From a virus: a stretch of 64,000 bases of DNA. The number at the start of each line of letters is the position of its first letter. The first letter of the stretch is position 1. Shown here piece by piece: positions 1-64,000 of this stretch. The stretch spans positions 19,870 through 83,869 of the IMG/VR virus record IMGVR_UViG_3300044609_000483; one strand, 5' to 3'. Under the pieces are notes generated by a model. That model saw only the letters and a list, made by a program, of their open reading frames with translations, made no database searches and was not told the DNA's origin. The translations under genes and the position numbers were made by a program.

Positions 1-912
1 GACGCTAATGGTTACATCTACGTTGAAGTTGACCTTTCTTGTCCTGTATGTGCTGACTGTGACTCAACATCTTTAGATGGTTACACAGGTACTACAATTT
101 ATTCAGGACATTCAGGTAATTCATTTACTTCTATCTATAGAACTTACAAAAATATGGAGTTTGAAGACCAAATTGGTGAGGTTTCTTTTGATTTAGAATC
201 AGTAACTGTTTCTGTATCTGAAAGAAAATTAAGAGCACAATGGTCTCCAGAAATGGCACAAGACGTTGCGGCATTCCACAACATTGACGCTGAAGCTGAA
301 TTGACGGCTTTATTGTCAGAACAAGTGGCCGCTGAAATTGACCGTGAAATTTTACGTGACTTGAGAAAAGGAGCGGCTTGGAACCTACGTTGGGATTACA
401 ACGGATGGAGAAGAATTGCTCAAACTACATCTTATACTCAAAAAGATTGGAATCAAACTTTGATTACGGCAATCAATCAGTTGTCAGCACAAATCCACAA
501 ATCTACTTTAAGAGGTGGAGCTAACTGGATCGTTGTTTCTTCTGAGGTTTCTGCAATCTTTGATGATTTAGAATACTTCCACGTATCTAACGCATCTCCT
601 GAACAAGACCAATACAATATGGGTATTGAAAGAGTTGGTACTCTTGCAGGACGTTACCAAGTTTACCGTGACCCTTACTTCCCACCAAACACAGTTTTGT
701 TAGGACATAAAGGAACATCATTGTTAGACACAGGTTACATCTACGCACCGTACGTACCTCTACAATTAACACCTACAATGTACAATCCGTTCAACTTTAC
801 TCCGATTAAAGGAATAATGACGAGATACGCGAAAAAAATGGTAAACAACAGATTTTACGGAAGAATTACCGTAGATGGTGTTCGTACATTTGATTTAAGA
901 GAATTGAGATAA
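1..912 (+). CDS. Major capsid protein, gp23-like, C-terminal part (5' end outside window)
   Basis: The frame is open from base 1 with no start codon that fits the family, so the N-terminus lies to the left. The text 'LRAQWSPEMAQDVAAFHNID' followed by 'AEAELTALLSEQVAAEIDRE' is the conserved core of T4 gp23-type capsid proteins, and the C-terminus 'YGRITVDGV' also fits. The protein would form the hexamers of the prohead shell. An insertion near the left edge carries a compact cysteine motif (CPVCADC, codons 15-21 of the window), which could bind metal or form disulfides. A strong hairpin terminator follows 26 bases after the stop, as expected for a highly expressed late gene. The family call is firm; how much is missing upstream cannot be seen. 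Confidence 0.9.
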   Translation, partial: DANGYIYVEVDLSCPVCADCDSTSLDGYTGTTIYSGHSGNSFTSIYRTYKNMEFEDQIGEVSFDLESVTVSVSERKLRAQWSPEMAQDVAAFHNIDAEAELTALLSEQVAAEIDREILRDLRKGAAWNLRWDYNGWRRIAQTTSYTQKDWNQTLITAINQLSAQIHKSTLRGGANWIVVSSEVSAIFDDLEYFHVSNASPEQDQYNMGIERVGTLAGRYQVYRDPYFPPNTVLLGHKGTSLLDTGYIYAPYVPLQLTPTMYNPFNFTPIKGIMTRYAKKMVNNRFYGRITVDGVRTFDLRELR

Positions 913-938
913 TCAAAATCTTAAAGTATTACACTCAA

Positions 939-965
939 AAGGGACAATTTATTGTCCCTTTTTTT
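939..965 (+). terminator. Rho-independent terminator after the capsid gene
   Basis: A perfect 9-bp stem (AAGGGACAA / TTGTCCCTT) with a 4-base loop is followed by a run of seven T. It ends the capsid transcript. On the opposite strand the same hairpin is followed by four T, so it may also stop the convergent small gene whose stop codon touches it. Confidence 0.85.
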
Positions 966-1203
966 ATTTCTCATTAGTTTGGGTAGAATCCCCCAATTTT
1001 GAAAACACTCTAATAGATTTAGAAATAACTTCAGATTCGCCTATTGTATAGATTCCTCTATTATATGCACACTTAACCGCCTCCACTAAATAGTATATTG
1101 CGTGTTCTTTATCCATAGTGGATAGTATAACTTCCAGGTGTTCTTCGTTAAACAAATCAATTGTTCCGAATAAATTACCAAATAACTCTTCTTTATTTTT
1201 CAT
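964..1203 (-). CDS. Small acidic protein of unknown function
   Basis: This 79-residue protein begins MKNKEELFGNLFG and is predicted largely helical, with no membrane segment, Cys cluster or recognisable motif. It converges on the capsid gene and shares its terminator hairpin. The region upstream of its ATG (1204-1241) is the divergent intergenic stretch shared with the gene at 1242. I do not recognise the family. The reading frame is reasonable for a gene because it fills the space between terminator and divergent promoter. Confidence 0.6.
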   Translation of the reverse strand: MKNKEELFGNLFGTIDLFNEEHLEVILSTMDKEHAIYYLVEAVKCAYNRGIYTIGESEVISKSIRVFSKLGDSTQTNEK

Positions 1204-1219
1204 TTTATTTAATATAAGA

Positions 1220-1227
1220 TATTTATA
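1220..1227 (+). promoter_or_regulatory. TATTTATA box, candidate late promoter
   Basis: GATATTTATA lies 14 nt before the ATG at 1242. The same octamer recurs 10-15 nt before the starts of many virion genes in this window. Promoter function is inferred from position and recurrence only. Confidence 0.45.
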
Positions 1228-1241
1228 ATTATAATTAAATA

Positions 1242-2546
1242 ATGAACATAAATCAAATATTAAGAAAAATTTTAAATGAGGCTACTTCTGATAGTTCCGG
1301 AAGTAGAGGATCGTATATCGGTCCACTACAACCTGGGGTTAGAGAATTTAAAAAAATTGATTTACAACCGTTCACAATGCCCGTTTCAAAATACAATAAC
1401 GCAATGTTACAGTATGATAGTTATGATGGGTCAATGAGTTTACCAAAAAAACAAATTAATAAATTAGAAAATAAATCCAAAAAAATTTCTAATTATATAA
1501 AGAATCACCCAAATTCAACATCTAGTGATGAAGATGGTAATGTAATTAATCAATACCCAGGAAAAATAACTGAATCCAGTACATCTATTTCAGCGGGAGC
1601 ATATAATGGACCACAAGAACTTGGTTTACGTAAATGGAAAAAACATATATTAGGACCGTACACCGATGAGGTTGACCATTACATAACTAAGAAATACAAG
1701 GAAAAAACATTAAAAGGTAATGTTAAAAGAATTGTTGGTGTTTGGGAAAAGGACCCACATACTGATTCATATGAGGTTGATACATATCCGGTAGATACAA
1801 TTAAAGAAGACCTTAGTGTTTGGTTTGGTAATAAAAAAAAATCAAAGGGTTCATCAGAACCACAAGGTCCGTGGGTAAATATATGTAGTAATAAAAAGGG
1901 TGGAGGTCATCCACCTTGCGGTAGACCAGATGCGGATTCAAAAGGTTACCCAAAATGTAGAGCCGCTGGGGTTGCTGCAAAAATGACAGATGAACAAAAA
2001 AAATCAGCGTGTCAACAAAAAAGAAGTGCTGAGAAAAAAGACACCCAAATTGGTAAAGGTCAAAAACCAATTATGACAAAATATAAACCAAGAACAAATG
2101 AAAATATGAAAAGAAAAATTATTACATTAACCGAAAACGATTTAATGAGAATTGTTAAACGAGTTATAACAGAACAAAAAACACCTACTGGAGTAATTAA
2201 TCTCTTTTGTCAAAATGATATAAAAGATGATTCATTTAGAGAAAATAACTTAATCTTCAATAGTGAAGAAGATAAGAATGGAGGAATAAATGGTGGTGGA
2301 TATAAAAGATTATACTTATCCCCGTCACCATCATCAACAATTCCTAGAGAAACATATGATACTGATATGTTTACGTTGGATATAGTGCCAGCCGACATTC
2401 TAAGTCAAGATTTTTTAGACCAAACCGAATTTGATGATCCTAACGCCAAAGTTTATTTTCTTGGTATTAAAAATGACTTAACATACTTTTGTCGTATAGA
2501 TTCCGGTACTGATCCGGAATGGAAAACTTATCTGAATAGTCTTTAA
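1242..2546 (+). CDS. Multi-segment virion-type protein with DUF5872-like Cys/Gly motif
   Basis: This 434-residue protein appears built of repeated pieces. Residues 1-14 form a short amphipathic helix ending in LNE|A, a T4-style prohead protease site. Residues about 20-50 and 113-145 are related to each other (GSYIGPLQPGVREFKK against GAYNGPQELGLRKWKK), and the second copy is preceded by ITE|S (109-111). Around residues 206-285 lies a Cys/Gly-rich segment (GGGHPPCGRPDADSKGYPKC) like one seen in many phage proteins and resembling DUF5872. Residues near 289-311 repeat the helix idea (ENDLMRIVKRVITE|Q). The Met codon at 2106 could be an internal start for the C-terminal part. A likely role is an internal head or core component processed by the prohead protease; this is inference. 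Confidence 0.6.
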   Translation: MNINQILRKILNEATSDSSGSRGSYIGPLQPGVREFKKIDLQPFTMPVSKYNNAMLQYDSYDGSMSLPKKQINKLENKSKKISNYIKNHPNSTSSDEDGNVINQYPGKITESSTSISAGAYNGPQELGLRKWKKHILGPYTDEVDHYITKKYKEKTLKGNVKRIVGVWEKDPHTDSYEVDTYPVDTIKEDLSVWFGNKKKSKGSSEPQGPWVNICSNKKGGGHPPCGRPDADSKGYPKCRAAGVAAKMTDEQKKSACQQKRSAEKKDTQIGKGQKPIMTKYKPRTNENMKRKIITLTENDLMRIVKRVITEQKTPTGVINLFCQNDIKDDSFRENNLIFNSEEDKNGGINGGGYKRLYLSPSPSSTIPRETYDTDMFTLDIVPADILSQDFLDQTEFDDPNAKVYFLGIKNDLTYFCRIDSGTDPEWKTYLNSL

Positions 2547-2806
2547 TCGTTAAACTTAGGAACAACAATCGGTTCGTTAGGGATTGTAATATTACCTCTA
2601 GTGTAAGCGAAAGTTTTAAACCATTCTTTTTTTTCTTTAGACCAAGTTGACATCTCAGTCGCATACTCTGAAGTGAATTTATTTAAATCATATTCTGTGG
2701 TGTCAGAATAAACAATGGCATTTGATGTTTGCGTGTTAGTAATAACTGTTTGGGAAAACAAGTTAAAACTAATAAAAAAAGACAGGGTTAATAAGGATGT
2801 TTTCAT
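2543..2806 (-). CDS. Small exported protein with Bacteroidota-type signal peptide
   Basis: This 87-residue protein begins with a classical signal peptide: MKTSLLTLSFFISFNLFSQ, basic start, hydrophobic core, and a cleavage context before Gln that is very common in flavobacterial secreted proteins. The mature part is about 68 residues, polar, rich in Thr, Glu and aromatic residues, with no cysteine, so it is not a lipoprotein. Its stop codon overlaps the stop of the convergent gene ending at 2546 by four bases. The function is unknown; an envelope-acting host-interaction protein (periplasmic or surface) is possible. The signal peptide is the main evidence for the host group. Confidence 0.6.
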   Translation of the reverse strand: MKTSLLTLSFFISFNLFSQTVITNTQTSNAIVYSDTTEYDLNKFTSEYATEMSTWSKEKKEWFKTFAYTRGNITIPNEPIVVPKFND

Positions 2807-2853
2807 AAGGTTTATTTTTTTAATTATTTATACAAATATAAGTATTCTATTCT

Positions 2854-2880
2854 AACCACCAAAATTTTTTGTGGTTTTTT
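2854..2880 (+). terminator. Hairpin with T-run, rightward terminator
   Basis: AACCAC pairs with GTGGTT, and AAAA/TTTT inside extends the stem past one bulged C. A run of six T follows on the + strand only. It would stop transcription that leaves the gene ending at 2546 after crossing the leftward gene at 2543-2806. Leftward the hairpin lacks a T-run. Confidence 0.45.
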
Positions 2881-3310
2881 ATTTAACAACGTGATTCTCT
2901 AATTTTTCTAATACGTGTTGTAGAGAATTTTTAATTTGGGAACTAACATCTTGTTCTGTCTCTGAACGTCTTTTTTCTGTTTCAGTATCAAAGATAAATG
3001 TTATTCTTTCCCAATCTCTATCTGATAATTTAACGTTATAATTAAAAACGTGATTTGTGATCTCAATTCTACCATGATCCATAGTAACAAACATATCAAA
3101 CGCAGTATTTCTAATATATCGTTTATTAGACATTGGGGCTATCATAAAATCGGAATGAGGGTTTGAGATTAATTTAAGACATATCTTAAAACAAGTTTTT
3201 TCGTATGACGTAACTTCCTCTTGGTAAGTTTTCATCAATGACGAACGTTTTGACCAAAGATAAAATCTCATCTTAAATCTTTTAAAAAATCTGATTATTT
3301 TTTTTTTCAT
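2879..3310 (-). CDS. Conserved-looking protein of unknown function
   Basis: This 143-residue protein has a strongly basic N-terminus (MKKKIIRFFKRFKMRFYLW) that could be an amphipathic membrane-binding or nucleic-acid-binding helix. A mixed alpha/beta middle (ITNHVFNYNVKLSDRDWERI) and a charged C-terminal helix follow. There is no catalytic motif that I recognise. It lies downstream of the leftward gene at 3384 with a gap of about 70 bases and may share its transcript. Confidence 0.55.
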   Translation of the reverse strand: MKKKIIRFFKRFKMRFYLWSKRSSLMKTYQEEVTSYEKTCFKICLKLISNPHSDFMIAPMSNKRYIRNTAFDMFVTMDHGRIEITNHVFNYNVKLSDRDWERITFIFDTETEKRRSETEQDVSSQIKNSLQHVLEKLENHVVK

Positions 3311-3383
3311 ATATGTGTGTTATTTTTAGTATAAACAAATATAATCAAATTAATTTAATCCACAAATAAAATCTTTAAATAAT

Positions 3384-3848
3384 TTAACAATAAGCTCCAG
3401 AACAATGTCTTTTACCATCTAAACCTTTAATTTTTCCTTTACATACTTGTACGGCATGGCCATTTGAATATGCGGAGGGGTACACGTCATATTTTGCCTT
3501 TGCTGATGCCTTACCCCTTGCACAAAGAGGTGTGCCAGTTTTTTTTCTACCTTCCATCATAACCGTATCATCATCCATATTCATAGACATTTCCATACCG
3601 TCTTTTTTAGATTCATTCATTAAAAAATCAAATACTTGGTCCATGTTATTTTTTGCTTCTGAAATATGGTCTTGAGCCCAATCATGACCATTATCTAAAA
3701 TAGATTCAATCATGTCTTGGTCTAAATCTAATAACATATCACATTGTCTTCTCATTTGTTCTAAATTTGAAAAGAACATATATCTTTGAGATTTTTCTTC
3801 GTGTGTTTCTCTAATAACTTTTTTAATTAATCTATCTAAATTTCTCAT
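3384..3848 (-). CDS. Virion-type protein with capsid-targeting-like N-terminus and Cys-rich C-terminus
   Basis: This 154-residue protein starts with MRNLDRLIKKVIRET, an amphipathic helix ending in an (I)xE site (IRE, residues 12-14) like T4 internal-protein targeting peptides. A Met/Asp-rich helical middle follows. The last 50 residues (KTGTPLCARGKASAKAKYDV, then YPSAYSNGHAVQVCKGK) match a small basic Cys-containing segment found in many phage proteins. The C-terminal segment is related in style to the Cys/Gly segment in the protein at 1242. It is probably packaged in the head; the function is unknown. Confidence 0.6.
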   Translation of the reverse strand: MRNLDRLIKKVIRETHEEKSQRYMFFSNLEQMRRQCDMLLDLDQDMIESILDNGHDWAQDHISEAKNNMDQVFDFLMNESKKDGMEMSMNMDDDTVMMEGRKKTGTPLCARGKASAKAKYDVYPSAYSNGHAVQVCKGKIKGLDGKRHCSGAYC

Positions 3849-3858
3849 TTTTAAAATA

Positions 3859-4026
3859 TTACGAATTTAATCCATCCGGACCTCCAAGAACTACCATATT
3901 CAATTGAGTTACCGTACCACCCGTTAAATCGGACCATACGGGGTGAGGTGGTGTTACTGACACCACAGATTGGTCACATAATTCAATACATATTGTAACT
4001 TCAGTATTTGCGCTTGATTCTCCCAT
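3859..4026 (-). CDS. 55-residue small protein, possible virion decoration or tail peptide
   Basis: The frame runs from ATG at 4026 to TAA at 3859 and reads MGESSANTEVTICIELCDQS at its start and VTQLNMVVLGGPDGLN near its end. It has two cysteines and a high share of Thr/Val, suggesting a short beta-rich structural peptide. A TATTTATA box lies 15 nt upstream. Its C-terminal 17 residues are repeated almost exactly in the fragment at 4056-4115, which supports it being a genuine gene that was once duplicated in tandem. The function is unknown. Confidence 0.55.
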   Translation of the reverse strand: MGESSANTEVTICIELCDQSVVSVTPPHPVWSDLTGGTVTQLNMVVLGGPDGLNS

Positions 4027-4041
4027 TTTTATTTGTTTTTA

Positions 4042-4049
4042 TATAAATA
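4042..4049 (-). promoter_or_regulatory. TATTTATA box, candidate late promoter
   Basis: It reads TATTTATA on the minus strand, 15 nt before the ATG of the 55-residue gene. It belongs to the recurrent set described for the capsid and fibre genes. Confidence 0.4.
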
Positions 4050-4055
4050 TATTGT

Positions 4056-4115
4056 TTAATTGTTTAATCCATCAGAACCACCTAATGTTACCATATTTAA
4101 TTGTGTTACTTGACA
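4056..4115 (-). pseudogene. Remnant 3' end of a duplicated copy of the 55-residue gene
   Basis: Read leftward directly after the TAA of the gene at 4116, in the same frame, the sequence gives CQVTQLNMVTLGGSDGLNN and a stop. This matches the C-terminus of the adjacent 55-residue protein (VTQLNMVVLGGPDGLNS) with few changes. There is no start codon in frame and the N-terminal two thirds are absent. The remnant therefore looks like the tail of a second copy whose front was replaced by the structural gene at 4116-5579, or a 3' scar of a cassette swap. Confidence 0.6.
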
Positions 4116-5579
4116 TTATTTTTTATTCACAATCTGGAATTTTATTGTTCTTTTAAATGTATTTATCTCACCACTTGAAATAACTTTTAAATCAACATAA
4201 TACTCATTTGGTATTTTATCTCTCATATCAAAAATAAAATAATATTCATTTGATGTTCTATTTAATTTTGTCCAATCTTGAACTTGAACTTCTGTTTGAC
4301 CTTCTCTAACATAAACACGATAAAAACCTTCTACTTTTGGTAGTTGTTTATTAGTTGTAAAAGCTTGTTTAATAATTACGCTAACTTTTCTAATATCGGT
4401 GTTTAATATTTTTTCATCTTGTTTAACACCATAAAAATCAAAACCATATGTTGCTGGTTCATTAGTTGTTGTTGTAAGTTGTATGGATTTTTTAATTGGG
4501 TAAATTACAAACTCATTAACCACATTAGGTAATGAAAATCCATTTAACTTTATATTAGACCAAGTATCTGTGAATATACAAGGTGTGTGGTATCCAATAA
4601 GTGGAGGTATTGTAACCTCATAAACCCCTTGTGTTCTTTGACATGTGGGTAGATTAATTAATCCTGGAATTGCAGTCCCAGTTTGATCCTTAATAGTGAC
4701 AAAAGGATTTTCATCAAGATTTTGAAAACTACCATCTTCAAAAGAGTAAAGGTAAAGTTTGTTTGTTTTACCTAAAGAAAAAGTATTCCTATCATCCTCA
4801 ATTAAATCGTCATATACAGTTTCTAATCTTGGTTCATAAAATGTCTGAGTATGTCTTGAAAAGAACCCAACATAATAAGGTGCGGTTGTCCCAGTTAAAT
4901 TTTCTAATTGGGGTAAATATGAAATTCCCCAACCAACAGGGTTAACAAAATTACCTTGTATAATTGAATTTATATCATTTGTCATATCAAACTCAATGTT
5001 CTCATCCCCAAATTCAAAATGTTGTATATCAACAATGGTTAATGCCGAAAAATTAAAAACACCAGAATTTGTATTATCATAAATTCCTTGTTGTTCCCAA
5101 TCATATAAAGTTTCTCTTTGAACCCAGTTAGATGGTCTTACAGAATAATTTCTATCTCCAGGTAATGACTGTACATCTGTGAAATCATAACCAACACCTT
5201 CATCCCAAGTTTGTGGTTTTGTTTCGTTAAAATCCTCATAAGGTATTCTCCACAAAATTAAATCAAATGAAGTTGCTCTTTCCATTTCTGATGCGGTCTT
5301 TGTATTTAAAAAATCCCTATCAAAAAAAGAGGTATTAACCATCCTTAAAGTGTGTTTAACATTATCAAAACAGGTTACGCCTGTTGTAATAATTCCTTGT
5401 TGATACTTTTCCTGTAATTCTGTAAGGTCTATATTAAATATAAATCTTGAGAATCCAATTGGGATTTTAACATCACCGTCACCATAGTACAACTCAACAA
5501 TAGGATTTCTTCCCGTATTTGTTAAACCACTGTAGACGATAGTGTTATTCCTACTAAAATAAGAGTTGTGAATTGACAT
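4116..5579 (-). CDS. Putative virion structural protein (baseplate/fibre-associated)
   Basis: This 487-residue protein has mixed beta composition, no signal peptide, and many aromatic and Asn/Thr residues. It opens with MSIHNSYFSRNNTIVYSGLT and then NTGRNPIVELYYG, a pattern similar to the 'F..NNTI....NTG.NP..EL.YG' opening of beta-sandwich adhesin modules (DNRLRE/CBM96-like); this resemblance is weak. A TATTTATA box lies 12 nt upstream of the ATG and overlaps the stop codon of the baseplate hub gene. Its place directly after the hub gene suggests a baseplate-proximal or tail-fibre role. The precise function is not identified. Confidence 0.6.
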   Translation of the reverse strand: MSIHNSYFSRNNTIVYSGLTNTGRNPIVELYYGDGDVKIPIGFSRFIFNIDLTELQEKYQQGIITTGVTCFDNVKHTLRMVNTSFFDRDFLNTKTASEMERATSFDLILWRIPYEDFNETKPQTWDEGVGYDFTDVQSLPGDRNYSVRPSNWVQRETLYDWEQQGIYDNTNSGVFNFSALTIVDIQHFEFGDENIEFDMTNDINSIIQGNFVNPVGWGISYLPQLENLTGTTAPYYVGFFSRHTQTFYEPRLETVYDDLIEDDRNTFSLGKTNKLYLYSFEDGSFQNLDENPFVTIKDQTGTAIPGLINLPTCQRTQGVYEVTIPPLIGYHTPCIFTDTWSNIKLNGFSLPNVVNEFVIYPIKKSIQLTTTTNEPATYGFDFYGVKQDEKILNTDIRKVSVIIKQAFTTNKQLPKVEGFYRVYVREGQTEVQVQDWTKLNRTSNEYYFIFDMRDKIPNEYYVDLKVISSGEINTFKRTIKFQIVNKK

Positions 5580-5591
5580 TTACTTTTTTAA

Positions 5592-5599
5592 TATAAATA
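5592..5599 (-). promoter_or_regulatory. TATTTATA box overlapping the hub gene stop
   Basis: On the minus strand the sequence reads TGATATTTATA, where TGA is the stop of the gene at 5600 and TATTTATA begins in the stop codon. The ATG of the next gene lies 12 nt downstream. Confidence 0.45.
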
Positions 5600-7102
5600 T
5601 CAATTAATTCGAATATTTTGATTTAAAATTGTTTTTTCTGCATTTGCTAATGCGGTTGTTATGTCTGAAATTTTAACTCCTTGTAATGGTTCTTGTATTG
5701 GAGCCTCATTAATGTTGTGAGTATGAGCCTGAATAAAGTCAACAATTAGTTTTAGAAAATCTATAAGTTCCTCACCTCTAACCATAGAACTTGTGTTTGG
5801 TTTTATATCGTCAAGGATTTTTTCCTGAGATATTCCATATAAGGTATCTTTTAAATTAAAAATATTTCTATTTGGATTTTCTGCTCTGTGAGACAATAAA
5901 TAAAGATAATCACCACCCATTAATCCATATGTTACAGGTCTCTCAAGATACTTTATTTTTTCTACAATAGTTTCCTTAGAAACTTTTTGAGGTCCTACGG
6001 TATCTTTATCCCAAACAACTGCAAACCCTGACTCACTATTAACTTCATTTAATTTTATTTCATTAAAAACTGTTGTTATTAAATTAGATACTATTACATC
6101 ATTACTTAATAATTTTTCATTTGTACTTACGTTTGGACCAAAAACAAATGGGAATTGTTGATTCAATATTCCATTATTTGGATAATCTTTATATCCAGGT
6201 ATTGTAACTTTACCTCTATTGAATCCTCTAATATATTGATTAACTAAAGAACTTACTTGTAATGCGGTAAAACCGGTAAACTCCATTTTTGAACCTGGAA
6301 CAGGAATACAATTAGATGTTGTTCCGGTATTAATTGCAAAATTTAAAACTTTTGTTGAATCCGTTGGTTTAACACTATTAGTTTGAACATACCCACTCAT
6401 AATATTTAAAGTGGTATCTACTCCGGTTATTGACCACTCAACAAAGTTTTTAACTTCTTGGTCAACATAAAAATCAACATTTAAACTCATTGCTCCATCA
6501 TCAACCCTTTCTAAAGTATAATTTGATAATTGAACAAATGACCTAAGATCGTTTGATGTTGGTATTTCTTTATTTGGTGATTTAATATATTTTCCAGACC
6601 TTAAAATAATATCTTCTTGTTTAATTAATAGGTCCGATGTTCCTCTACCTAAAATTGCGTTATCTCCAGGTTCCGGATATACCCCACGTATGTCCACATC
6701 AATTTCTCCGGTAAGTTTGTTTCTAACGTCCTTTGCTTGTTTTATGTAAACTCCATTGTCTAACATAGATTGGGAGTTATCATAAGATTCAAAATAATTG
6801 TTCCAAGGACGACTTACAGGACCTTGTATGTAGAATTTGTTTGCCCCCCTTATTTCATCACGAGTTGCATACATAACGTGAACATATTCACCCACTCTTG
6901 GAACCTGACTAATGTAGTATGGTATTAATGGTAAAAAAACAAAAGGGTCTTTATAAGTCCATATATCTTTAGATGCATTCCAATCTACTGGGAGTGCTTG
7001 TAATTGATTATCAATTTTTGGTAATACCCTAAGTCTACCCAACATTAGTGGGTCGACATTATCTAAAACTTTACCGGATATTATAATTCTTTTATCTTCC
7101 AT
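5600..7102 (-). CDS. Baseplate hub / central spike protein with gp5/VgrG-type OB fold
   Basis: The N-terminal 100 residues carry the pattern typical of the OB-fold of T4 gp5 and VgrG-like spikes: SGKVLDNVDPLMLGRLRVL, then PLIPYYISQVPRVGEYVHVM. The 500-residue length exceeds a bare OB domain; the rest is beta-rich and contains no lysozyme catalytic signature that I can see. The region QVSSLVNQYIRGFNRGKVTI and the Gln/Asn-rich C-terminus probably provide trimer and wedge contacts. It overlaps the small upstream gene by 11 bases, implying translational coupling. It would sit at the centre of the baseplate; 'hub' rather than 'wedge' is inferred from the OB fold. Confidence 0.65.
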   Translation of the reverse strand: MEDKRIIISGKVLDNVDPLMLGRLRVLPKIDNQLQALPVDWNASKDIWTYKDPFVFLPLIPYYISQVPRVGEYVHVMYATRDEIRGANKFYIQGPVSRPWNNYFESYDNSQSMLDNGVYIKQAKDVRNKLTGEIDVDIRGVYPEPGDNAILGRGTSDLLIKQEDIILRSGKYIKSPNKEIPTSNDLRSFVQLSNYTLERVDDGAMSLNVDFYVDQEVKNFVEWSITGVDTTLNIMSGYVQTNSVKPTDSTKVLNFAINTGTTSNCIPVPGSKMEFTGFTALQVSSLVNQYIRGFNRGKVTIPGYKDYPNNGILNQQFPFVFGPNVSTNEKLLSNDVIVSNLITTVFNEIKLNEVNSESGFAVVWDKDTVGPQKVSKETIVEKIKYLERPVTYGLMGGDYLYLLSHRAENPNRNIFNLKDTLYGISQEKILDDIKPNTSSMVRGEELIDFLKLIVDFIQAHTHNINEAPIQEPLQGVKISDITTALANAEKTILNQNIRIN

Positions 7103-7304
7103 TTCTTGAGTTGTACTCCTTTAATAAACTATTATAAGTTGTCTCTAACTTATCTAAATGTTTTGTCATTTTTAAAACAACATTTTTTGTTTTTTCAAAA
7201 TCTTCATTAATAAAATCCATAGCAAATTCAAGATCTTTTTTTGGTCTTACTTTATATTCAGTTATGATTTCTACTATTTTATTTGTTTCTATATTATTTT
7301 CCAT
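7092..7304 (-). CDS. Small coiled-coil protein of unknown function
   Basis: This 70-residue protein is almost wholly helical and charged (KTKNVVLKMTKHLDKLETTY), with heptad-like spacing suggesting a short coiled coil. Its 3' end overlaps the start of the hub gene by 11 bases, and its ATG lies one base after the stop of the 666-residue gene. This tight packing between two baseplate genes suggests an assembly factor or small baseplate subunit. There is no motif to name it. Confidence 0.55.
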   Translation of the reverse strand: MENNIETNKIVEIITEYKVRPKKDLEFAMDFINEDFEKTKNVVLKMTKHLDKLETTYNSLLKEYNSRNGR

Positions 7305-7305
7305 G

Positions 7306-9306
7306 TTATAATTTTTTACCGAACACTACTTTAGGGATTGTTTGACCAATAGGTGTGATTGACAATAAATCAACCGCCACCTGTACTTGACCATTTTGTG
7401 ATTCTTCTTTATCAATCCCATCAATAACCGCCTTAATTGATGCCATAAATTTATTTGGTGACCCATCCGACATAGGTCCTGTAGGAATACCTAACTTTTC
7501 AAATTCCTCAATAACATTTAAAAATGCTCTGGTTGATGAAAATCCACTTAAAAATCTTGATGCTAATAACAAAGGTAGAGGAACTTGATTCCCAAAACCT
7601 TTAGATGCTAATTTTAATAAATTTTGTAAATCATCTATTACACTTTTACATTCTCTAAAATCTTTAACCAATTTAGCAATTGCCAATATTATTTGAGTTA
7701 ATGCCAATATTATTGATAATTTTTTATTAACTTTTTCATTTCCAATATCGGTAGTGATTGTTTGTAATAATTCTTTTATGTCTTCTTTAATAGAATCAAA
7801 AATAATTTTAATAAAAATTGCACCTATTTTAGAAACAACACTAGTGAAAAATGTTTTTAATTTTTTTATAAAATCAACGTATGAAAATACTTCATCCATT
7901 ACATTTTGATTTAACGCCTTTAATACAATACCAAGAGGTAATAATGTTTTTGGTGATAATAAAGACAAAACGACTGATTTGGGAAATTCTTTAATAAAAG
8001 ATGCATCTAAATTTATTTGTAATGGTACCCAATCTGGATTTTTAGTTATTGTGTCAGTTATATTTGTTGCATCCTCAAGGGTGTTATTATTATTTGTTCC
8101 AGGAACAAAAACCAAATTATTAATTGAGTTTACAATTGCGGTACTATTAATTGGTAATTGTACATTATCACATTCTTCAAACGTTGCAACACCATTAATA
8201 ATATCCGAAACATTTTGGTCAATAAAATTTAAATCAATTTCGGTAAATTCAAAAAAAGAATCGTCAATATTATCGTTTTCAGAAACTTTTGCGGTACCAG
8301 AAACATCAATCTCTTTAGTGTTATCATAACATAACCCCATTATTCTTTGTAGGAGTATAAACACTTTTTGTAGTGACTCAAGATCGGACTTACCATCACC
8401 TTTTTCAATGGATACGGCTCCAGTTAGTTGATTCATTAAATTAGCAAAAATATTTTTAAAATCAATAACCTCAATCGTTGAGTAATAATCTTTTAAAAAT
8501 TCTTTTATTTTGTTTCCTGTTAATCTGTTAGATAAATTAACTTTATAAAAGTTACCAGTAACGTTATTACCAAATGGGTCAATGTAATTCTCAACATAAG
8601 TTATATCAAATAAATTTTGTCCTGATTTTCCTTGGTAGTTTGAAGAATATTGAACGGAAAATGGTTGGTTAATATTTTGAATCCTATTATACAATTCTTT
8701 ATTCATTGCAAACGGACTTCCAGGATAAGAAAGAGTTTTATCTTCATAAATTATTTGACCAACATTATTATTAGGGTCAACCATTAACTGACCTAATAAA
8801 TCAATAGATTTAACTTTTAAATATAAATCTTGGTTTGGTGTGTATGTTTGGTCTTGGGAACAACCCGCAGCATTTAAAATTTCTTGTTCTATTAACTCAA
8901 GAATTTTAGGTTTTAACTCATTAAGCGCAGTTACAAATTTATTAATTATATATTTTTGTGTGCTATTTTTACCTTTTATTTTAAGTCCGGGTATTTTATT
9001 ATATTTTGAATCTTTTAACTTTTTAAAGCTACCCCCCATTAAATCATCTTTTGATGGTAAATTATCTCCAGAATCTAATTTAAGTTTCATTAAATTATCT
9101 ATCTGACTGTTTGCGCTTTTTTGATATTTTTGTTTTTTCTTTTTTGCACTATCAAGAGTTTGGGTTATCTTCTTCTTATTTTTTTCATAAGAACTACCCG
9201 CTTTCTTTTTTAGTTTTTTATAATCTAAAGATATTTGTTTATACGTTTTATTCTTGGTTATAGAACTACCAATAGATTCATAACCTTCCTCAATATCAAT
9301 AGCCAT
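7306..9306 (-). CDS. Large putative baseplate/tail structural protein
   Basis: This 666-residue protein has three parts. The N-terminus (residues 1-100) is very rich in Lys and predicted helical (KKKITQTLDSAKKKKQKYQK). A middle part of mixed alpha/beta type starts around AAGCSQDQTYTPNQDLYL. From about residue 460 come long hydrophobic helices (FFTSVVSKIGAIFIKIIFDS, then LSIILALTQIILAIAKLVKD), resembling buried coiled helices more than clear membrane spans. Position just upstream of the hub gene in a tightly packed leftward operon supports a baseplate or tail-assembly role. I do not recognise a T4 counterpart. Confidence 0.55.
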   Translation of the reverse strand: MAIDIEEGYESIGSSITKNKTYKQISLDYKKLKKKAGSSYEKNKKKITQTLDSAKKKKQKYQKSANSQIDNLMKLKLDSGDNLPSKDDLMGGSFKKLKDSKYNKIPGLKIKGKNSTQKYIINKFVTALNELKPKILELIEQEILNAAGCSQDQTYTPNQDLYLKVKSIDLLGQLMVDPNNNVGQIIYEDKTLSYPGSPFAMNKELYNRIQNINQPFSVQYSSNYQGKSGQNLFDITYVENYIDPFGNNVTGNFYKVNLSNRLTGNKIKEFLKDYYSTIEVIDFKNIFANLMNQLTGAVSIEKGDGKSDLESLQKVFILLQRIMGLCYDNTKEIDVSGTAKVSENDNIDDSFFEFTEIDLNFIDQNVSDIINGVATFEECDNVQLPINSTAIVNSINNLVFVPGTNNNNTLEDATNITDTITKNPDWVPLQINLDASFIKEFPKSVVLSLLSPKTLLPLGIVLKALNQNVMDEVFSYVDFIKKLKTFFTSVVSKIGAIFIKIIFDSIKEDIKELLQTITTDIGNEKVNKKLSIILALTQIILAIAKLVKDFRECKSVIDDLQNLLKLASKGFGNQVPLPLLLASRFLSGFSSTRAFLNVIEEFEKLGIPTGPMSDGSPNKFMASIKAVIDGIDKEESQNGQVQVAVDLLSITPIGQTIPKVVFGKKL

Positions 9307-9307
9307 A

Positions 9308-9679
9308 TCACTTATTTAATTTGTAATTTTTATCTGACGTATCTTTGTCAATTAAGTTTTTCATCACATCATCATCTAAATCCAAATCAGAAAGTGTAAA
9401 ATTATCATCTTGTCTTTCTTGAGATTTTTGCCAAATTTGTGCTTGTAACTTTGAGAGGGATAATTTTTTCTCCACACAATCATTAATTATTTTTTGTTGT
9501 TTTTCAATAACAGGACCAATAAGAGTCATATCTTCTGGTTCCTTCATCATTGTTAACATTTTATTTTGGATTCTAATTGCGGTATTTCTTTGTTCCACTA
9601 ATTCGTTGTAGATTTCTTGCATCAAAGATAACATAGAATCTTTGGTTAAATTAATTTCTTTTTTTGGTGGTCTTCCCAT
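9308..9679 (-). CDS. Helical protein with GRPPKK N-terminus, unknown function
   Basis: I chose the ATG at 9679, giving MGRPPKKEINLTKDSM and 123 residues. A longer frame would need a TTG start at 9694 overlapping the upstream gene. The N-terminus is AT-hook-like (GRPPKK); the rest is helical with coiled-coil character (VEQRNTAIRIQNKMLTMMKE) and an acidic C-terminus. It sits between the sigma factor and the baseplate genes. A DNA- or polymerase-binding accessory, or a small terminase-like coiled coil, are both conceivable; neither is shown. Confidence 0.55.
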   Translation of the reverse strand: MGRPPKKEINLTKDSMLSLMQEIYNELVEQRNTAIRIQNKMLTMMKEPEDMTLIGPVIEKQQKIINDCVEKKLSLSKLQAQIWQKSQERQDDNFTLSDLDLDDDVMKNLIDKDTSDKNYKLNK

Positions 9680-9690
9680 ATTTATAAATA

Positions 9691-10440
9691 TCAATTTTTT
9701 AAAATCTCTTGGATAAGTTCTAAATATAATTTTTTATATCTTTTCATAGAACTTCTAATTTCTTTTGTTGATAGGTTGGTCATTTCCCTTAACTCAAATA
9801 AAATTACATTTTTATTAAACTTATTATTATTTGTGTCAGGAAATATTGATCCATAATTTTCAAAAAGGTCAGAGATTGCTTGGCCTAATTTTACCTCTTG
9901 TTCGGTTATTTTATTATCATCCATACTATCTTTTAACTTATTTAAAAATTTTTTAATAATTTCTTCTGTAGTTAACTCTTCATTATCAATGTAATAAATC
10001 ATATCAGGACTATGTTGTAAATCAGATGAAATGTCCTCGTATGAAATTTTACGATTAGTTTCCTTCTGGTCTTTCATAATTTGACCCATAAGATAATTCT
10101 TACAGATAGTACCAAAATATGAATACGCTTTTTTTTCTTTTGACGGTTTAAATTTATCAATTTTTGTCATCAAAAATGAATGTGTATCAACATGAATTTC
10201 ATCGTAACTCATATCTTTTCTATATAATTTATATCGTCTTATTATTGACGATATCATCTTATCCAAAGGAAACTTTAAAAACTCATTATATATTTTATTC
10301 TTCTCTTCAAAAGTAGTTGCGGTTAGATATTCTCTAACCGCATTTTCTTCTCGTTCTGCAAAATAATTTGTTGTTTTTGGTTTTCTTCCTTTCTTTTTCT
10401 TTTCATCACAATTTTCACAAATTTGTTCATTTTCTAACAT
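9691..10440 (-). CDS. gp55-like late-transcription sigma factor
   Basis: This 249-residue protein contains a sigma region-2-like block: SSIIRRYKLYRKDMSYDEIH, then THSFLMTKIDKFKPSKEKKA followed by YSYFGTICKNYLMGQ (to residue 120). That arrangement (long helix, '...KF.P.K.KAYSYF.T..KN.', then a basic helix) is the core of T4 gp55 and related phage sigma factors that direct host RNA polymerase to late promoters. A C-terminal helical region may replace region 4. The N-terminus has CENC (8-11) and GRKPK, a possible small zinc or AT-hook element not typical of T4 gp55. Its start overlaps the stop of the upstream glycosyltransferase (TAATG). A candidate cognate promoter box (TATTTATA) occurs before many virion genes here. 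Confidence 0.65.
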   Translation of the reverse strand: MLENEQICENCDEKKKKGRKPKTTNYFAEREENAVREYLTATTFEEKNKIYNEFLKFPLDKMISSIIRRYKLYRKDMSYDEIHVDTHSFLMTKIDKFKPSKEKKAYSYFGTICKNYLMGQIMKDQKETNRKISYEDISSDLQHSPDMIYYIDNEELTTEEIIKKFLNKLKDSMDDNKITEQEVKLGQAISDLFENYGSIFPDTNNNKFNKNVILFELREMTNLSTKEIRSSMKRYKKLYLELIQEILKN

Positions 10441-11246
10441 TAAACTTCTTGTGGTTCATATTTTATGTCTCTATCTTTAATATATAGATATTCTTTTTTT
10501 GCCGACTCAACCCAGAACTTAACCTCATCTTCAGAAAGTCTATCATCACCATTTTTATAGTTCCAAAAAATTGACCCCTCTCTTAAATTCATATGTTTAT
10601 AACCAATTTTAGGGATTGCCATAAATTTAAGTGAATTATGTGTCATTCTTAATAAGAACTCATAACCAAAGGTTAATCTAAAAGATGGTTTAATCATACC
10701 AAATTTAACATATTTTTCTTTTTTAATTAACATTCCTGAGATTTGGAAGTTTTGATATGTAAGTAATGTTTCATTAGTTAAAATTCCCATTTCCGATGTG
10801 AAGTTTGCCGCAAATGTGGCTTCGTTTGTAAATCCTACAAACACCCCTTTATCGTTAACGTCAACAACTATTGGTAAAAATGCGTCCACATCTCCATAAA
10901 TTCCCATATAGTTTTTTGCATTTTTAAACCAAATGTTGGAGTACTCATCATCAAATTCTAAAATAGATACCCATTCAGAAGTTGCTTTCTCAATACCGTA
11001 ATTAACTTGAGACGCAAAATTAGGGTCTTCATCGTATTGTTCAATAATAACGTTTAGACCTTCAAAATCAAAATCCTTTACAAAATTTAAGAATGTAGAT
11101 TCTCCAGTATGGACAATGATTAGTTCGTCAACCAATCCAGTTTGGTTTTTAAGTGAGGTGATTGCTTTAGTGAAATAATCATCAAAGCCAAATACATTAC
11201 CTGTTTTAATTGGTAAGATAACCGAAATAGTGTTTTTTGTTTCCAT
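10440..11246 (-). CDS. GT-A glycosyltransferase, family 2-like
   Basis: This 268-residue protein has the GT2 order: an N-terminal strand and loop (ISVILPIKTGNVFGF), a VDELIIVHTGEST segment, and an acidic metal/nucleotide-sugar motif EFDDEY near residue 118. A later acceptor-side region follows (FGYEFLLRMTHN). It would transfer a sugar from a nucleotide donor in the cytoplasm. It is the last glycan gene before the sigma factor in the leftward operon; one base separates its ATG from the stop of the GT-B gene upstream. Acceptor and sugar cannot be told from sequence. Confidence 0.75.
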   Translation of the reverse strand: METKNTISVILPIKTGNVFGFDDYFTKAITSLKNQTGLVDELIIVHTGESTFLNFVKDFDFEGLNVIIEQYDEDPNFASQVNYGIEKATSEWVSILEFDDEYSNIWFKNAKNYMGIYGDVDAFLPIVVDVNDKGVFVGFTNEATFAANFTSEMGILTNETLLTYQNFQISGMLIKKEKYVKFGMIKPSFRLTFGYEFLLRMTHNSLKFMAIPKIGYKHMNLREGSIFWNYKNGDDRLSEDEVKFWVESAKKEYLYIKDRDIKYEPQEV

Positions 11247-11247
11247 A

Positions 11248-12309
11248 TTATTCTATTGTTTCAAATTTAGTTAATTGTTCTTCAAATGTTTTCATTCTTG
11301 TTTCTATCATGTTTGAGAACACTTCCAAAACGCGAGATTCAAACTTTGACATATCTGAATATTCAGACGAGGTTTTTTTCATAAAAGTATATAATTCAGG
11401 GTTAACATTATCCTCTAACCAATTTTGGACAAAATCTGAAATAACATCCACCATTGAGTTTTTATTAACTAACCATAGTCCGTTATCTTCATTTAACCAT
11501 TCCGGTTGCAAATTAGGTACTAGACCAATTACCGGAACTCCCATCTTCATTGATTCAAGAGGAAAGGTACCAAACCCACTAGTTTCATCTACCCAGACAG
11601 ATAAGAAACTATCTTTAAGTGCATTTGCAAATTCAGTTTCAGTTAGACCTCTTAAATCTCTAAATGTTATCCATCTATATTGTGGGAATCTAACGTAGAA
11701 TTGTTTTATAATGTTGGCAGTATCTCTTTGGTCTCTAGTGTGAATTGAGATAATTGTTTTAGGTGGAAACTCTGATTTTTCAAAAACTTCAGAAATAACC
11801 GGTTCAATAATGTCAAATGAAATTTTTCTCATTAGAGTGTCAATACGTTCTTTTTGTTTTTCTGATGTAGTAATACATTTATAAAAACTCATCTGAGTCC
11901 AACTTTGACCAGGTTGTAAAGTTTCAAAAATATGGTCATATGCTTGAGTTAAAACAACTTTACCACAAGGTAAATTTTTAACTTGTTCCATAATGTAACC
12001 AAATATTTCTGGAATAATTAAAAGGTCATCCGGAGAAATTTCTAAGTTTCCATCATCAATTGATTTATGTGGGAGTTCGGACATATATTCTTCACCTAAC
12101 CAACTACCAACACCAAAATATTCTTTATTTTCGTGTAATATAATTGGGTTATAACCGTTTTTTTTAAGTGTCATTGCCATCTGATAAGTATATCTAACAG
12201 AAGCCCTAGCATTTCCTTTAGTATCTTGTACTATAAAATACAAACGAGATTTTTTATCCTTCATACTTTGGATTGATTTCTCTAGTTTTTTTACTTGTTC
12301 TGAGTTCAT
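11248..12309 (-). CDS. GT-B glycosyltransferase (GT4-like)
   Basis: This 353-residue protein has two Rossmann-like halves. The C-terminal half holds the GT4 signature: VDETSGFGTFPLESMKMGVP followed by VIG, corresponding to the E-x7-E donor-binding motif. The N-terminal half includes a Thr/Arg loop (DTKGNARASVRYTYQMAMTL), typical of acceptor-side helices. The length is slightly short for GT4 but complete. It is part of the tightly packed leftward cluster and probably adds a sugar to the same glycan as its neighbours. Confidence 0.75.
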   Translation of the reverse strand: MNSEQVKKLEKSIQSMKDKKSRLYFIVQDTKGNARASVRYTYQMAMTLKKNGYNPIILHENKEYFGVGSWLGEEYMSELPHKSIDDGNLEISPDDLLIIPEIFGYIMEQVKNLPCGKVVLTQAYDHIFETLQPGQSWTQMSFYKCITTSEKQKERIDTLMRKISFDIIEPVISEVFEKSEFPPKTIISIHTRDQRDTANIIKQFYVRFPQYRWITFRDLRGLTETEFANALKDSFLSVWVDETSGFGTFPLESMKMGVPVIGLVPNLQPEWLNEDNGLWLVNKNSMVDVISDFVQNWLEDNVNPELYTFMKKTSSEYSDMSKFESRVLEVFSNMIETRMKTFEEQLTKFETIE

Positions 12310-12313
12310 AATT

Positions 12314-12568
12314 TTATATTTTGTTTATTATTTTATTCATCAATAATGTGTTGAATGCAATTTTAAAAGGGATAGATAGTTCATTACTTTTCATCCCTAA
12401 ATTTTCATCCACTTCATTACTTTCGGTTAATACAGTTTCCAACATCGATTTTACAATCTCATATTTTACTAAATGTATTTGGGTTTCTCCGGACTCCCCG
12501 TCAAATTGGACATATTGGTCAATAACTTCTAAGTCCACATAGTAATTTTCGTTAAATACTTGAAACAT
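12314..12568 (-). CDS. Small acidic protein, unknown function
   Basis: This 84-residue protein begins MFQVFNENYYVDLEVIDQYV; it is acidic with a beta-rich first half and helical second half. It overlaps the end of the HAD-like gene by 17 bases and is followed by the GT-B gene after four bases, so it is clearly in the operon. It has no recognised motif. Confidence 0.55.
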   Translation of the reverse strand: MFQVFNENYYVDLEVIDQYVQFDGESGETQIHLVKYEIVKSMLETVLTESNEVDENLGMKSNELSIPFKIAFNTLLMNKIINKI

Positions 12569-13238
12569 ACTTTTTAATTTTTTCTAAAGTTTCTTTGAAT
12601 TCAGAAAGGGACGATACCTCATATTCTGATTCAATGTGTTTATTATAATTTGTTGTAAATTTTACAACAATTTTATCCTTTGGTTTTTCTAATAATAAGG
12701 TAGGATTAGCCGTAAGTAAAACGTCAACGTCATTCCACATATTATTTTTAGTTATTTCACTATAAAAAAGTACTTTTTCAATCAAACATCCAAACTTTGA
12801 TAAGAAAAATAATGAAGATGGTTTTGATTTACCAATCTCATCTGACACAATTAATAAATCATATTCATCTCTTAATTCATAATACAAATCATTTAATATA
12901 TTAAATGTTGACATTTCTGTTGATGGAGCGTGACCAAATAGTTCCATTGTGTATTCTTCATACATAAAAGAATATAGATCCTCTTTTGATGGAAAAGAAA
13001 AATGATTTAATAAATCCAAAGACGTAACATCACTTAAAATTTTATATTCAAACAAATTAGAATTAACATTCTCATTAATGGAAACCACTTCATCAGTATC
13101 TCCAGAAAATTCTAACTCATATGTTTTATCCGTTGATTTACATTCATGACTATCAAGTAAATGTTTTTCATATATTTCTATGAATTTACCAATAGTATCC
13201 CTAAGAACTCCATTAATCTCAATCCCTATTTTCATCAT
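12552..13238 (-). CDS. HAD-superfamily-like protein with altered catalytic motif
   Basis: This 228-residue protein opens with MKIGIEINGVLRDT, the exact place where HAD phosphatases and 5'(3')-nucleotidases have D-x-D-G-V/T. Here the nucleophile Asp is Glu (residue 7) and the acid/base Asp is Asn (residue 9). Later segments match the other HAD motifs in order: LLIVSDE (motif II), GKSKPSSLFFLSKFG (motif III region), and MWNDVDVLLTANP (motif IV position). The fold is therefore probably retained while phosphatase chemistry is doubtful. It overlaps PhoH by 20 bases and the small downstream gene by 17. A regulatory or binding role is possible. The HAD call is from motif order only. Confidence 0.55.
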   Translation of the reverse strand: MMKIGIEINGVLRDTIGKFIEIYEKHLLDSHECKSTDKTYELEFSGDTDEVVSINENVNSNLFEYKILSDVTSLDLLNHFSFPSKEDLYSFMYEEYTMELFGHAPSTEMSTFNILNDLYYELRDEYDLLIVSDEIGKSKPSSLFFLSKFGCLIEKVLFYSEITKNNMWNDVDVLLTANPTLLLEKPKDKIVVKFTTNYNKHIESEYEVSSLSEFKETLEKIKKYVSSI

Positions 13239-13959
13239 ATTTACTTAGTATTTTACTTATTAATGGATTTCTAACATTCTTAGCGTCCCTAAAATCATAA
13301 ACACCAATATCTGGAACATCTTTAAATCTTTGGATTGCATCATATAGTCCCGATTGTTTTTTATCTTTATATCTATCGGTTTGTTCTAAATCTCCAGAAA
13401 TAAAGAACTTACTATTATAACCAATTCTTGTTAATAATAATTTCATTTGATTTGGAGTGGAGTTTTGAGCTTCCTCAAAAACTAATATTGAATTGTCAAT
13501 ATTCATACCTCTCATAAAAGCCAAAGCAAAAACCTCAATAACCTCTAAGTCCTTTAATTTTTCTCTAGCCTCTTTACCAATAATTTTATTTAATAGATAA
13601 TAAGATGGAAAAATATAAGGATCTAATTTTTCCTCAAGGTTACCAGGTAAAGAACCTAATTTTTCCTCTGCCTCAACTGCCGGTCTTACAATAATAATTT
13701 TTTCGTAAGAATTGTTTGAGTCAATTAATAAATCAACCGCCGCTTTCATTGCGATATATGATTTACCAACACCTGCTGGTCCTGACGCAACCGTAATTTG
13801 ATTGTTTCTAAGAATATTATAATACTCTTCTTGGTGTTCGGATAAAAATTTATTTTTTTGTTTTTTCTTTATAACTGAATTTATCAAATCTTTTTTTGAA
13901 AATTGTGGTTGTGGAGACGTTTCATCGTCTTTTTGTATTGGTTTTTTTCTAGCCGTCAT
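13219..13959 (-). CDS. phoH: PhoH-like ATPase
   Basis: This 246-residue P-loop protein has Walker A GPAGVGKS (residues 60-67), the PhoH-typical VRPAVEAEEKLGSLPGNLEE segment, Walker B with VFEEAQN (161-167), and the sensor region FFISGDLEQTDR. This is the common phage PhoH-type ATPase, related to the helicase domain of RNA-binding PhoH proteins; its role in phage is unresolved, with RNA processing or phosphate-stress links proposed. Its start overlaps the epimerase stop (ATGA) and its end overlaps the HAD-like gene. The identification is secure. Confidence 0.9.
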   Translation of the reverse strand: MTARKKPIQKDDETSPQPQFSKKDLINSVIKKKQKNKFLSEHQEEYYNILRNNQITVASGPAGVGKSYIAMKAAVDLLIDSNNSYEKIIIVRPAVEAEEKLGSLPGNLEEKLDPYIFPSYYLLNKIIGKEAREKLKDLEVIEVFALAFMRGMNIDNSILVFEEAQNSTPNQMKLLLTRIGYNSKFFISGDLEQTDRYKDKKQSGLYDAIQRFKDVPDIGVYDFRDAKNVRNPLISKILSKYDENRD

Positions 13960-14993
13960 TTATTTAAAACTACTTGTTTATTTATCCATTCATATGTTTT
14001 TTTCATCCCTTCAAATAGAGGTTGGGACACTGACCACCCAATTTTTTCTTTGAAGAGTGTGTTGTCGGAATTTCTTCCTCTTACACCAACCGGACATTTA
14101 AATCCATATTTTTTTTGGAATTCTTCACCATTTATATTATTAATTGTAATTTCTTTATTAGAAATATCAATAGCCATTTGAGCTAACTCATTAATGGTTA
14201 CCATTTCTTCAGATCCTATATTAACAGGCCCAATAAATTCACTTTCCATTAATTTTAAAACCGCCTCAACACACTCATCAATATATAGAAATGATCTGGT
14301 TTGTTGACCATCTCCCCATACTTCAATAGATTTACCATTATTTGTTTCACATACTTTTCGACACATAGCCGCAGGTGCCTTTTCTTTACCACCATCCCAA
14401 GTCCCATACGGACCAAATATATTATGGAATCTCCCAACTCTAATATCTAGTTTATAATTCCTCATAAACGCAAAATACAACCTTTCACTAAATAATTTTT
14501 CCCAACCATATTCAGAATCGGGATTTGCTGGATATGCGGAAGATTCTTCACAGTTTGGATTTTCAGGGTCTAGTTGATTATGTTCTGGGTACATACAAGC
14601 CGATGACGAATAGAATAATTTTTTAACACCAAACTTTGATGCATAATAACTAACATTTAAGTTAATTAGTGCCGAATTATGCATAACGTTTGCATCATTT
14701 TCTCCCGTAAAAATATAACCAGCTCCACCCATATCTGCGGCTAGTTGGTATACCTCATCAAAAGAATTAATACCATCCTCAATAGAAATTTGTTTTGGTG
14801 AGAACATTATTGTGGAAACAAAATTTGGGTCTCTCAAATCACCTAAAATAAATTCAGAACAAAAATCTGAACTTTTAAAATATTCGTGGTTTTTTATATC
14901 AACAACCCTTACAAAATTTCCTTGTTCATATAATTTTTTTGATAAATGGCCACCTATAAAACCACCACCACCTAGTATTAAAATTTTTTTCAT
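13956..14993 (-). CDS. GDP-mannose 3,5-epimerase-like NAD-dependent epimerase
   Basis: This 345-residue extended SDR enzyme has the NAD-binding LGGGGFIGG at the N-terminus, catalytic-region SSSACMYPE and the YGWEK Tyr/Lys pair. Several stretches follow plant-type GDP-mannose 3,5-epimerase closely: LAADMGGAGYIF, RVGRFHNIFGPYGTWDGG followed by KEKAPAAMCRK, EVWGDGQQTRSFLYIDECVE, and VRGRNSDN. That family makes GDP-L-galactose or GDP-L-gulose from GDP-mannose. The gene starts within the stop of the upstream methyltransferase and ends in the PhoH start, so it is co-expressed with the glycosyltransferases. It probably supplies a rare nucleotide sugar. The substrate is inferred from the conserved blocks. 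Confidence 0.8.
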   Translation of the reverse strand: MKKILILGGGGFIGGHLSKKLYEQGNFVRVVDIKNHEYFKSSDFCSEFILGDLRDPNFVSTIMFSPKQISIEDGINSFDEVYQLAADMGGAGYIFTGENDANVMHNSALINLNVSYYASKFGVKKLFYSSSACMYPEHNQLDPENPNCEESSAYPANPDSEYGWEKLFSERLYFAFMRNYKLDIRVGRFHNIFGPYGTWDGGKEKAPAAMCRKVCETNNGKSIEVWGDGQQTRSFLYIDECVEAVLKLMESEFIGPVNIGSEEMVTINELAQMAIDISNKEITINNINGEEFQKKYGFKCPVGVRGRNSDNTLFKEKIGWSVSQPLFEGMKKTYEWINKQVVLNK

Positions 14994-15946
14994 AATTTAT
15001 TATTAATAATTTTATTTAATTCTTGATCACTAATTAACTCAGTTTTACTTCTGTTACCGATTTTAAATTCATCAATCTCATATAAGTTATCTGGACAAGA
15101 TAGTATAAAACCATCATATTGAAAAGATTCGTTATCAAAATCACACGAAGATAAAATTTTATACCCATTTTTTTTTAAAAAAGAAATACACTCATAATGA
15201 AGTGGATTACTGTGTGTACTAATAAATAAATATTTTATTTTTTTTTCAGAAAGATAAGGTTGTATCATATCCAACATCTCTACCTCATATCCTTGAATGT
15301 CACTATGTAATATATCTATTTTTTCTAAATTATTTTTTAAAAAGAACGTTAGTGGGTTAAAATCGGATTTAGAAATTTTGCCTTGTATAAAATTTGGTTT
15401 TAATTCGTTAATTTCAAAATTTTTAATTCCAACCCTCATATTATTAGCGTCAGGTTCAATACAGTAAGAGATTGAATCTTCAATTGCTTTCATAAACCAT
15501 ATTGAGTACATTGACCAGTAACTACCTAATTCAATCATAATAGAACCTTTGTCTAGTTTAGTTAAAACTTTTTGAAACGCTCTTTCTTCGGATGGTTCGT
15601 GAACACCTAAATTATATTTTAATATCTCAATAAAGTTACCGTAATATTCAGTACTAAGTTTTATACCATTATGTAAAGTAATAATTCCGTTTTCAACAGT
15701 ACCTGCATTTTCTACTCTATTAATATACAAATTGTTTGGGTCAGATATAATATCTTTAAATCTATTAAAATTATCTGATGGACTATTAAATCCCCCTTTT
15801 AAGTTATTTATTGATTCATCTTCTAATAAGTCAAAAATATTGTCCGTATAGAAGTCCTCGTCATACGTTTTTTCAGATGTGTTATAGTTTTTAGAATTTA
15901 GTTTTTCTATTAAAGATTTGTGTGGATTCATTTTATTATTATTCAA
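14990..15946 (-). CDS. FkbM-type SAM-dependent methyltransferase
   Basis: This 318-residue protein has a class I methyltransferase core in its second half: GSIMIELGSYWSMYSIWF (SAM-binding loop), ISYCIEPDANN (acidic residue after strand 2), and KIDILHSDIQGYEVEMLDMI, the hallmark of FkbM-like O-methyltransferases. The N-terminal 100 residues are an extension without a recognised motif. It would methylate a sugar hydroxyl. It overlaps the epimerase start by four bases. Confidence 0.75.
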   Translation of the reverse strand: MNNNKMNPHKSLIEKLNSKNYNTSEKTYDEDFYTDNIFDLLEDESINNLKGGFNSPSDNFNRFKDIISDPNNLYINRVENAGTVENGIITLHNGIKLSTEYYGNFIEILKYNLGVHEPSEERAFQKVLTKLDKGSIMIELGSYWSMYSIWFMKAIEDSISYCIEPDANNMRVGIKNFEINELKPNFIQGKISKSDFNPLTFFLKNNLEKIDILHSDIQGYEVEMLDMIQPYLSEKKIKYLFISTHSNPLHYECISFLKKNGYKILSSCDFDNESFQYDGFILSCPDNLYEIDEFKIGNRSKTELISDQELNKIINNKL

Positions 15947-15966
15947 ATGTTTATATGGTTTTATTA

Positions 15967-16596
15967 TTATTTTACAAAAATTAAGTTTTCACCGTTTTGG
16001 TGTATTAAATTCATATTGAATTTTTGACAATAATTAACAAAAAGGTCTTTTTGTTTACCATTAAACTCAACACAAACAACCTCACAATTTACTTTGTTTA
16101 AATCAATTTGATTAAGAACTATATAATCCATTCCTTCAATATCAATACTAATTATGTTAAAACTTTGTTCTGTAAGATTGTATTTTTCTAAAAAAGAATT
16201 CCAGGTTAAACATTCTACTTCGTTTTCTTCATAGGTTACACCACTACGTCTCCACCTAAAAGTTTCATCCATAATAAGAGACGATACTAACCCCGTGTCC
16301 TTTTCCCCAAGTTGTTTACCACTTTCATAAAATTTTAATTTACAATTTTCAGAACCTAATGCAACATTATAACATTTACTATTTCCTAAAACGTTTTCAA
16401 CTAATTTATCAAAAGGTTTTTTCCCTGCCTCAACTAAAAAACCTTGCCAACCAAGATCCCTAAAAAATTTTGAGTTACTAAGGGTTATGCCATCATTTGC
16501 CCCAATTTCTAAAACAGTACCAATATAATCTGGTCCGTGTTTTTCCAAAATATAATCATTAATTATTTTGTCTTCATTATTTTGTCCGTAATACAT
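15967..16596 (-). CDS. FkbM family methyltransferase
   Basis: This 209-residue compact FkbM enzyme reads MYYGQNNEDKIINDYIL, then TVLEIGANDGITLSNSKFF (SAM loop), GFLVEAGKKPFDKL, and the diagnostic NIISIDIEGMDYIVLNQIDL segment. Length and motif order fit a complete FkbM domain. It is the second of two adjacent FkbM genes, which suggests two different methylations on the glycan. It is separated from the next gene upstream by 12 bases. Confidence 0.8.
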   Translation of the reverse strand: MYYGQNNEDKIINDYILEKHGPDYIGTVLEIGANDGITLSNSKFFRDLGWQGFLVEAGKKPFDKLVENVLGNSKCYNVALGSENCKLKFYESGKQLGEKDTGLVSSLIMDETFRWRRSGVTYEENEVECLTWNSFLEKYNLTEQSFNIISIDIEGMDYIVLNQIDLNKVNCEVVCVEFNGKQKDLFVNYCQKFNMNLIHQNGENLIFVK

Positions 16597-16608
16597 CTTT
16601 ATTTAATA

Positions 16609-17295
16609 TTAAAATTGTTTATTAAAATTGTTTATTAATCTTTTTTGGTAAATTTTTTCATCACCACTTACATTGTTTTTTATGTAAGTTTCATCATATT
16701 CATTGTGAACATCTTTTGTAATATCTGGATGAAAATGTTTAATTATACAATTATTAAAATATGTTTGTTTGTTTAAACTTTTAGCGACTAACATAAATTC
16801 GTTGTCGGCATAAAAAGAAACATAACTAGGATGGTAAATATAATTAAAACGTTTATAATATGTTTTACCTAAAATACTAAGAGTATTTAAATCACTTCTG
16901 TATCCATCATAATACCATAAAACACCATCAGTATCCGGGTAAAATTCATTCATATTATTTCTAATGATACTATCGTAACCTTTAACTTGTGGTATCATAT
17001 CATCCGAAGCTAATAAAATAATATCATAATCATTATGTTTATCTAAATCTGAATTTACCGCCTCTATTTTTGTTTTAGAATTACCAAAATAAAAAAATAA
17101 ATTTTTATAAGTTTCTAATTTTTTTATCACAGATTCATCATTCATTTCTTTATCGTCTAAATCACAAGTAATTACAAATATTGTATTATCAATATCGTCT
17201 AATAATTCGTAATATTTATCAAGTACTTTAAAAAAAAGTTCTTTTCTACCCCTTGTTGGGAATTTAATTAGTAATTTCATTTTTTTTTCATTCAT
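16609..17295 (-). CDS. GT-A type glycosyltransferase
   Basis: This 228-residue protein starts with a GT-A strand and loop (KLLIKFPTRGRKELFFKVLD), then NTIFVITCDLDDKEM, and the metal-binding segment DIILLASDDMIP. An acceptor-side YYDGYRSDLNTL region follows. The first ATG (17295) overlaps the upstream gene by 8 bases; a second ATG at 17280 would start directly at the first strand and is an equally good choice. It is probably cytoplasmic and acts on the same glycan as its neighbours. Confidence 0.65.
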   Translation of the reverse strand: MNEKKMKLLIKFPTRGRKELFFKVLDKYYELLDDIDNTIFVITCDLDDKEMNDESVIKKLETYKNLFFYFGNSKTKIEAVNSDLDKHNDYDIILLASDDMIPQVKGYDSIIRNNMNEFYPDTDGVLWYYDGYRSDLNTLSILGKTYYKRFNYIYHPSYVSFYADNEFMLVAKSLNKQTYFNNCIIKHFHPDITKDVHNEYDETYIKNNVSGDEKIYQKRLINNFNKQF

Positions 17296-18082
17296 TTAAA
17301 TGTTTATAGTATTCATCTGGATTAACTTCCCCCCAAGTAACATTTGGTCCGTAAGTCTCAAATATTGGTTCATAACCCATCATATCAACAAAATGTATAA
17401 AATCTCTTTCAAAAAAATATCTATCACCCTCACCACCGTGAACACCATTAATTTTTTTGTATAAAAATTTTTTACTTAAATTATTAATCATTTTTAAAAA
17501 AATTTCACTTTTAATAACAAAAAATGTATTAACATACATAAATTTTATAGGTTTTTTTATAAAAGTAAAATCACAATAAGATGTCCAAATGTCTTTTATT
17601 TTTTTAGTGTCGTATATTGGTAAAAAACTTAAATGTGTTCCATAACAACCATAAGAATTATTACTAAAAAGTTTTTCCATAATTAATTCTGGTTTACCCC
17701 AAAAATTCTCAAACATCCAGTTATGACAAGACATTTCATTAGTTGTAACACCTTTACTGTGTCCAAACCACGCAAGACTATTGTCTTTTACTTTTATATT
17801 TTCTTTATTTAAGTAAAATAATTCTAACGCCTTTTGATATCCCGCAACATCTGAATTTACGTATAGTTCAGGATTACACCTTTCGTATATAATATTCAAA
17901 CCACTATTTTTATATTTTTCTAATATTTCTAACCAAGTATTTATCGTATCGGTTTGAATACCAACAAATATTAAATGGTTTTTAAATTTTTCTACCATAG
18001 TGGTTAAAAATTTTTCACCTCTGAAAATATTTTTTTCATCAGGAAAAAAGGAAGAATAAAAAACTAAACCATCGTAAATCAT
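17288..18082 (-). CDS. Glycan-cluster protein of unknown family, possible glycosyltransferase
   Basis: The ATG at 18082 lies two bases after the stop of the upstream methyltransferase and gives MIYDGLVFYSSFFPDEKN and 264 residues. A longer frame from 18127 would overlap that gene. The protein has alternating strands and helices and a Trp/His/Asn-rich centre (AWFGHSKGVTTNEMSCHNWM). There is also a late GGEGDRYFFERDF segment that could be an acidic donor site. I do not recognise the family. The context between a glycosyltransferase and a methyltransferase argues for a role in glycan building. Confidence 0.55.
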   Translation of the reverse strand: MIYDGLVFYSSFFPDEKNIFRGEKFLTTMVEKFKNHLIFVGIQTDTINTWLEILEKYKNSGLNIIYERCNPELYVNSDVAGYQKALELFYLNKENIKVKDNSLAWFGHSKGVTTNEMSCHNWMFENFWGKPELIMEKLFSNNSYGCYGTHLSFLPIYDTKKIKDIWTSYCDFTFIKKPIKFMYVNTFFVIKSEIFLKMINNLSKKFLYKKINGVHGGEGDRYFFERDFIHFVDMMGYEPIFETYGPNVTWGEVNPDEYYKHLNE

Positions 18083-18084
18083 AT

Positions 18085-18699
18085 TTAAATATTTTTTGTT
18101 TTGTAAATTAAACCAATACCACCCCACAAATCACTTGCATCCGAGTCAAAGAAAACAATGTTATTTTTACCATCTTCAATCAATTCATCCCAAAAATCGT
18201 GAACGTAACATCCGTGATTTTCGTGAAAATTACTCCTATGAATATCGTGAAAAGCAATTATACCACCATCTTTGACAAAATCATAATACATATTGAAGTC
18301 TAACTTAACTCCGTTATATGAATGGTCTCCATCAATAAAAAGTAAATCTAATTTATTACCATTAAGTGTGTTTTTTACTTTATCATAGGTATTTTTATCG
18401 TGACTACTTCCTGAAATATAGTTAAAATTGCATTTTGTTTTTATATATTCGGAACCAAATAAATTAGAGTTATTATGTGTGTATTTAAATTCATCAAATC
18501 TAGGTTGTATTTGTTGATCTATGGTTATAAGGTTTTCAAAAAAATTAGATAAAAATACAGTTGTACCCCCATCATAACAACCTATCTCTAAACAATTTTT
18601 TAGTTTACCATTTTTGGATATTTCTTTAATAAAAGAAATCCATTCATTCTTTTTTTGTTGTATTTTAAAACTTAAACTTTCTTCCCAATAATTTTCCAT
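18085..18699 (-). CDS. Class I SAM methyltransferase (Methyltransf_24 type)
   Basis: This 204-residue protein contains NCLEIGCYDGGTTVFLSNFF (SAM-binding motif I), ITIDQQIQPRFDEF (acidic end of strand 2), and LDLLFIDGDHSYNGVKLDFN (strand 4 with the metal or substrate DGDH). It ends with GGIIAFHDIHRSNFHENHG. This is the pattern of small cephalosporin-hydroxylase or sugar-O-methyltransferase-like enzymes. It abuts its neighbours by one to two bases. A likely role is O-methylation of a sugar in the phage glycan. Confidence 0.75.
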   Translation of the reverse strand: MENYWEESLSFKIQQKKNEWISFIKEISKNGKLKNCLEIGCYDGGTTVFLSNFFENLITIDQQIQPRFDEFKYTHNNSNLFGSEYIKTKCNFNYISGSSHDKNTYDKVKNTLNGNKLDLLFIDGDHSYNGVKLDFNMYYDFVKDGGIIAFHDIHRSNFHENHGCYVHDFWDELIEDGKNNIVFFDSDASDLWGGIGLIYKTKNI

Positions 18700-18700
18700 A

Positions 18701-19468
18701 CTAAAATTTATTTTTTACTTTTATGACATTTAATAACTTACTTGGTTTACCTCCCCACAAAACTTTATTTGGGAACTTCCAAATGTTATAATGATTAACA
18801 ATTTTACTTACCTCGTCTTTGAAATTAACGAAAGCGGAACTGTTTAATAATTTTCTTTTTATGTCGTTCCTAATGTAGGATCCGTGATGCATTTCAATTT
18901 GGTCCCTACTAAAAACAACTGGGTTGGTAATATCAGACATTCTCCTTGTAGGATCTACTAACACAGGTGAGCTATATCCAAAAACGTAATTAGATTTTTC
19001 TTTTATCTTAAAAATTAAAGATACATAATATTCTTCAGGTGGATCTAATTGGTATTCCCAAGTTTTATAATAAGTCTTCATTTGACAATACGAAGAATCG
19101 TAATCATTCTTTTGTATTATGTTTTTAATTTTTATAAATTCATTTATATCGTAATATTCGTCAGTGTCCATTGACATATGATGTGTGCATCCATTCTTTT
19201 TTGACAACTCAAGTCCTATATTTCTTTTTGTTATTTCACAATGGTGAGGGTTCATACCAAAAGGTGAATATTTATCTAAATGGTCTATAAGTTTTTCTGA
19301 AACTAATCTATTTAAAAGAGGTTCTAAATTTTCATCACATCCATTACCCAAATTTGAGGTTGTTTGATATACCACACTTATGTAATCAACCTCACTTCTT
19401 ATTTGTTTTATTGAATCTTCTAATAGTTCTTCTCCATCAAAAACATTATAACTAATTCCTAACTTCAT
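18701..19468 (-). CDS. GT-A glycosyltransferase (GT2-like)
   Basis: This 255-residue protein has the N-terminal sequence LGISYNVFDGEELLEDSIKQ and VDYISVVYQTT. A clear DTDEYY acidic metal site is preceded by CTHHMSM, the usual position of the DxD motif in GT-A enzymes. A His-rich acceptor region follows (IEMHHGSYIR). It is separated from the neighbouring genes by one and 19 bases. Sugar and acceptor are unknown. Confidence 0.7.
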   Translation of the reverse strand: MKLGISYNVFDGEELLEDSIKQIRSEVDYISVVYQTTSNLGNGCDENLEPLLNRLVSEKLIDHLDKYSPFGMNPHHCEITKRNIGLELSKKNGCTHHMSMDTDEYYDINEFIKIKNIIQKNDYDSSYCQMKTYYKTWEYQLDPPEEYYVSLIFKIKEKSNYVFGYSSPVLVDPTRRMSDITNPVVFSRDQIEMHHGSYIRNDIKRKLLNSSAFVNFKDEVSKIVNHYNIWKFPNKVLWGGKPSKLLNVIKVKNKF

Positions 19469-19487
19469 ACTTTTATTTTTATATTAT

Positions 19488-20999
19488 TTATTTATTTTGA
19501 TAAAAGAAATTTTTTAATTCTTTAACGTGATTAAGCATAAATGGATAAAGTAATTCCGCATAATCATTTCTTTCTTTTTCGTTTTTTTCTGTATCTTTTT
19601 TTCTTGTTTCACTTTCTAAATGATAAGAAACTGAAGAACTATCACAATAATTAATATAACCCTTTATGATACATTTTGCATTTAATTCCACGTCTTCAAA
19701 ACACGTTTGGTAACCCTCATTAAAAAATCCACAAGATTCAAATAAACTTTTTCTTATCATCATTAATGCCGCAGTATTACCAATAACCGGATTAACTCCT
19801 GTGGAATAATTGTAATAATTTCTTAGGCCAATGTGAGATAATTGTACAATTTTGTTTGAGTCAAAAAAGGCTATTATTCCATTATGTTGGATTGTGCCAT
19901 CCTCAAAATGAAGCCTAGCCCCCACAGTTCCAGTTTTAGGGTATGTTTTAAAAACCTTTAACATTCCATAAATAACATTATTTAATATTTTAATATCATT
20001 ATTACAAAAAAGTAAAAATTCATATTCTTTACCAATATGGTTTTTAACAACATCATTATTTATTTTTGCAAAATTATAATAATCATATTCAATTAATTTT
20101 ATATTCCCCATTGGGAGTATTTTTTCTTTTACCCATTCTTTTTCTTCGTTTGTTGACCCGGTATCCGCAATAAAAACATCAAATAATTTTGAATCACATT
20201 GTTGGTAAAATGAATTAACACAATCAAATAACATTTGTGTGTTACCTTTTGTTGGTATTATTATCGCAATCTTACCAACATTTTTTAATTGTTTTATTTT
20301 AATTGTTGGTACGTATGGAATCTCAGGTTTTAAATCTAAAGGTAAATTATTACCCCACTTCTCAACAAATTTTTCCTTACTTTCCCAGAACTCTTGATTT
20401 GGTTGGCCAACAGATTCGTGAGTGATTTCAAAAGACGAAGTCACTCCAATTTTTACTCCATCTATATAATTTGGAATACAAAATAAATGGTCATAAAAGT
20501 GAAATTTACCAATTGACTCGTCAAAGGTGTGTTTTATTTTTGTTTTATTAAACGAAATAAAAAGACCATCAATTGTTACAACTGGAATTAAAAATGGCAA
20601 TTTAGAGGAATATTTACTTAACCATTTGTTATGACCTTTAGGGTGATGATAAACTTGACCAACCATAGTTTGTTTTAATCTTTCCCAGTAAACTCCTGAC
20701 TCAGGAAAATAACAAGAACCGGCCTTACCAATAATACCGTAGTCGGAGTTATCTTCAAAATCCCTTAGTAATTTTTTACCCCAACCTTTCTCAAGTTTAA
20801 TGTCGTTATGACAACAAACTACAATATCATATATTGATTCTGTAATACCACTGTTATAAACTTGAGATAATGAGAATTGATTATGATTCTCAAATTCTAA
20901 AATTTGAACGTCCTTTAACCCAACAGTATCCCTTAGATGTTTTTGAAATTTACTATTGTGGTTTGAATCCTTATGTGTTGAGTAAACTATTGTTATCAT
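19488..20999 (-). CDS. Tandem two-domain glycosyltransferase
   Basis: This 503-residue protein contains two GT-A-like halves. The first (about 1-235) starts MITIVYSTHKDSNHN and includes YDIVVCCHNDIKLEKGWG. The second (about 240-503) starts IAIIIPTKGNTQMLFDCVNS and includes FLLFCNNDIKIL, GARLHFEDGTIQHNG and FNEGYQTCFEDVELNAKCII, which is a classic GT2 rhamnosyl/galactosyl-transferase-like order. Two active sites in one chain suggest it adds two successive sugars or alternates linkages. It overlaps the upstream gene by four bases (ATGA). Confidence 0.8.
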   Translation of the reverse strand: MITIVYSTHKDSNHNSKFQKHLRDTVGLKDVQILEFENHNQFSLSQVYNSGITESIYDIVVCCHNDIKLEKGWGKKLLRDFEDNSDYGIIGKAGSCYFPESGVYWERLKQTMVGQVYHHPKGHNKWLSKYSSKLPFLIPVVTIDGLFISFNKTKIKHTFDESIGKFHFYDHLFCIPNYIDGVKIGVTSSFEITHESVGQPNQEFWESKEKFVEKWGNNLPLDLKPEIPYVPTIKIKQLKNVGKIAIIIPTKGNTQMLFDCVNSFYQQCDSKLFDVFIADTGSTNEEKEWVKEKILPMGNIKLIEYDYYNFAKINNDVVKNHIGKEYEFLLFCNNDIKILNNVIYGMLKVFKTYPKTGTVGARLHFEDGTIQHNGIIAFFDSNKIVQLSHIGLRNYYNYSTGVNPVIGNTAALMMIRKSLFESCGFFNEGYQTCFEDVELNAKCIIKGYINYCDSSSVSYHLESETRKKDTEKNEKERNDYAELLYPFMLNHVKELKNFFYQNK

Positions 21000-21709
21000 T
21001 TGTAAAAGAAATTATATGCGGTTAAGTCTTCCGTGTCGTTAGTGTTGTGAGGTTCAAACTCACCTATGTTTCGTTTAGTATTAAACATATCTGCCCTACC
21101 TCTGTCACATTTTAATTGGAATTCCTCTTGTGTTTTACAAAAATAGTGGTTTATCTGCGCAATATCGTCAGTGTGTATTTGAGTAAATGGACCTGTATTT
21201 TGTCGTTTATGGGTGTCAACCCAAACAGAACTCGGGTTATGAACACTCATATGTGTTGTTGGTGTTAATTTTACAATACATTTAACGTGTAAATTCACAT
21301 CTTTCTGTCTTTTAGTAAATCTTTTTACTACGTTATAATCACCGTTAACGGTTTTATGTCCATTATCACCAAATAACACCCAATTTATTCCTACGGCCGG
21401 AAATTCCTCATAGTCGGAAAGAAAAGATTTGATATTATCATGTTTTTTTAAAACTAAAAACTCATCAACATCAAAAAATGCAACCCAATCAAAATTATTA
21501 ACATTATGTTTAATAAAGTGATTATATGCGTCTCTTTGTTTATTTAACCCATCAAAATCTATTTTATGAACGTTATCGTTCTCACCTGACCATCTCCAGT
21601 CATTTTGGTAAATGATTATATCATCAAACCCTAATTTTTTATTATAATCAATCCACTCTTGGATATATAATTCTTCATTTTTTGCAATGCAAACTAACGC
21701 AACTCTCAT
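20996..21709 (-). CDS. Glycosyltransferase, GT92 / Glyco_tranf_2_4-like
   Basis: This 237-residue protein has the family opening MRVALVCIAKNEELYIQEWI, then GFDDIIIYQNDWRW, and the metal site WVAFFDVDEFLVLK. The conserved GINWVLFGDNGH and a C-terminal INHYFCKTQEEFQLKCDRGR (His and Lys used for binding) complete the order. These are diagnostic of the glycosyltransferase 2_4/GT92 group. It lies between dUTPase (gap of three bases) and the tandem glycosyltransferase. Confidence 0.85.
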   Translation of the reverse strand: MRVALVCIAKNEELYIQEWIDYNKKLGFDDIIIYQNDWRWSGENDNVHKIDFDGLNKQRDAYNHFIKHNVNNFDWVAFFDVDEFLVLKKHDNIKSFLSDYEEFPAVGINWVLFGDNGHKTVNGDYNVVKRFTKRQKDVNLHVKCIVKLTPTTHMSVHNPSSVWVDTHKRQNTGPFTQIHTDDIAQINHYFCKTQEEFQLKCDRGRADMFNTKRNIGEFEPHNTNDTEDLTAYNFFYK

Positions 21710-21712
21710 GAT

Positions 21713-22270
21713 TTAAATTCCTGTTGATCCGAAGCCGTTATCGCTTCTTTCTTTATTTTCTAATTTTTTAACCTCAATTAATTTAACCCATTTACCTGAA
21801 ACCACTGGACATAGAACCGCTTGTGCAATTTTTTGTCCTTTATTTACGGTGATTACTTCGTTATTCATATTCATCAAAATAACTTTAATTTCTCCCGTAT
21901 AACCTTGATCTACAGTGCCAGGACTATTTAAAACCATTAATCCCTGGTTAAGAGCTAAACCACTTTTAGTTCTTACTTGTATTTCGTAATTTTCTGGAAT
22001 ATCAAAATGAACTCCAGTTGGAACTAAAACTCTACCAAAAGGGTCTACATCAATATCTTCAGTTGAATATAAATCCATACCTGAATCTGTAGGGTATGCG
22101 TATTTAGGTGTAATTGATCCTTCATTTGAGAAGGAGAACCTTAAATCCATTGTAGGTTGATAAATTCCCATATCCTTCTCAAGTTGTTTAACATCAAGAC
22201 CATACTCCTCAATTATTTGATTGTAGTCAGTGTCCTCTATTGAATCTTCAAACAAATCTTCTATTCCCAT
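21713..22270 (-). CDS. dut: Deoxyuridine 5'-triphosphate nucleotidohydrolase (trimeric dUTPase)
   Basis: All five trimeric dUTPase motifs are visible in order: DSGMDLYS, RTKSGLA, TVDQGYTGEIKV, GQKIAQAV, and ERSDNGFGSTG at the C-terminus (the arm that closes the active site). The enzyme converts dUTP to dUMP and pyrophosphate, keeping uracil out of phage DNA and feeding dTMP synthesis. The catalytic core begins around residue 41; the first 40 residues are an acidic extension (MGIEDLFEDSIEDTDYNQII) not found in short bacterial enzymes. The ATG overlaps the exonuclease stop by one base. Confidence 0.93.
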   Translation of the reverse strand: MGIEDLFEDSIEDTDYNQIIEEYGLDVKQLEKDMGIYQPTMDLRFSFSNEGSITPKYAYPTDSGMDLYSTEDIDVDPFGRVLVPTGVHFDIPENYEIQVRTKSGLALNQGLMVLNSPGTVDQGYTGEIKVILMNMNNEVITVNKGQKIAQAVLCPVVSGKWVKLIEVKKLENKERSDNGFGSTGI

Positions 22271-22989
22271 TATTTTAATTCTTTTAATTTTTTTATAGTG
22301 TCAATCAAAACATTAACATCTTTCTCACAATATTCTGAGATTGCCTCTAATTTATTTTCATTCCAGTATGCATGATGTACTTTATCTCCGGTTACTTCAC
22401 CGTCTTTTGGTGTTGGTATGTCAAGACAAGTACACATAAGATCTAAAGAACCAATTGAGGTATATGATCCGTATTGCCATATTTCTTTAGTATCAATCGC
22501 CTTTACTTCCCAAGGTTTTGTATCGTAAGAAGGTAGAATCTTTGAAGGCATAATTCCATTTATAATCATTCGTTTTGCCAACATAGGTATGTCAAAGTTT
22601 TTAAGGTTGTGACCACAAAGATAAAAATCCAACTTGTGACATCTATCTAAAAGATTTCTTACATCACTTAAAAGTTTTTTTTCATCATCACCAGAAAAAG
22701 TTTGTTTTTTAATGTCACCATTATCCATAACAAACGCCATAGAAACACATACAATTTTTGCAAACTCTGGAACTAAAGCGGCTCTTTTTACAAACACCGT
22801 ATTTTTTAATTGATTTTCATCTTGGTTGTTTAAATTATCTTCAGGAAATCTTTTTAGGAACCAATCAAAATATTTTTCAAATTGACTTGCAACTCCTGGA
22901 TTATTTTCTTGACAATTTTCCCAGTCCTTACATCCACCAACTGTTTCTATATCAAGAAACAAAATTTTTGTTATAGGTATATTAATCAT
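22270..22989 (-). CDS. DnaQ-like 3'-5' exonuclease (PolB-associated type)
   Basis: This 239-residue protein is an RNase H-fold exonuclease. Motif ExoI is KILFLDIETVGG (D13, E15); a middle segment FYLCGHNLKNFDIPMLAKRM gives ExoII. The C-terminal SEYCEKDVNVLIDTIKKL gives the final Asp. This order fits the 'predicted 3'-5' exonuclease related to DNA polymerase B' group. It could serve DNA replication proofreading, repair or host DNA degradation. It is located next to dUTPase, both embedded in the glycan operon. Confidence 0.8.
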   Translation of the reverse strand: MINIPITKILFLDIETVGGCKDWENCQENNPGVASQFEKYFDWFLKRFPEDNLNNQDENQLKNTVFVKRAALVPEFAKIVCVSMAFVMDNGDIKKQTFSGDDEKKLLSDVRNLLDRCHKLDFYLCGHNLKNFDIPMLAKRMIINGIMPSKILPSYDTKPWEVKAIDTKEIWQYGSYTSIGSLDLMCTCLDIPTPKDGEVTGDKVHHAYWNENKLEAISEYCEKDVNVLIDTIKKLKELK

Positions 22990-22992
22990 AAA

Positions 22993-24207
22993 TTATTTTA
23001 TTAAAGATTTGTAAAAAGATGCACGTTCGGCCGTCACAAAATTAAGATTATATTTAACACTTACTGTTTCATACAACCTCTCACCAAGATCAACAATCAT
23101 ATTTGGATTGTCAACCAATTTCTTAATATTTTTTGCCCAATCACTATGGTTGTTATTTTCATTAACTAATAAAGCGTTACCGTCGGTAAATTGACCTTTA
23201 TCTAGTGCGTGTTTTAAATCAATGGTATATGGACCAACATTTGAAGCGATTAATGCTTTTTTATAGAACCCAGCCTCAATAACTTTTAATTGTGATTTCA
23301 TTCTATTAAAGATGTGATTTTTAATAGGAGCTAGTGATATATCAAACTTGGAATAGTTTTTTGCGTATGAGCTTACAGGACGAGTCCAAACACGAACATA
23401 ATTTTCATTTTCAACACCAGAGTAATCATTCTCAACAAAAGTATTAAGATAATCTTTATATGTTGGTGTTATTATTTTGTAATCATTAGTAAATATTTGT
23501 TCATATTTAACCCAAACGGTTTCTTCAGGTTTAATAGGTCTTTGAGTTTTTTCTCCTGTTTGTTGATTTATTTCGGTAACGGTACCTCTTATATCAAACC
23601 CACAAAGATAAAATTGTAACTTATCTTGTTGTTGTGATAGTTTTGAAACTGTTCCATCAAGTAATTTTAAATCGTGTAAATGTGATGAACCACCTAACCA
23701 ACCAACTCTAATTTTTTCTGAAGGTAATGTTGGTTCATTAAACTGTGGATCATTCGGGTCGATTGCATTTGGCAAAACAATTACATTTTTATTAAATTTT
23801 CTTATTTCATTGGCAAAAATTTCTGTTGTTGTAATAACATAATCGGCAACTTTTAAATTTGCAACAATTTTTTCGTATAATTTATTTTGAATAATTAATT
23901 GGTGAATCGGGTGTTCTTTTGTTGGTAACCAATAATCATCTATATCACCAACAACAACAATTCCCATAGCTTGTAATTGCTTAATAAGTATAGGTGTGTT
24001 ATCGTAATCAGACCCAATTGTTCTATGGAAATGTACAATTTGATATTTTTTCCAAAAATTAATGTCGTTTACATTTGGTTGATACTCAATATCCACATGG
24101 AAATCATCTGGATACATATTCTGTAATTTAATGTGGGGGTCAGTTGACCTAAATTTACCAACACCTGATTGGTCTGAAGGGAGTACTAGTACATTGATTT
24201 TTTCCAT
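22993..24207 (-). CDS. GT-B glycosyltransferase (GT4-like)
   Basis: This 404-residue two-domain GT-B protein has an N-terminal region with KINVLVLPSDQSGVGKFRST and VVVGDIDDYWLPTKEHPIHQ, similar to phage and cyanobacterial GT4-like proteins. The C-terminal domain starts IRVGWLGGSSHLHDLKLL, and near the end FDISLAPIKNHIFNRMKSQL followed by KVIEAGFYKKALIAS supplies the donor-binding Glu region. It is the first glycosyltransferase of the leftward cluster, after a terminator; a new promoter probably lies in 24208-24253. Confidence 0.78.
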   Translation of the reverse strand: MEKINVLVLPSDQSGVGKFRSTDPHIKLQNMYPDDFHVDIEYQPNVNDINFWKKYQIVHFHRTIGSDYDNTPILIKQLQAMGIVVVGDIDDYWLPTKEHPIHQLIIQNKLYEKIVANLKVADYVITTTEIFANEIRKFNKNVIVLPNAIDPNDPQFNEPTLPSEKIRVGWLGGSSHLHDLKLLDGTVSKLSQQQDKLQFYLCGFDIRGTVTEINQQTGEKTQRPIKPEETVWVKYEQIFTNDYKIITPTYKDYLNTFVENDYSGVENENYVRVWTRPVSSYAKNYSKFDISLAPIKNHIFNRMKSQLKVIEAGFYKKALIASNVGPYTIDLKHALDKGQFTDGNALLVNENNNHSDWAKNIKKLVDNPNMIVDLGERLYETVSVKYNLNFVTAERASFYKSLIK

Positions 24208-24253
24208 ATAAGGAAAAGATACTTAAATATTGTAAAAATATCAACCCATAAAA

Positions 24254-24285
24254 TAAAAAAATCCCAAACTCAAAGAGAATGGGAT
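24254..24285 (-). terminator. Rho-independent terminator (leftward)
   Basis: Read on the minus strand: ATCCCA-TT-CTC-TTT-GAG-TT-TGGGAT followed by seven T. The stem has 9 paired bases with a symmetric TT/TT internal loop. It separates the small virion-type genes (24.3-27.2 kb) from the glycan cluster. Confidence 0.85.
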
Positions 24286-24304
24286 AAATTAATTTTAAGT
24301 AAAT

Positions 24305-24940
24305 TTATTTAGCAACTTTCTTAACACTTGTTAATTTACCCTCAAACAAATGTTGCCCTACTTTAAATTTAAAAAGTTCGTTACTGTTTGATGTTGACTC
24401 AATTAAAAGACCATTCTCTCTTAACACATCCTGAACAGTTTCTCTTACAATACTTTTAATATCATCAGCATTAATAGAATTAAGTGATAAATTTTGTGGT
24501 TGTTGTTTTTTAACCGTAGTATTTTCTATTAAACTACCATTTGGTTTTGTATTCATTAATCTAGACGCTCTTTCTATCAAATCATTAGACAATGTTGCAC
24601 TTGTATTAACTCCCATAGTTGGTTGTTGTATTGGGTGTTCCATCATTAATCTTTTTATTTCATCCGGCAATCTAGAGTTTTTAATTGCGTCCGTAGTAGG
24701 AGATCCAACAGGTTTAGTATTTTCTCTTGGTAATTCAGATAAATAAGGTTGTTGTGTTTGTTCCGATTCTTGTAAATATTCTTGGGGAACGTTATATTTT
24801 GCGTTAACTGGTCGATACTCCTCAACCACAGGACGGTCCATATTCATAGAACCTCCATTTCCTCTACCCATTTCGTTATGTTTTTCCATAATTTTTTTGG
24901 ATATCATTAATTTTTGTAATAATTGGTCTTCGTTATTCAT
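24305..24940 (-). CDS. Virion-type protein with disordered middle and compact C-terminal domain
   Basis: This 211-residue protein starts with a helix (MNNEDQLLQKLMISKKIMEK) carrying an (I)xE site at 17-19. It then has a long Pro/Gln/Asn-rich disordered stretch and ends in a helix plus small beta unit (VRETVQDVLRENGLLIES, then ELFKFKVGQHLFEGKL). It is followed by the leftward terminator, so it ends the first leftward transcript. A scaffold, core or head-associated role is suggested by composition and neighbours; this is not demonstrated. Confidence 0.55.
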   Translation of the reverse strand: MNNEDQLLQKLMISKKIMEKHNEMGRGNGGSMNMDRPVVEEYRPVNAKYNVPQEYLQESEQTQQPYLSELPRENTKPVGSPTTDAIKNSRLPDEIKRLMMEHPIQQPTMGVNTSATLSNDLIERASRLMNTKPNGSLIENTTVKKQQPQNLSLNSINADDIKSIVRETVQDVLRENGLLIESTSNSNELFKFKVGQHLFEGKLTSVKKVAK

Positions 24941-24944
24941 ATAA

Positions 24945-25325
24945 TTAAAATACTGCGTTTATAATGACTTTAGTCATACTTTTATCACCAGACGGATTAT
25001 AATTTGGTCTTGCCTCATTAAATGTCTCGGTTGTTGGTTTAAAAGTAATTACCTTGTCTACTCTAAATAATCTCCAACTAGGTAGAGGTTTTTTACCAAG
25101 ATAAGCCCTGTGAGAAGCCCCTTCTAAATCCCACGCCCGTAAAACTGGATTACCTGCTTTACTATAACCAAAACAAACCGGCTCAACAATTCTTAATCCT
25201 TTTCCCCCTGGTTCATCTCCTTCATAATAAACAATAACACGCTGCCTTTTCTTAATAGCGTCTACAATATTATTTATTGAAGCTATTTCAAGAATAAGTT
25301 TATTATAGTTATTGTAAAGTTTCAT
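24945..25325 (-). CDS. WYL-like domain protein with capsid-targeting-like N-terminus
   Basis: This 126-residue protein starts with MKLYNNYNKLILEIAS, which resembles T4 internal-protein targeting peptides and has an ILE site at residues 11-13. The body (AIKKRQRVIVYYEGDEPGGK, then LRIVEPVCFGYSKAGNPVLR, then PSWRLFRVDKVITFKP) follows the order of a WYL domain, a ligand- or nucleotide-sensing Sm-like fold normally found in transcription regulators. No DNA-binding domain is present. It could be an internal virion protein injected with the DNA. The start overlaps the upstream stop. Confidence 0.55.
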   Translation of the reverse strand: MKLYNNYNKLILEIASINNIVDAIKKRQRVIVYYEGDEPGGKGLRIVEPVCFGYSKAGNPVLRAWDLEGASHRAYLGKKPLPSWRLFRVDKVITFKPTTETFNEARPNYNPSGDKSMTKVIINAVF

Positions 25326-25612
25326 TATGCCGATGGAGTGGTATAAGGTTTGTCTATTTGATATTCGTTAATTTTAATTTCATTAATTCTTTCTAATGTA
25401 TCAACAGAAGAACCTCCATTCGCGGTATCTAAGAAAATACCGGTACCTTTACCAAACTCATCACCATCACCAAGAGCGTCAGGATTTGTTGCTGAATATT
25501 TATTTTGTTCTTTATAATCATTCTTTGGAAATAATTTTTTTCTTTGCTCTTCACCAATTTGACCTAAATCATTCATTGGTTGACTAAAATCTAATCTTTC
25601 ACTAGTTGCCAT
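25325..25612 (-). CDS. Small hydrophilic, probably disordered protein
   Basis: This 95-residue protein starts MATSERLDFSQPMNDLGQIG; it is rich in Asn, Asp, Gly and Lys with few hydrophobic residues. Its stop overlaps the start of the WYL-like gene (TAATG), indicating translational coupling. I do not recognise it. A short head-completion or core peptide is possible from its position. Confidence 0.5.
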   Translation of the reverse strand: MATSERLDFSQPMNDLGQIGEEQRKKLFPKNDYKEQNKYSATNPDALGDGDEFGKGTGIFLDTANGGSSVDTLERINEIKINEYQIDKPYTTPSA

Positions 25613-25613
25613 T

Positions 25614-26084
25614 TTAAAGTAGTTTTTGCATTATTTTGTTTATTTTTTTAAGGTTTTCAGTGATTTTTATATCATCCGTAAACTTACTATGTTCTTTAGA
25701 TGGTCTATTCATATCTGCTAACCAACCCATATCGTCATATACTTTACCATCAATTGGTTCTGGCATATGTTCAGTTTCAATCCTTTTTGTGAACGAATCC
25801 CCATTTCTCATACTCTCTAAGGTCCTATCGGTCCAACTTTTCATATAATCCGCACCATTTAAAATATATGGAGCGTCTTTTCCGTCCCCAGAATAATTAT
25901 CAAACCAATTTTTAATCCTCCCTAATTGTTGGTAAGTAACATACCCAGTATCTCTTAATTCTTGGTTTCTTTTATGTCCTTCAATCGAGGTGTCAGAATT
26001 AGGTAAGTGGTTAAAACAAATCCCTAAGTATTCAACTATCTCCTTTGGTAGATAAATAACTTGTCCATATAAATCTTTATTCAC
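25614..26084 (-). CDS. Conserved-looking phage protein of unknown function
   Basis: This 156-residue protein includes YGQVIYLPKEIVEYLGICFN, EGHKRNQELRDTGYVTYQQL and APYILNGADYMKSWTDRTLE, which look like well-conserved blocks of a folded protein. The C-terminus is helical (ENLKKINKIMQKLL). It overlaps the upstream gene by eight bases. The combination of helices and aromatic residues suggests a virion or DNA-packaging accessory; no motif is diagnostic. Confidence 0.55.
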   Translation of the reverse strand: MNKDLYGQVIYLPKEIVEYLGICFNHLPNSDTSIEGHKRNQELRDTGYVTYQQLGRIKNWFDNYSGDGKDAPYILNGADYMKSWTDRTLESMRNGDSFTKRIETEHMPEPIDGKVYDDMGWLADMNRPSKEHSKFTDDIKITENLKKINKIMQKLL

Positions 26085-27231
26085 CTTCTTTTAAATGTTT
26101 TATTAATTTATTTAAATCAATACCTTCTTTTTCTGCAATTTTCTTAATTGATTCTATATTTCTTAAAAGTATTTTACTTATTGGGGATTCATCGTCTTCA
26201 TCAGAATCTTTTTTTACAACATCCTCAGATTTTTTCTTTTTATCCAATAAGATTTCATCAATCATTTTTTTCATCTTATCTTTTCTAAGTTCGTTGATTC
26301 TCATTTTAACATCACAATCCTCACACTCACCATGTTTTTTTTCTTGTTTAAGTTCTACATCAAGTTCAGGGTCGTAACCAAAACTCATACATCTTTCATA
26401 TCTTTCAAACGGATCTTTTACCCCCAACTCTTCAAAAACCTCTAAACATTCATTAAATGAGTTTACATTTTCCATTTCCGCATACCCATAAGTGTCGGAG
26501 TAATTTTCTTCCTCTAATGGTGTTTTATTTTCTTTTGATTCCCCATAAAATATTCTAGCTCTTTGAGGGAACATACCGGTAGCGTTTCTAATTAATGCGG
26601 CTCTCTGGTCTTGTGTCCATTGAGTGTGTTGTCCCATATCTAAAATTGGTATGTTTGAAGAAGAAAAACTTCCATCCGCATCAACAAATTCATCTAATTC
26701 ACCACCTTCTTTTTCTTTCTTTTTATATTTTTCAGGTATTTTACTATTTAATCTAATACCCGCTTTATCCGCTAATGAAATTATAAATGGAGTTGCAATT
26801 GTTGATCCTGGAACCAATTGAAAAACAATAATTGGTATTAATTTTAAAATATCTTTTGATTGTGATTTAATAAAATCAACGTCCTCTTTATCTAATTTAA
26901 AATCACCCCCTTTAACAAATGAGGTTATTGATTTTGAAAGTATCTTCCCTAATAATTTTGTTTCAACCACCTCATCTTTAGTTGAGGAAACTAATTTTTT
27001 TAAATTTTTAGTTATAGAATCTAAACTTATTTTTCTACTATCTTTAAGGGTTTTTGAAATAAAATTTTTAACATTTTTTTCTTCTTTTTTAGGGAAGTCC
27101 ATTTTGTTATCTTCTTTCTTTGCCTCATTTAAATTTTCAGATACAGAATAATGCAAAGATATTTTATTCCCCCTATCCTTTAAAAAGAAATAATATGGTT
27201 TATTAAAATATTCTTTTTCAAACTCAATCAT
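26077..27231 (-). CDS. Virion-type protein with LETM1-like hydrophobic segment
   Basis: This 384-residue protein has an N-terminal 36-residue segment ending NLNE|A (34-36), a T4-style protease site. A Lys-rich helical region follows. At about residues 118-165 comes KSQSKDILKLIPIIVFQLVP and GSTIATPFIISLADKAGIRL, which resembles the LETM1 ribosome-binding-like segment (Dl.kLiPf...lvPg....P). The C-terminal half has CEDC and long charged helices (LRKDKMKKMIDEILLDKKKK). It is first in the leftward block and carries a TATTTATA box 13 nt upstream. It is probably an internal head protein; function unknown. Confidence 0.5.
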   Translation of the reverse strand: MIEFEKEYFNKPYYFFLKDRGNKISLHYSVSENLNEAKKEDNKMDFPKKEEKNVKNFISKTLKDSRKISLDSITKNLKKLVSSTKDEVVETKLLGKILSKSITSFVKGGDFKLDKEDVDFIKSQSKDILKLIPIIVFQLVPGSTIATPFIISLADKAGIRLNSKIPEKYKKKEKEGGELDEFVDADGSFSSSNIPILDMGQHTQWTQDQRAALIRNATGMFPQRARIFYGESKENKTPLEEENYSDTYGYAEMENVNSFNECLEVFEELGVKDPFERYERCMSFGYDPELDVELKQEKKHGECEDCDVKMRINELRKDKMKKMIDEILLDKKKKSEDVVKKDSDEDDESPISKILLRNIESIKKIAEKEGIDLNKLIKHLKEGE

Positions 27232-27244
27232 AAACAGTTTTTCA

Positions 27245-27252
27245 TATAAATA
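27245..27252 (-). promoter_or_regulatory. TATTTATA box, leftward arm of a divergent promoter
   Basis: GTATTTATA on the minus strand lies 13 nt before the ATG at 27231. A second copy on the plus strand begins 14 bases further right, giving a compact divergent late-promoter candidate. Confidence 0.5.
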
Positions 27253-27265
27253 CTTTGATTTGTTG

Positions 27266-27273
27266 TATTTATA
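27266..27273 (+). promoter_or_regulatory. TATTTATA box, rightward arm of a divergent promoter
   Basis: GTATTTATAAATA lies 10 nt before the ATG at 27284. Together with the minus-strand box at 27245 it faces the two first genes of opposite transcription blocks. Confidence 0.5.
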
Positions 27274-27283
27274 AATAAAAAGT

Positions 27284-29470
27284 ATGGCACAACAAAATAT
27301 TAACCAATACGTTTATAAAAAATATAATCTTAATATGATTTCTGATAGTATGGACATGTCCCTAACTTCAGATGAAAGGGATTATTATGAGGAGGTTATA
27401 TTTTCACCATATTTAATTGCAGAAACATATGGTAATAAGTTACCGGTATACTTTGATATTGATAACCCATTAACCGCACAGGATTTAACATTAACATATA
27501 AAAATTTTAACCCAAACAATATATTTGTTTCCCAAAATTATTATAACCCAAAAAAAGAAAATTTTTGTAATTATTCGGCATCAACCGTTTGTGATATTGG
27601 GTTAACAGGTATTGATAATGGTTTGGTTAATAAAATGTCTGGAGAAGAATTATTTTTTACAAATGGTTTATTTGACGACACCGTTAAATTTGATAGGTTA
27701 CACGTTGATAGAAGGTTAAAGTTAATACAAGTAACTGGTTATACTGGTGAATATAATAAATTTTCTGGTATATCTAATTATACCTTATATGAGGTTGTTA
27801 GTAAGATAGACCCAACCGCAGGTAAATACCACGAATTGTATGGTGGGTTCTATCAGGGATTTTATAAACTTTTTGGTTATGATTATGAAATTTTACCGGA
27901 AAGAATAAATAAAGGTTGGTCTGTTGAAATGGTTTTAAAACCAAGATTCTGCGATGAGTTTGGTCCCTCAACTGGAGAAACAACTTTAAATTTAATTTAT
28001 CCTGAAAACAAAAATACTTTTTTTTATTTGGGGACTAGGGCGGAAAATAAGTTTTATCATTACGCCGATGGAACACCAAATTGTTTTACCGGTTATACTA
28101 GAGTTACCACCCCTTTATCCAATTGTTTACAAACTTGCGCTTGTTGTAATGAAACTATAACAAATAGTAGATGTATTTTTGTGTATCCCCCAAGATCTAT
28201 AAATGGTCAATATGACCCTCATTTAAATTATGGTTGTGACAAATGTGGTGGGTTAACTGAAAAAAAATTAACTTGTGGGTGTGGATGTGGAGACTCCGCT
28301 TGTTTAACTTGTGGGTGGGAATGTTTTAATCACCCTTGTGTAACAATAATACCCCCAACACCTACACCAACACCTACACCAAGTCCAATACCAACTTGTG
28401 ATCACATTGTTCCGGTTTGTACTCCAAGTTGTGCTGTTTGCGATACTTGTTTGGATTGTTTGGATTGCACCCCAACAGGTTACACTTCAATTGAGGATAC
28501 TTGTGAGAAAGACCCTTTATATGATTCTATGTCAAATAATATTTCATTTAAATTATGTGGAGACCCTAAAAATCCTGGTATTGGAATTAAAGTTCTTAAG
28601 TTTACCGGAGATTGTATTACAACAGGAACCACAATAACAGGTCAAACATTTGTTACAGGTTATACAATACAAGAATGGTGTACTCCTCCAATATACTCTT
28701 ATTGTGAAAATATTAATCCAGAATTTTTAAATTTAGAACATTGGTTTTTACTTGATGTTGTATGGGAAAGATATTCATATTTGGACAATTGTGACTTATG
28801 GTACAGAGGTGGGTTAGGTAATATTACAAAAACAGAACCTTTAGAAAGTTTGGCAAACAATTCCGTTGAACTAATTAAACCTCCTTATACTAATGGGTTA
28901 AAAATAGAATTAAGTGTTGATATTGTTAACCTTAATTATAGTTGGATTGAAGATAAAAAATTTAGGGATGGTAGATTAAAAATATATGTTAACGGTAAAC
29001 TACATTATACAATTGAGGACTTTGAGGAAGTGATACCAAGAGCTTTAAATACCGATAAAGAAAAACAATTAGGGGTTCCTTTTAATATATCTTGGGGAGG
29101 GGGAACTCAGGGTCTTCACGAAAATTTAACATTTTCTTCTTGTACCCTTCCTTATAGTAATTATATTCAAGACCCAGAGTGTTTTCCAACATCAATTTTG
29201 TCCGGAACATCATTATCCGGATTAACAACAAATATTTTATTAGAAAAAGAATTTGGGGGTACTTTTGAAGGTGGTATTTCACAATTTAGAATGTATGTTG
29301 AACCAATAAATGCTTCAGAAATAAGACACAACTTTAATTTATTAAAGGAAAAATTTAGGATGTTTAACCCATTTTGTCCTGATTGTGATATAGTAGTTTG
29401 TGAACCAAATGATTTTACTTACACTATTGGGGGACATACCACAACCACCACAACAAGTTTTTTAATTTAG
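27284..29470 (+). CDS. Large virion structural protein with lectin-like folds and Cys-rich insert
   Basis: This 728-residue protein starts MAQQNINQYVYKKYNLNMIS. The first 260 residues and residues from about 415 onward are beta-rich with jelly-roll-like features (WSVEMVLKPRF, RLKIYVNGKLHYTIEDFEEV and a C-terminal GGTFEGGISQFRMYVEPINA), suggesting LamG/concanavalin-type modules. Between them, residues about 267-405 hold more than twenty cysteines in CxC and CxxC arrangements around a short PTPTPTPSP linker. The C-terminus ends in a Thr run. It is the first gene of the rightward fibre region. It is probably a neck, whisker or tail adhesin; the insert could bind metal or be cross-linked. Confidence 0.6.
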   Translation: MAQQNINQYVYKKYNLNMISDSMDMSLTSDERDYYEEVIFSPYLIAETYGNKLPVYFDIDNPLTAQDLTLTYKNFNPNNIFVSQNYYNPKKENFCNYSASTVCDIGLTGIDNGLVNKMSGEELFFTNGLFDDTVKFDRLHVDRRLKLIQVTGYTGEYNKFSGISNYTLYEVVSKIDPTAGKYHELYGGFYQGFYKLFGYDYEILPERINKGWSVEMVLKPRFCDEFGPSTGETTLNLIYPENKNTFFYLGTRAENKFYHYADGTPNCFTGYTRVTTPLSNCLQTCACCNETITNSRCIFVYPPRSINGQYDPHLNYGCDKCGGLTEKKLTCGCGCGDSACLTCGWECFNHPCVTIIPPTPTPTPTPSPIPTCDHIVPVCTPSCAVCDTCLDCLDCTPTGYTSIEDTCEKDPLYDSMSNNISFKLCGDPKNPGIGIKVLKFTGDCITTGTTITGQTFVTGYTIQEWCTPPIYSYCENINPEFLNLEHWFLLDVVWERYSYLDNCDLWYRGGLGNITKTEPLESLANNSVELIKPPYTNGLKIELSVDIVNLNYSWIEDKKFRDGRLKIYVNGKLHYTIEDFEEVIPRALNTDKEKQLGVPFNISWGGGTQGLHENLTFSSCTLPYSNYIQDPECFPTSILSGTSLSGLTTNILLEKEFGGTFEGGISQFRMYVEPINASEIRHNFNLLKEKFRMFNPFCPDCDIVVCEPNDFTYTIGGHTTTTTTSFLI

Positions 29471-29528
29471 TTACATATAAAATTTTCGTTTTTTTTTAGA
29501 TTAATTCTTTATTTATCTTTTATTGAGA

Positions 29529-29536
29529 TATTTATC
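29529..29536 (+). promoter_or_regulatory. TATTTATC box upstream of the first beta-roll fibre
   Basis: GATATTTATC lies 42 nt before the ATG at 29579, further away and with one mismatch to the usual box. The A-rich leader between them contains repeated AAACA units and no Shine-Dalgarno. Confidence 0.3.
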
Positions 29537-29578
29537 AAATAAAAGAAATTAAATAAACATTAAAAACAAACAAACAAA

Positions 29579-32500
29579 ATGGCTTTTGTAATAATTAACG
29601 ATTTAACTGGTGGAACTACATCTACCGTTAGATGTTCACAAGGAAATTCAGCTGCTGCGGTGTATTCAACGGTAAGTGGAGGTAGAGGAAATACTTCCAA
29701 TAATACTTACTCTATAATCGCCGGAGGAGCTTATAATAAATCAACCGGATATGGGTCAACCGTTGGTGGTGGTTCTTATAATAGTGCAATAGGTAGATAT
29801 TCTGTAATCGCTGGTGGTTATTGTAATACCGCAAATGATACAAAATCAATTGTACTTGGTGGTGATAATAACGTTTCTAGATCTGGTTCTACGGTAACAG
29901 GAGGAGATAACAATACCGGTCTTGGGTGTGATTCATTTATAGGTAATGGTGAATTTAATACAACTCTTGGTAATTATTCATCAGTTGTTGGTGGTTCTTA
30001 TAATACCGCAGTTGGAACTAGAAGTGTTGTACTTGGTGGTAGTAATATTATTGGTACTCAATCAAACACAGTATATGTGCCACAATTAAATGTTGATACT
30101 GTCGGGTCAACAACATCTCTAAATAATTTAGGAATAGATTTAAATGGAAACGTTGTTGTTGGTAATGATGTATTTGCAACAGGTCTTACTTTTAACAATA
30201 ACACAGGTTTATTAACTTTGAATAATAACAATGGTGTTAATCTAACAACTGGAGGATTTATTACTCAAGATGTATTTGCAACAGGTTTTACTTTTGACAC
30301 TAACACTGGTTTATTAACTTTAGATAACAACAATGGAGTTAGTTTAACAACTGGAGGATTTTTAACACAAGATATTTTTGTTACCGGAGGTACGTTAGAT
30401 TATAATACACAAACATTAACATTAGATAATAATGATGGTAGTAATGTTATTATTAATGGACTACAAGATTATTTCTTAACTGGTTTAACTTTTGATAATA
30501 GTGGATTCACATTAACGGCATCCGTTAACGATGGTAATTCTTATAGTGTAAGTTTAGGTATTTTAGCAACCGACTTAGGTTTAACCGGAGGTACTTACAA
30601 CCCTAATACTGGTGTTGTTACATTTACTAATACTTCTGGACAAACTGTTGACGTATCAGGTTTTACAACCGGATATACAGATGTTTTTTTAACTGGTGGA
30701 ACTTTTGCCGCTGGAGATTTAACTTTAATAAATACTGATGGTTCAACAGTAACAATCACAGGATTTACGGCATTAGATTCATATGTTACAGGAGGAACAT
30801 ATGATAACAATACGGGAACTTTAACGTTAGATAGTCAAATACAATCTGTTTTAATAACCGGGTTTACAACAGGGTTTACGGACATTTATGTTACCGGAAT
30901 GACTTTTGATACTCTTAATTATGATTTAACAATAGAAAGAAATGACGGATTTACCGATACGGTTAATTTAGGTATACTTTCTTCAGATATGACAATTACT
31001 GGAGGTACTTATGACCTTAACAGTGGTACCGCAACATTTACAAATAGTAGTGGAGGAACATTTAATGTTACCGGTTTCTTAACTGGATACACAGATGTTT
31101 ACGTAACTGGAGGATATTACACACCATCAACAGGAACAATAACAATACAACAACAAAACGGTACTGTTAATATTTCTGGAATTGATGACGCAGTTATTAT
31201 AGCGGGGACAGGAGGATCCTCAACAGTTAGAAAAAATAATAATAACAGTGCTTCGGGACAATATTCAACAGTAATTGGTGGTTATAATAACGTAGCAACA
31301 CAGTATGGTGCTACTGTTGGTGGAGGTGTATCCAACCTTGCAAACAGCGTTACCGATACAGTTGCGGGTGGTTATTTTAACTCTGCGACTGGTGCGTATT
31401 CATTTGTTGGTGGAGGTTATTCAAACCAAACACAAGGTTATATGTCAAGTATTGTTGGTGGTTGGGGTAATAAAACTTGTAATAATCAAGCTACTGTTGG
31501 TGGTGGGTGTTTTAACACATCATTAGGGGTTCAATCTTCAATTGGAGGTGGATGGAATAATACATCATTAGGGACTCAGTCATCAATTGGTGGTGGACTT
31601 TATAACATATCACTAGGGTGCTATTCATCAATTGGTGGTGGTGGATATAATAAATCAACTTGCGTAAGCGCATCAATTGGTGGTGGTTACAGTAATACAT
31701 CTTCTGGAGTATCAACAACAGTAAGTGGAGGTTACCGTAACGCAGCATCAATATGGAATTCAACAATTGGTGGTGGTGCGTGTAACACAACATTACCAAC
31801 CGCTTGTGGGTCAGTGATTAGTGGGGGTAGATTAAATACAACATCCGGTTTATATTCAATGATACTTGGTGGTTGTAATAATACCGCAGTTGGAACTAGA
31901 AGTGCAGTTGTTGGTGGTCAAAATATTATATCAACTAATAACGACACTGTTTACGTACCATATTTAAATATTCAAACAGTAGGAGCAACAACTCCAGTTT
32001 CAAACTTAGCGGTTGATGGTTCAGGTAATGTTGTTGTTGGTTCGTCAACAACAGATTATTTCTTAACTGGTTTAACATTTGACACTAGTGGATTTACATT
32101 AACGGCATCCGTTAACGATGGTAACGATTATACGGTAAGTTTAGGGATTTTAGCAACTGACTTAGGTTTAACCGGAGGTACATATAATTCTAGTACAGGT
32201 GTTGTAACATTTACAAACACATCTGGACAAACAGTTGATGTGTCAGGGTTTACAACTGGATACACTGATGTGTTCTTAACTGGTGGTACTTTTGCTGCTG
32301 GAGATTTAACTTTAACAAATACTGACGGATCAACAGTAACAATTACAGGATTCACAGATTACTATGTAACTGGTGGAACTTATTCTAATGGTTCAATAAC
32401 ATTAGATAGACAAAATGGTTCTGTTACAATAAATGGACTTTATACAGGTGGTACGGATACATTCTTAACCGGAGCTACTTATAGTGCGTCAACTGGAGAA

Positions 32501-33667
32501 TTAACATTACTCCAAAATAATGGACAAGCCCCAATCAGTGTATTAGGATTCCAAACATTAAATAATTTTGTAACTGGAGCAACATACTCTAACGGAACTT
32601 TAGATTTATCATTAAATAATGGAAACGTTGTTACCGCAACTGGTTTCTTAAATAATGATTATTATGTAACTGGAGGTACATTTGATAATAGTACTGGTAT
32701 CTTAAACTTAGAAAGACAAAACGGAACAGTTTCTATTGGTGGAATTACATTTACTGGATTAACTGGTGTTATAGTTGCGGGTACTGGAGTAGGTTCTTCA
32801 ATAAGGGCTGGAAACTCAAACATAGCTTCAGCAAATTCGTCAATTGCGTTAGGTTGTACTAACTCTTCATATTCTAACGGATCTTCAATTTTAGGTGGTT
32901 TTAATAACTATGCCGCTTCCCCTTATTCAACAATTGCGGGAGGTAGATCTAATACAAGTTCTGGATATTACTCATTTATTGGTGGTGGTTGTAGTAATAC
33001 ATCATCATGTTATCAAACCGTAGTTGGTGGGGGTATGTTAAATATTTCATCAGGGGTTTCAACCGTAGTTGCTGGTGGATTTAGTAACCAATCTTTAATA
33101 TGGAATTCAACAATTGGGGGTGGTGCTTGTAATATTAATACATTAACCGCTTGTGGTTCTGTGATTAGTGGAGGTAGATTAAACACAAACTCATGTCTTT
33201 ATGGGTCAATTGGGGGTGGTTATAATAATATGGTATTATCTCCATCATCTTTTGGTAGTATATTTGGTGGTTGTGGAAATAAAGTTTGTGGTCAGTATGG
33301 TTACATTGGTGGTGGTAGATCTAACGTTGTTAGATCATCGTCAACCAACGGTACTGTATCTGGAGGTTTATCTAACACATCGGTAGGTTTAAACGCAACT
33401 GTTGGTGGAGGAACTCTTAACACATCGGCAGGAGATTTCACATCAATTATCGGAGGGTGTTCAAACAAAGCGACTTGTATTCACTCACATATTGTTGGTT
33501 GTAATATAACTTCTGATAGACCATATCACACATATGTTAATAACTTTACTGTAAGTGGAGGTGGACAACCGACTACTGAAGTAAGAATGGATGGTTTACC
33601 AACTACTGATCCTGGGATAACCGGATACGTATGGAATGATAGTGGTACATTAAAAATATCTCTTTAA
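29579..33667 (+). CDS. Tail fibre/adhesin with three YadA-like beta-roll heads
   Basis: This 1362-residue protein begins MAFVIINDLTGG. It contains three blocks of 'S.vsGG..NtasG.yS.i.GG..N' repeats (about residues 20-165, 552-778, 1070-1317), typical of YadA/Hia-type trimeric adhesin heads. The first two are closed by a neck-like segment (DTVYVPYLNI...GNVVVG). They are joined by stalks (about 200-540 and 824-1063) of repeated 'D.fLTGGT...TLTLTNTDGSTVTITGF' strands. Two stalk segments are near-identical. The protein would form a trimeric rod for host adsorption. Ser, Thr and Asn are very abundant, making it a plausible glycan acceptor for the neighbouring TibC-like enzymes. A strong terminator follows. 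Confidence 0.8.
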   Translation: MAFVIINDLTGGTTSTVRCSQGNSAAAVYSTVSGGRGNTSNNTYSIIAGGAYNKSTGYGSTVGGGSYNSAIGRYSVIAGGYCNTANDTKSIVLGGDNNVSRSGSTVTGGDNNTGLGCDSFIGNGEFNTTLGNYSSVVGGSYNTAVGTRSVVLGGSNIIGTQSNTVYVPQLNVDTVGSTTSLNNLGIDLNGNVVVGNDVFATGLTFNNNTGLLTLNNNNGVNLTTGGFITQDVFATGFTFDTNTGLLTLDNNNGVSLTTGGFLTQDIFVTGGTLDYNTQTLTLDNNDGSNVIINGLQDYFLTGLTFDNSGFTLTASVNDGNSYSVSLGILATDLGLTGGTYNPNTGVVTFTNTSGQTVDVSGFTTGYTDVFLTGGTFAAGDLTLINTDGSTVTITGFTALDSYVTGGTYDNNTGTLTLDSQIQSVLITGFTTGFTDIYVTGMTFDTLNYDLTIERNDGFTDTVNLGILSSDMTITGGTYDLNSGTATFTNSSGGTFNVTGFLTGYTDVYVTGGYYTPSTGTITIQQQNGTVNISGIDDAVIIAGTGGSSTVRKNNNNSASGQYSTVIGGYNNVATQYGATVGGGVSNLANSVTDTVAGGYFNSATGAYSFVGGGYSNQTQGYMSSIVGGWGNKTCNNQATVGGGCFNTSLGVQSSIGGGWNNTSLGTQSSIGGGLYNISLGCYSSIGGGGYNKSTCVSASIGGGYSNTSSGVSTTVSGGYRNAASIWNSTIGGGACNTTLPTACGSVISGGRLNTTSGLYSMILGGCNNTAVGTRSAVVGGQNIISTNNDTVYVPYLNIQTVGATTPVSNLAVDGSGNVVVGSSTTDYFLTGLTFDTSGFTLTASVNDGNDYTVSLGILATDLGLTGGTYNSSTGVVTFTNTSGQTVDVSGFTTGYTDVFLTGGTFAAGDLTLTNTDGSTVTITGFTDYYVTGGTYSNGSITLDRQNGSVTINGLYTGGTDTFLTGATYSASTGELTLLQNNGQAPISVLGFQTLNNFVTGATYSNGTLDLSLNNGNVVTATGFLNNDYYVTGGTFDNSTGILNLERQNGTVSIGGITFTGLTGVIVAGTGVGSSIRAGNSNIASANSSIALGCTNSSYSNGSSILGGFNNYAASPYSTIAGGRSNTSSGYYSFIGGGCSNTSSCYQTVVGGGMLNISSGVSTVVAGGFSNQSLIWNSTIGGGACNINTLTACGSVISGGRLNTNSCLYGSIGGGYNNMVLSPSSFGSIFGGCGNKVCGQYGYIGGGRSNVVRSSSTNGTVSGGLSNTSVGLNATVGGGTLNTSAGDFTSIIGGCSNKATCIHSHIVGCNITSDRPYHTYVNNFTVSGGGQPTTEVRMDGLPTTDPGITGYVWNDSGTLKISL
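30467..30769 (+). repeat. 303-bp direct repeat, copy 1 (stalk module)
   Basis: The sequence encodes DYFLTGLTFDNSGFTLTASV and continues to TDGSTVTITGFT. It is repeated in frame at 32054-32356, with six amino-acid differences in 101. It reflects a recent internal duplication in the fibre gene. Confidence 0.85.
32054..32356 (+). repeat. 303-bp direct repeat, copy 2 (stalk module)
   Basis: Second copy of the stalk module that begins at 30467, offset by 1587 bases. Synonymous differences are scattered, so the copies are no longer identical at DNA level. Confidence 0.85.
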
Positions 33668-33673
33668 CAAAAT

Positions 33674-33700
33674 AACCCCCAGGGAAACTTGGGGGTTTTT
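33674..33700 (+). terminator. Rho-independent terminator after the first fibre
   Basis: The stem AACCCCCA / TTGGGGGTT with a short loop is followed by a T-run. It separates the two beta-roll fibre genes. Confidence 0.9.
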
Positions 33701-33731
33701 AAAAATAAAAAATTAATAAAAAAAAATAAAA

Positions 33732-35384
33732 ATGGCATATGTTATTATAAACGACCCTATTGGTGGACTAACATCAACAGTAAGATGTGATAATCAAAAC
33801 ACCGCAATTAGACAATATGCGACAGTAACAGGTGGTTATCAAAATACCTCATCAGGAAAATATTCATTTGTTGGTGGTGGACAAAATAACACATCGTCTT
33901 GTTATAACTCGGTTGTTGGTGGAGGGTTTTTAAACACATCTTCAGGATTTTGTTCTGGGATTCTTGGTGGTTCATTAAACGTTGCCAATGGTGAGTTTTC
34001 ATTTATTGGTGGTGGTAAAAATAATACCGCATCTGATTCTTTATCGGTTGTTGCTGGTGGAACATTTAACGTTTCCACTTGTGAATGTACCGTAGTTGGT
34101 GGTGGGGAAAATAATACGGTTAATTCCCTTTATGGGATAATCGGAGGTGGTTTAAACAACACATCTATTGCTGACTTCTCAATTGTTGGTGGTGGTTGTA
34201 ATAATGCAAACTTAGGAAGTTCTTCTGTTGTTGGTGGGGGTAACTCAAACACATCGGTATCAAACTTTTCTGTGGTTGCCGGTGGTACAAGAAATCAAAA
34301 CTATGGGACTTACGCCACAATATCTGGAGGTATTTGTAATAAAGCTTATTTAGATGGTGTAACAATCGGGGGTGGTTCATTTAACACCGCAATAAAATAT
34401 AATTCAGTTATTGCTGGGGGATATGGAAATACCGTTTCAGGATATGGGTCAACCGTATCTGGGGGATATACAAATACCGTAATTGGGGATTGTTCTTTTG
34501 CGATATCAAATAATTCGGTTATTATGGGAGATAGAATTGTGGTTATTGGTGGTTCTGGTATTACAGGAACAACAGATGACACAGTTTATGTTCCTTATTT
34601 AAATATTGGAAATATATCAACAGGCACTTCAGTTAATAGTTTAGGCATTGACTCAAATGGTTTGGTTATTGTTGGTAATGATTTTACTGGTAATACACCA
34701 TCATTATCTGAAGTAATTTCAATTGGTAATGAAACTGGTAGTGATATTGTTATGACAAACGGAACCTTGATAAAATCTAATTTAGAGTTTGCTTCATTAT
34801 CGGTAAATGATTTTACATCTATTTCTGGAGAAATTAATATGGGTGTTACAAAATCTGGAGTTACGTCAAATTCATTGTTTAATTTAAGATCAGGCGGAAT
34901 TACACTCACATCATCTGACGACAATAATGAGTCCCAAATTAGTGTTGATAACGGTCAGATTTATATTTATACCAATAATAATGATTCTGGATCTTACGTA
35001 GATTTAAACAACTTTAGATATAACACTGCAGATGTTACAATAACTGGAGGTACTAGTGCAAACATTATAGAAATACTTATCACACCACAAGAATTTAGAA
35101 CAACAAATGTAAAAATTTGGTGTAATGCTTATGATAACAATTATTTATCAGGATTAACACAAGAATTTACATCTGGATATTTATTATCTGGAGATACAGG
35201 TTCATTGTATGAATTGTCAGCAGACGGACCTACTATAAATCTAAACCAGTCAACATTTCCTTCAAGTGTTACAAGTGTTTTGACTTATGCCGACGACACT
35301 ATAATTGTTAGTGTTCAAAATAACGATGAAGGTGATACATCCACAATAATTAATTGGAGATGTCGTGCAAGGTGGTCATCTTAG
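33732..35384 (+). CDS. Second beta-roll fibre, paralogue of the preceding gene
   Basis: This 550-residue protein has an N-terminus MAYVIINDPIGGLTSTVRC almost identical to the preceding fibre (MAFVIINDLTGGTTSTVRC), so both probably attach to the same site or partner. Residues about 20-285 are one continuous YadA-like head of 'GG..NTSSG' repeats. A neck follows (DTVYVPYLNIGNIS, then GLVIVGND). The last 230 residues are a different beta-domain without repeats (LYELSADGPTINLNQSTFPS) that may be the tip. A strong terminator follows the gene. It looks like a shorter alternative fibre or a head-tip component of the same fibre. Confidence 0.75.
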   Translation: MAYVIINDPIGGLTSTVRCDNQNTAIRQYATVTGGYQNTSSGKYSFVGGGQNNTSSCYNSVVGGGFLNTSSGFCSGILGGSLNVANGEFSFIGGGKNNTASDSLSVVAGGTFNVSTCECTVVGGGENNTVNSLYGIIGGGLNNTSIADFSIVGGGCNNANLGSSSVVGGGNSNTSVSNFSVVAGGTRNQNYGTYATISGGICNKAYLDGVTIGGGSFNTAIKYNSVIAGGYGNTVSGYGSTVSGGYTNTVIGDCSFAISNNSVIMGDRIVVIGGSGITGTTDDTVYVPYLNIGNISTGTSVNSLGIDSNGLVIVGNDFTGNTPSLSEVISIGNETGSDIVMTNGTLIKSNLEFASLSVNDFTSISGEINMGVTKSGVTSNSLFNLRSGGITLTSSDDNNESQISVDNGQIYIYTNNNDSGSYVDLNNFRYNTADVTITGGTSANIIEILITPQEFRTTNVKIWCNAYDNNYLSGLTQEFTSGYLLSGDTGSLYELSADGPTINLNQSTFPSSVTSVLTYADDTIIVSVQNNDEGDTSTIINWRCRARWSS

Positions 35385-35413
35385 GATAATATAATAATTA
35401 AAAATATTATTAG

Positions 35414-35439
35414 CCCCTCCCACAAAGAGGGGTTTTTTT
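35414..35439 (+). terminator. Rho-independent terminator after the second fibre
   Basis: The stem CCCCTC / GAGGGG with a 7-base loop is followed by seven T. It ends the fibre transcript before the second glycan cluster. Confidence 0.9.
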
Positions 35440-35479
35440 ATTTAATACACTTTTACATTTGATTTTTTATATTTAAGAT

Positions 35480-36223
35480 ATGTTTGTAAGTGTTTGTAAT
35501 AAAGATTATCTAATCGGGTTTGAAGTAATGTTAAAATCATTAATTGATAACAACCCAAGAGTTGTAAATGAAAATATTCCATTTGTTATAATTAGTAACG
35601 ATTTAAACCCTGAAGATTTAATTACCTCAAGAAAAATATACAACAATATTCATATAAAAAAGTTTGATACTGAAAAATATTTTGAGATAGAAAAATTAAA
35701 AGACCAACAAAGAATGTTTGGTGATTATACAAAATATGAAATTTTTTCATTAACGGAATTTGATAAGATTATATTTTTAGATTGTGACATTGTTGTATTA
35801 GGTAACATAGATTATTTGATTGATTATGAAAAACCTTTTGGTGCAGTAAGAGAACTTTATATTGACCAATATAACACTGGGGTAATGGTAATTAGTAAAG
35901 AATTTTTAAATGAAAAAATAACAAATGATTTAATTCATTTAACAACAATTTATGGAATTACAGAACATTTAGACCAAGATATTATTGACCACTACTTTAG
36001 TGATATTATCACCCCAATTTCTATCGAATACAATTATTTAAAAACATATTCTAAAGAAATATTTAAAAATTCGGGTTTACCTAAATATATTAAAATATTA
36101 CATTTTATTGCAAAAAAACCTTGGCAAAACAAACCATTGGTCTTTTTAGAAGAAGGAACAATTTGGCAAGAAAAATATTGGTTTGATTATTATTCTAAAA
36201 TTCTTAAATTAAAAAATGGTTAA
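35480..36223 (+). CDS. Glycosyltransferase family 8-like
   Basis: This 247-residue protein has the GT8 pattern: MFVSVCNKDYLIGFEVMLKS, then FDKIIFLDCDIVVLGNIDYL with the DxD at residues 101-103. QYNTGVMVIS follows, then a Gln-Asp acceptor region (HLDQDIIDHYF), and the C-terminal HFIAKKPWQ that corresponds to the HxxxxKPW of glycogenin/LgtC. It retains a nucleotide sugar with Mn2+. It starts the second glycan cluster directly after a fibre gene and overlaps the next gene by eight bases. Confidence 0.85.
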   Translation: MFVSVCNKDYLIGFEVMLKSLIDNNPRVVNENIPFVIISNDLNPEDLITSRKIYNNIHIKKFDTEKYFEIEKLKDQQRMFGDYTKYEIFSLTEFDKIIFLDCDIVVLGNIDYLIDYEKPFGAVRELYIDQYNTGVMVISKEFLNEKITNDLIHLTTIYGITEHLDQDIIDHYFSDIITPISIEYNYLKTYSKEIFKNSGLPKYIKILHFIAKKPWQNKPLVFLEEGTIWQEKYWFDYYSKILKLKNG

Positions 36224-37124
36224 AAGACATTACGATAATTCAGAACTATTAAAATATACTGAAAGAGATCCTAATTTATCTAATTTTAAAGATAAAGAAC
36301 TTTTATTACATTTTGATTCTTTTTGTTTGGGAGATACGATATGTTTTTCATCCCTTATAGACCCGTTTATGGAATATCATAAACCAAAAAAAGTTTATAT
36401 ATCAACATTCTTCCCCCACTTACTAAAGTCAACAAATCCAAAGTATGAGTTTATAAACGCAAATCAATCTAAATCTATTGAGATAGATAAGTTAATTGAT
36501 GTTGGGTACCATAAAGATAATATGTCCCATACTCTTGGTGGAATGTTTTATGCTGCAAAAGATACAATGTTCTTACCTCAAGAAACAAAACCAGGTAAAT
36601 GTCCAGTAATACCCAAACAAAGAATCATAAATAAAAATAAAATAACGATGGGTCCTGAAACAATAAAGGAAATATCAAAATGGGAATATAAGGATGGTTG
36701 GCAAACAATCATAAATGAATTGGTTAATAGTAATTTTGATGTTTATAATGTTTCGTATGAAAATACATTAAATTTACAAAACGCAAAAGGATTTCACGGA
36801 AACAACGATATAAATGTTTCATTAAATCATATTTTAGAATCAAGATTTTTTATTGGTTTATCTTCTGGGTTATCTTGGTTGGCGTGGGCGTATGGAGTTC
36901 CTGTTGTTATGATATCAAACTTCACTAAAAAACAAAACGAGTTTGAATGTTTTAGAGTTGAAAATCCTTATGTATGTAACGGATGTTTTAATATGTTTCC
37001 AAACATTAAAAGTAGTTGTCCAATATTTTTAAACACTGAAAGAGAAAATGAATGTCATAGGAGTATAACACCAGAAATGGTTATTAATAAAATAAACCAA
37101 GTAATTAACTTTACTAATAGTTAA
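36216..37124 (+). CDS. GT9 glycosyltransferase, TibC/autotransporter heptosyltransferase-like
   Basis: This 302-residue protein has an N-terminal LLLHFDSFCLGDTICFSSLI, the GT9 opening with conserved Asp. A C-terminal half follows with FIGLSSGLSWLAWAYGVPVV and a Cys pattern CNGC...C...C (VCNGCFNMFPNIKSSCPIFL, then ENECHRSITPEMV). The same order, including the metal-binding cysteines, is known from TibC-type O-heptosyltransferases that modify serines of beta-solenoid autotransporters. It is shorter than TibC and lacks its N-terminal beta-barrel part. It sits next to a beta-roll fibre, which makes the fibre a natural acceptor. The donor sugar is not known. Confidence 0.75.
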   Translation: MVKRHYDNSELLKYTERDPNLSNFKDKELLLHFDSFCLGDTICFSSLIDPFMEYHKPKKVYISTFFPHLLKSTNPKYEFINANQSKSIEIDKLIDVGYHKDNMSHTLGGMFYAAKDTMFLPQETKPGKCPVIPKQRIINKNKITMGPETIKEISKWEYKDGWQTIINELVNSNFDVYNVSYENTLNLQNAKGFHGNNDINVSLNHILESRFFIGLSSGLSWLAWAYGVPVVMISNFTKKQNEFECFRVENPYVCNGCFNMFPNIKSSCPIFLNTERENECHRSITPEMVINKINQVINFTNS

Positions 37125-37144
37125 TTAATTTATATAATAAAATT

Positions 37145-38026
37145 ATGGAAAAAAAATATAGTATATTTCACGTAGAGGGTGGTTTAGGTAAACATGTTTT
37201 ATCAACCGCGGTTGCAAAATGTATAAAAAATAATCATCCGGATAGAGAACTAATAATAGTTTGTGCATATCCGGAAGTGTTTTTAAATTTGGATTATGTT
37301 GATAGGGTTTATCGTGTTGGTATGACACCTTATTTTTATGATGATTACATTAAAGATAAGGAAAGTTTAATTTTTAAACACGAACCATATTTTACATCGG
37401 ACCATATTAATAAAAAATTACCTCTAATTGTTAACTGGTGTAAGTTACTTGGATTAGAATATAATGGAGAACAACCATCCCTTTCTTTTAATTTAAGGCA
37501 ACAACAAATAGCTCAGAATAAGTGGGCAAGAGATAAACCAGTAATGGTTATTCAAACAAACGGAGGACCACTACAAGAACAACCGTTCCCATATTCTTGG
37601 ACTAGAGATATTCCTTATGATGTTGCCCAGAAATTAGTTGACCACTTCTCAAAATATTATCATATTATCCAAATATGTAGAGATAAATCAAATGTGTTAA
37701 ATAATGTGGAGGCGTTTTTTGAATCAATGTCAAATATGGAATTATTTTCCTTACTGGCCTATTCTCAAAAAAGAATATTAATTGACTCTTGTTTGCAACA
37801 CGCATCGGCAGCAATGGGGTTACAATCAACTGTTTTATGGGTAGGGACATCACCAATAGTATTTGGTTATAATTTACATAACAATATAATTGCAACATTA
37901 CCCACAACCGTTAAATTACCAGATAGTTATTTATTTGATTATAATTTTAATGGTACAGTACACGAATGCCCTATGTTTGATACAAACATTTTTGACATAA
38001 ATGAAATAATAGAAAGTTTAAAATAA
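37145..38026 (+). CDS. GT9-like glycosyltransferase
   Basis: This 293-residue protein has an N-terminal SIFHVEGGLGKHVLSTAVAK (glycine-rich acceptor loop of GT9/GT-B) and ELIIVCAYPEVFLNLDYV. The C-terminal part has QKRILIDSCLQHASAAMGLQ followed by STVLWVGTSP, the nucleotide-sugar-binding region of heptosyltransferase-like enzymes. It has no Cys cluster of the TibC type. It is the third glycosyltransferase of the cluster, 20 bases after its neighbour, and is followed by the sulfotransferase. Confidence 0.75.
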   Translation: MEKKYSIFHVEGGLGKHVLSTAVAKCIKNNHPDRELIIVCAYPEVFLNLDYVDRVYRVGMTPYFYDDYIKDKESLIFKHEPYFTSDHINKKLPLIVNWCKLLGLEYNGEQPSLSFNLRQQQIAQNKWARDKPVMVIQTNGGPLQEQPFPYSWTRDIPYDVAQKLVDHFSKYYHIIQICRDKSNVLNNVEAFFESMSNMELFSLLAYSQKRILIDSCLQHASAAMGLQSTVLWVGTSPIVFGYNLHNNIIATLPTTVKLPDSYLFDYNFNGTVHECPMFDTNIFDINEIIESLK

Positions 38027-38031
38027 TAATT

Positions 38032-38850
38032 ATGGTACAAAAGATATTTTTTCAAAGCTCATTACCAAGAGCTGGATCAACACTACTACAAAACGTAATG
38101 GGTCAGAATCCCGATTTTTATGTAACACCAACATCTGGTGTTTTAGAATTAGTTTACGCATCAAGATCAAACTATTCCACATCTCCAGAATTTAAAGCTC
38201 AAGACCCTGAATTAATGAAGAGTGGGTTTTTAAATTTCTGTAATCAGGGTATGTTAGGATTTTTTAATGGTGTAACCGATAAACCTTACGTTTTAGATAA
38301 AAGTAGAGGGTGGGGAGTACATTATGGGTTTTTAAATTCATTCTATCCAAATCCAAAAATTATTTGTATGGTTAGAGATTTAAGAGGAATATTCTCTTCA
38401 ATGGAGAAAAACTTTAGAAAAAACCAACATAAGGATTCTGGTTTGGTTGACCACTCACAAATGAAAGGAACCACAACAGAAAAAAGGATTGATATTTGGG
38501 CTCAGTCACAACCTGTTGGTATGTCATTAGAAAGGTTATATCAAATGTTTAAAGAGGGTATTAACCAAAATGTTTTGTTTGTAAAATTTGAGGACTTTAC
38601 ATCAAACCCAAAAAAGGAGATGCAAAGAATATACAATTATTTAGAACTTCCATATTTTGAACACGACTTTAATAATGTGGAACAAATAACTCAAGAAGAT
38701 GATGAGGTTTATGGGGTATACGGTGACCATACAATAAAAAGTAAAATAGAACCTATTAAAAGTGATTATAAAGAAGTTTTGGGTGTTAATGCCTCAAACT
38801 GGATTAAAAGTAATTACCAATGGTTTTATGACCAATTTGGATATTTTTGA
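38032..38850 (+). CDS. PAPS-dependent sulfotransferase
   Basis: This 272-residue protein carries the 5'-phosphosulfate-binding loop SSLPRAGSTLL (residues 9-19) and the 3'-phosphate-binding segment VRDLRGIFSS (114-123), the two signatures of cytosolic and Golgi-type sulfotransferases. The C-terminal VLFVKFEDFTSNPKKEMQRI is also typical. It would move a sulfuryl group from PAPS to a sugar hydroxyl. The next gene is an APS kinase, which makes PAPS, so the two probably work as a pair; the stop codon lies two bases before its ATG. Confidence 0.88.
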   Translation: MVQKIFFQSSLPRAGSTLLQNVMGQNPDFYVTPTSGVLELVYASRSNYSTSPEFKAQDPELMKSGFLNFCNQGMLGFFNGVTDKPYVLDKSRGWGVHYGFLNSFYPNPKIICMVRDLRGIFSSMEKNFRKNQHKDSGLVDHSQMKGTTTEKRIDIWAQSQPVGMSLERLYQMFKEGINQNVLFVKFEDFTSNPKKEMQRIYNYLELPYFEHDFNNVEQITQEDDEVYGVYGDHTIKSKIEPIKSDYKEVLGVNASNWIKSNYQWFYDQFGYF

Positions 38851-38852
38851 TT

Positions 38853-39302
38853 ATGAGAGATAATAAAATATATTGGTTTACTGGTCAACCTGGGGCAGGA
38901 AAGACAGTTTTGTCTTTAATGTTAAAAACGGTTTTAGAAGATAAAAATAAAGTTTTTCATATTGATGGGGATGAACTTAGATCGTTATTTAACAACCAAA
39001 AATATGGTAGAGAAGGTCGTGAGGAAAATATTAAAAGAGCTCAAGACATTGCAAAATTTATCTTAGCCCAAGGACATACTGTTATCGTTAGTTTAGTTGC
39101 TCCATATAAAGAACTTAGAGAAAGTTTTAAGTACGATTTAGGTGATTTACTTGTAGAGTTTTATGTTCATACTACAGACATTAGAGGTAGAGAACATTTT
39201 CATACTGACGAATATGAACAACCAACAGAAAACTTTATTGACATTGATACCACAAATGTTGACCCTCAAATATCTTTAAACAAAATAATTGAAAATTTAT
39301 GA
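38853..39302 (+). CDS. cysC: Adenylylsulfate (APS) kinase, CysC-like
   Basis: I chose the ATG at 38853 (149 residues); a TTG six bases upstream would overlap the sulfotransferase. Walker A is GQPGAGKT (11-18), followed by HIDGDELRSLFN, the APS-binding region REENIKRAQDIAKFILAQGH and the TVIVSLVAPYKELRESF segment, all in CysC order. A FHTDEYEQP segment stands where CysC has the FTGID-PYE-P loop. The enzyme would phosphorylate APS to PAPS, the donor for the adjacent sulfotransferase. The stop overlaps the next start (ATGA). Confidence 0.82.
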   Translation: MRDNKIYWFTGQPGAGKTVLSLMLKTVLEDKNKVFHIDGDELRSLFNNQKYGREGREENIKRAQDIAKFILAQGHTVIVSLVAPYKELRESFKYDLGDLLVEFYVHTTDIRGREHFHTDEYEQPTENFIDIDTTNVDPQISLNKIIENL

Positions 39303-39763
39303 CCTGGGAAGTTAAAAATCATGGAGGAAATCCTACAACGAATGAAAGTAAGAAATATGCAATCTTTATAGGCCGTTTCCAACCATATCATTATGGTCAT
39401 ATAGAGTTAATACAACAAAAATTAAATCAAGGTATTCCGGCCCTTATTATGGTTAGAGATATTGAACCTGATGATAAAAATCCATTTACAACAGAACAAA
39501 CCGTTACAATGATTGAGAAATATCACAAATCAAAAGGTGATAATGTTAAGGTTATTGTTATTCCAGATATTGAATCTGTTAATTACGGTAGAGGTGTTGG
39601 GTATGAAATAAATGAATTTACTCCTCCAGATAATATTGGTTTTATTTCCGCAACAGGTATTAGAAACTCAATATCAAAAGAAGATGATAAATGGAAATTT
39701 ATGGTTGACGAATCAATACAAGAAGATATAATTAATTATTTGACGGATGAAAACACAAAGTAA
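39299..39763 (+). CDS. HxGH-type nucleotidylyltransferase
   Basis: This 154-residue protein has IGRFQPYHYGHIELIQ with HYGH at residues 31-34, the adenylyl/cytidylyl-transferase signature. NPFTTEQTVTMIEKYH follows, then a C-terminal ISATGIRNSI resembling the ISST.IR motif. These are the landmarks of NadM/NMN-adenylyltransferase-like enzymes. Its place directly after APS kinase and sulfotransferase makes sulfate adenylation (an ATP sulfurylase role) worth considering, because ATP sulfurylases use the same fold and motif. NMN adenylyltransferase activity is the more conservative reading. Confidence 0.75.
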   Translation: MTWEVKNHGGNPTTNESKKYAIFIGRFQPYHYGHIELIQQKLNQGIPALIMVRDIEPDDKNPFTTEQTVTMIEKYHKSKGDNVKVIVIPDIESVNYGRGVGYEINEFTPPDNIGFISATGIRNSISKEDDKWKFMVDESIQEDIINYLTDENTK

Positions 39764-40187
39764 AACTTACCAAATTAGATTTAATACAGTTTCCGAAACC
39801 AAAGATAATAGGTGGAGATTGATTGAAAATGGAAATGAAATATTAGTTTCAGATATTATTATTGATGGTAATACTTATACCACAAAAGATTGGTTGCCAG
39901 AAATAAATGAATATAAATGGCATATTAGTTGTGTTGGTCACTGTAAAATTAAAAATAATATTGCATATATTAAAACAATTAAAGAAGAATCTGTTTTAGT
40001 TAGACATATACTTAAAACAATTACCTATAGGTTTTTAGGTACTTTAACTACCGTCGGGGTTGCGTATTCATTAGGGGCATCAATAGGGGTCTCAACATTA
40101 CTTGGGGTTAGTGAGTTAGTGTTAAAACCATTTATATATTTTGCTCACGAAAGATTGTGGTATAATTTTATTAAGGTGAAAAAATGA
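39747..40187 (+). CDS. DUF2061-like membrane protein with extra N-terminal domain
   Basis: This 146-residue protein has an N-terminal part (residues 1-80) that is soluble and beta-like (RFNTVSETKDNRWRLIENG). The C-terminal part matches DUF2061: ESVLVRHILKTITYRFLGTL, two hydrophobic spans, and PFIYFAHERLWYNF. I recall DUF2061 genes often lying near sulfate-activation genes in bacteria, which would fit the neighbourhood; this is memory, not checked. A membrane role in the sulfation pathway or at the site of glycan addition is possible. It overlaps the nucleotidylyltransferase by 17 bases. Confidence 0.7.
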   Translation: MKTQSKTYQIRFNTVSETKDNRWRLIENGNEILVSDIIIDGNTYTTKDWLPEINEYKWHISCVGHCKIKNNIAYIKTIKEESVLVRHILKTITYRFLGTLTTVGVAYSLGASIGVSTLLGVSELVLKPFIYFAHERLWYNFIKVKK

Positions 40188-40198
40188 CCTGTTCATTG

Positions 40199-40206
40199 TA
40201 TTTATA
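40199..40206 (+). promoter_or_regulatory. TATTTATA box, candidate late promoter
   Basis: GTATTTATAG lies 12 nt before the ATG at 40219, just after the sulfation genes. It would restart late transcription for the two fibre genes that follow. Confidence 0.5.
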
Positions 40207-40218
40207 GAAATAAATACG

Positions 40219-41142
40219 ATGAGTCAAATAATAACAATACAAAGTATAAATTTTGACGGTGAAATAGCGAATATTTTATTTAAACCGGATAATGATAACA
40301 TTACCATTAATTTGGGTGATGTAACTCTACCGTTTATTTTTCAACCAAATTTATTAATACCGGAAAGAGAAGTTTACGGAACATATACTATTTTAATTTT
40401 AGGTTCTGATTGTCCAAATATTCTAAACGTATTAAGACCAATACCAACTAATACTCCAACACCAACAATAACACCAACAAATACGCCTACCAGAACACCA
40501 ACACCTACTCCAACACCTACTCCAACAAATACACCTACTCCAACACCTGGAGTTACTCCTACACCTACACCAACCCCTGTTTACTTGGCTTACTTGTTTA
40601 TTGAACCAATAAGTGGAGGAACGTTAATGGGTCAATGGATGTATGATGGTGGTTTTGATTTCTATGGTTTTAGTAATAATAGTCAACCAACACAAAATCA
40701 AACAATATTTAATACAGAACTTAACAGATATGTTGGATTTAGTGGTTGGACATCTGGAGAGTTCCCACATATAATAAATAAATCTGTACCTCAAGTAAGT
40801 GGAGGTTTAGATTCATTTGGTAATAATATTGTTGCATACAATTTTACAACAACTGAAATTCCTGAATTCACAATACCTGGAGATTCTTGGTACACCTGGG
40901 TAATCCCAATTAGTTTAACAAATAACCAAAAACAAATAATAATTGATTTAAGTTCTAATGGTAGCCCAAATATATTTACACCAATATATATGGAATCAAC
41001 TATTAATTCAAACACATTTACGTATACTGGATCAACAATTTTCCAAACAACATATAGAGTTTATACATCATACCCAAGTTCTGAATTTAAATTAACGAAT
41101 AATGAAAATATTTATTTTAAAGGAAACACAGTTTCATCATAA
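40219..41142 (+). CDS. Fibre/baseplate protein with Pro-Thr linker
   Basis: This 307-residue protein has three parts. Residues 1-72 form a beta-rich N-terminal domain (MSQIITIQSINFDGEIANIL). Residues about 73-120 are a Pro/Thr/Asn linker (TPTPTNTPTPTP). Residues about 121-307 form a beta-sandwich-like C-terminal domain with many aromatic residues (YLFIEPISGGTLMGQWMYDG). The N-terminal domain may attach to the virion and the C-terminal domain may bind sugar or protein. The linker shares wording with those in the proteins at 27284 and 59384. It precedes the giant collagen-like fibre by 12 bases and is probably co-expressed. Confidence 0.65.
   Translation: MSQIITIQSINFDGEIANILFKPDNDNITINLGDVTLPFIFQPNLLIPEREVYGTYTILILGSDCPNILNVLRPIPTNTPTPTITPTNTPTRTPTPTPTPTPTNTPTPTPGVTPTPTPTPVYLAYLFIEPISGGTLMGQWMYDGGFDFYGFSNNSQPTQNQTIFNTELNRYVGFSGWTSGEFPHIINKSVPQVSGGLDSFGNNIVAYNFTTTEIPEFTIPGDSWYTWVIPISLTNNQKQIIIDLSSNGSPNIFTPIYMESTINSNTFTYTGSTIFQTTYRVYTSYPSSEFKLTNNENIYFKGNTVSS
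40437..40582 (+). repeat. Pro-Thr linker DNA repeat
   Basis: Short tandem ACACCTACTCCA-type units encode the linker. The same unit occurs at 60197-60303 and briefly near 28351, so these stretches are candidate recombination sites. Confidence 0.7.
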
Positions 41143-41154
41143 TTAAAAAAAGAT

Positions 41155-44100
41155 ATGTCAAAAGTATATAGAAACCCAATAACCCCAATTGTCTCTTTAG
41201 GACCACAATCCGTATTGAGAACTAAACCGTTTGGGACAACGTTTAGTGTATTAAATATTGGTGGTTATATGGAAGTATATACCACAAATGATTTATTATA
41301 TACAATACCTTCAGGTCAAACAGGGTATATTGAATTTATTGGAAATACAATACCTATACATTATTATAAAGGAACTGGTTCGGTATTTTCATTTGACTCA
41401 ATAGTTCTTAATTCTGATAATATATCTTCAGGTAGAAGAAGATTAGGTATGTTGGCATATGCTTACAGTGGAGATACGGTTTATCAATTCAATATAGAAA
41501 ATTACAATACATTATTTTTAAATGCCTCTGGAGCAACAGGTCCCGGAGGTAGAACCGTAATATTTTCAGACTATGGTACAACAGTTAGAAATAACACACC
41601 TGAAGGTGTTGCATTTATTAATGCTTGGTTAGACAATTCAATTGAAGGTGTAAATGGTGTTACAAGAAATGATTCGGTTTGGAAAGTATTCCCGGAACCT
41701 GGTTGTTGTTTAACTGGGGGAACATATTTTTCAGGTAGTAGTACTTTAGAATTATATAACAATGATGGATCAACAATTATAATAACTGGAATAACCTCTG
41801 GGGGTGGTGGTTCAGGAACTAGCGGAACTTCAGGGACTAATGGTACTAATGGTACTTCAGGTACTAACGGTACTAGCGGAACGAATGGTTCTTCGGGCAC
41901 AAGTGGTGGTTCAGGAACGGCAGGGTCTTCAGGAACTAATGGTAGTTCGGGTAGTGATGGGACAAGTGGTGCAAATGGAACTTCAGGAACTAATGGTACA
42001 TCTGGGAGTAATGGAACTGACGGAACAAGTGGTATATCCGGAACAAGTGGTATATCTGGAACAAGTGGTATATCTGGAACATCGGGGGATAATGGATCAA
42101 GTGGAACCAACGGTACGTCAGGAACGAATGGAACAAGTGGGACTAATGGAACTTCAGGAACTAATGGAACAAGTGGGATATCTGGAGTAAATGGAACTTC
42201 AGGTACTAATGGTACAAATGGTACGGATGGTACGGATGGGTCTTCAGGTACAAATGGTACGGATGGGTCTTCAGGTACAAATGGAACTTCAGGTACAAAT
42301 GGAACTTCAGGAACGAATGGAACCTCAGGAACTAATGGTACAGATGGAACTTCTGGGACCAACGGAACAAATGGTACCTCAGGAACATCAGGAACAAATG
42401 GTATTAGTGGCACATCTGGAACTAATGGTACTTCAGGATTAAACGGTACTTCGGGGACAAATGGAACTTCGGGTACTAATGGAACTTCGGGTACTAATGG
42501 AACTTCGGGTACTAATGGTACAAACGGAACTTCAGGCGCGAACGGTACGTCAGGTACAAATGGGACTTCAGGAACTAATGGTACAAATGGTACAAATGGT
42601 ACAAGTGGAACCAATGGGACTAATGGAACAAGTGGAACATCTGGTACTAACGGGACAAATGGAACATCTGGTACTAACGGAACAAATGGTTCAAGCGGTA
42701 CCAACGGGACATCAGGAACTAATGGAACTTCGGGTACTAATGGAACTTCGGGTACTAATGGAACTTCGGGTACTAATGGAACAAATGGTTCATCAGGGTC
42801 TTCAGGGACTAATGGAACAAATGGTTCAAGTGGGACCAACGGTACAAATGGTACAAATGGTACTAACGGAACTAATGGTACGAGCGGGACAAATGGTACT
42901 AGCGGTACAAATGGTACGAGCGGAACAAATGGAACTAGCGGAACAAGTGGAATATCGGGAGTAAATGGAACGTCAGGTACTAACGGAACAAATGGTACAA
43001 GTGGAACTAACGGAACAAATGGTACTTCGGGAACAAATGGTAGTTCAGGAACAGATGGAACAAGTGGTACGGATGGAACTAGCGGAACGGATGGTACTAA
43101 TGGATCTTCAGGAACAGACGGGACTAATGGGTCTTCAGGGACTAATGGAACAGATGGAACTAGTGGTACGGATGGTACAAGTGGTACAGATGGAACTTCA
43201 GGTACAAATGGAACAGATGGATCTTCAGGAACTAACGGTACGGATGGTTCAAGTGGTACCGATGGTACAAGCGGAACAGACGGTACTAGTGGTACAGACG
43301 GAACTAATGGGTCAAGCGGAACAAATGGAACAGATGGTACTTCAGGTACTGATGGAACAAATGGATCTAGCGGAACCGATGGAACTAGTGGTAGTTCAGG
43401 TACAGATGGGACTAGCGGTACTGATGGTACAAATGGTAGTTCGGGAACAGATGGTACAAGTGGAACAAATGGAACAGATGGTAGTTCAGGCACAAATGGT
43501 ACAGATGGAACTTCAGGTACAAATGGAACCGATGGGTCTTCAGGAACTAACGGTACTGATGGATCAAGCGGTACTGATGGAACAAACGGAACAGACGGGA
43601 CTTCAGGTACTGACGGCACAAGTGGTATATCTGGAGTAAACGGAACTTCAGGTACAAGTGGAACTAATGGAACAGATGGAACATCAGGTACTGATGGTAC
43701 TAACGGATCTTCAGGTACTAGCGGAACAAATGGGACAAACGGAACTTCGGGAACTAATGGAACAAACGGAACGTCAGGTACAAATGGTACTTCAGGAACT
43801 AATGGAACATCAGGTACTAATGGTACTAACGGAACATCAGGGACAAACGGAACAAATGGAACTAGCGGCACTAATGGAACATCAGGAACAAACGGAACAA
43901 ATGGAACTAGCGGCACTAATGGAACAAATGGAACTAGCGGCACTAATGGAACAAATGGGTCTTCAGGAACTAACGGTACAAACGGAACATCAGGGACTAA
44001 TGGTACAAGCGGAGTTAATGGGGAATCAGGGACTTCTGGGACATCAGGCACCAACGGAACAAATGGTACTAATGGAACTTCAGGTACTAATGGTACGAGC

Positions 44101-47100
44101 GGGGTAAGTGGAGACTCAGGATCTTCAGGCACAAATGGAACTAGTGGAACTAATGGGACATCAGGCACCAACGGAACAAATGGTACCAATGGAACTTCGG
44201 GTACAAATGGTACAAATGGTACTAGCGGTACAAACGGAACATCAGGAACTAACGGTACGTCAGGAACGAATGGTACAAGTGGAGTAAATGGAACATCAGG
44301 TACTAACGGCACAAGCGGAGTAAATGGTGACTCAGGGTCTTCAGGAACAAATGGAACGTCAGGAACTAGTGGAACAAACGGAACTAGCGGAACGAATGGA
44401 ACAAACGGGACTAGCGGAACGAATGGGACTTCAGGTACAAATGGAACAAATGGAACGTCAGGGACTAACGGCACAAATGGTACTAGCGGTACGAATGGAA
44501 CATCGGGCACAAATGGTACTAGCGGAGTAAATGGTGATTCAGGATCTTCAGGTACAAACGGAACATCTGGTACTAATGGTACTTCAGGCACTAATGGTAC
44601 TAACGGAACATCGGGAACAAATGGTACTAGCGGTACGAACGGTACTAGTGGCACTAACGGAACGAATGGAACTTCAGGTACCGACGGTACTAGTGGAACA
44701 AATGGTACTAGCGGTACTTCGGGTACAAACGGAACAAATGGAACGTCAGGTACTAACGGAACGAATGGAACTTCAGGTACAAACGGAACTTCTGGAACTA
44801 GTGGTACCAACGGTACAAATGGAACTTCAGGAACAAATGGTACATCAGGTACTAACGGAACGAATGGAACTTCAGGTACCGACGGCACTAGTGGAACAAA
44901 TGGTACGAACGGTACTTCAGGAACAAACGGATCATCAGGGACAAATGGGACTAGTGGTACAAATGGTACTAGCGGAACTAATGGAACTAATGGAACTAAT
45001 GGAACAAACGGAACTTCAGGAACTAATGGTACTAGCGGAGTAAATGGAGACTCAGGATCTTCAGGCACAAACGGAACATCTGGTACTAACGGTACTTCAG
45101 GGACTAATGGTACTAATGGTTCAAGTGGTACTAACGGTACAAGTGGTGTAAATGGAGAATCGGGAACCTCAGGTACTAACGGCACTTCAGGAACAAATGG
45201 TACTAGCGGAACAAATGGGACTAACGGTACTTCAGGAACCAATGGAACGTCAGGAACAAATGGTACCAACGGAACTTCAGGGACAAATGGGACATCAGGA
45301 ACTAACGGTACTAACGGAACTTCAGGAACAAATGGTACGAGTGGAACTAACGGTACGTCAGGTACTAATGGTACGAATGGAACCTCAGGTACTAACGGAA
45401 CTTCAGGTACCAACGGAACGTCAGGGACCAATGGAACATCTGGCACTAATGGTACGAACGGAACTAACGGGACTTCAGGGACGAATGGAACCAACGGTAC
45501 GTCAGGTACAAATGGTACAAATGGTACTAGCGGAACGAATGGTACATCAGGAACTAACGGTACTTCAGGCACAAATGGAACTAATGGAACAAGTGGTACA
45601 AACGGTACTTCAGGGACAAACGGTACGAATGGTACAAGTGGTACCAACGGAACTAGTGGTACAAATGGAACAAATGGTACATCAGGGACTAATGGTACAA
45701 ACGGAACATCGGGAACGAATGGAACAAATGGTACTAGTGGGTCTAGTGGTTCTAGTGGCCTTTCTGGGGTTGATGGAACTGATGGGACATCAGGTACAAA
45801 CGGAACTTCGGGTACAAATGGAACTTCAGGTACTAATGGTACGAACGGAACGTCAGGAACAAATGGTACTAACGGAACAAACGGGACTTCGGGTACAAAT
45901 GGTACAAATGGGACTAGCGGAACTAATGGAACTTCGGGTACTAATGGGACGAATGGTACCTCAGGTACAAATGGTACATCAGGTACTAACGGCACAAATG
46001 GAACATCAGGAACAAATGGAACTTCAGGTACTAATGGTACGAGCGGAACCAATGGAACTAGTGGATCATCACCAACAGTTCCAGGGTCAAACGACCAAAT
46101 ACTAACTTCAAACGGATCGGGTGGAATAGTTGCCGAATCTCTTTTAACTTTTGACGGTACAAAATTAAGTGTATTGTATCAGGCTGGTGATGAAGGTGGA
46201 GAAATCCTATTAAGTAAACCTGTAACTAACACTACCATTGCAGGCGCAGGCGTTACTTTTGACGTATGGCAAAATAGAATTAGGTTTTTTGAACAAGGTG
46301 GTACTGCAAGAGGTGCGTTTCTTGACATAACCGCATGTGCTGCGGGTGTCGGCACAAATTTATTAACATCTGCCGGAACTTCAGGTACAAATGGAACTTC
46401 AGGTACAAATGGTACTTCAGGTACAAACGGAACAAATGGAACATCAGGAACAAATGGGACGAATGGAACCAACGGTACTAATGGAACTTCGGGAACAAAT
46501 GGAACCAATGGGACTTCAGGTACAAATGGAACTTCAGGTACAAGCGGAACAAATGGAACTTCAGGGACCAATGGAACTAACGGAACATCGGGAACTAATG
46601 GTACTAATGGTACGTCAGGTACTAATGGAACGAATGGGACTAATGGGACTTCAGGTACAAACGGAACGAATGGAACTAACGGTACATCGGGTACTAATGG
46701 AACTAGCGGTACAAATGGTACGAGCGGGACCAATGGAACTAACGGAACTTCAGGGACTAACGGAACAAATGGTACTTCGGGAACTAATGGAACTTCAGGA
46801 ACAAATGGGACTAGCGGAACTTCAGGGACTAATGGAACATCGGGAACTAATGGTACTAATGGTACTAATGGTACTAATGGTACTAATGGGACTTCAGGTA
46901 CTAATGGAACATCGGGCACAAATGGTACTAGCGGAGTAAATGGTGACTCAGGATCTTCAGGCACCAACGGAACTTCGGGAACAAACGGTACGAATGGAAC
47001 TAATGGGTCTTCAGGTACGAACGGTACATCGGGCACTAATGGAACAAATGGTACTAGCGGAACAAATGGGACTAACGGAACATCGGGTACTAATGGTACA

Positions 47101-49584
47101 AATGGAACCAATGGTACAAACGGAACTAATGGAACATCAGGTACTAATGGAACCAACGGAACTTCGGGAACAAATGGTACTAATGGGACTTCAGGAACTA
47201 ATGGAACTAACGGAACGAATGGTACAAGCGGTACTAATGGAACATCTGGTACTAACGGAACAAATGGAACTAGTGGAACCAATGGGACTAACGGTACGAA
47301 TGGAACTTCGGGAACTAACGGCACATCAGGTACCAACGGAACTTCAGGTACTAACGGTACGAATGGAACTAACGGTACTAATGGAACTTCAGGTACTAAC
47401 GGTACGAACGGAACTAGTGGTACAAATGGTACTAACGGATCTTCAGGTACAAACGGAACAAATGGTACATCAGGAACAAACGGTACTAACGGAACTAATG
47501 GTACTAATGGAACATCAGGAACAAATGGAACATCGGGTACTAATGGAACAAATGGTTCAAGCGGTACTAATGGTACGAATGGAACCTCAGGAACGAACGG
47601 AACATCAGGTACGAATGGAACTAATGGTACGTCGGGAACGAATGGTACTTCAGGGACTAATGGTACAAACGGAACTTCAGGAACTAACGGAACTAATGGT
47701 ACGAGCGGAACTAATGGCACTAATGGAACTTCAGGAACTAATGGAACTTCGGGAACAAATGGTACAAACGGAACAAATGGAACATCAGGTACTAACGGAA
47801 CTAGTGGCATTTCATTTAATTGGCAAGGTTCATGGAACTTAATGTCCACTTACAATATAAATGATGTCGTTCAATTTGCCGGTAGTTCTTATATTTCATT
47901 AATAAATGGTAATACGGGGATACCAACTCCTCCATTTAGTGGTAATTGGGCATTAATGGCACAGGCAGGAACTTCAGGTACAGATGGAACTTCAGGAACA
48001 GATGGAACTTCAGGAAATAATGGAAATCCTGGAAAAGTGGGTAATGATGGATCAAATAGTGGAAGATGGTTTTATGACGGAACTTTTCCAATACCTGCAA
48101 GTCCTTCTTCAACGACTTTTCTTGCGGATACACAAATAATATCAACAATTTCAGCAATTGCTATTAATATTGAGGATATTAATACAACAAATTATTACGA
48201 TTGGTTTGACTCATTAAACACTTTAATATCGGCGGGTAATAAAGGTTATCTACAAATAACAGAATTATCTAATAATAGTGTAATTGGAATCTATGAGATT
48301 GGTGTTATAACAGATAATATCACATATTGGGAGATATCACTTACTTTTGTCACTGGTTCAGGGTCGTTAACTGACACTGCCGAATATACTGTTTCATGGG
48401 TCTTTAATGGACTAGATGGCACGTCAGGTACGAATGGTACTAATGGTACTAATGGAACAAATGGTACTTCAGGAACAAATGGTACTAATGGGACTAATGG
48501 AACTAATGGAACTAATGGAACTAGTGGTACGAATGGAACTAGTGGTACGAATGGGTCTAGTGGTACGAATGGGTCTTCAGGTACAAATGGAACTTCGGGT
48601 ACCAACGGTACTTCAGGCGCTAGCGTAGTAATAAATTCCAACGCAAACAATTATTTAGTTACTGCCACAGGTACTGCAAACACACTACAAGGAGAGTCAG
48701 GAGCAATATTTGATGGTACAACTTTAACGTTAGAAAAAGATAGTGCATCTCCAAACATATCAATGACAGACCGTGCTACAAATGACCCATTTGTAAGGTT
48801 TATACCGTCAACCGGAACAAACTCAGTTGCGGTTGGTATTGATAACACCAACCAAGCATTTACCATATCTTATGGTGCAACCGCAGTTCTTGGAAGTAAT
48901 AATAGAATGTCTATTTTTACTACTGGAAATATTGGAATAAATAATTTCTTACAAATTGGTAGCTCAGGTGCGCCCACATATCCATTAGATGTTACTTCAG
49001 GCACTAGAGTTACTGATGGAATTAGTGCTCGTATTATTAATGCATCGAGTGAAGGTGTGCTTTTCTCACCATATGTAAGTGCGGGAGGATACAATAATAA
49101 CAGTGTTCTTGGAGATACCGCTATGGTTTCAACTACGGGTGAAAACTTAGTTATTGGTGCTAACGGTTCAAATGCTGGTTTTAGATTTATCAATACTGGA
49201 AACACAACAACAACAGTTGGTAATCTTTATTCGATTGGCTCATCGACAAAATTAGGTTACGATACAGGTGCTGGTGGAACTGTAACTCAGTTAACAAGTA
49301 AATCAACAGGGGTCACTCTTAGTAGACCAACAGGACAAATAGTGATGCACAGCGCAACATTGAACGCCGACACAACGGTATCCTTCACTTTAACTAATAC
49401 TACGATTGGTGCAACAGACATTGTAGTTCTCCAACACACCTCTGTTGGTACAAGCGCTTCTTACAATTTAAATGCATTTCCATCAGGAGGTTCTGCGGTT
49501 ATTTCAGTGAGAAATGTTACAACGGGTAATTTGGGTCAGGCAATTGTTTTATCGTTCGCAGTTATAAGAGCGGTAACCGCTTAA
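41155..49584 (+). CDS. Giant collagen-like tail fibre (2809 residues)
   Basis: The N-terminal 220 residues form a unique attachment domain (MSKVYRNPITPIVSLGPQSV). About 1990 residues are Gly-X-Y triplets, mostly GTN, GTS and some GTD, with almost no proline. Blocks lie at residues about 221-1637, 1741-2218, 2272-2302 and 2422-2488. Globular islands interrupt them: a beta-domain at 1638-1740 (SSPTVPGSNDQIL...), a CBM5/12-like module at 2219-2271 (NWQGSWNLMSTYNINDVVQF), and a small domain at 2303-2421. The C-terminal 320 residues form a beta-rich tip (SVAVGIDNTNQAFTIS). It would be a long trimeric fibre; the Thr/Ser side chains could be O-glycosylated. Confidence 0.85.
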   Translation: MSKVYRNPITPIVSLGPQSVLRTKPFGTTFSVLNIGGYMEVYTTNDLLYTIPSGQTGYIEFIGNTIPIHYYKGTGSVFSFDSIVLNSDNISSGRRRLGMLAYAYSGDTVYQFNIENYNTLFLNASGATGPGGRTVIFSDYGTTVRNNTPEGVAFINAWLDNSIEGVNGVTRNDSVWKVFPEPGCCLTGGTYFSGSSTLELYNNDGSTIIITGITSGGGGSGTSGTSGTNGTNGTSGTNGTSGTNGSSGTSGGSGTAGSSGTNGSSGSDGTSGANGTSGTNGTSGSNGTDGTSGISGTSGISGTSGISGTSGDNGSSGTNGTSGTNGTSGTNGTSGTNGTSGISGVNGTSGTNGTNGTDGTDGSSGTNGTDGSSGTNGTSGTNGTSGTNGTSGTNGTDGTSGTNGTNGTSGTSGTNGISGTSGTNGTSGLNGTSGTNGTSGTNGTSGTNGTSGTNGTNGTSGANGTSGTNGTSGTNGTNGTNGTSGTNGTNGTSGTSGTNGTNGTSGTNGTNGSSGTNGTSGTNGTSGTNGTSGTNGTSGTNGTNGSSGSSGTNGTNGSSGTNGTNGTNGTNGTNGTSGTNGTSGTNGTSGTNGTSGTSGISGVNGTSGTNGTNGTSGTNGTNGTSGTNGSSGTDGTSGTDGTSGTDGTNGSSGTDGTNGSSGTNGTDGTSGTDGTSGTDGTSGTNGTDGSSGTNGTDGSSGTDGTSGTDGTSGTDGTNGSSGTNGTDGTSGTDGTNGSSGTDGTSGSSGTDGTSGTDGTNGSSGTDGTSGTNGTDGSSGTNGTDGTSGTNGTDGSSGTNGTDGSSGTDGTNGTDGTSGTDGTSGISGVNGTSGTSGTNGTDGTSGTDGTNGSSGTSGTNGTNGTSGTNGTNGTSGTNGTSGTNGTSGTNGTNGTSGTNGTNGTSGTNGTSGTNGTNGTSGTNGTNGTSGTNGTNGSSGTNGTNGTSGTNGTSGVNGESGTSGTSGTNGTNGTNGTSGTNGTSGVSGDSGSSGTNGTSGTNGTSGTNGTNGTNGTSGTNGTNGTSGTNGTSGTNGTSGTNGTSGVNGTSGTNGTSGVNGDSGSSGTNGTSGTSGTNGTSGTNGTNGTSGTNGTSGTNGTNGTSGTNGTNGTSGTNGTSGTNGTSGVNGDSGSSGTNGTSGTNGTSGTNGTNGTSGTNGTSGTNGTSGTNGTNGTSGTDGTSGTNGTSGTSGTNGTNGTSGTNGTNGTSGTNGTSGTSGTNGTNGTSGTNGTSGTNGTNGTSGTDGTSGTNGTNGTSGTNGSSGTNGTSGTNGTSGTNGTNGTNGTNGTSGTNGTSGVNGDSGSSGTNGTSGTNGTSGTNGTNGSSGTNGTSGVNGESGTSGTNGTSGTNGTSGTNGTNGTSGTNGTSGTNGTNGTSGTNGTSGTNGTNGTSGTNGTSGTNGTSGTNGTNGTSGTNGTSGTNGTSGTNGTSGTNGTNGTNGTSGTNGTNGTSGTNGTNGTSGTNGTSGTNGTSGTNGTNGTSGTNGTSGTNGTNGTSGTNGTSGTNGTNGTSGTNGTNGTSGTNGTNGTSGSSGSSGLSGVDGTDGTSGTNGTSGTNGTSGTNGTNGTSGTNGTNGTNGTSGTNGTNGTSGTNGTSGTNGTNGTSGTNGTSGTNGTNGTSGTNGTSGTNGTSGTNGTSGSSPTVPGSNDQILTSNGSGGIVAESLLTFDGTKLSVLYQAGDEGGEILLSKPVTNTTIAGAGVTFDVWQNRIRFFEQGGTARGAFLDITACAAGVGTNLLTSAGTSGTNGTSGTNGTSGTNGTNGTSGTNGTNGTNGTNGTSGTNGTNGTSGTNGTSGTSGTNGTSGTNGTNGTSGTNGTNGTSGTNGTNGTNGTSGTNGTNGTNGTSGTNGTSGTNGTSGTNGTNGTSGTNGTNGTSGTNGTSGTNGTSGTSGTNGTSGTNGTNGTNGTNGTNGTSGTNGTSGTNGTSGVNGDSGSSGTNGTSGTNGTNGTNGSSGTNGTSGTNGTNGTSGTNGTNGTSGTNGTNGTNGTNGTNGTSGTNGTNGTSGTNGTNGTSGTNGTNGTNGTSGTNGTSGTNGTNGTSGTNGTNGTNGTSGTNGTSGTNGTSGTNGTNGTNGTNGTSGTNGTNGTSGTNGTNGSSGTNGTNGTSGTNGTNGTNGTNGTSGTNGTSGTNGTNGSSGTNGTNGTSGTNGTSGTNGTNGTSGTNGTSGTNGTNGTSGTNGTNGTSGTNGTNGTSGTNGTSGTNGTNGTNGTSGTNGTSGISFNWQGSWNLMSTYNINDVVQFAGSSYISLINGNTGIPTPPFSGNWALMAQAGTSGTDGTSGTDGTSGNNGNPGKVGNDGSNSGRWFYDGTFPIPASPSSTTFLADTQIISTISAIAINIEDINTTNYYDWFDSLNTLISAGNKGYLQITELSNNSVIGIYEIGVITDNITYWEISLTFVTGSGSLTDTAEYTVSWVFNGLDGTSGTNGTNGTNGTNGTSGTNGTNGTNGTNGTNGTSGTNGTSGTNGSSGTNGSSGTNGTSGTNGTSGASVVINSNANNYLVTATGTANTLQGESGAIFDGTTLTLEKDSASPNISMTDRATNDPFVRFIPSTGTNSVAVGIDNTNQAFTISYGATAVLGSNNRMSIFTTGNIGINNFLQIGSSGAPTYPLDVTSGTRVTDGISARIINASSEGVLFSPYVSAGGYNNNSVLGDTAMVSTTGENLVIGANGSNAGFRFINTGNTTTTVGNLYSIGSSTKLGYDTGAGGTVTQLTSKSTGVTLSRPTGQIVMHSATLNADTTVSFTLTNTTIGATDIVVLQHTSVGTSASYNLNAFPSGGSAVISVRNVTTGNLGQAIVLSFAVIRAVTA
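41815..46065 (+). repeat. Collagen-like GTN/GTS/GTD repeat block 1
   Basis: This is 1417 codons of Gly-X-Y with X almost always Thr or Ser, and Y usually Ser, Asn or Asp. Synonymous codons vary continually, so DNA copies are poorly conserved while the protein pattern is exact. Asp is concentrated at 43045-43625; recurrent GVNGDSGSSG-type cassettes occur at 44011, 44101, 44317, 44524, 45037 and 45145. Confidence 0.95.
46375..47808 (+). repeat. Collagen-like repeat block 2
   Basis: This is 478 codons of GTN/GTS triplets, nearly free of Asp, with one GVNGDSGSSG cassette at 46933. It lies between the globular island at 46066-46374 and the CBM-like module. Confidence 0.95.
48418..48618 (+). repeat. 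Collagen-like repeat block 4
   Basis: This is 67 codons of GTN/GTS/GSS triplets just before the C-terminal tip. A short block 3 of about 31 codons (GTSGTDG...) lies at 47968-48060. Confidence 0.9.
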
Positions 49585-49599
49585 TAAAACTATAATATA

Positions 49600-49626
49600 A
49601 ACCCCCCCACTTTAAAGGTGAGGGTT
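49600..49626 (+). terminator. Weak hairpin between convergent genes
   Basis: AACCC / GGGTT outer pairs and CAC / GTG inner pairs form a hairpin after the giant fibre. There is no clean T-run on the + strand; leftward it is followed by TTTATATT. It may serve both convergent genes. Confidence 0.45.
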
Positions 49627-49663
49627 AAAACTTATTTTCTGTTATCTATATAGATCCCATTTA

Positions 49664-52600
49664 TTATTTCATTAATTTTTTTATCACAATACAATTTGAT
49701 GTAAATAAAATGCTTTCAATTTTTAAAGTATTATTAAATCCATTGTATTTGTAATTAACATTATGTGTTAATTTACTAAAATAATCAACAACATTTAAAT
49801 AACCAATTTCATACCCATATAATTCAGATAATGGATCCCAATACGACGTTTCAACGTCTTCAATAATATAGTACCCACCATCTTCTAATAAATTCTCAAA
49901 AAGATAATTAAAGGTTTTAATTTGATGTTGTGGATTATGGGAAGCATCATCAATTATGACTTTACAACTTTTTATTTCTGATGTGATTTTTTCTAAATCA
50001 AATAAGTTATTTTGGTCTCCTTTAAAAATATGACCCCTATCATGTGAAAATTCCCTATTGATATCTAAACCATATATATTAGCATTCTTCAAATAGTCTC
50101 TCCAAACATTTAAAGATGCTCCCTCATGAATTCCGATTTCTAATAACGAAAATACCTCATCTCTTATCCCTTCAAATATTTTTGAATAGACGTTATGGTA
50201 TGTGTGTGTGGATGTTTTATCGCAATTATAATAATCACTTATTTTTTTGAATTCGTTTTCTTCCATTACTTCTTTGTTATTTTTGTGGTTATCGTCTACT
50301 CTATTAACAATTGATGTTTCCATTAAATCTTCATAAAAAAGTTCTTTAACATTTAAGTTTTGTTTTTTTACCGCATCTTTTGTTATTATTTCTAATATTT
50401 TATTATACCCGTCATAATTATAATATTCGTCTTTTGTGTTATAGTGGGTAAATGGTTTAATTAACTTATCTATTTTTCCTGTAAAAAATCCAGTACAGTA
50501 TGAGTCTTGCGTATATGATTTATTTTTATATCTATAAAATACGGAATCGTAATTTTCTAATAATTTATAATTATCTTGTAATGTATTTTTGTTTATTAAA
50601 TAATCGTAATTTATAATATGAGAATATTTAAATCCTAATTTTTTTGATTCAGTTAATCCATTTTGTATTAATTTATAAACGGCATACCCATGTTCATAAT
50701 CAAAAGACTCCCTTACCTCAACCCCTTTTCTGACACTATAAAAATAAAAAGACACGTTATACTTATTAAAATCCTCCTTCAATAATATTGGGTTATCCTC
50801 ATCATATATGACGTAATCACATAAAACTTTAATTTCATCATCAATTGGGTAATTTGTTGATAGTAGTATTTTTGTGTTAATTGTTTTTAAATGTTCTATT
50901 AAAATTTTTCTTTTTTCTTTTGTGTTTGCATGGGACAATATAATAGTAACTAAATCACTATTAAATTCTTTGTTAATTATTTTATTTATTTCTTTAATAA
51001 CCATATCGGAACTTATTTCTTTTGTACATTCAAACATCCGATCCGTATTCTTATGTAGTGGACACCAATTCCAATCACCAGCATCTAATCTATCTGAGTT
51101 AAAACATCCATGACAAACACTTTCGTTAATAACTCTGTATGTATCTAAAGTTGTTTCCGCCCATTTCTCACTAAATCCTGAAATCAAAACGACAGGTAAT
51201 TTACAAGCCCAAGCCAACCAAGATAAACCAGACCCTAAACCAATAAAGAACTCACAACTTGATAGGTCATCAATTACTTCTTGTAGGTTACCTCCTTTAA
51301 ATATTGTTACACCTTCAGGATAATGGTTATTCATATATCCATCACCTTCTTTAGAATAGACCATACATTCATATCCCAAATTATTAAGATGGTCTATAAC
51401 TGTTTGCCATCCGTCAGGGTTGTTCCAATATTTTGATTGTGCAGTTGAGTGAAACCCAATACCAACTTTTTTCTTTTTAGGTGTATCAGGTAATTTTAAT
51501 AGTGGTCTAACTTCTTCATAATCTAAACCTAATATATCGGTTGCAGTTTTTTGTAATGGCATTTTCTTAAAATCAAATGGGTGTTTGTTTGCATCAAATT
51601 TACCATCTTCATTGTAAAACCAACCTAATCTATATTGTGCATGTATATTAGTTACCAAATCACCAGGTTCAACAAATTCAATATCAGGATATTGGTCTTT
51701 AAACAAACTATTAAGGAATGTTGATACTATAAGTTGACAACCATGTTTTTTTCTAAATACCTCACAATAAGGAATCCAAGCCATTGTATCTCCTAATGAT
51801 TTTGATCCAAAAGAAATATATACTCGTTTATCTTTTAAATTTAAAGTCTCATCGTAAATGATTTCACCATTTTCTTCAACCGTTGTTCTCCATTTAATAA
51901 AGTATTCTTTATTTAATTTAACCCAACTATTAATTGATAATTCGTTCTGATAATTAACATTATTGTTATCATCATAATATTTAATGTTCAATTTGTTTTC
52001 TGTGGTTCCTTGTACCTCAAAATAAGGTTGATTAACATAATGTCTAACAAAAGTATAATCTTTGGTTAATGGTTTGTTTTGGGTAATTTTTATATTTGTA
52101 ACTGCGTTATAAAAATTTAATAAATCTTCACCAAATGTATTATCAGGTAATATTTTATAAACGTCCTTATTTTCGATAAGTCCAACCAATTGTTTTGATA
52201 TGTTTTTAACATCACCTTCTATTGGTGTTATATATCCATCAAACATACCCATGTATTGTGGTAAATCTCTTGCAAGGATTTTCATTCCATAGTTGATTGA
52301 TTCTCTAACAACCAACGGATTACATTCCCAAGTTGAGTTAAACATTAAAACATCACAAGCCGTCATGAATTTTTCAACGTCATTACGCTCACCCCATACT
52401 TTTACGTTTGATGGTAAATTATTCATTATTGGACCCCAATAGTCTTCAAAGTTTGGAGCTTGGTTCCCAATAAAATGGAATTCAATATCTGGATTTGATT
52501 CAATTAATTCTCTTGCAACCTCAACACCTTCACCTTGATTTTTACCACTTGTCCATAACCCAACATTAAGTACGTGAGTTTTAAACATATCCAAACCAAG

Positions 52601-54139
52601 TTCATTTCTTACTTTAATTTTTTCAATAAGTGGTACTTGATTAAAATCACCATAGATTTCATTCTCCTCTAAAATTTTAGTTACCTTATTCTCAATTGGG
52701 TATAACGATAAAAACTTAATTGGTGTTTCATTTAAAAACGTTTCCTTTAAATGATAAGGGGTAACAAAACAATACGCTTCAGGATTGAACTTTTTATGTG
52801 TTTGCGGATTAAACCAAACATTATGACAAGTCTCAACCATTTTCCAAGACCTATCATTTGAATAAAGTTGATTTAACAATGGTAGTGGAATTTTATTAAA
52901 ACTTTCAAATCCTTCTAACATTTCTTCAGAATGGACAATATCAATATCATTGTTTTTAATAATATCAATTAACTCATATTTTCTTTTTGTGTTGGTTGTA
53001 TCACCTAAACTAAAAAAATGACCTTCACCTAATAGATTAATTATTTTATCTCGTTGGACAACGTATGTGTTACTAAACTGAGAATACTCAACCAAAAATA
53101 TTTCAATTTGGTCTTTGTATTTTTGGAGTTCTTGAATTCTTTTTAATACAAATTGAGGCATTCCACCTGTTGATAGGTGTGGTGTAAGATATAATAGTTT
53201 AATTTTTGATTTATTCATAATAATTTCAATAACATTGTGGATAATATTTTTTATTTTTTCTGTTATATCCGATGATATTCCATCATAAGATATTAAAACA
53301 TTTTTTATATTGCATGGTTTAAACCCTAAATTAATGATATCCCTATTGGATATATCATAAGAGGACTCGACACCATCTACGGTAATTAAAACATTTATTT
53401 TTTCTTTATTATTGTAAAAATATAAACAAACCTCATCATTATTTACAACATCTTTAACTATAAAAAAAACTAAACCATTAATATCAGAGTAATCAAATAA
53501 ATTTTCGTCTTTATGAAATAATATTAAATCATCAATTTTTTCTAATTCAATTTTATAATCCAGATTACTATTAATTAGAGTATCATAAAGCCAGTTCTCA
53601 ACTATACAATTAAATTTAAGGTAACTATCAAAAGTAATCAGATTTGAAAATTTCAATAGGTTTTCTCTGTCTAACGCAATTAAATGTAAACTAACTTTGT
53701 GTTCATGAAATGGAAAAAAGTTACATATTTTATCAGATAAAAAAGTAGAAACCACCGTATCATCAATTTCCGTATCATATATAATATGATAATATCTGTC
53801 ATAGTCATAAGTTAAAGCATATTCAGATAATTTTTTAGTTTGGTAAAGTCCCGCCCACCCATAATCAATTACAGATCTTTTAATCACAATTTCTTTATCT
53901 TTGTCCGTATGTCTTACCCAAGACATAACAGATTTTTCGGGCCAATTAAGTAATGGGTTTTCTTTTGTTTGCACATAAAAATCACACATATTTATCACAT
54001 CGGAAGGTAAGGGTAAAGGACTATTTACCATTACATCTAAATTGTAACTCTTAACGGATTTGATGGTATTTATTAAAACATCAATTTTTTCTTTGGTATC
54101 ACAATAAGAACTTATTAAAACTATTTTAGTTTTTTTCAT
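49664..54139 (-). CDS. Multi-module glycan enzyme: GT-A-like, GT4, TibC-like GT9, GT-A-like and methyltransferase
   Basis: I chose the ATG at 54139 (MKKTKIVLISSYCDTKEK), 1491 residues; a longer start at 54157 adds six. Five modules are visible. (1) 1-305 is GT-A-like. (2) 308-690 is a GT4-type GT-B (LLYLTPHLSTGGMPQFVLKR, WECNPLVVRESINYG). (3) About 768-1051 is TibC-like O-heptosyltransferase: FGSKSLGDTMAWIP, FIGLGSGLSWLAWACKLPVV, CHGC...CPLH...FEC metal site. (4) About 1060-1280 repeats module 1 (TKEKRKILIEHLK, DEDNPIL). (5) 1297-1491 is a class I methyltransferase (LEIGIHEGASLNVWRDYL, KVIIDDASHNPQHQIKTF). One chain could start, extend and cap a glycan by methylation. It lies alone on the minus strand between fibre genes. 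Confidence 0.8.
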   Translation of the reverse strand: MKKTKIVLISSYCDTKEKIDVLINTIKSVKSYNLDVMVNSPLPLPSDVINMCDFYVQTKENPLLNWPEKSVMSWVRHTDKDKEIVIKRSVIDYGWAGLYQTKKLSEYALTYDYDRYYHIIYDTEIDDTVVSTFLSDKICNFFPFHEHKVSLHLIALDRENLLKFSNLITFDSYLKFNCIVENWLYDTLINSNLDYKIELEKIDDLILFHKDENLFDYSDINGLVFFIVKDVVNNDEVCLYFYNNKEKINVLITVDGVESSYDISNRDIINLGFKPCNIKNVLISYDGISSDITEKIKNIIHNVIEIIMNKSKIKLLYLTPHLSTGGMPQFVLKRIQELQKYKDQIEIFLVEYSQFSNTYVVQRDKIINLLGEGHFFSLGDTTNTKRKYELIDIIKNNDIDIVHSEEMLEGFESFNKIPLPLLNQLYSNDRSWKMVETCHNVWFNPQTHKKFNPEAYCFVTPYHLKETFLNETPIKFLSLYPIENKVTKILEENEIYGDFNQVPLIEKIKVRNELGLDMFKTHVLNVGLWTSGKNQGEGVEVARELIESNPDIEFHFIGNQAPNFEDYWGPIMNNLPSNVKVWGERNDVEKFMTACDVLMFNSTWECNPLVVRESINYGMKILARDLPQYMGMFDGYITPIEGDVKNISKQLVGLIENKDVYKILPDNTFGEDLLNFYNAVTNIKITQNKPLTKDYTFVRHYVNQPYFEVQGTTENKLNIKYYDDNNNVNYQNELSINSWVKLNKEYFIKWRTTVEENGEIIYDETLNLKDKRVYISFGSKSLGDTMAWIPYCEVFRKKHGCQLIVSTFLNSLFKDQYPDIEFVEPGDLVTNIHAQYRLGWFYNEDGKFDANKHPFDFKKMPLQKTATDILGLDYEEVRPLLKLPDTPKKKKVGIGFHSTAQSKYWNNPDGWQTVIDHLNNLGYECMVYSKEGDGYMNNHYPEGVTIFKGGNLQEVIDDLSSCEFFIGLGSGLSWLAWACKLPVVLISGFSEKWAETTLDTYRVINESVCHGCFNSDRLDAGDWNWCPLHKNTDRMFECTKEISSDMVIKEINKIINKEFNSDLVTIILSHANTKEKRKILIEHLKTINTKILLSTNYPIDDEIKVLCDYVIYDEDNPILLKEDFNKYNVSFYFYSVRKGVEVRESFDYEHGYAVYKLIQNGLTESKKLGFKYSHIINYDYLINKNTLQDNYKLLENYDSVFYRYKNKSYTQDSYCTGFFTGKIDKLIKPFTHYNTKDEYYNYDGYNKILEIITKDAVKKQNLNVKELFYEDLMETSIVNRVDDNHKNNKEVMEENEFKKISDYYNCDKTSTHTYHNVYSKIFEGIRDEVFSLLEIGIHEGASLNVWRDYLKNANIYGLDINREFSHDRGHIFKGDQNNLFDLEKITSEIKSCKVIIDDASHNPQHQIKTFNYLFENLLEDGGYYIIEDVETSYWDPLSELYGYEIGYLNVVDYFSKLTHNVNYKYNGFNNTLKIESILFTSNCIVIKKLMK

Positions 54140-54190
54140 ACTATAAAAATAAAACATACATTTTAATTGTGAAGTTCATATTATTATAGA

Positions 54191-55129
54191 ATGAAAGATG
54201 TTTGTATTGATGTGTTAGGGTGTAGGGCGTTAGGTGACACTTTATCGGTAACACCAACGTTAAGAAAACTTTATAATTCTTACGGTAAAAAAATTTCGGT
54301 GATGACACACCACCCATATCTATTTTCAAATAACCCATATGTGGATGTAGTTTATAACGAATCACTCAACCCAATAAATGATGAACAAAGAGAAGAATAC
54401 GAAATCTTTAATTCATTTAATATTGGATATCATCCAAATGGGGTTTGTTATAAACATAACGCAATGGACATTAGACAATTCCATGCGATTAATCTTGGGT
54501 TTATGTTAAGCAAAGATGAAATGGAATTGGATTACATTTCAGATCAATATGAACCAATTGAAGGTTTACCTGAAAAATATGTTTTAATCCATCCCGTTCA
54601 GAACTGGAACTCAAGAACGTGGGACGCAAAAAAATGGCAACTACTTGTAAAACTTTTAAATGAAAGAGGTATTGCCGTTGTATCAGTTGGTAAAGATTCA
54701 TCAGAACTTGGTGGATCCAATGTTGATAAACCCGTATTTAATTTTCCAATAGAATTGGGTATGAACCTAATGAATCAAACAAGTTTATCTCAAACTTGGC
54801 ATCTTATTAATAAATCTATGTGTTTCATCACAATGGATTCAGGTTTATTACATTTGGCAGGAACAACAGATGTTGATATCATTCAATTAGGTAGCTCAAT
54901 AAATCCTGAGTTTAGATCACCATATAGAAAAGGTTCACAAGAATATAAATACCATTATGTAGTTGGTGGATGTGGTTTAAATTGTGCTTCCGATATAAGA
55001 TATGGTGTTAGAGAATGGGAATCGATACAAGGTATTCCATCTTTAGTAAATTGTCTTGAAAAAAAAGAAACATTTGAATGTCACCCAACAATATTTGCGG
55101 TTTATAATAAGATAATGGAAATTATATAG
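54191..55129 (+). CDS. GT9 (heptosyltransferase-like) glycosyltransferase
   Basis: This 312-residue protein has the GT9 pattern: RALGDTLSVTPTLRKLYNSY at the N-terminus, KYVLIHPVQNWNSRTWDAKK at the start of the second domain, and FITMDSGLLHLAGTTDVDII for donor binding. A C-terminal Cys-containing segment (VVGGCGLNCASDIRYG...FECHPTI) is reminiscent of the metal site of TibC enzymes. The gene diverges from the multi-module enzyme over a short gap of 51 bases, suggesting shared control. Confidence 0.85.
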   Translation: MKDVCIDVLGCRALGDTLSVTPTLRKLYNSYGKKISVMTHHPYLFSNNPYVDVVYNESLNPINDEQREEYEIFNSFNIGYHPNGVCYKHNAMDIRQFHAINLGFMLSKDEMELDYISDQYEPIEGLPEKYVLIHPVQNWNSRTWDAKKWQLLVKLLNERGIAVVSVGKDSSELGGSNVDKPVFNFPIELGMNLMNQTSLSQTWHLINKSMCFITMDSGLLHLAGTTDVDIIQLGSSINPEFRSPYRKGSQEYKYHYVVGGCGLNCASDIRYGVREWESIQGIPSLVNCLEKKETFECHPTIFAVYNKIMEII

Positions 55130-55136
55130 TTATTGA

Positions 55137-55144
55137 TATTTATT
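55137..55144 (+). promoter_or_regulatory. TATTTATT box, candidate late promoter
   Basis: GATATTTATTG lies 14 nt before the ATG of the LamG fibre gene. It has one mismatch to the usual octamer. Confidence 0.4.
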
Positions 55145-55158
55145 GTTAAACAACAATA

Positions 55159-56136
55159 ATGGCAACAACAAGACCTTTTTCGTATAATACAGGATCAACA
55201 ATATCAGGAACAATTCAGGTTGGTAATTTAGCGGTAGGGTTTCCTACATCCGGATTCACAGGGATGGAGTGGTGGAACGGACCCGATGAGGATTTGGGTT
55301 ATGTGATCGCACAACCTGTTCCTGATGATAGTCAACCAACACCAGTACCTGGCGTAACAGGTTCAGTTGGATTTTTTAGAACAAATGGTTTTGATGACAA
55401 TGAATTTATTGATATTACAAACATACTTTTAAACTCAAATTATAATAACGCACCTGACGCATCAACAGGATTAACAACAAATGGGTATTGGAACTCATAT
55501 TCAACACTTACTTCACCCGTATTATCTTTGGATGCTGCGGATTATTCAGGGTCAGGACCTTGGATTGATTCTATTGGGGGTAAATCATTTACTTTAACTA
55601 ATTCACCTACTTGGTCTTCAAGCAATGGAGGATACTTTAATTTTGTTTCATCATCATCTCAATACGCAATATGTAATACAAGCTTACCAAGTATGAGTAC
55701 TTGGACAGTTGGTGTTTGGCATTATTATACCGGAACAGAGACAGGTAGCGCACCTTGTATCGTAACTGAAACTTTTATTGGTGGAGGTATAAATTATTCA
55801 CTTGGTAAAAATAATGGTGGTTTTAGTTCAGGGTTCTTTAATGGTGGATGGAGAGTTACCGATGGTTATTCATTAACCGCTAATAATTGGTATTATATTG
55901 TTGGAACATATGATGGATCAACTGTTAAATTATATGTTAATAGTATATTAGTTGATAGTACATCTTATGTCGGAACACCAACATCATCAGGTGCCGGTAT
56001 ACGATTAATGGAACGATGGGATTTAGCCGATTATTGGGGCGGTAGATTAGCAATAGTAGACATATTTGATACTGATTTAGGCGAACCTGAAATTACCTCA
56101 ATTTGGAACTCAACTAAATCAAGATTTGGGTTATAA
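55159..56136 (+). CDS. Tail fibre protein with LamG/concanavalin-like lectin domain
   Basis: This 325-residue protein has an N-terminal part (1-110) containing fibre-like beta sequence with Gly/Thr (MATTRPFSYNTGSTISGTIQ). Residues about 115-325 form a LamG_3-type jelly roll: LSLDAADYSGSG, KSFTLTNSPTWSSSNGGYFN, WTVGVWHYY, NNWYYIVGTYDGSTVKLYVN and the closing RLAIVDIFDTDLGEPEI. Such domains bind carbohydrates, so this is a candidate receptor-binding subunit. It is preceded by a TATTTATT box. Confidence 0.75.
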   Translation: MATTRPFSYNTGSTISGTIQVGNLAVGFPTSGFTGMEWWNGPDEDLGYVIAQPVPDDSQPTPVPGVTGSVGFFRTNGFDDNEFIDITNILLNSNYNNAPDASTGLTTNGYWNSYSTLTSPVLSLDAADYSGSGPWIDSIGGKSFTLTNSPTWSSSNGGYFNFVSSSSQYAICNTSLPSMSTWTVGVWHYYTGTETGSAPCIVTETFIGGGINYSLGKNNGGFSSGFFNGGWRVTDGYSLTANNWYYIVGTYDGSTVKLYVNSILVDSTSYVGTPTSSGAGIRLMERWDLADYWGGRLAIVDIFDTDLGEPEITSIWNSTKSRFGL

Positions 56137-56142
56137 TATAAG

Positions 56143-56150
56143 TATTTATA
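56143..56150 (+). promoter_or_regulatory. TATTTATA box close to a start codon
   Basis: GTATTTATA ends only 4 nt before the ATG at 56155. If it acts as a -10 element, the mRNA would be leaderless or start inside the gene, so its relevance here is less certain than at other sites. Confidence 0.3.
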
Positions 56151-56154
56151 GACA

Positions 56155-56376
56155 ATGTTACATCAAATAGAAATATCCGGAACAACAGGTACATCACCAT
56201 ATGATATATATCTTTGTGATAGTACTAATTCATATTGTTATTTAATATCTGGATCAACAAGTATGCCACCATCGGTAACATTTATTGTACCTCCCCCTTT
56301 AGATGATGTTAATTCATTACTAATTAAATTAGTTGACTTTAATGGGTGTGAAATATTTCACTATTATGAATGTTAA
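56155..56376 (+). CDS. Small structural protein
   Basis: This 73-residue protein begins MLHQIEISGTTGTSPYDIYL and is all-beta in pattern. It has four cysteines, two as YLCDSTNSYCYL and one at the very C-terminus. Length and composition suggest a small fibre or baseplate accessory, perhaps a trimer tip or plug. It lies between the LamG fibre and the GT60-like gene, 18 bases after the former. The function is not recognised. Confidence 0.55.
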   Translation: MLHQIEISGTTGTSPYDIYLCDSTNSYCYLISGSTSMPPSVTFIVPPPLDDVNSLLIKLVDFNGCEIFHYYEC

Positions 56377-56426
56377 ATTTACCTTTATTTTCCCACATTA
56401 GTTTTTATTTTTAAAATAAAAATTAT

Positions 56427-57674
56427 ATGAGAATATTTGTTCAGATTGCGTCCTATAGGGACCCTCAATTAATTCCAACAATAAAAGATATGATAGGTAA
56501 TGCAAAATCACCTGAGAACCTAAGAATAGGTATTGCAAGACAATTTCACCCTGAAGATAAATTTGATGATTTAACGGAATATGAAAATGACGATAGATTT
56601 AGAATTTTAAATATACCACACGAAGAATCAACAGGAGTTTGTTGGGCAAGAAACCAAGTTCAACAACTTTATAAAAACGAAGAATATACCCTACAAATAG
56701 ATTCCCATATGCGTTTTGAAAAAAACTGGGATGAAACTTTAATTAATATGATTAAAGAATTACAAGAAAAGGGTTATAAAAAACCATTATTAACCGGATA
56801 TGTTTCATCTTTTGACCCGGAAAACGACCCAGAAGGTAGAGTTACAGAACCTTGGCGTATGGCTTTTGATCGATTTACCCCTGAAGGAGTTGTATTCTTT
56901 TTACCTGAAGTTATACCGGGATGGAAAGAACTAACGGAACCAATCCCATCAAGATTTTATTCGGCACATTTTTGTTTTACATTGGGGGAGTTCTCAAAAG
57001 AAGTCCAACACGACCCAGAATATTATTTTCACGGAGAGGAAATTTCAGTAGGAGTAAGGGCATATACTCACGGATATGATTTATTTCATCCACATAGAGT
57101 TATTATTTGGCATGAATATACTCGTAAGGGTAGAACAAAACAATGGGACGACGATAAAGAATGGTATCTAAAAAATAGCTCATCCCACTCCAAGAATAGA
57201 AAAATTTTGGGTATTGATGGGGAATCTTTTGATGGTGACTTAGGGAAATACGGATTTGGTACTGAAAGGACTTTAAAAGATTATGAAAAATATGCTGGGG
57301 TTATGTTTTCAAAAAGATCGATACAACAATATACAATAGATAAAAAATACCCACCAAACCCATATGATTTTAATAATGAGGAAGAGTGGGAAAAAAGTTT
57401 TTTACAAATATTCAAACACTGCATTGATTTACCATTAAATAAAATACCAGAAAATGATTATGAATTTTTTGTGGTTGCGTTTCATAATAAATCAGATGAA
57501 ACTTTATTTAGACAAGACGCTGATGTTAACGAAATAATTAGAATAAAAAATGATTCCGACGGATATGGAAAAATATGGAGAGAGTTTAACACTCAAGAAA
57601 AACCAACATATTGGGTTGTCTGGCCTTTTTCCAAATCAAAAGGATGGTGTGAAAGAATAACAGGAAATTTATGA
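56427..57674 (+). CDS. GT60-like (Skp1-type) polypeptide GlcNAc-transferase-like enzyme
   Basis: This 415-residue protein has the GT60 order: IFVQIASYRDPQLIPTIKDM, VCWARNQVQQLYKNEEYTLQ followed by IDSHMRFEKNWDE (DSH acts as the DxD). ARVTEPW-like, FCFTLGEFSKEVQHDPEYYF followed by HGEEISV, and HPHRVIIWHEYTRKGR complete it. Characterised members add alpha-GlcNAc to hydroxyproline of Skp1 in Dictyostelium, so the family is known to act on polypeptides. In a phage a Ser/Thr fibre or a glycan could be the acceptor. It follows fibre genes and overlaps the next glycosyltransferase by four bases. Confidence 0.82.
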   Translation: MRIFVQIASYRDPQLIPTIKDMIGNAKSPENLRIGIARQFHPEDKFDDLTEYENDDRFRILNIPHEESTGVCWARNQVQQLYKNEEYTLQIDSHMRFEKNWDETLINMIKELQEKGYKKPLLTGYVSSFDPENDPEGRVTEPWRMAFDRFTPEGVVFFLPEVIPGWKELTEPIPSRFYSAHFCFTLGEFSKEVQHDPEYYFHGEEISVGVRAYTHGYDLFHPHRVIIWHEYTRKGRTKQWDDDKEWYLKNSSSHSKNRKILGIDGESFDGDLGKYGFGTERTLKDYEKYAGVMFSKRSIQQYTIDKKYPPNPYDFNNEEEWEKSFLQIFKHCIDLPLNKIPENDYEFFVVAFHNKSDETLFRQDADVNEIIRIKNDSDGYGKIWREFNTQEKPTYWVVWPFSKSKGWCERITGNL

Positions 57675-59356
57675 TAACATTAGTTACTGGTTTATGGGAT
57701 TTAGGTAGAGATAACTTAACCGAAGGTTGGTCTAGATCTTACAAAGACCATTATTTAAAAAAATTAGACGAACTACTAAAGATTAAATGTAATCTTATTA
57801 TTTTTGGCGACAAGGAATTAAATAAATTTGTTTCCGAAAGAAGACAGGTAGAAAACACCCAATTTATTTTACGAGATTTAGAATGGTTTAAAAATAATGA
57901 ATTTTATAACGACATTCAAAAAATTAGAACCAATCCTAATTGGTATAATCAATCTGGTTGGTTAAAAGAATCAACACAAGGTGGTTTAGAAATGTACAAT
58001 CCTCTTGTGATGTCTAAAATGTTTTTATTAAATGACGCTAAGATTTTAGATAAATTTAATTCGGAAAAATTATACTGGATTGATGCGGGAATAACAAACA
58101 CGCTTAGTGTGGGGTATTTTACCAATGATAATGTTTTAGAAAAAATAGATTCTAAATTTAACAACTTTACATTTATATGTTTTCCATATGATGCGGTTAA
58201 TGAAGTTCACGGATTTTCTTATGATAAAATGAAAGAGTATTGTAATACTAATTCTGATATGGTGGCAAGGGGTGGTTTCTTTGGTGGACCAAAAGAAATA
58301 ATATCTGAAATGAATGTACTATATTATAGTTTACTTAAAGATACCTTAAGTAAGGGATATATGGGAACTGAAGAAAGTATATTTACCATAATGACTTACA
58401 TATATCCATCATTAATTGATTATGTTAAAATAGAATCAAATGGATTAATCTATAAGTTTTTTGAGGATGTAAAAAATGATTTAGTTAAAATTGAAAGTTT
58501 CAGAAAAACATTAAAATTCCCTACTCAAACAAATAAAAAAATGTTAGATACAGTAGGTTTATATGTTATAACTTTTAATTCTCCGTCTCAGTTTGAAACT
58601 CTTATTGACTCAATGTTAGATTATGATTTGTTATTTTTAAGTAAAACTAAAAAATACTTACTTAATAACTCAACCGATTTGTCAACAACACAAAGATATG
58701 ATAACTTATGTCAACAATATGGTTTTGAACATATAAAAAAAGATAACATTGGCATCACAGGTGGAAGACAATTTATTGCCGAACATTTTAATGACCAGGA
58801 GGATTTGGGGTATTACTTTTTTTTTGAAGATGATATGCTTTTCTACAATGGTTCAGAGAGTGCTTGTAAAAACGGGTTTCAAAGAAAAGTAACTGGGTTG
58901 TTTGATAAAACTTTAAATATTTTAAAAAAGGAAAATTTTGATTTTTTAAAATTAAATTATACTGAATTTTTTGGTTGTCATCAAACACAATGGTCTTGGT
59001 ATAACGTACCCCAAGAATTTAGAGAAAGTCACTGGCCAGAAAAATCTAAACTACCAACTCAAGGATATGACCCGGATGCCCCTTGTCTTGAATTTAAACA
59101 TATTAAATCTTTGGGTGGTGTACCTTATTCCAGTGGAGAAATATATTTGTCAAATTGGCCCATCCTAATGTCAAAAGAAGGTAATTATAAATGTTACATT
59201 AAGAATAAATTTAATTTTCCATATGAACAAACAATAATGTCTCATAATTATCAAGAAACCGTAAAGGGTAATATAAATCCTGGTTTACTGTTGTTAACAC
59301 CAACAGAACACAACCGTTTTGATTTTTATCCCTCAGAATTAAGAAAAGAATGTTAA
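57671..59356 (+). CDS. Two-domain glycosyltransferase: HtrL/YibB-like plus GT-A-like
   Basis: This 561-residue protein has residues 1-280 of HtrL_YibB type: MITLVTGLWDLGRDNLTEGW, KCNLIIFGDKELNKFVSERR, ILDKFNSEKLYWIDAGI and ARGGFFGGPKEIISEMN. The remainder begins DTVGLYVITFNSPSQFETLI and contains YYFFFEDDMLFYN (DxD region), matching a GT-A glycosyltransferase. Bacterial WlaTC/HtrL proteins act in surface-glycan synthesis. Two active sites in one chain suggest two consecutive transfers. Its start overlaps the GT60-like gene (ATGA), so both are co-translated. Confidence 0.78.
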   Translation: MITLVTGLWDLGRDNLTEGWSRSYKDHYLKKLDELLKIKCNLIIFGDKELNKFVSERRQVENTQFILRDLEWFKNNEFYNDIQKIRTNPNWYNQSGWLKESTQGGLEMYNPLVMSKMFLLNDAKILDKFNSEKLYWIDAGITNTLSVGYFTNDNVLEKIDSKFNNFTFICFPYDAVNEVHGFSYDKMKEYCNTNSDMVARGGFFGGPKEIISEMNVLYYSLLKDTLSKGYMGTEESIFTIMTYIYPSLIDYVKIESNGLIYKFFEDVKNDLVKIESFRKTLKFPTQTNKKMLDTVGLYVITFNSPSQFETLIDSMLDYDLLFLSKTKKYLLNNSTDLSTTQRYDNLCQQYGFEHIKKDNIGITGGRQFIAEHFNDQEDLGYYFFFEDDMLFYNGSESACKNGFQRKVTGLFDKTLNILKKENFDFLKLNYTEFFGCHQTQWSWYNVPQEFRESHWPEKSKLPTQGYDPDAPCLEFKHIKSLGGVPYSSGEIYLSNWPILMSKEGNYKCYIKNKFNFPYEQTIMSHNYQETVKGNINPGLLLLTPTEHNRFDFYPSELRKEC

Positions 59357-59362
59357 TTGATA

Positions 59363-59370
59363 TATTTATA
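59363..59370 (+). promoter_or_regulatory. TATTTATA box, candidate late promoter
   Basis: ATATATTTATAG lies 13 nt before the ATG at 59384, directly after the glycosyltransferase stop. Confidence 0.5.
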
Positions 59371-59383
59371 GTAAAAACTATAA

Positions 59384-60385
59384 ATGGAATTTTTTATTAA
59401 AAAAAACGCAACTCTCCCTTTATTGAAAATGCAAGTAGTTAAGGACGGAAGAAGCGACTTTAACTTAATGATGGACACTATTGAGGAATCTGCAATATTC
59501 TTTTCAATGGTTGATACCGCAACAGGGATTCCAAGAATAAACACAAGACCAGCAGGATTTGTTAATAAAGTATTATTAGATTCAAATGCCGAACCAGAAT
59601 ATTATGTTTATTACCAATTTACCGGAAATGACACAAGAAAAGAAGGTAGATATGAGGGACAATTTTTATTTAGAAATGACCAGGGAGTTTTAATTTTACC
59701 AATTAGAGATAAATTATATATTAATGTTCAGGAAAGTTTTATTGCGGATGATTTGGAGTATAGTAGTTGTTATGTTACTGAATTCCCTTGTTGTGTCACA
59801 ACACCGGTTTATCCGTTAACTACAACCACAACAACCCAATGTTACATCCCACCAACACCAAGTCCAACATCAACACCAAGTCCAACACCCGCCCCATTAT
59901 CTGTAATACTTGAGGTAATCATAATATCAGGTTCTGTTATTATTGACTATGTTTTAACATCAAATAAAATTGTTGACCAAGACATTGCAATGTCCTTTAA
60001 TCACATTCTTGGTGTTTATAGTGGATCTCCAATATCCATAAATTCTGGAGTGATAATTCCTAGCGGAAGTTTAACTGGATTAACACAAGTTACAATAAAT
60101 GAAAATTTTGATAATTTAACTAGAAACGACCAATTTGGTAGTATATTCGTTGTCCCTAGTAATTTAGAGTGGGAAATAATTGAATACTACCCACAAACAC
60201 CAACACCAACACCTACAAATACTCCTACACCGACACCAACAAATACTCCTACACCGACACCTACTCCTACAAATACCCCTACTCCTACTTCTACACCGAG
60301 TCCAGATATTTTAAATAATGCAATTATTACAAATAATAATGAATATATATCTACCGGTAATGAAGAATATTTAAAATACCAATAA
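59384..60385 (+). CDS. Baseplate/fibre attachment protein with Pro-Thr linkers
   Basis: This 333-residue protein has residues 1-145 as a BppU-like N-terminal beta domain (IKKNATLPLLKMQVVKDGRS and DTIEESAIFFSMVD...GI.RI), used by other phage proteins to join fibres to the baseplate. A Thr run and a PPTPSPTSTPSPTP linker follow (about 145-170), then a second domain (about 170-270). A long NTPTPTPTNTPTPTP linker (about 271-306) and a short polar tail complete it. It is the bridge between baseplate and fibre in my reading; the BppU likeness is by pattern only. Confidence 0.65.
   Translation: MEFFIKKNATLPLLKMQVVKDGRSDFNLMMDTIEESAIFFSMVDTATGIPRINTRPAGFVNKVLLDSNAEPEYYVYYQFTGNDTRKEGRYEGQFLFRNDQGVLILPIRDKLYINVQESFIADDLEYSSCYVTEFPCCVTTPVYPLTTTTTTQCYIPPTPSPTSTPSPTPAPLSVILEVIIISGSVIIDYVLTSNKIVDQDIAMSFNHILGVYSGSPISINSGVIIPSGSLTGLTQVTINENFDNLTRNDQFGSIFVVPSNLEWEIIEYYPQTPTPTPTNTPTPTPTNTPTPTPTPTNTPTPTSTPSPDILNNAIITNNNEYISTGNEEYLKYQ
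60197..60303 (+). repeat. Pro-Thr linker DNA repeat, second locus
   Basis: Tandem 'ACACCTACTCC' and 'ACAAATACTCC' units encode the linker. They closely resemble the repeat at 40437-40582. Confidence 0.7.
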
Positions 60386-60403
60386 TAAACTAAAATTAAG
60401 AGA

Positions 60404-60411
60404 TATTTATA
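60404..60411 (+). promoter_or_regulatory. TATTTATA box, candidate late promoter
   Basis: GATATTTATAAAA lies 13 nt before the ATG at 60425. Confidence 0.5.
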
Positions 60412-60424
60412 AAATAAAAAGATT

Positions 60425-62884
60425 ATGGCATTAACAGGAAAAACAATTGGACAACTAACATACCTTTCGGAAGTAACAACGGATACATTATTTCCCGTAG
60501 AGTTAAGTGGGGATACATATCATATATCATATTCCGCTTTCACTAATTCAAACTATAACGAAGGAACTTACAATGATTTATATTCATTCGCAACAGGTGG
60601 AACACTAACCGCTGGAAGTTATTATTTGATGACTGACTTCCAAACGTGTTACGACCAACCAAATTATGATAATACTAAAACCCCTATTACTACGGGTAAC
60701 TATAAAACAGGAACAACAGAGCCAATTTTATTATTGGCAATATCCACAACGGGATTTTCACCTACTGTATATTCTACATTATACACTAATGATAAAATAA
60801 CATACGACATAACTTGGAATACAACTGAAGTAACCAGCAGTCCTGCAAAAGGTAGAATCACTGAAAGAATTGATAACTTTAATAATAGAACTGATTATGA
60901 TAACAGAAGTATTTTATTTAAAAGATATAATGGATATTCATATAACGAAAATAGTCCATTAGGTGGTCTTGTTGGAATAAGTGGTTTAACAGGGACAACT
61001 GGTGTATTATATGGTAATACTGGTACAACATTTAACTCAAATTTTGGTTCAGGGTCGATTGTTTCGATACGAAATTTAAGTCCTTCATTTTTTGAAGTTA
61101 TATCTGTTGTGAGCAATTCTTTGGCGATTATATCAGGTGTAACAATAAGTGTAACTACCGACTCACCTTATTATTCTGGAAATGATGATGGTGTAATGAG
61201 TTATTACCAACCTAATGTAAGACAAGATCAAGTTTTTGAATACACAACATTTAGTGACGCAATTAATAACTATGTTGGTAACTACTCAAATTTATCACTT
61301 GGGTCGTTTTTGAACCCATTTATTTTGGCAAACAATGTCTTTATTTCAGGGTCATACATAAACAACACCATAGGTGACGGTTCTTATAATAACACATTTA
61401 ATCATGATTGTGATAATAATCAAATAGGAGATAGTTTTTATAAAAACTCAACGAATGACGATTTTGATGGAAATATAATTGGTGAAAATTTTAATAACAA
61501 CTATATCACCTCTAATTTTAATAACAACAGAATTGGTAGTGATTTTAACAATAATATTTTACTAGGGTTTTCTTTTTATAGAAACAATATTGGAAATGAT
61601 TTTAATAATAATGTTTGGACTAATTCAGATTTTCAAAATAATGAAATAGGAAATCAGTTTAATAATAATAAAATTTATAATGACTTCTATAATAATGATA
61701 TTGGTAATGGATATAATCAAAATGAAAGTTATTCACTATTTTATCGTAATTTAATTGGGAATGGATATAATGGTAACACCATATATTCAGAGTTCTACGA
61801 AAATACTATTGAACACGTTTTTGTAAATAATACAATTGGAACCGTCTTAACTATTGGAACATATGATTTTAGGGCTAATAGAGTTGGAAACATTTTTGAA
61901 GATAATATAATTAAAGTTAATTTTCAATACAACAACATTTTAAATAATTTTAACACTAATACCATATATATTGTGTTTAAAAAAAATTCAATATTAAATG
62001 ATTTTAGCCTAAACACAATTGGTGCAGTTGATAATTTAGGTCTTCTTTTTGAGAACAACCAAATTATGAATAATTTTAAGGGTAACGACATTCAAGGGGA
62101 TTTTTGGAGTAACCAAATTAAAACAGATTTTAAGGGTAATGATATATTTGAGGAGTTTGGTTATAATAATATAGGATTTGGGTGTTCACCTAATTCTTTT
62201 AGTGGTATCACAATACATAACAATATTGGTGATAATTTTTCATTTAATACTTGTTATGGTGTATTTTCGTACAACACAATAGGAACTAATTTCAATTCTA
62301 ATGATGTACAAGATGGATTTGGTTTTGGTGGTAGTAGTAATCAAGGAAATAGAATTGGGAATGATTTTACAGATAATACCGTCGGTGAATATTTCTACAA
62401 TAATACTATTCCTGATAACTTTTACAATAACACAATAGGCGATTCATTCCAATGGAATATTGTTAATACCTATGTAGATAATATTGATTTCACCACAAAT
62501 TATGGAAACATAAGTGGTATTACTTATACTTCAACTGGTAGCACCGCAACTGATTCGTCATATGGTAATGTTGGTGGTACAACTAATGGCATAGGTGTTA
62601 ACGCATTATTTCAAATTGATGTGGTTAGTGGAAGTGTTATTAATGTTAGTGTAAATAATTCAGGTAAACTATATGTTATTGGTGATACAATAACAATACT
62701 AGGTAGTCAAATTGGTGGGACTGATGGTGTTGATAATGTTATTATTACGGTTTCTAGTGTTAGTCAAACACCATCGGTTTATGAGTTGTATACTTGTAAT
62801 ATTTTTAAAAATTCTGCATTAACAGATAGGTTATCTTACTACGACGGAAGTGATGTATTAACAATAAAAGATATAAATGAATAA
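60425..62884 (+). CDS. Tail fibre with long Asn/Ile/Phe beta-solenoid
   Basis: This 819-residue protein has an N-terminal fibre attachment stretch (MALTGKTIGQLTYLSEVTTD) and a beta-domain to about residue 280. Residues about 290-685 are a continuous solenoid of roughly 10-residue units 'F.NN.IG..F', e.g. DFNNNVWTNSDFQNNEIGNQ. Asn ladders on one face and Phe/Ile fill the core, like pentapeptide-repeat or right-handed beta-helix proteins. The C-terminal 130 residues form a separate beta domain (GVNALFQIDVVSGSVINVSV). It would be a rod-like fibre arm. It ends two bases before the next fibre gene. Confidence 0.75.
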   Translation: MALTGKTIGQLTYLSEVTTDTLFPVELSGDTYHISYSAFTNSNYNEGTYNDLYSFATGGTLTAGSYYLMTDFQTCYDQPNYDNTKTPITTGNYKTGTTEPILLLAISTTGFSPTVYSTLYTNDKITYDITWNTTEVTSSPAKGRITERIDNFNNRTDYDNRSILFKRYNGYSYNENSPLGGLVGISGLTGTTGVLYGNTGTTFNSNFGSGSIVSIRNLSPSFFEVISVVSNSLAIISGVTISVTTDSPYYSGNDDGVMSYYQPNVRQDQVFEYTTFSDAINNYVGNYSNLSLGSFLNPFILANNVFISGSYINNTIGDGSYNNTFNHDCDNNQIGDSFYKNSTNDDFDGNIIGENFNNNYITSNFNNNRIGSDFNNNILLGFSFYRNNIGNDFNNNVWTNSDFQNNEIGNQFNNNKIYNDFYNNDIGNGYNQNESYSLFYRNLIGNGYNGNTIYSEFYENTIEHVFVNNTIGTVLTIGTYDFRANRVGNIFEDNIIKVNFQYNNILNNFNTNTIYIVFKKNSILNDFSLNTIGAVDNLGLLFENNQIMNNFKGNDIQGDFWSNQIKTDFKGNDIFEEFGYNNIGFGCSPNSFSGITIHNNIGDNFSFNTCYGVFSYNTIGTNFNSNDVQDGFGFGGSSNQGNRIGNDFTDNTVGEYFYNNTIPDNFYNNTIGDSFQWNIVNTYVDNIDFTTNYGNISGITYTSTGSTATDSSYGNVGGTTNGIGVNALFQIDVVSGSVINVSVNNSGKLYVIGDTITILGSQIGGTDGVDNVIITVSSVSQTPSVYELYTCNIFKNSALTDRLSYYDGSDVLTIKDINE

Positions 62885-62886
62885 TA

Positions 62887-63858
62887 ATGGCAACAACAAA
62901 ATACATAGTAAATAACTTATCAGGTCAAACAATAGATGGTGATATAACTATCAACGGAAATTTAAGTGTTACCGGAGTTACAACAGGAAATTTAGCAACC
63001 TATAAAGCACTACTAACTCAGTTAGGTTCTCAGACCGGTACAACCTTAAATGATTTTAATGATGGTTTAATTATAGGCGAAACCTATACAATAACCGATT
63101 ATGTTAGTGGTGATAGTTTTAGTAATGTCGCTAATGTAACGAGTGGAGTTATAGACACAACGGGATGTGAATTTATTGCAACAGGAGAAACACCAACAAA
63201 TTGGAGTAACGGTTCTACTTTAGAATCTAGTGGTAATTTAGTGGTGAAAGTATTAGAAAATAATTTAGGTTATGATATTGAGTGGGTTACTGGTGAGATT
63301 GGAGCAGGAGTTTATTTAGGATTTAATTCAATCACAGGACCATTGTATAATACTTTTAATAGAAACACAACATTTGTTTTAGGTGGTGGAAATTCAATAT
63401 CGTTTTTTGGACTTGAGCCTAACTTATTAGAGACTTTTATAGGTCCTGTAAGTTTTGTAAACGAGAAAGATGACATAATTTTTGTTGCGGTTGTTGATAC
63501 GGAAATATTTGACACAGTTGCTGATAATTTATATTATTTTCCAGTCCAGATTCAAATTCTACAAGATACTGATACTACACCAATTGTAATAAGTGGAACT
63601 GTAGAAACATCTTTTCCTATTACTCTTACTAGTATTGCTTTGTTTTGTAATGGAAATTTCATTCAATCACTTTACGGGGATGGTACAGTAAATGATATGT
63701 CAGAACTTATAATTTACTTAAACTCTGAACCAGATATGAGTTATTTAGGGACATACTCTGATGGTGGAGATAGTACTGTTCTTTTAGAAATGTCGACCAA
63801 TTTAGTAAATCAATTTTGTTCTAATGGAACATTAACTTTTGAGGTCTTCAACGACTAA
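62887..63858 (+). CDS. Tail fibre-like structural protein
   Basis: This 323-residue protein begins MATTKYIVNNLSGQTIDGDI and GNLSVTGVTTGN, the 'ngnl.VtG...' style used by phage fibres. The middle part has a domain (GLIIGETYTITDYVSGDSFS, then IATGETPTNWSNGSTL) common in phage tail proteins. The C-terminal 150 residues form a beta-sandwich pattern. It has few repeats. It is co-transcribed with the solenoid fibre, with a gap of two bases, and is probably a partner subunit or tip. Confidence 0.65.
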   Translation: MATTKYIVNNLSGQTIDGDITINGNLSVTGVTTGNLATYKALLTQLGSQTGTTLNDFNDGLIIGETYTITDYVSGDSFSNVANVTSGVIDTTGCEFIATGETPTNWSNGSTLESSGNLVVKVLENNLGYDIEWVTGEIGAGVYLGFNSITGPLYNTFNRNTTFVLGGGNSISFFGLEPNLLETFIGPVSFVNEKDDIIFVAVVDTEIFDTVADNLYYFPVQIQILQDTDTTPIVISGTVETSFPITLTSIALFCNGNFIQSLYGDGTVNDMSELIIYLNSEPDMSYLGTYSDGGDSTVLLEMSTNLVNQFCSNGTLTFEVFND

Positions 63859-63877
63859 CTTTATAAAAATTAAAAAA

Positions 63878-64000
63878 ATGATAAAATATATTAAAAGAAA
63901 AAGTGATAATAAGTTTCTACAATCTTTAGAAAATGATGTTTGGGTTGATAACACAAAAGATGCTTATGAAATGACATATAGAGAATGTGAGAATACAAAA
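63878..64000 (+). CDS. Partial gene of unknown function (3' end outside window)
   Basis: The ATG at 63878 starts a frame open to the window edge: MIKYIKRKSDNKFLQSLEND, then VWVDNTKDAYEMTYRECENT. The 41 visible residues are charged and mixed alpha/beta, like small phage proteins with ruler or repair roles, but nothing is diagnostic. It lies 19 bases after the fibre gene stop. Confidence 0.5.
   Translation, partial: MIKYIKRKSDNKFLQSLENDVWVDNTKDAYEMTYRECENTK

What the first reader, a model, noticed from the sequence alone, without database searches (positions are those of the whole stretch)
49664..54139. A ~1490-residue five-module glycan enzyme in a phage, with a TibC-type O-heptosyltransferase at its centre and a methyltransferase at its end
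Sequence shows two related GT-A-like modules (start and residue ~1060), a GT4-type GT-B, a TibC-like domain with its metal-binding Cys set, and a C-terminal class I methyltransferase. TibC/BAHT enzymes are known to glycosylate serines on beta-solenoid autotransporters; chain-capping methyltransferases are known in polysaccharide termination. I infer an assembly-line enzyme that initiates, extends and methyl-caps a glycan on beta-roll fibre proteins.
Basis: partly seen in the sequence, partly recalled or inferred. Interest (0 to 1): 0.85.

Follow-up and report, generated by a model that had tools for sequence, protein, structure and literature searches.

The report
Phage enzyme that likely glycosylates collagen
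A phage carries one very large enzyme with several sugar-adding parts and a methyl-adding part, and gene neighbourhoods in phages and bacteria suggest that it coats a giant collagen-like phage protein with a methylated sugar chain.

Summary
The ORF is real, intact and on the minus strand (49664-54139, 1,491 aa), with dN/dS 0.08-0.23 in the comparisons made. Its modules: GT-A-like (weak) - GT4 - TibC-like - GT-A - class I O-methyltransferase. The TibC module passes NCBI's equivalog cut-off (293.5 vs 200 bits) and keeps the catalytic Asp, the phosphate and heptose contacts and all four iron-finger Cys. It lacks the adenine-reading Arg-286.

The gene lies 79 bp from a 2,809-aa collagen-like protein with 666 Gly-X-Y triplets (Thr 88% at X; mostly Asn or Ser at Y). 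This pairing recurs. Of 14 bacterial loci with a stand-alone TibC homologue, 13 have a Gly-Thr/Ser-X protein within 1 kb. The triplet pattern is in 16 of 16 TibC genomes against 27 of 273 others, and in 29 of 35 phage TibC records against 1 of 23 related phage records. TibC is in 18 of 39 phage records chosen only by Gly-Thr-Ser DNA, and in none of 19 with Gly-Pro-X collagen alone.

Best reading: a branch of the TibC family modifies Gly-Thr/Ser-X collagens, and phages built it into shuffled glycosyltransferase-methyltransferase chains. No chemistry is shown.

The parts
49664..54139 (-). Five-module enzyme, 1,491 aa (P0001)
   Evidence: Intact ORF; 97% full-length relative L001; dN/dS 0.13
53225..54139 (-). 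Module 1 (residues 1-305), GT-A-like by homology to module 4; unknown C-terminal part
   Evidence: hhalign 94.9%, E 4.5e-8 to module 4; separate gene in L004, L036, L083; poor model
52070..53203 (-). Module 2 (residues 313-690), GT4-type GT-B
   Evidence: Pfam over cut-off at 516-664; E-x7-E at 605
50960..52042 (-). Module 3 (residues 700-1060), TibC-type glycosyltransferase; D784, T899, K903, W974, C1009/C1012/C1026/C1038 kept; V955 replaces TibC R286
   Evidence: TIGR04414 293.5 bits; 4rap E 4.4e-70; residues
50315..50953 (-). Module 4 (residues 1063-1275), GT-A fold glycosyltransferase
   Evidence: Model pLDDT 81; Foldseek; VIA Z 15.1
49667..50254 (-). Module 5 (residues 1296-1491), class I methyltransferase nearest to sugar O-methyltransferases
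   Evidence: phrog_21658 4.2e-18; MycE 3ssm 7e-13, 8ia9 1.5e-8
41155..49584 (+). Proposed substrate: 2,809-aa collagen-like protein, 666 Gly-X-Y triplets (GTN 324, GTS 224, GSS 39, GTD 37), convergent with the enzyme gene
   Evidence: Pfam Collagen 5.1e-266; composition
36216..37124 (+). Second, solo TibC-like protein (302 aa), below family cut-off; Cys set, D110 and W305 kept, T226/K230 not
   Evidence: TIGR04414 125.8 bits; residues
54191..55129 (+). GT9-type glycosyltransferase, divergent neighbour
   Evidence: Pfam Glyco_transf_9 7.5e-15
56427..57674 (+). GT60-type (GlcNAc) glycosyltransferase; rival initiator
   Evidence: PF11397 1.1e-72; distribution

Best explanation
The protein is a single-chain glycan-building enzyme of a T4-like phage. 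Its TibC-type module most likely puts the first sugar on side-chain hydroxyls (Ser first, possibly Thr) of the Gly-Thr/Ser-X triplets in the neighbouring 2,809-aa collagen-like phage protein. The GT4 and GT-A modules extend that sugar, and the C-terminal methyltransferase O-methylates it, probably as a cap. The result would be a long collagen-like fibre coated with a short methylated glycan. Shown: the ORF, module identities, conserved catalytic and iron-finger residues, purifying selection, module shuffling in relatives, and a recurrent pairing of this TibC branch with Gly-Thr/Ser-X proteins in phages and bacteria. Inferred: that the collagen is the acceptor, the order of the steps, the donor sugars, the methyl cap, and the role on the virion.
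For: Enzyme.

Partner: PF01391 at 5.1e-266 in the neighbour, 79 bp between the two genes. Thr or Ser is 94% of X positions (628 of 666), whereas the viral collagen average for Thr at X is 3.1% (PMC3368898, passage).

Pairing in bacteria: of 14 loci with a stand-alone TibC homologue, 10 have a Gly-Thr/Ser-X ORF within 8-176 bp, 3 within 760-962 bp, 1 at 5.1 kb. Of six such partners scanned, five reach Pfam's Collagen cut-off; the sixth, L111, scores 26.9 against 27.2. Whole genomes: pattern in 16 of 16 (16 of 20 loci given) against 27 of 273 class relatives without TIGR04414 at E<=1e-20 (Fisher 3.6e-15). The reversed control pattern hits 28 of those 274 genomes (my count of the table), so the background of the forward pattern is at chance level.

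Pairing in phages: 26 of 41 TibC clusters (95% identity) have a collagen ORF of 12 or more triplets in the flank, median gap 690 bp. Pattern in 29 of 35 TibC records against 1 of 23 records with a closely related capsid protein. Reverse test: TIGR04414 over cut-off in 18 of 39 records picked only by GTS DNA, 0 of 23 capsid relatives (one sub-cut-off match), and 1 of 20 Gly-Pro-X collagen records; that one is the only one of the 20 that also has the Gly-Thr/Ser-X pattern.

Module linkage. Known TibC sites are Ser-313 in ...QNSGG... and Ser-322 in ...NTSAA... (passage), a context close to T-S-G.
Against: No chemistry is shown. TibC was found to modify Ser, not Thr, while X is 88% Thr; the Ser count is 323 (42 at X, 281 at Y) in 666 triplets. 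15 of 41 TibC clusters have no collagen ORF in the flank held, and 6 of 35 records lack the pattern anywhere. 21 of 39 GTS records have no TIGR04414 over cut-off; some may be fragments. 18 of 41 TibC clusters have no C-terminal part after TibC. Arg-286, needed in TibC, is Val here. Records share ancestry and some near-duplicates remain, so the Fisher values overstate independence. Members of a dodecameric family are here fused to about 1,100 extra residues, so ring assembly is unclear. Gly-Thr-Ser repeats almost without proline may not form a triple helix.
Confidence: 0.6

Rival explanations
1. One reading: the enzyme heptosylates Ser on a beta-solenoid or beta-roll tail fibre (for example the YadA-head-like repeats, by eye, of 33732-35384), as TibC and AAH do on autotransporters.
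For: Family membership over the curated cut-off. TibC/AAH targets are beta-helices (passages). A second TibC-like gene lies two genes after the repeat protein 33732-35384.
Against: No TIGR04415 target repeat at E<=1 in the six window fibre candidates scanned and no Pfam family at E<=0.01 for 33732-35384. In bacteria the partner of this branch is in several loci a protein of about 100-140 aa made mostly of Gly-Thr/Ser-X triplets, with no room for a solenoid.
Confidence: 0.12
2. The enzyme builds or alters a host surface polysaccharide or LPS core (superinfection exclusion); the collagen neighbour is only a co-inherited tail-fibre island.
For: GT4, GT9-like and FkbM or CmcI-type methyltransferases occur in polysaccharide clusters (established knowledge). 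The window holds many other sugar genes.
Against: Gly-Pro-X collagens of phages do not bring TibC (0 of 19 without the Gly-Thr/Ser-X pattern), so a generic tail island does not explain it. The pairing recurs in bacterial loci that show no phage genes by eye, such as L095-L097.
Confidence: 0.15
3. The GT60 (PF11397) neighbour starts the glycan on collagen Thr, and the five-module enzyme only elongates and methylates it.
For: GT60 enzymes attach GlcNAc to hydroxyproline or Thr of proteins (recalled). One is present at 56427-57674 and PF11397 is in 15 of 27 TibC records.
Against: PF11397 is also in 5 of 23 capsid relatives, and none of those five has the Gly-Thr/Ser-X pattern. 12 of 27 TibC records lack it. 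In the bacterial loci listed the pair consists of TibC and the repeat protein.
Confidence: 0.13

Closest known systems
BAHT family, TibC/AAH (TIGR04414; PDB 4rap, 4rb4; PMC4358343)
   Same: Passes the equivalog cut-off; catalytic Asp, Thr-226, Lys-230, Trp-305, four iron-finger Cys and a hydrophobic thumb tip kept.
   Different: Arg-286 is Val and position 300 is Gly. The domain sits inside a GT4/GT-A/methyltransferase chain. The genomic partner is a Gly-Thr/Ser-X collagen, not an autotransporter.
Mimivirus L230 (lysyl hydroxylase / glucosyltransferase on viral collagen; passages of PMC9614988)
   Same: A virus-encoded multi-domain enzyme that glycosylates a virus-encoded collagen-like protein.
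   Different: L230 acts on hydroxylysine with Glc through a GLT25D1-like domain. Here the linking enzyme is TibC-type, the expected acceptor is Ser/Thr, no hydroxylase was seen in the chain, and a methyltransferase is present.
BclA collagen glycans of Bacillus exosporium (abstract of PMC6222408 in listing; Thr linkage recalled)
   Same: Collagen region bearing short glycans with a methylated terminal sugar; it works like this.
   Different: The enzymes are separate genes of other families and no TibC-type enzyme is known there (recalled).
Collagen-like side-tail proteins of E. coli prophages (EPclA; passages of PMC3368898)
   Same: Phage collagen-like structural protein.
   Different: Pro-rich and charged; recombinant EPclA was not glycosylated.
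MycE / demethylmacrocin O-methyltransferase (3ssm, 8ia9)
   Same: Best sequence relatives of module 5 among solved structures; the IDD-SH and IED blocks align.
   Different: Stand-alone enzymes on small molecules (recalled).

Membership tests
BAHT / TIGR04414 hepto_Aah_TibC | Curated equivalog score (200 bits) | tested here: met
   293.5 bits, residues 719-1054
BAHT / TIGR04414 hepto_Aah_TibC | Catalytic base Asp-110 | tested here: met
   D784; kept in 50 of 50 phage modules aligned
BAHT / TIGR04414 hepto_Aah_TibC | Iron finger, Cys-339/342/358/370 | tested here: met
   C1009, C1012, C1026, C1038; 50 of 50. Among 20 genome-contig homologues, L102 lacks it
BAHT / TIGR04414 hepto_Aah_TibC | Donor contacts Thr-226, Lys-230, Trp-305 | tested here: met
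   T899, K903, W974; 49, 49 and 50 of 50 phage modules
BAHT / TIGR04414 hepto_Aah_TibC | Arg-286 reading adenine N1 (needed for activity in TibC) | tested here: not met
   V955; V 36, L 6, T 5, I 1, A 1, S 1 of 50 phage modules; also I/V/M in the Methylococcaceae-type clade; Arg in L102-L104, L106-L109, L111
BAHT / TIGR04414 hepto_Aah_TibC | Pro/Ser-300 stereoselectivity position | tested here: not met
   G969
BAHT / TIGR04414 hepto_Aah_TibC | Thumb tip with two hydrophobic residues (Phe-265, Val-266) | tested here: met
   Y935, M936
BAHT / TIGR04414 hepto_Aah_TibC | Autotransporter / strand-loop-strand target (TIGR04415) | tested here: not met
   No TIGR04415 match at E<=1 in six window fibre candidates or four bacterial partners
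BAHT / TIGR04414 hepto_Aah_TibC | Heptose transfer from ADP-heptose; dodecamer ring | not testable with these tools
   Needs biochemistry
Collagen-like protein (PF01391), 41155-49584 | Gly-X-Y repeat model | tested here: met
   859 bits, E 5.1e-266
Collagen-like protein (PF01391), 41155-49584 | Triple helix | not testable with these tools
   Pro once in 666 triplets; helix formation needs measurement
GT4 glycosyltransferase (module 2) | Pfam cut-off and E-x7-E | tested here: met
   31.8 vs 26.4 and 31.6 vs 27 bits; ECNPLVVRE at 605
GT-A fold (module 4) | Structural match | tested here: met
GT-A fold (module 1) | Structural match | tested here: inconclusive
   Model pLDDT 52, not searched; only profile homology to module 4
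Sugar O-methyltransferase, MycE/CmcI type (module 5) | SAM-fold and acidic motif blocks | tested here: met
   Sequence blocks around LEIG, IDDASH and IEDVETSYW align to MycE; their roles are recalled
Sugar O-methyltransferase, MycE/CmcI type (module 5) | Methyl transfer to a sugar hydroxyl | not testable with these tools
   Needs assay

The most novel reading that the evidence does not exclude
The TibC/AAH family is misnamed for much of its range. A deep branch, present in phages and in several bacterial lineages, is a dedicated glycosyltransferase of Gly-Thr/Ser-X collagens, with a donor other than or beyond ADP-heptose in the Arg-286-less part. Phages turned it into mix-and-match single-chain assembly lines that build methyl-capped glycans on giant collagen fibres.
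Probability: 0.45. Interest if true: 0.87.

Novelty: new variant of a known kind. Interest (0 to 1): 0.73.

Why it matters
If true, it gives a named enzyme family to the long, proline-poor Gly-Thr-Ser collagens of phages. It extends a family defined on virulence autotransporters to a second substrate class, and it shows a phage version of the glycosylated collagen seen in Bacillus spores and mimivirus. The shuffled module chains predict which sugars and caps a given phage uses. The bacterial two-gene pairs (TibC plus, in several loci, a repeat protein of about 100-140 aa) are minimal systems in which the reaction can be tested directly. In the PMC library I found no paper that joins the two, judging from listings: 'collagen-like' with 'heptosyltransferase' gave 1 unrelated paper; 'phage', 'heptosyltransferase', 'TibC' gave 5; 'GTSGTSG' gave 7; 'collagen-like', 'phage', 'glycosyltransferase', 'tail fiber' gave 3; 'collagen-like', 'glycosylat', 'phage', 'Gly-X-Y' gave 7. 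Subscription papers and preprints are not in that library.

Tried and rejected
Substrate as beta-solenoid: tested with NCBIfam and Pfam, no support.

ADP-heptose synthesis in the window: the nucleotidyltransferase 39299-39763 looked like an HldE adenylyltransferase candidate, but its best models are NMN adenylyltransferases. The epimerase 13956-14993 matches GDP-fucose synthase first (91 bits) and ADP-heptose 6-epimerase second (67 bits), far below cut-offs. So heptose supply by the phage is not shown.

Loss of Arg-286 as a phage invention: rejected, because the six Methylococcaceae-type homologues also lack it.

GT60 as the collagen-specific enzyme: weakened.

Module 1 structure: poor model, not searched. 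COLGALT1 and LH3 rank high for module 4 in Foldseek but are not among the 50 rows shown by VIA-align, so I do not claim a collagen-galactosyltransferase relationship.

Direct DNA match of the phage to named phages: none by megablast over 9000-33900. By protein, 13 named-collection records match the enzyme; nine of them (Mycobacterium and Synechococcus phages) only in the methyltransferase region, and Mel-JY01 and three uncultured large-phage records reach the TibC module. Paper searches on multidomain phage enzymes and on mycobacteriophage glycosylation gave nothing I used.

Dropped rows: 16 of 20 genome-contig loci were given to (L093, L102, L110, L112 left out as phage-like or odd bins; L093 and L110 do show such repeats, L102 and L112 do not). 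35 of 78 viral loci went to (records of at least 40 kb; near-duplicates partly removed by eye, some remain, for example L018 with L026 and L021 with L066); 39 of 80 to (at least 40 kb); 23 of 80 to (at least 25 kb); 20 of 80 to (at least 40 kb and an in-frame collagen; 3 of 23 such records had none); 27 of the 35 TibC records. Two of the 39 GTS records (L242, L244) had no run of 10 triplets in the stretch held and were kept. The 27 of 273 background genomes include GTG, GSG, GCC and non-coding frames. The tree left out two short rows, L080 and the second module of L056.

Full report
What is there. The window belongs to an 83,869-base virus record (window = 19870-83869). A Gp23-type major capsid protein at 154-912 (1.7e-62) points to a T4-like phage. 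The reported gene is on the minus strand, 49664-54139, 1,491 aa, with no stop. L001 aligns over its whole length at 97%, dN/dS 0.13; GT4-TibC against L003 gives 0.08, module 4 against L003 0.23, module 1 against L083 0.13 and against L036 0.15; module 5 was compared only as part of L001. It is a selected gene, not chance.

Modules. Module 3 is the best identified: TIGR04414, 293.5 bits against a cut-off of 200, and TibC itself at E 4.4e-70. From the TibC structure paper (PMC4358343; outline, sections 9, 11, 12 and passages read) I took the functional residues. Asp-110, Thr-226, Lys-230, Trp-305 and all four iron-finger Cys are kept, the thumb tip FV is YM, Arg-286 is Val, and Pro-300 is Gly. 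Across 50 distinct phage modules, Asp-110, Trp-305 and the four Cys are invariant, and Arg-286 is absent from every one. Module 2 is GT4 with E-x7-E. Module 4 folds as GT-A. Module 1 is related to module 4 but its model is poor. Module 5 is nearest to macrolide-sugar O-methyltransferases (their substrates recalled).

Architecture is fluid. One scan gave 265 stretches that encode relatives; the best 80 were kept as 78 loci. The common long form is GT4-TibC followed by about 220 aa, about 970 aa in all; in the three relatives scanned (L004, L083, L005) that tail is an FkbM methyltransferase by Pfam, and the others align with it by eye. The window form is M1-GT4-TibC-GTA-MT. L004 has M1 as its own gene and GT2-GT4-TibC-FkbM; L083 has M1 | MT-GT4-TibC-FkbM; L036 has M1 | GT4-TibC-tail; L074 has GT4-GTA-MT followed by a solo TibC gene. 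The named phage Mel-JY01 has GTA-MT-TibC on one chain of 1,226 aa, annotated as 'methyltransferase FkbM'. In 23 of 41 clusters the chain goes on past TibC by 218-680 aa; in 18 of 41 it ends there (0-67 aa). The same modules fused, split and reordered is classic evidence for one pathway. That two different methyltransferase families can fill the C-terminal place argues that methylation matters where it occurs.

The substrate. The gene is convergent with, and 79 bp from, a 2,809-aa collagen-like protein (PF01391, 5.1e-266). It has 666 Gly-X-Y triplets; X is Thr 586 and Ser 42; Y is Asn 341, Ser 281 and Asp 41; Pro occurs once. Synonymous codons are mixed (four Gly and four Thr codons in use), so the protein repeat, not just the DNA, is kept.

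Bacteria give the cleanest test. A genome scan with the TibC alignment returned 20 loci. Fourteen carry a stand-alone TibC homologue, and each has an ORF with Gly-Thr/Ser-X triplets: 8-176 bp away in L095-L100, L107-L109 and L111 (10), 760-962 bp in L103, L104 and L106 (3), 5.1 kb in L101 (1). By eye, L095-L097, L099 and L100 start with Sec-type signals; of eight others checked by pattern, seven have a lipobox-like motif. Some are 102-142 aa and little else, which leaves no room for a beta-solenoid. Whole-genome pattern: 16 of 16 genomes, reversed pattern 2 of 16; in the class of G001 (Methylobacter luteus) 28 of 274, that is 27 of 273 without G001, reversed pattern 28 of 274 by my count, and TIGR04414 in G001 alone.

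Phages agree in both directions. From TibC to repeats: 29 of 35 records, reversed pattern 0 of 35; 26 of 41 clusters have the collagen ORF in the flank, median gap 690 bp. From repeats to TibC: 18 of 39 records over cut-off, 19 of 39 with any match at E<=1e-10. Controls: 23 records with a 94-100% identical capsid protein have the pattern in 1 and TIGR04414 over cut-off in 0, with one sub-threshold match. Twenty Gly-Pro-X collagen records have TIGR04414 in 1, and that one alone also has the Gly-Thr/Ser-X pattern. So the link is to Thr/Ser at X, not to collagen in general. Fisher values are; they ignore shared ancestry and remaining near-duplicates.

Tree. Most phage modules, a Methylococcaceae-type bacterial clade (six loci, one binned as Polaromonas) and a gammaproteobacterial clade (seven loci) form separate groups; a few phage rows (L048, L052, L054 with L112) fall elsewhere, and TibC itself is a long, unplaced row. 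The collagen pairing is found in all three groups, so it is old or arose repeatedly.

How it probably works. The TibC module starts the glycan on Ser, or possibly Thr, of the triplets, since in bacteria it is a stand-alone gene beside the repeat protein. Published TibC sites are Ser, with contexts QNSGG and NTSAA (passage), close to the T-S-G of these repeats. The other glycosyltransferase modules then extend and the methyltransferase caps. The order, the donor and the cap are inference. Loss of Arg-286 leaves the nucleotide of the donor open.

Known parallels. Mimivirus L230 glucosylates viral collagen on hydroxylysine (passages, PMC9614988). E. coli prophage collagen EPclA is a trimeric protein, proposed as a side-tail protein, whose recombinant form was not glycosylated (passages, PMC3368898). 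Freshwater actinophages carry collagen-like proteins in a variable tail island (passages, PMC10202952). BclA is the nearest working analogue (abstract in listing; Thr linkage recalled). Hence: a new variant of a known kind.

Noticed in passing
36216-37124 (+) with 33732-35384 (+): A second, solo TibC-like gene (Cys set, Asp-110 and Trp-305 kept; Thr-226 and Lys-230 aligned to Ile and Ser) follows a GT8 gene and a protein with YadA-head-like GGGxxNTSS repeats (by eye); it could be the copy that acts on a beta-solenoid.
   Followed up: partly
38032-39763 (+): Sulfotransferase (PF13469, 1.9e-21), adenylyl-sulfate-kinase-like protein and an NMN-adenylyltransferase-like protein in a row: a possible PAPS and sulfation cassette, so the phage glycan may also be sulfated.
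   Followed up: no
56427-57674 (+) and 57671-59356 (+): GT60-type GlcNAc transferase (PF11397) followed by a protein whose N-terminal half is HtrL_YibB; PF11397 also occurs in related phage records without TibC over cut-off or the repeat pattern.
   Followed up: partly
41571-46052 (-); L116 739-2298 (-): The antisense of Gly-Thr-Ser repeats is a long open frame of VPLVPEVPF type. In Microcystis phage Mel-JY01 (PP395634) the deposited CDS WWT39287.1 sits on this antisense strand, so the collagen ORF is probably missed in the record.
   Followed up: partly
41155-49584 (+): The collagen-like protein holds 348 N-x-S/T sequons, so N-glycosylation of the same fibre cannot be excluded.
   Followed up: no
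10440-24207 (-): GT2, GT4-like, GT92-like, epimerase, FkbM and CmcI-type methyltransferase genes are interleaved with PhoH, dUTPase and an exonuclease: a second sugar cassette.
   Followed up: no
L105, L110, L112, L093: TibC contigs binned as a deltaproteobacterium, Nitrosotalea, a 'bacterium' and Rickettsiaceae look like phage contigs by eye, so these bins are probably contaminated.
   Followed up: no
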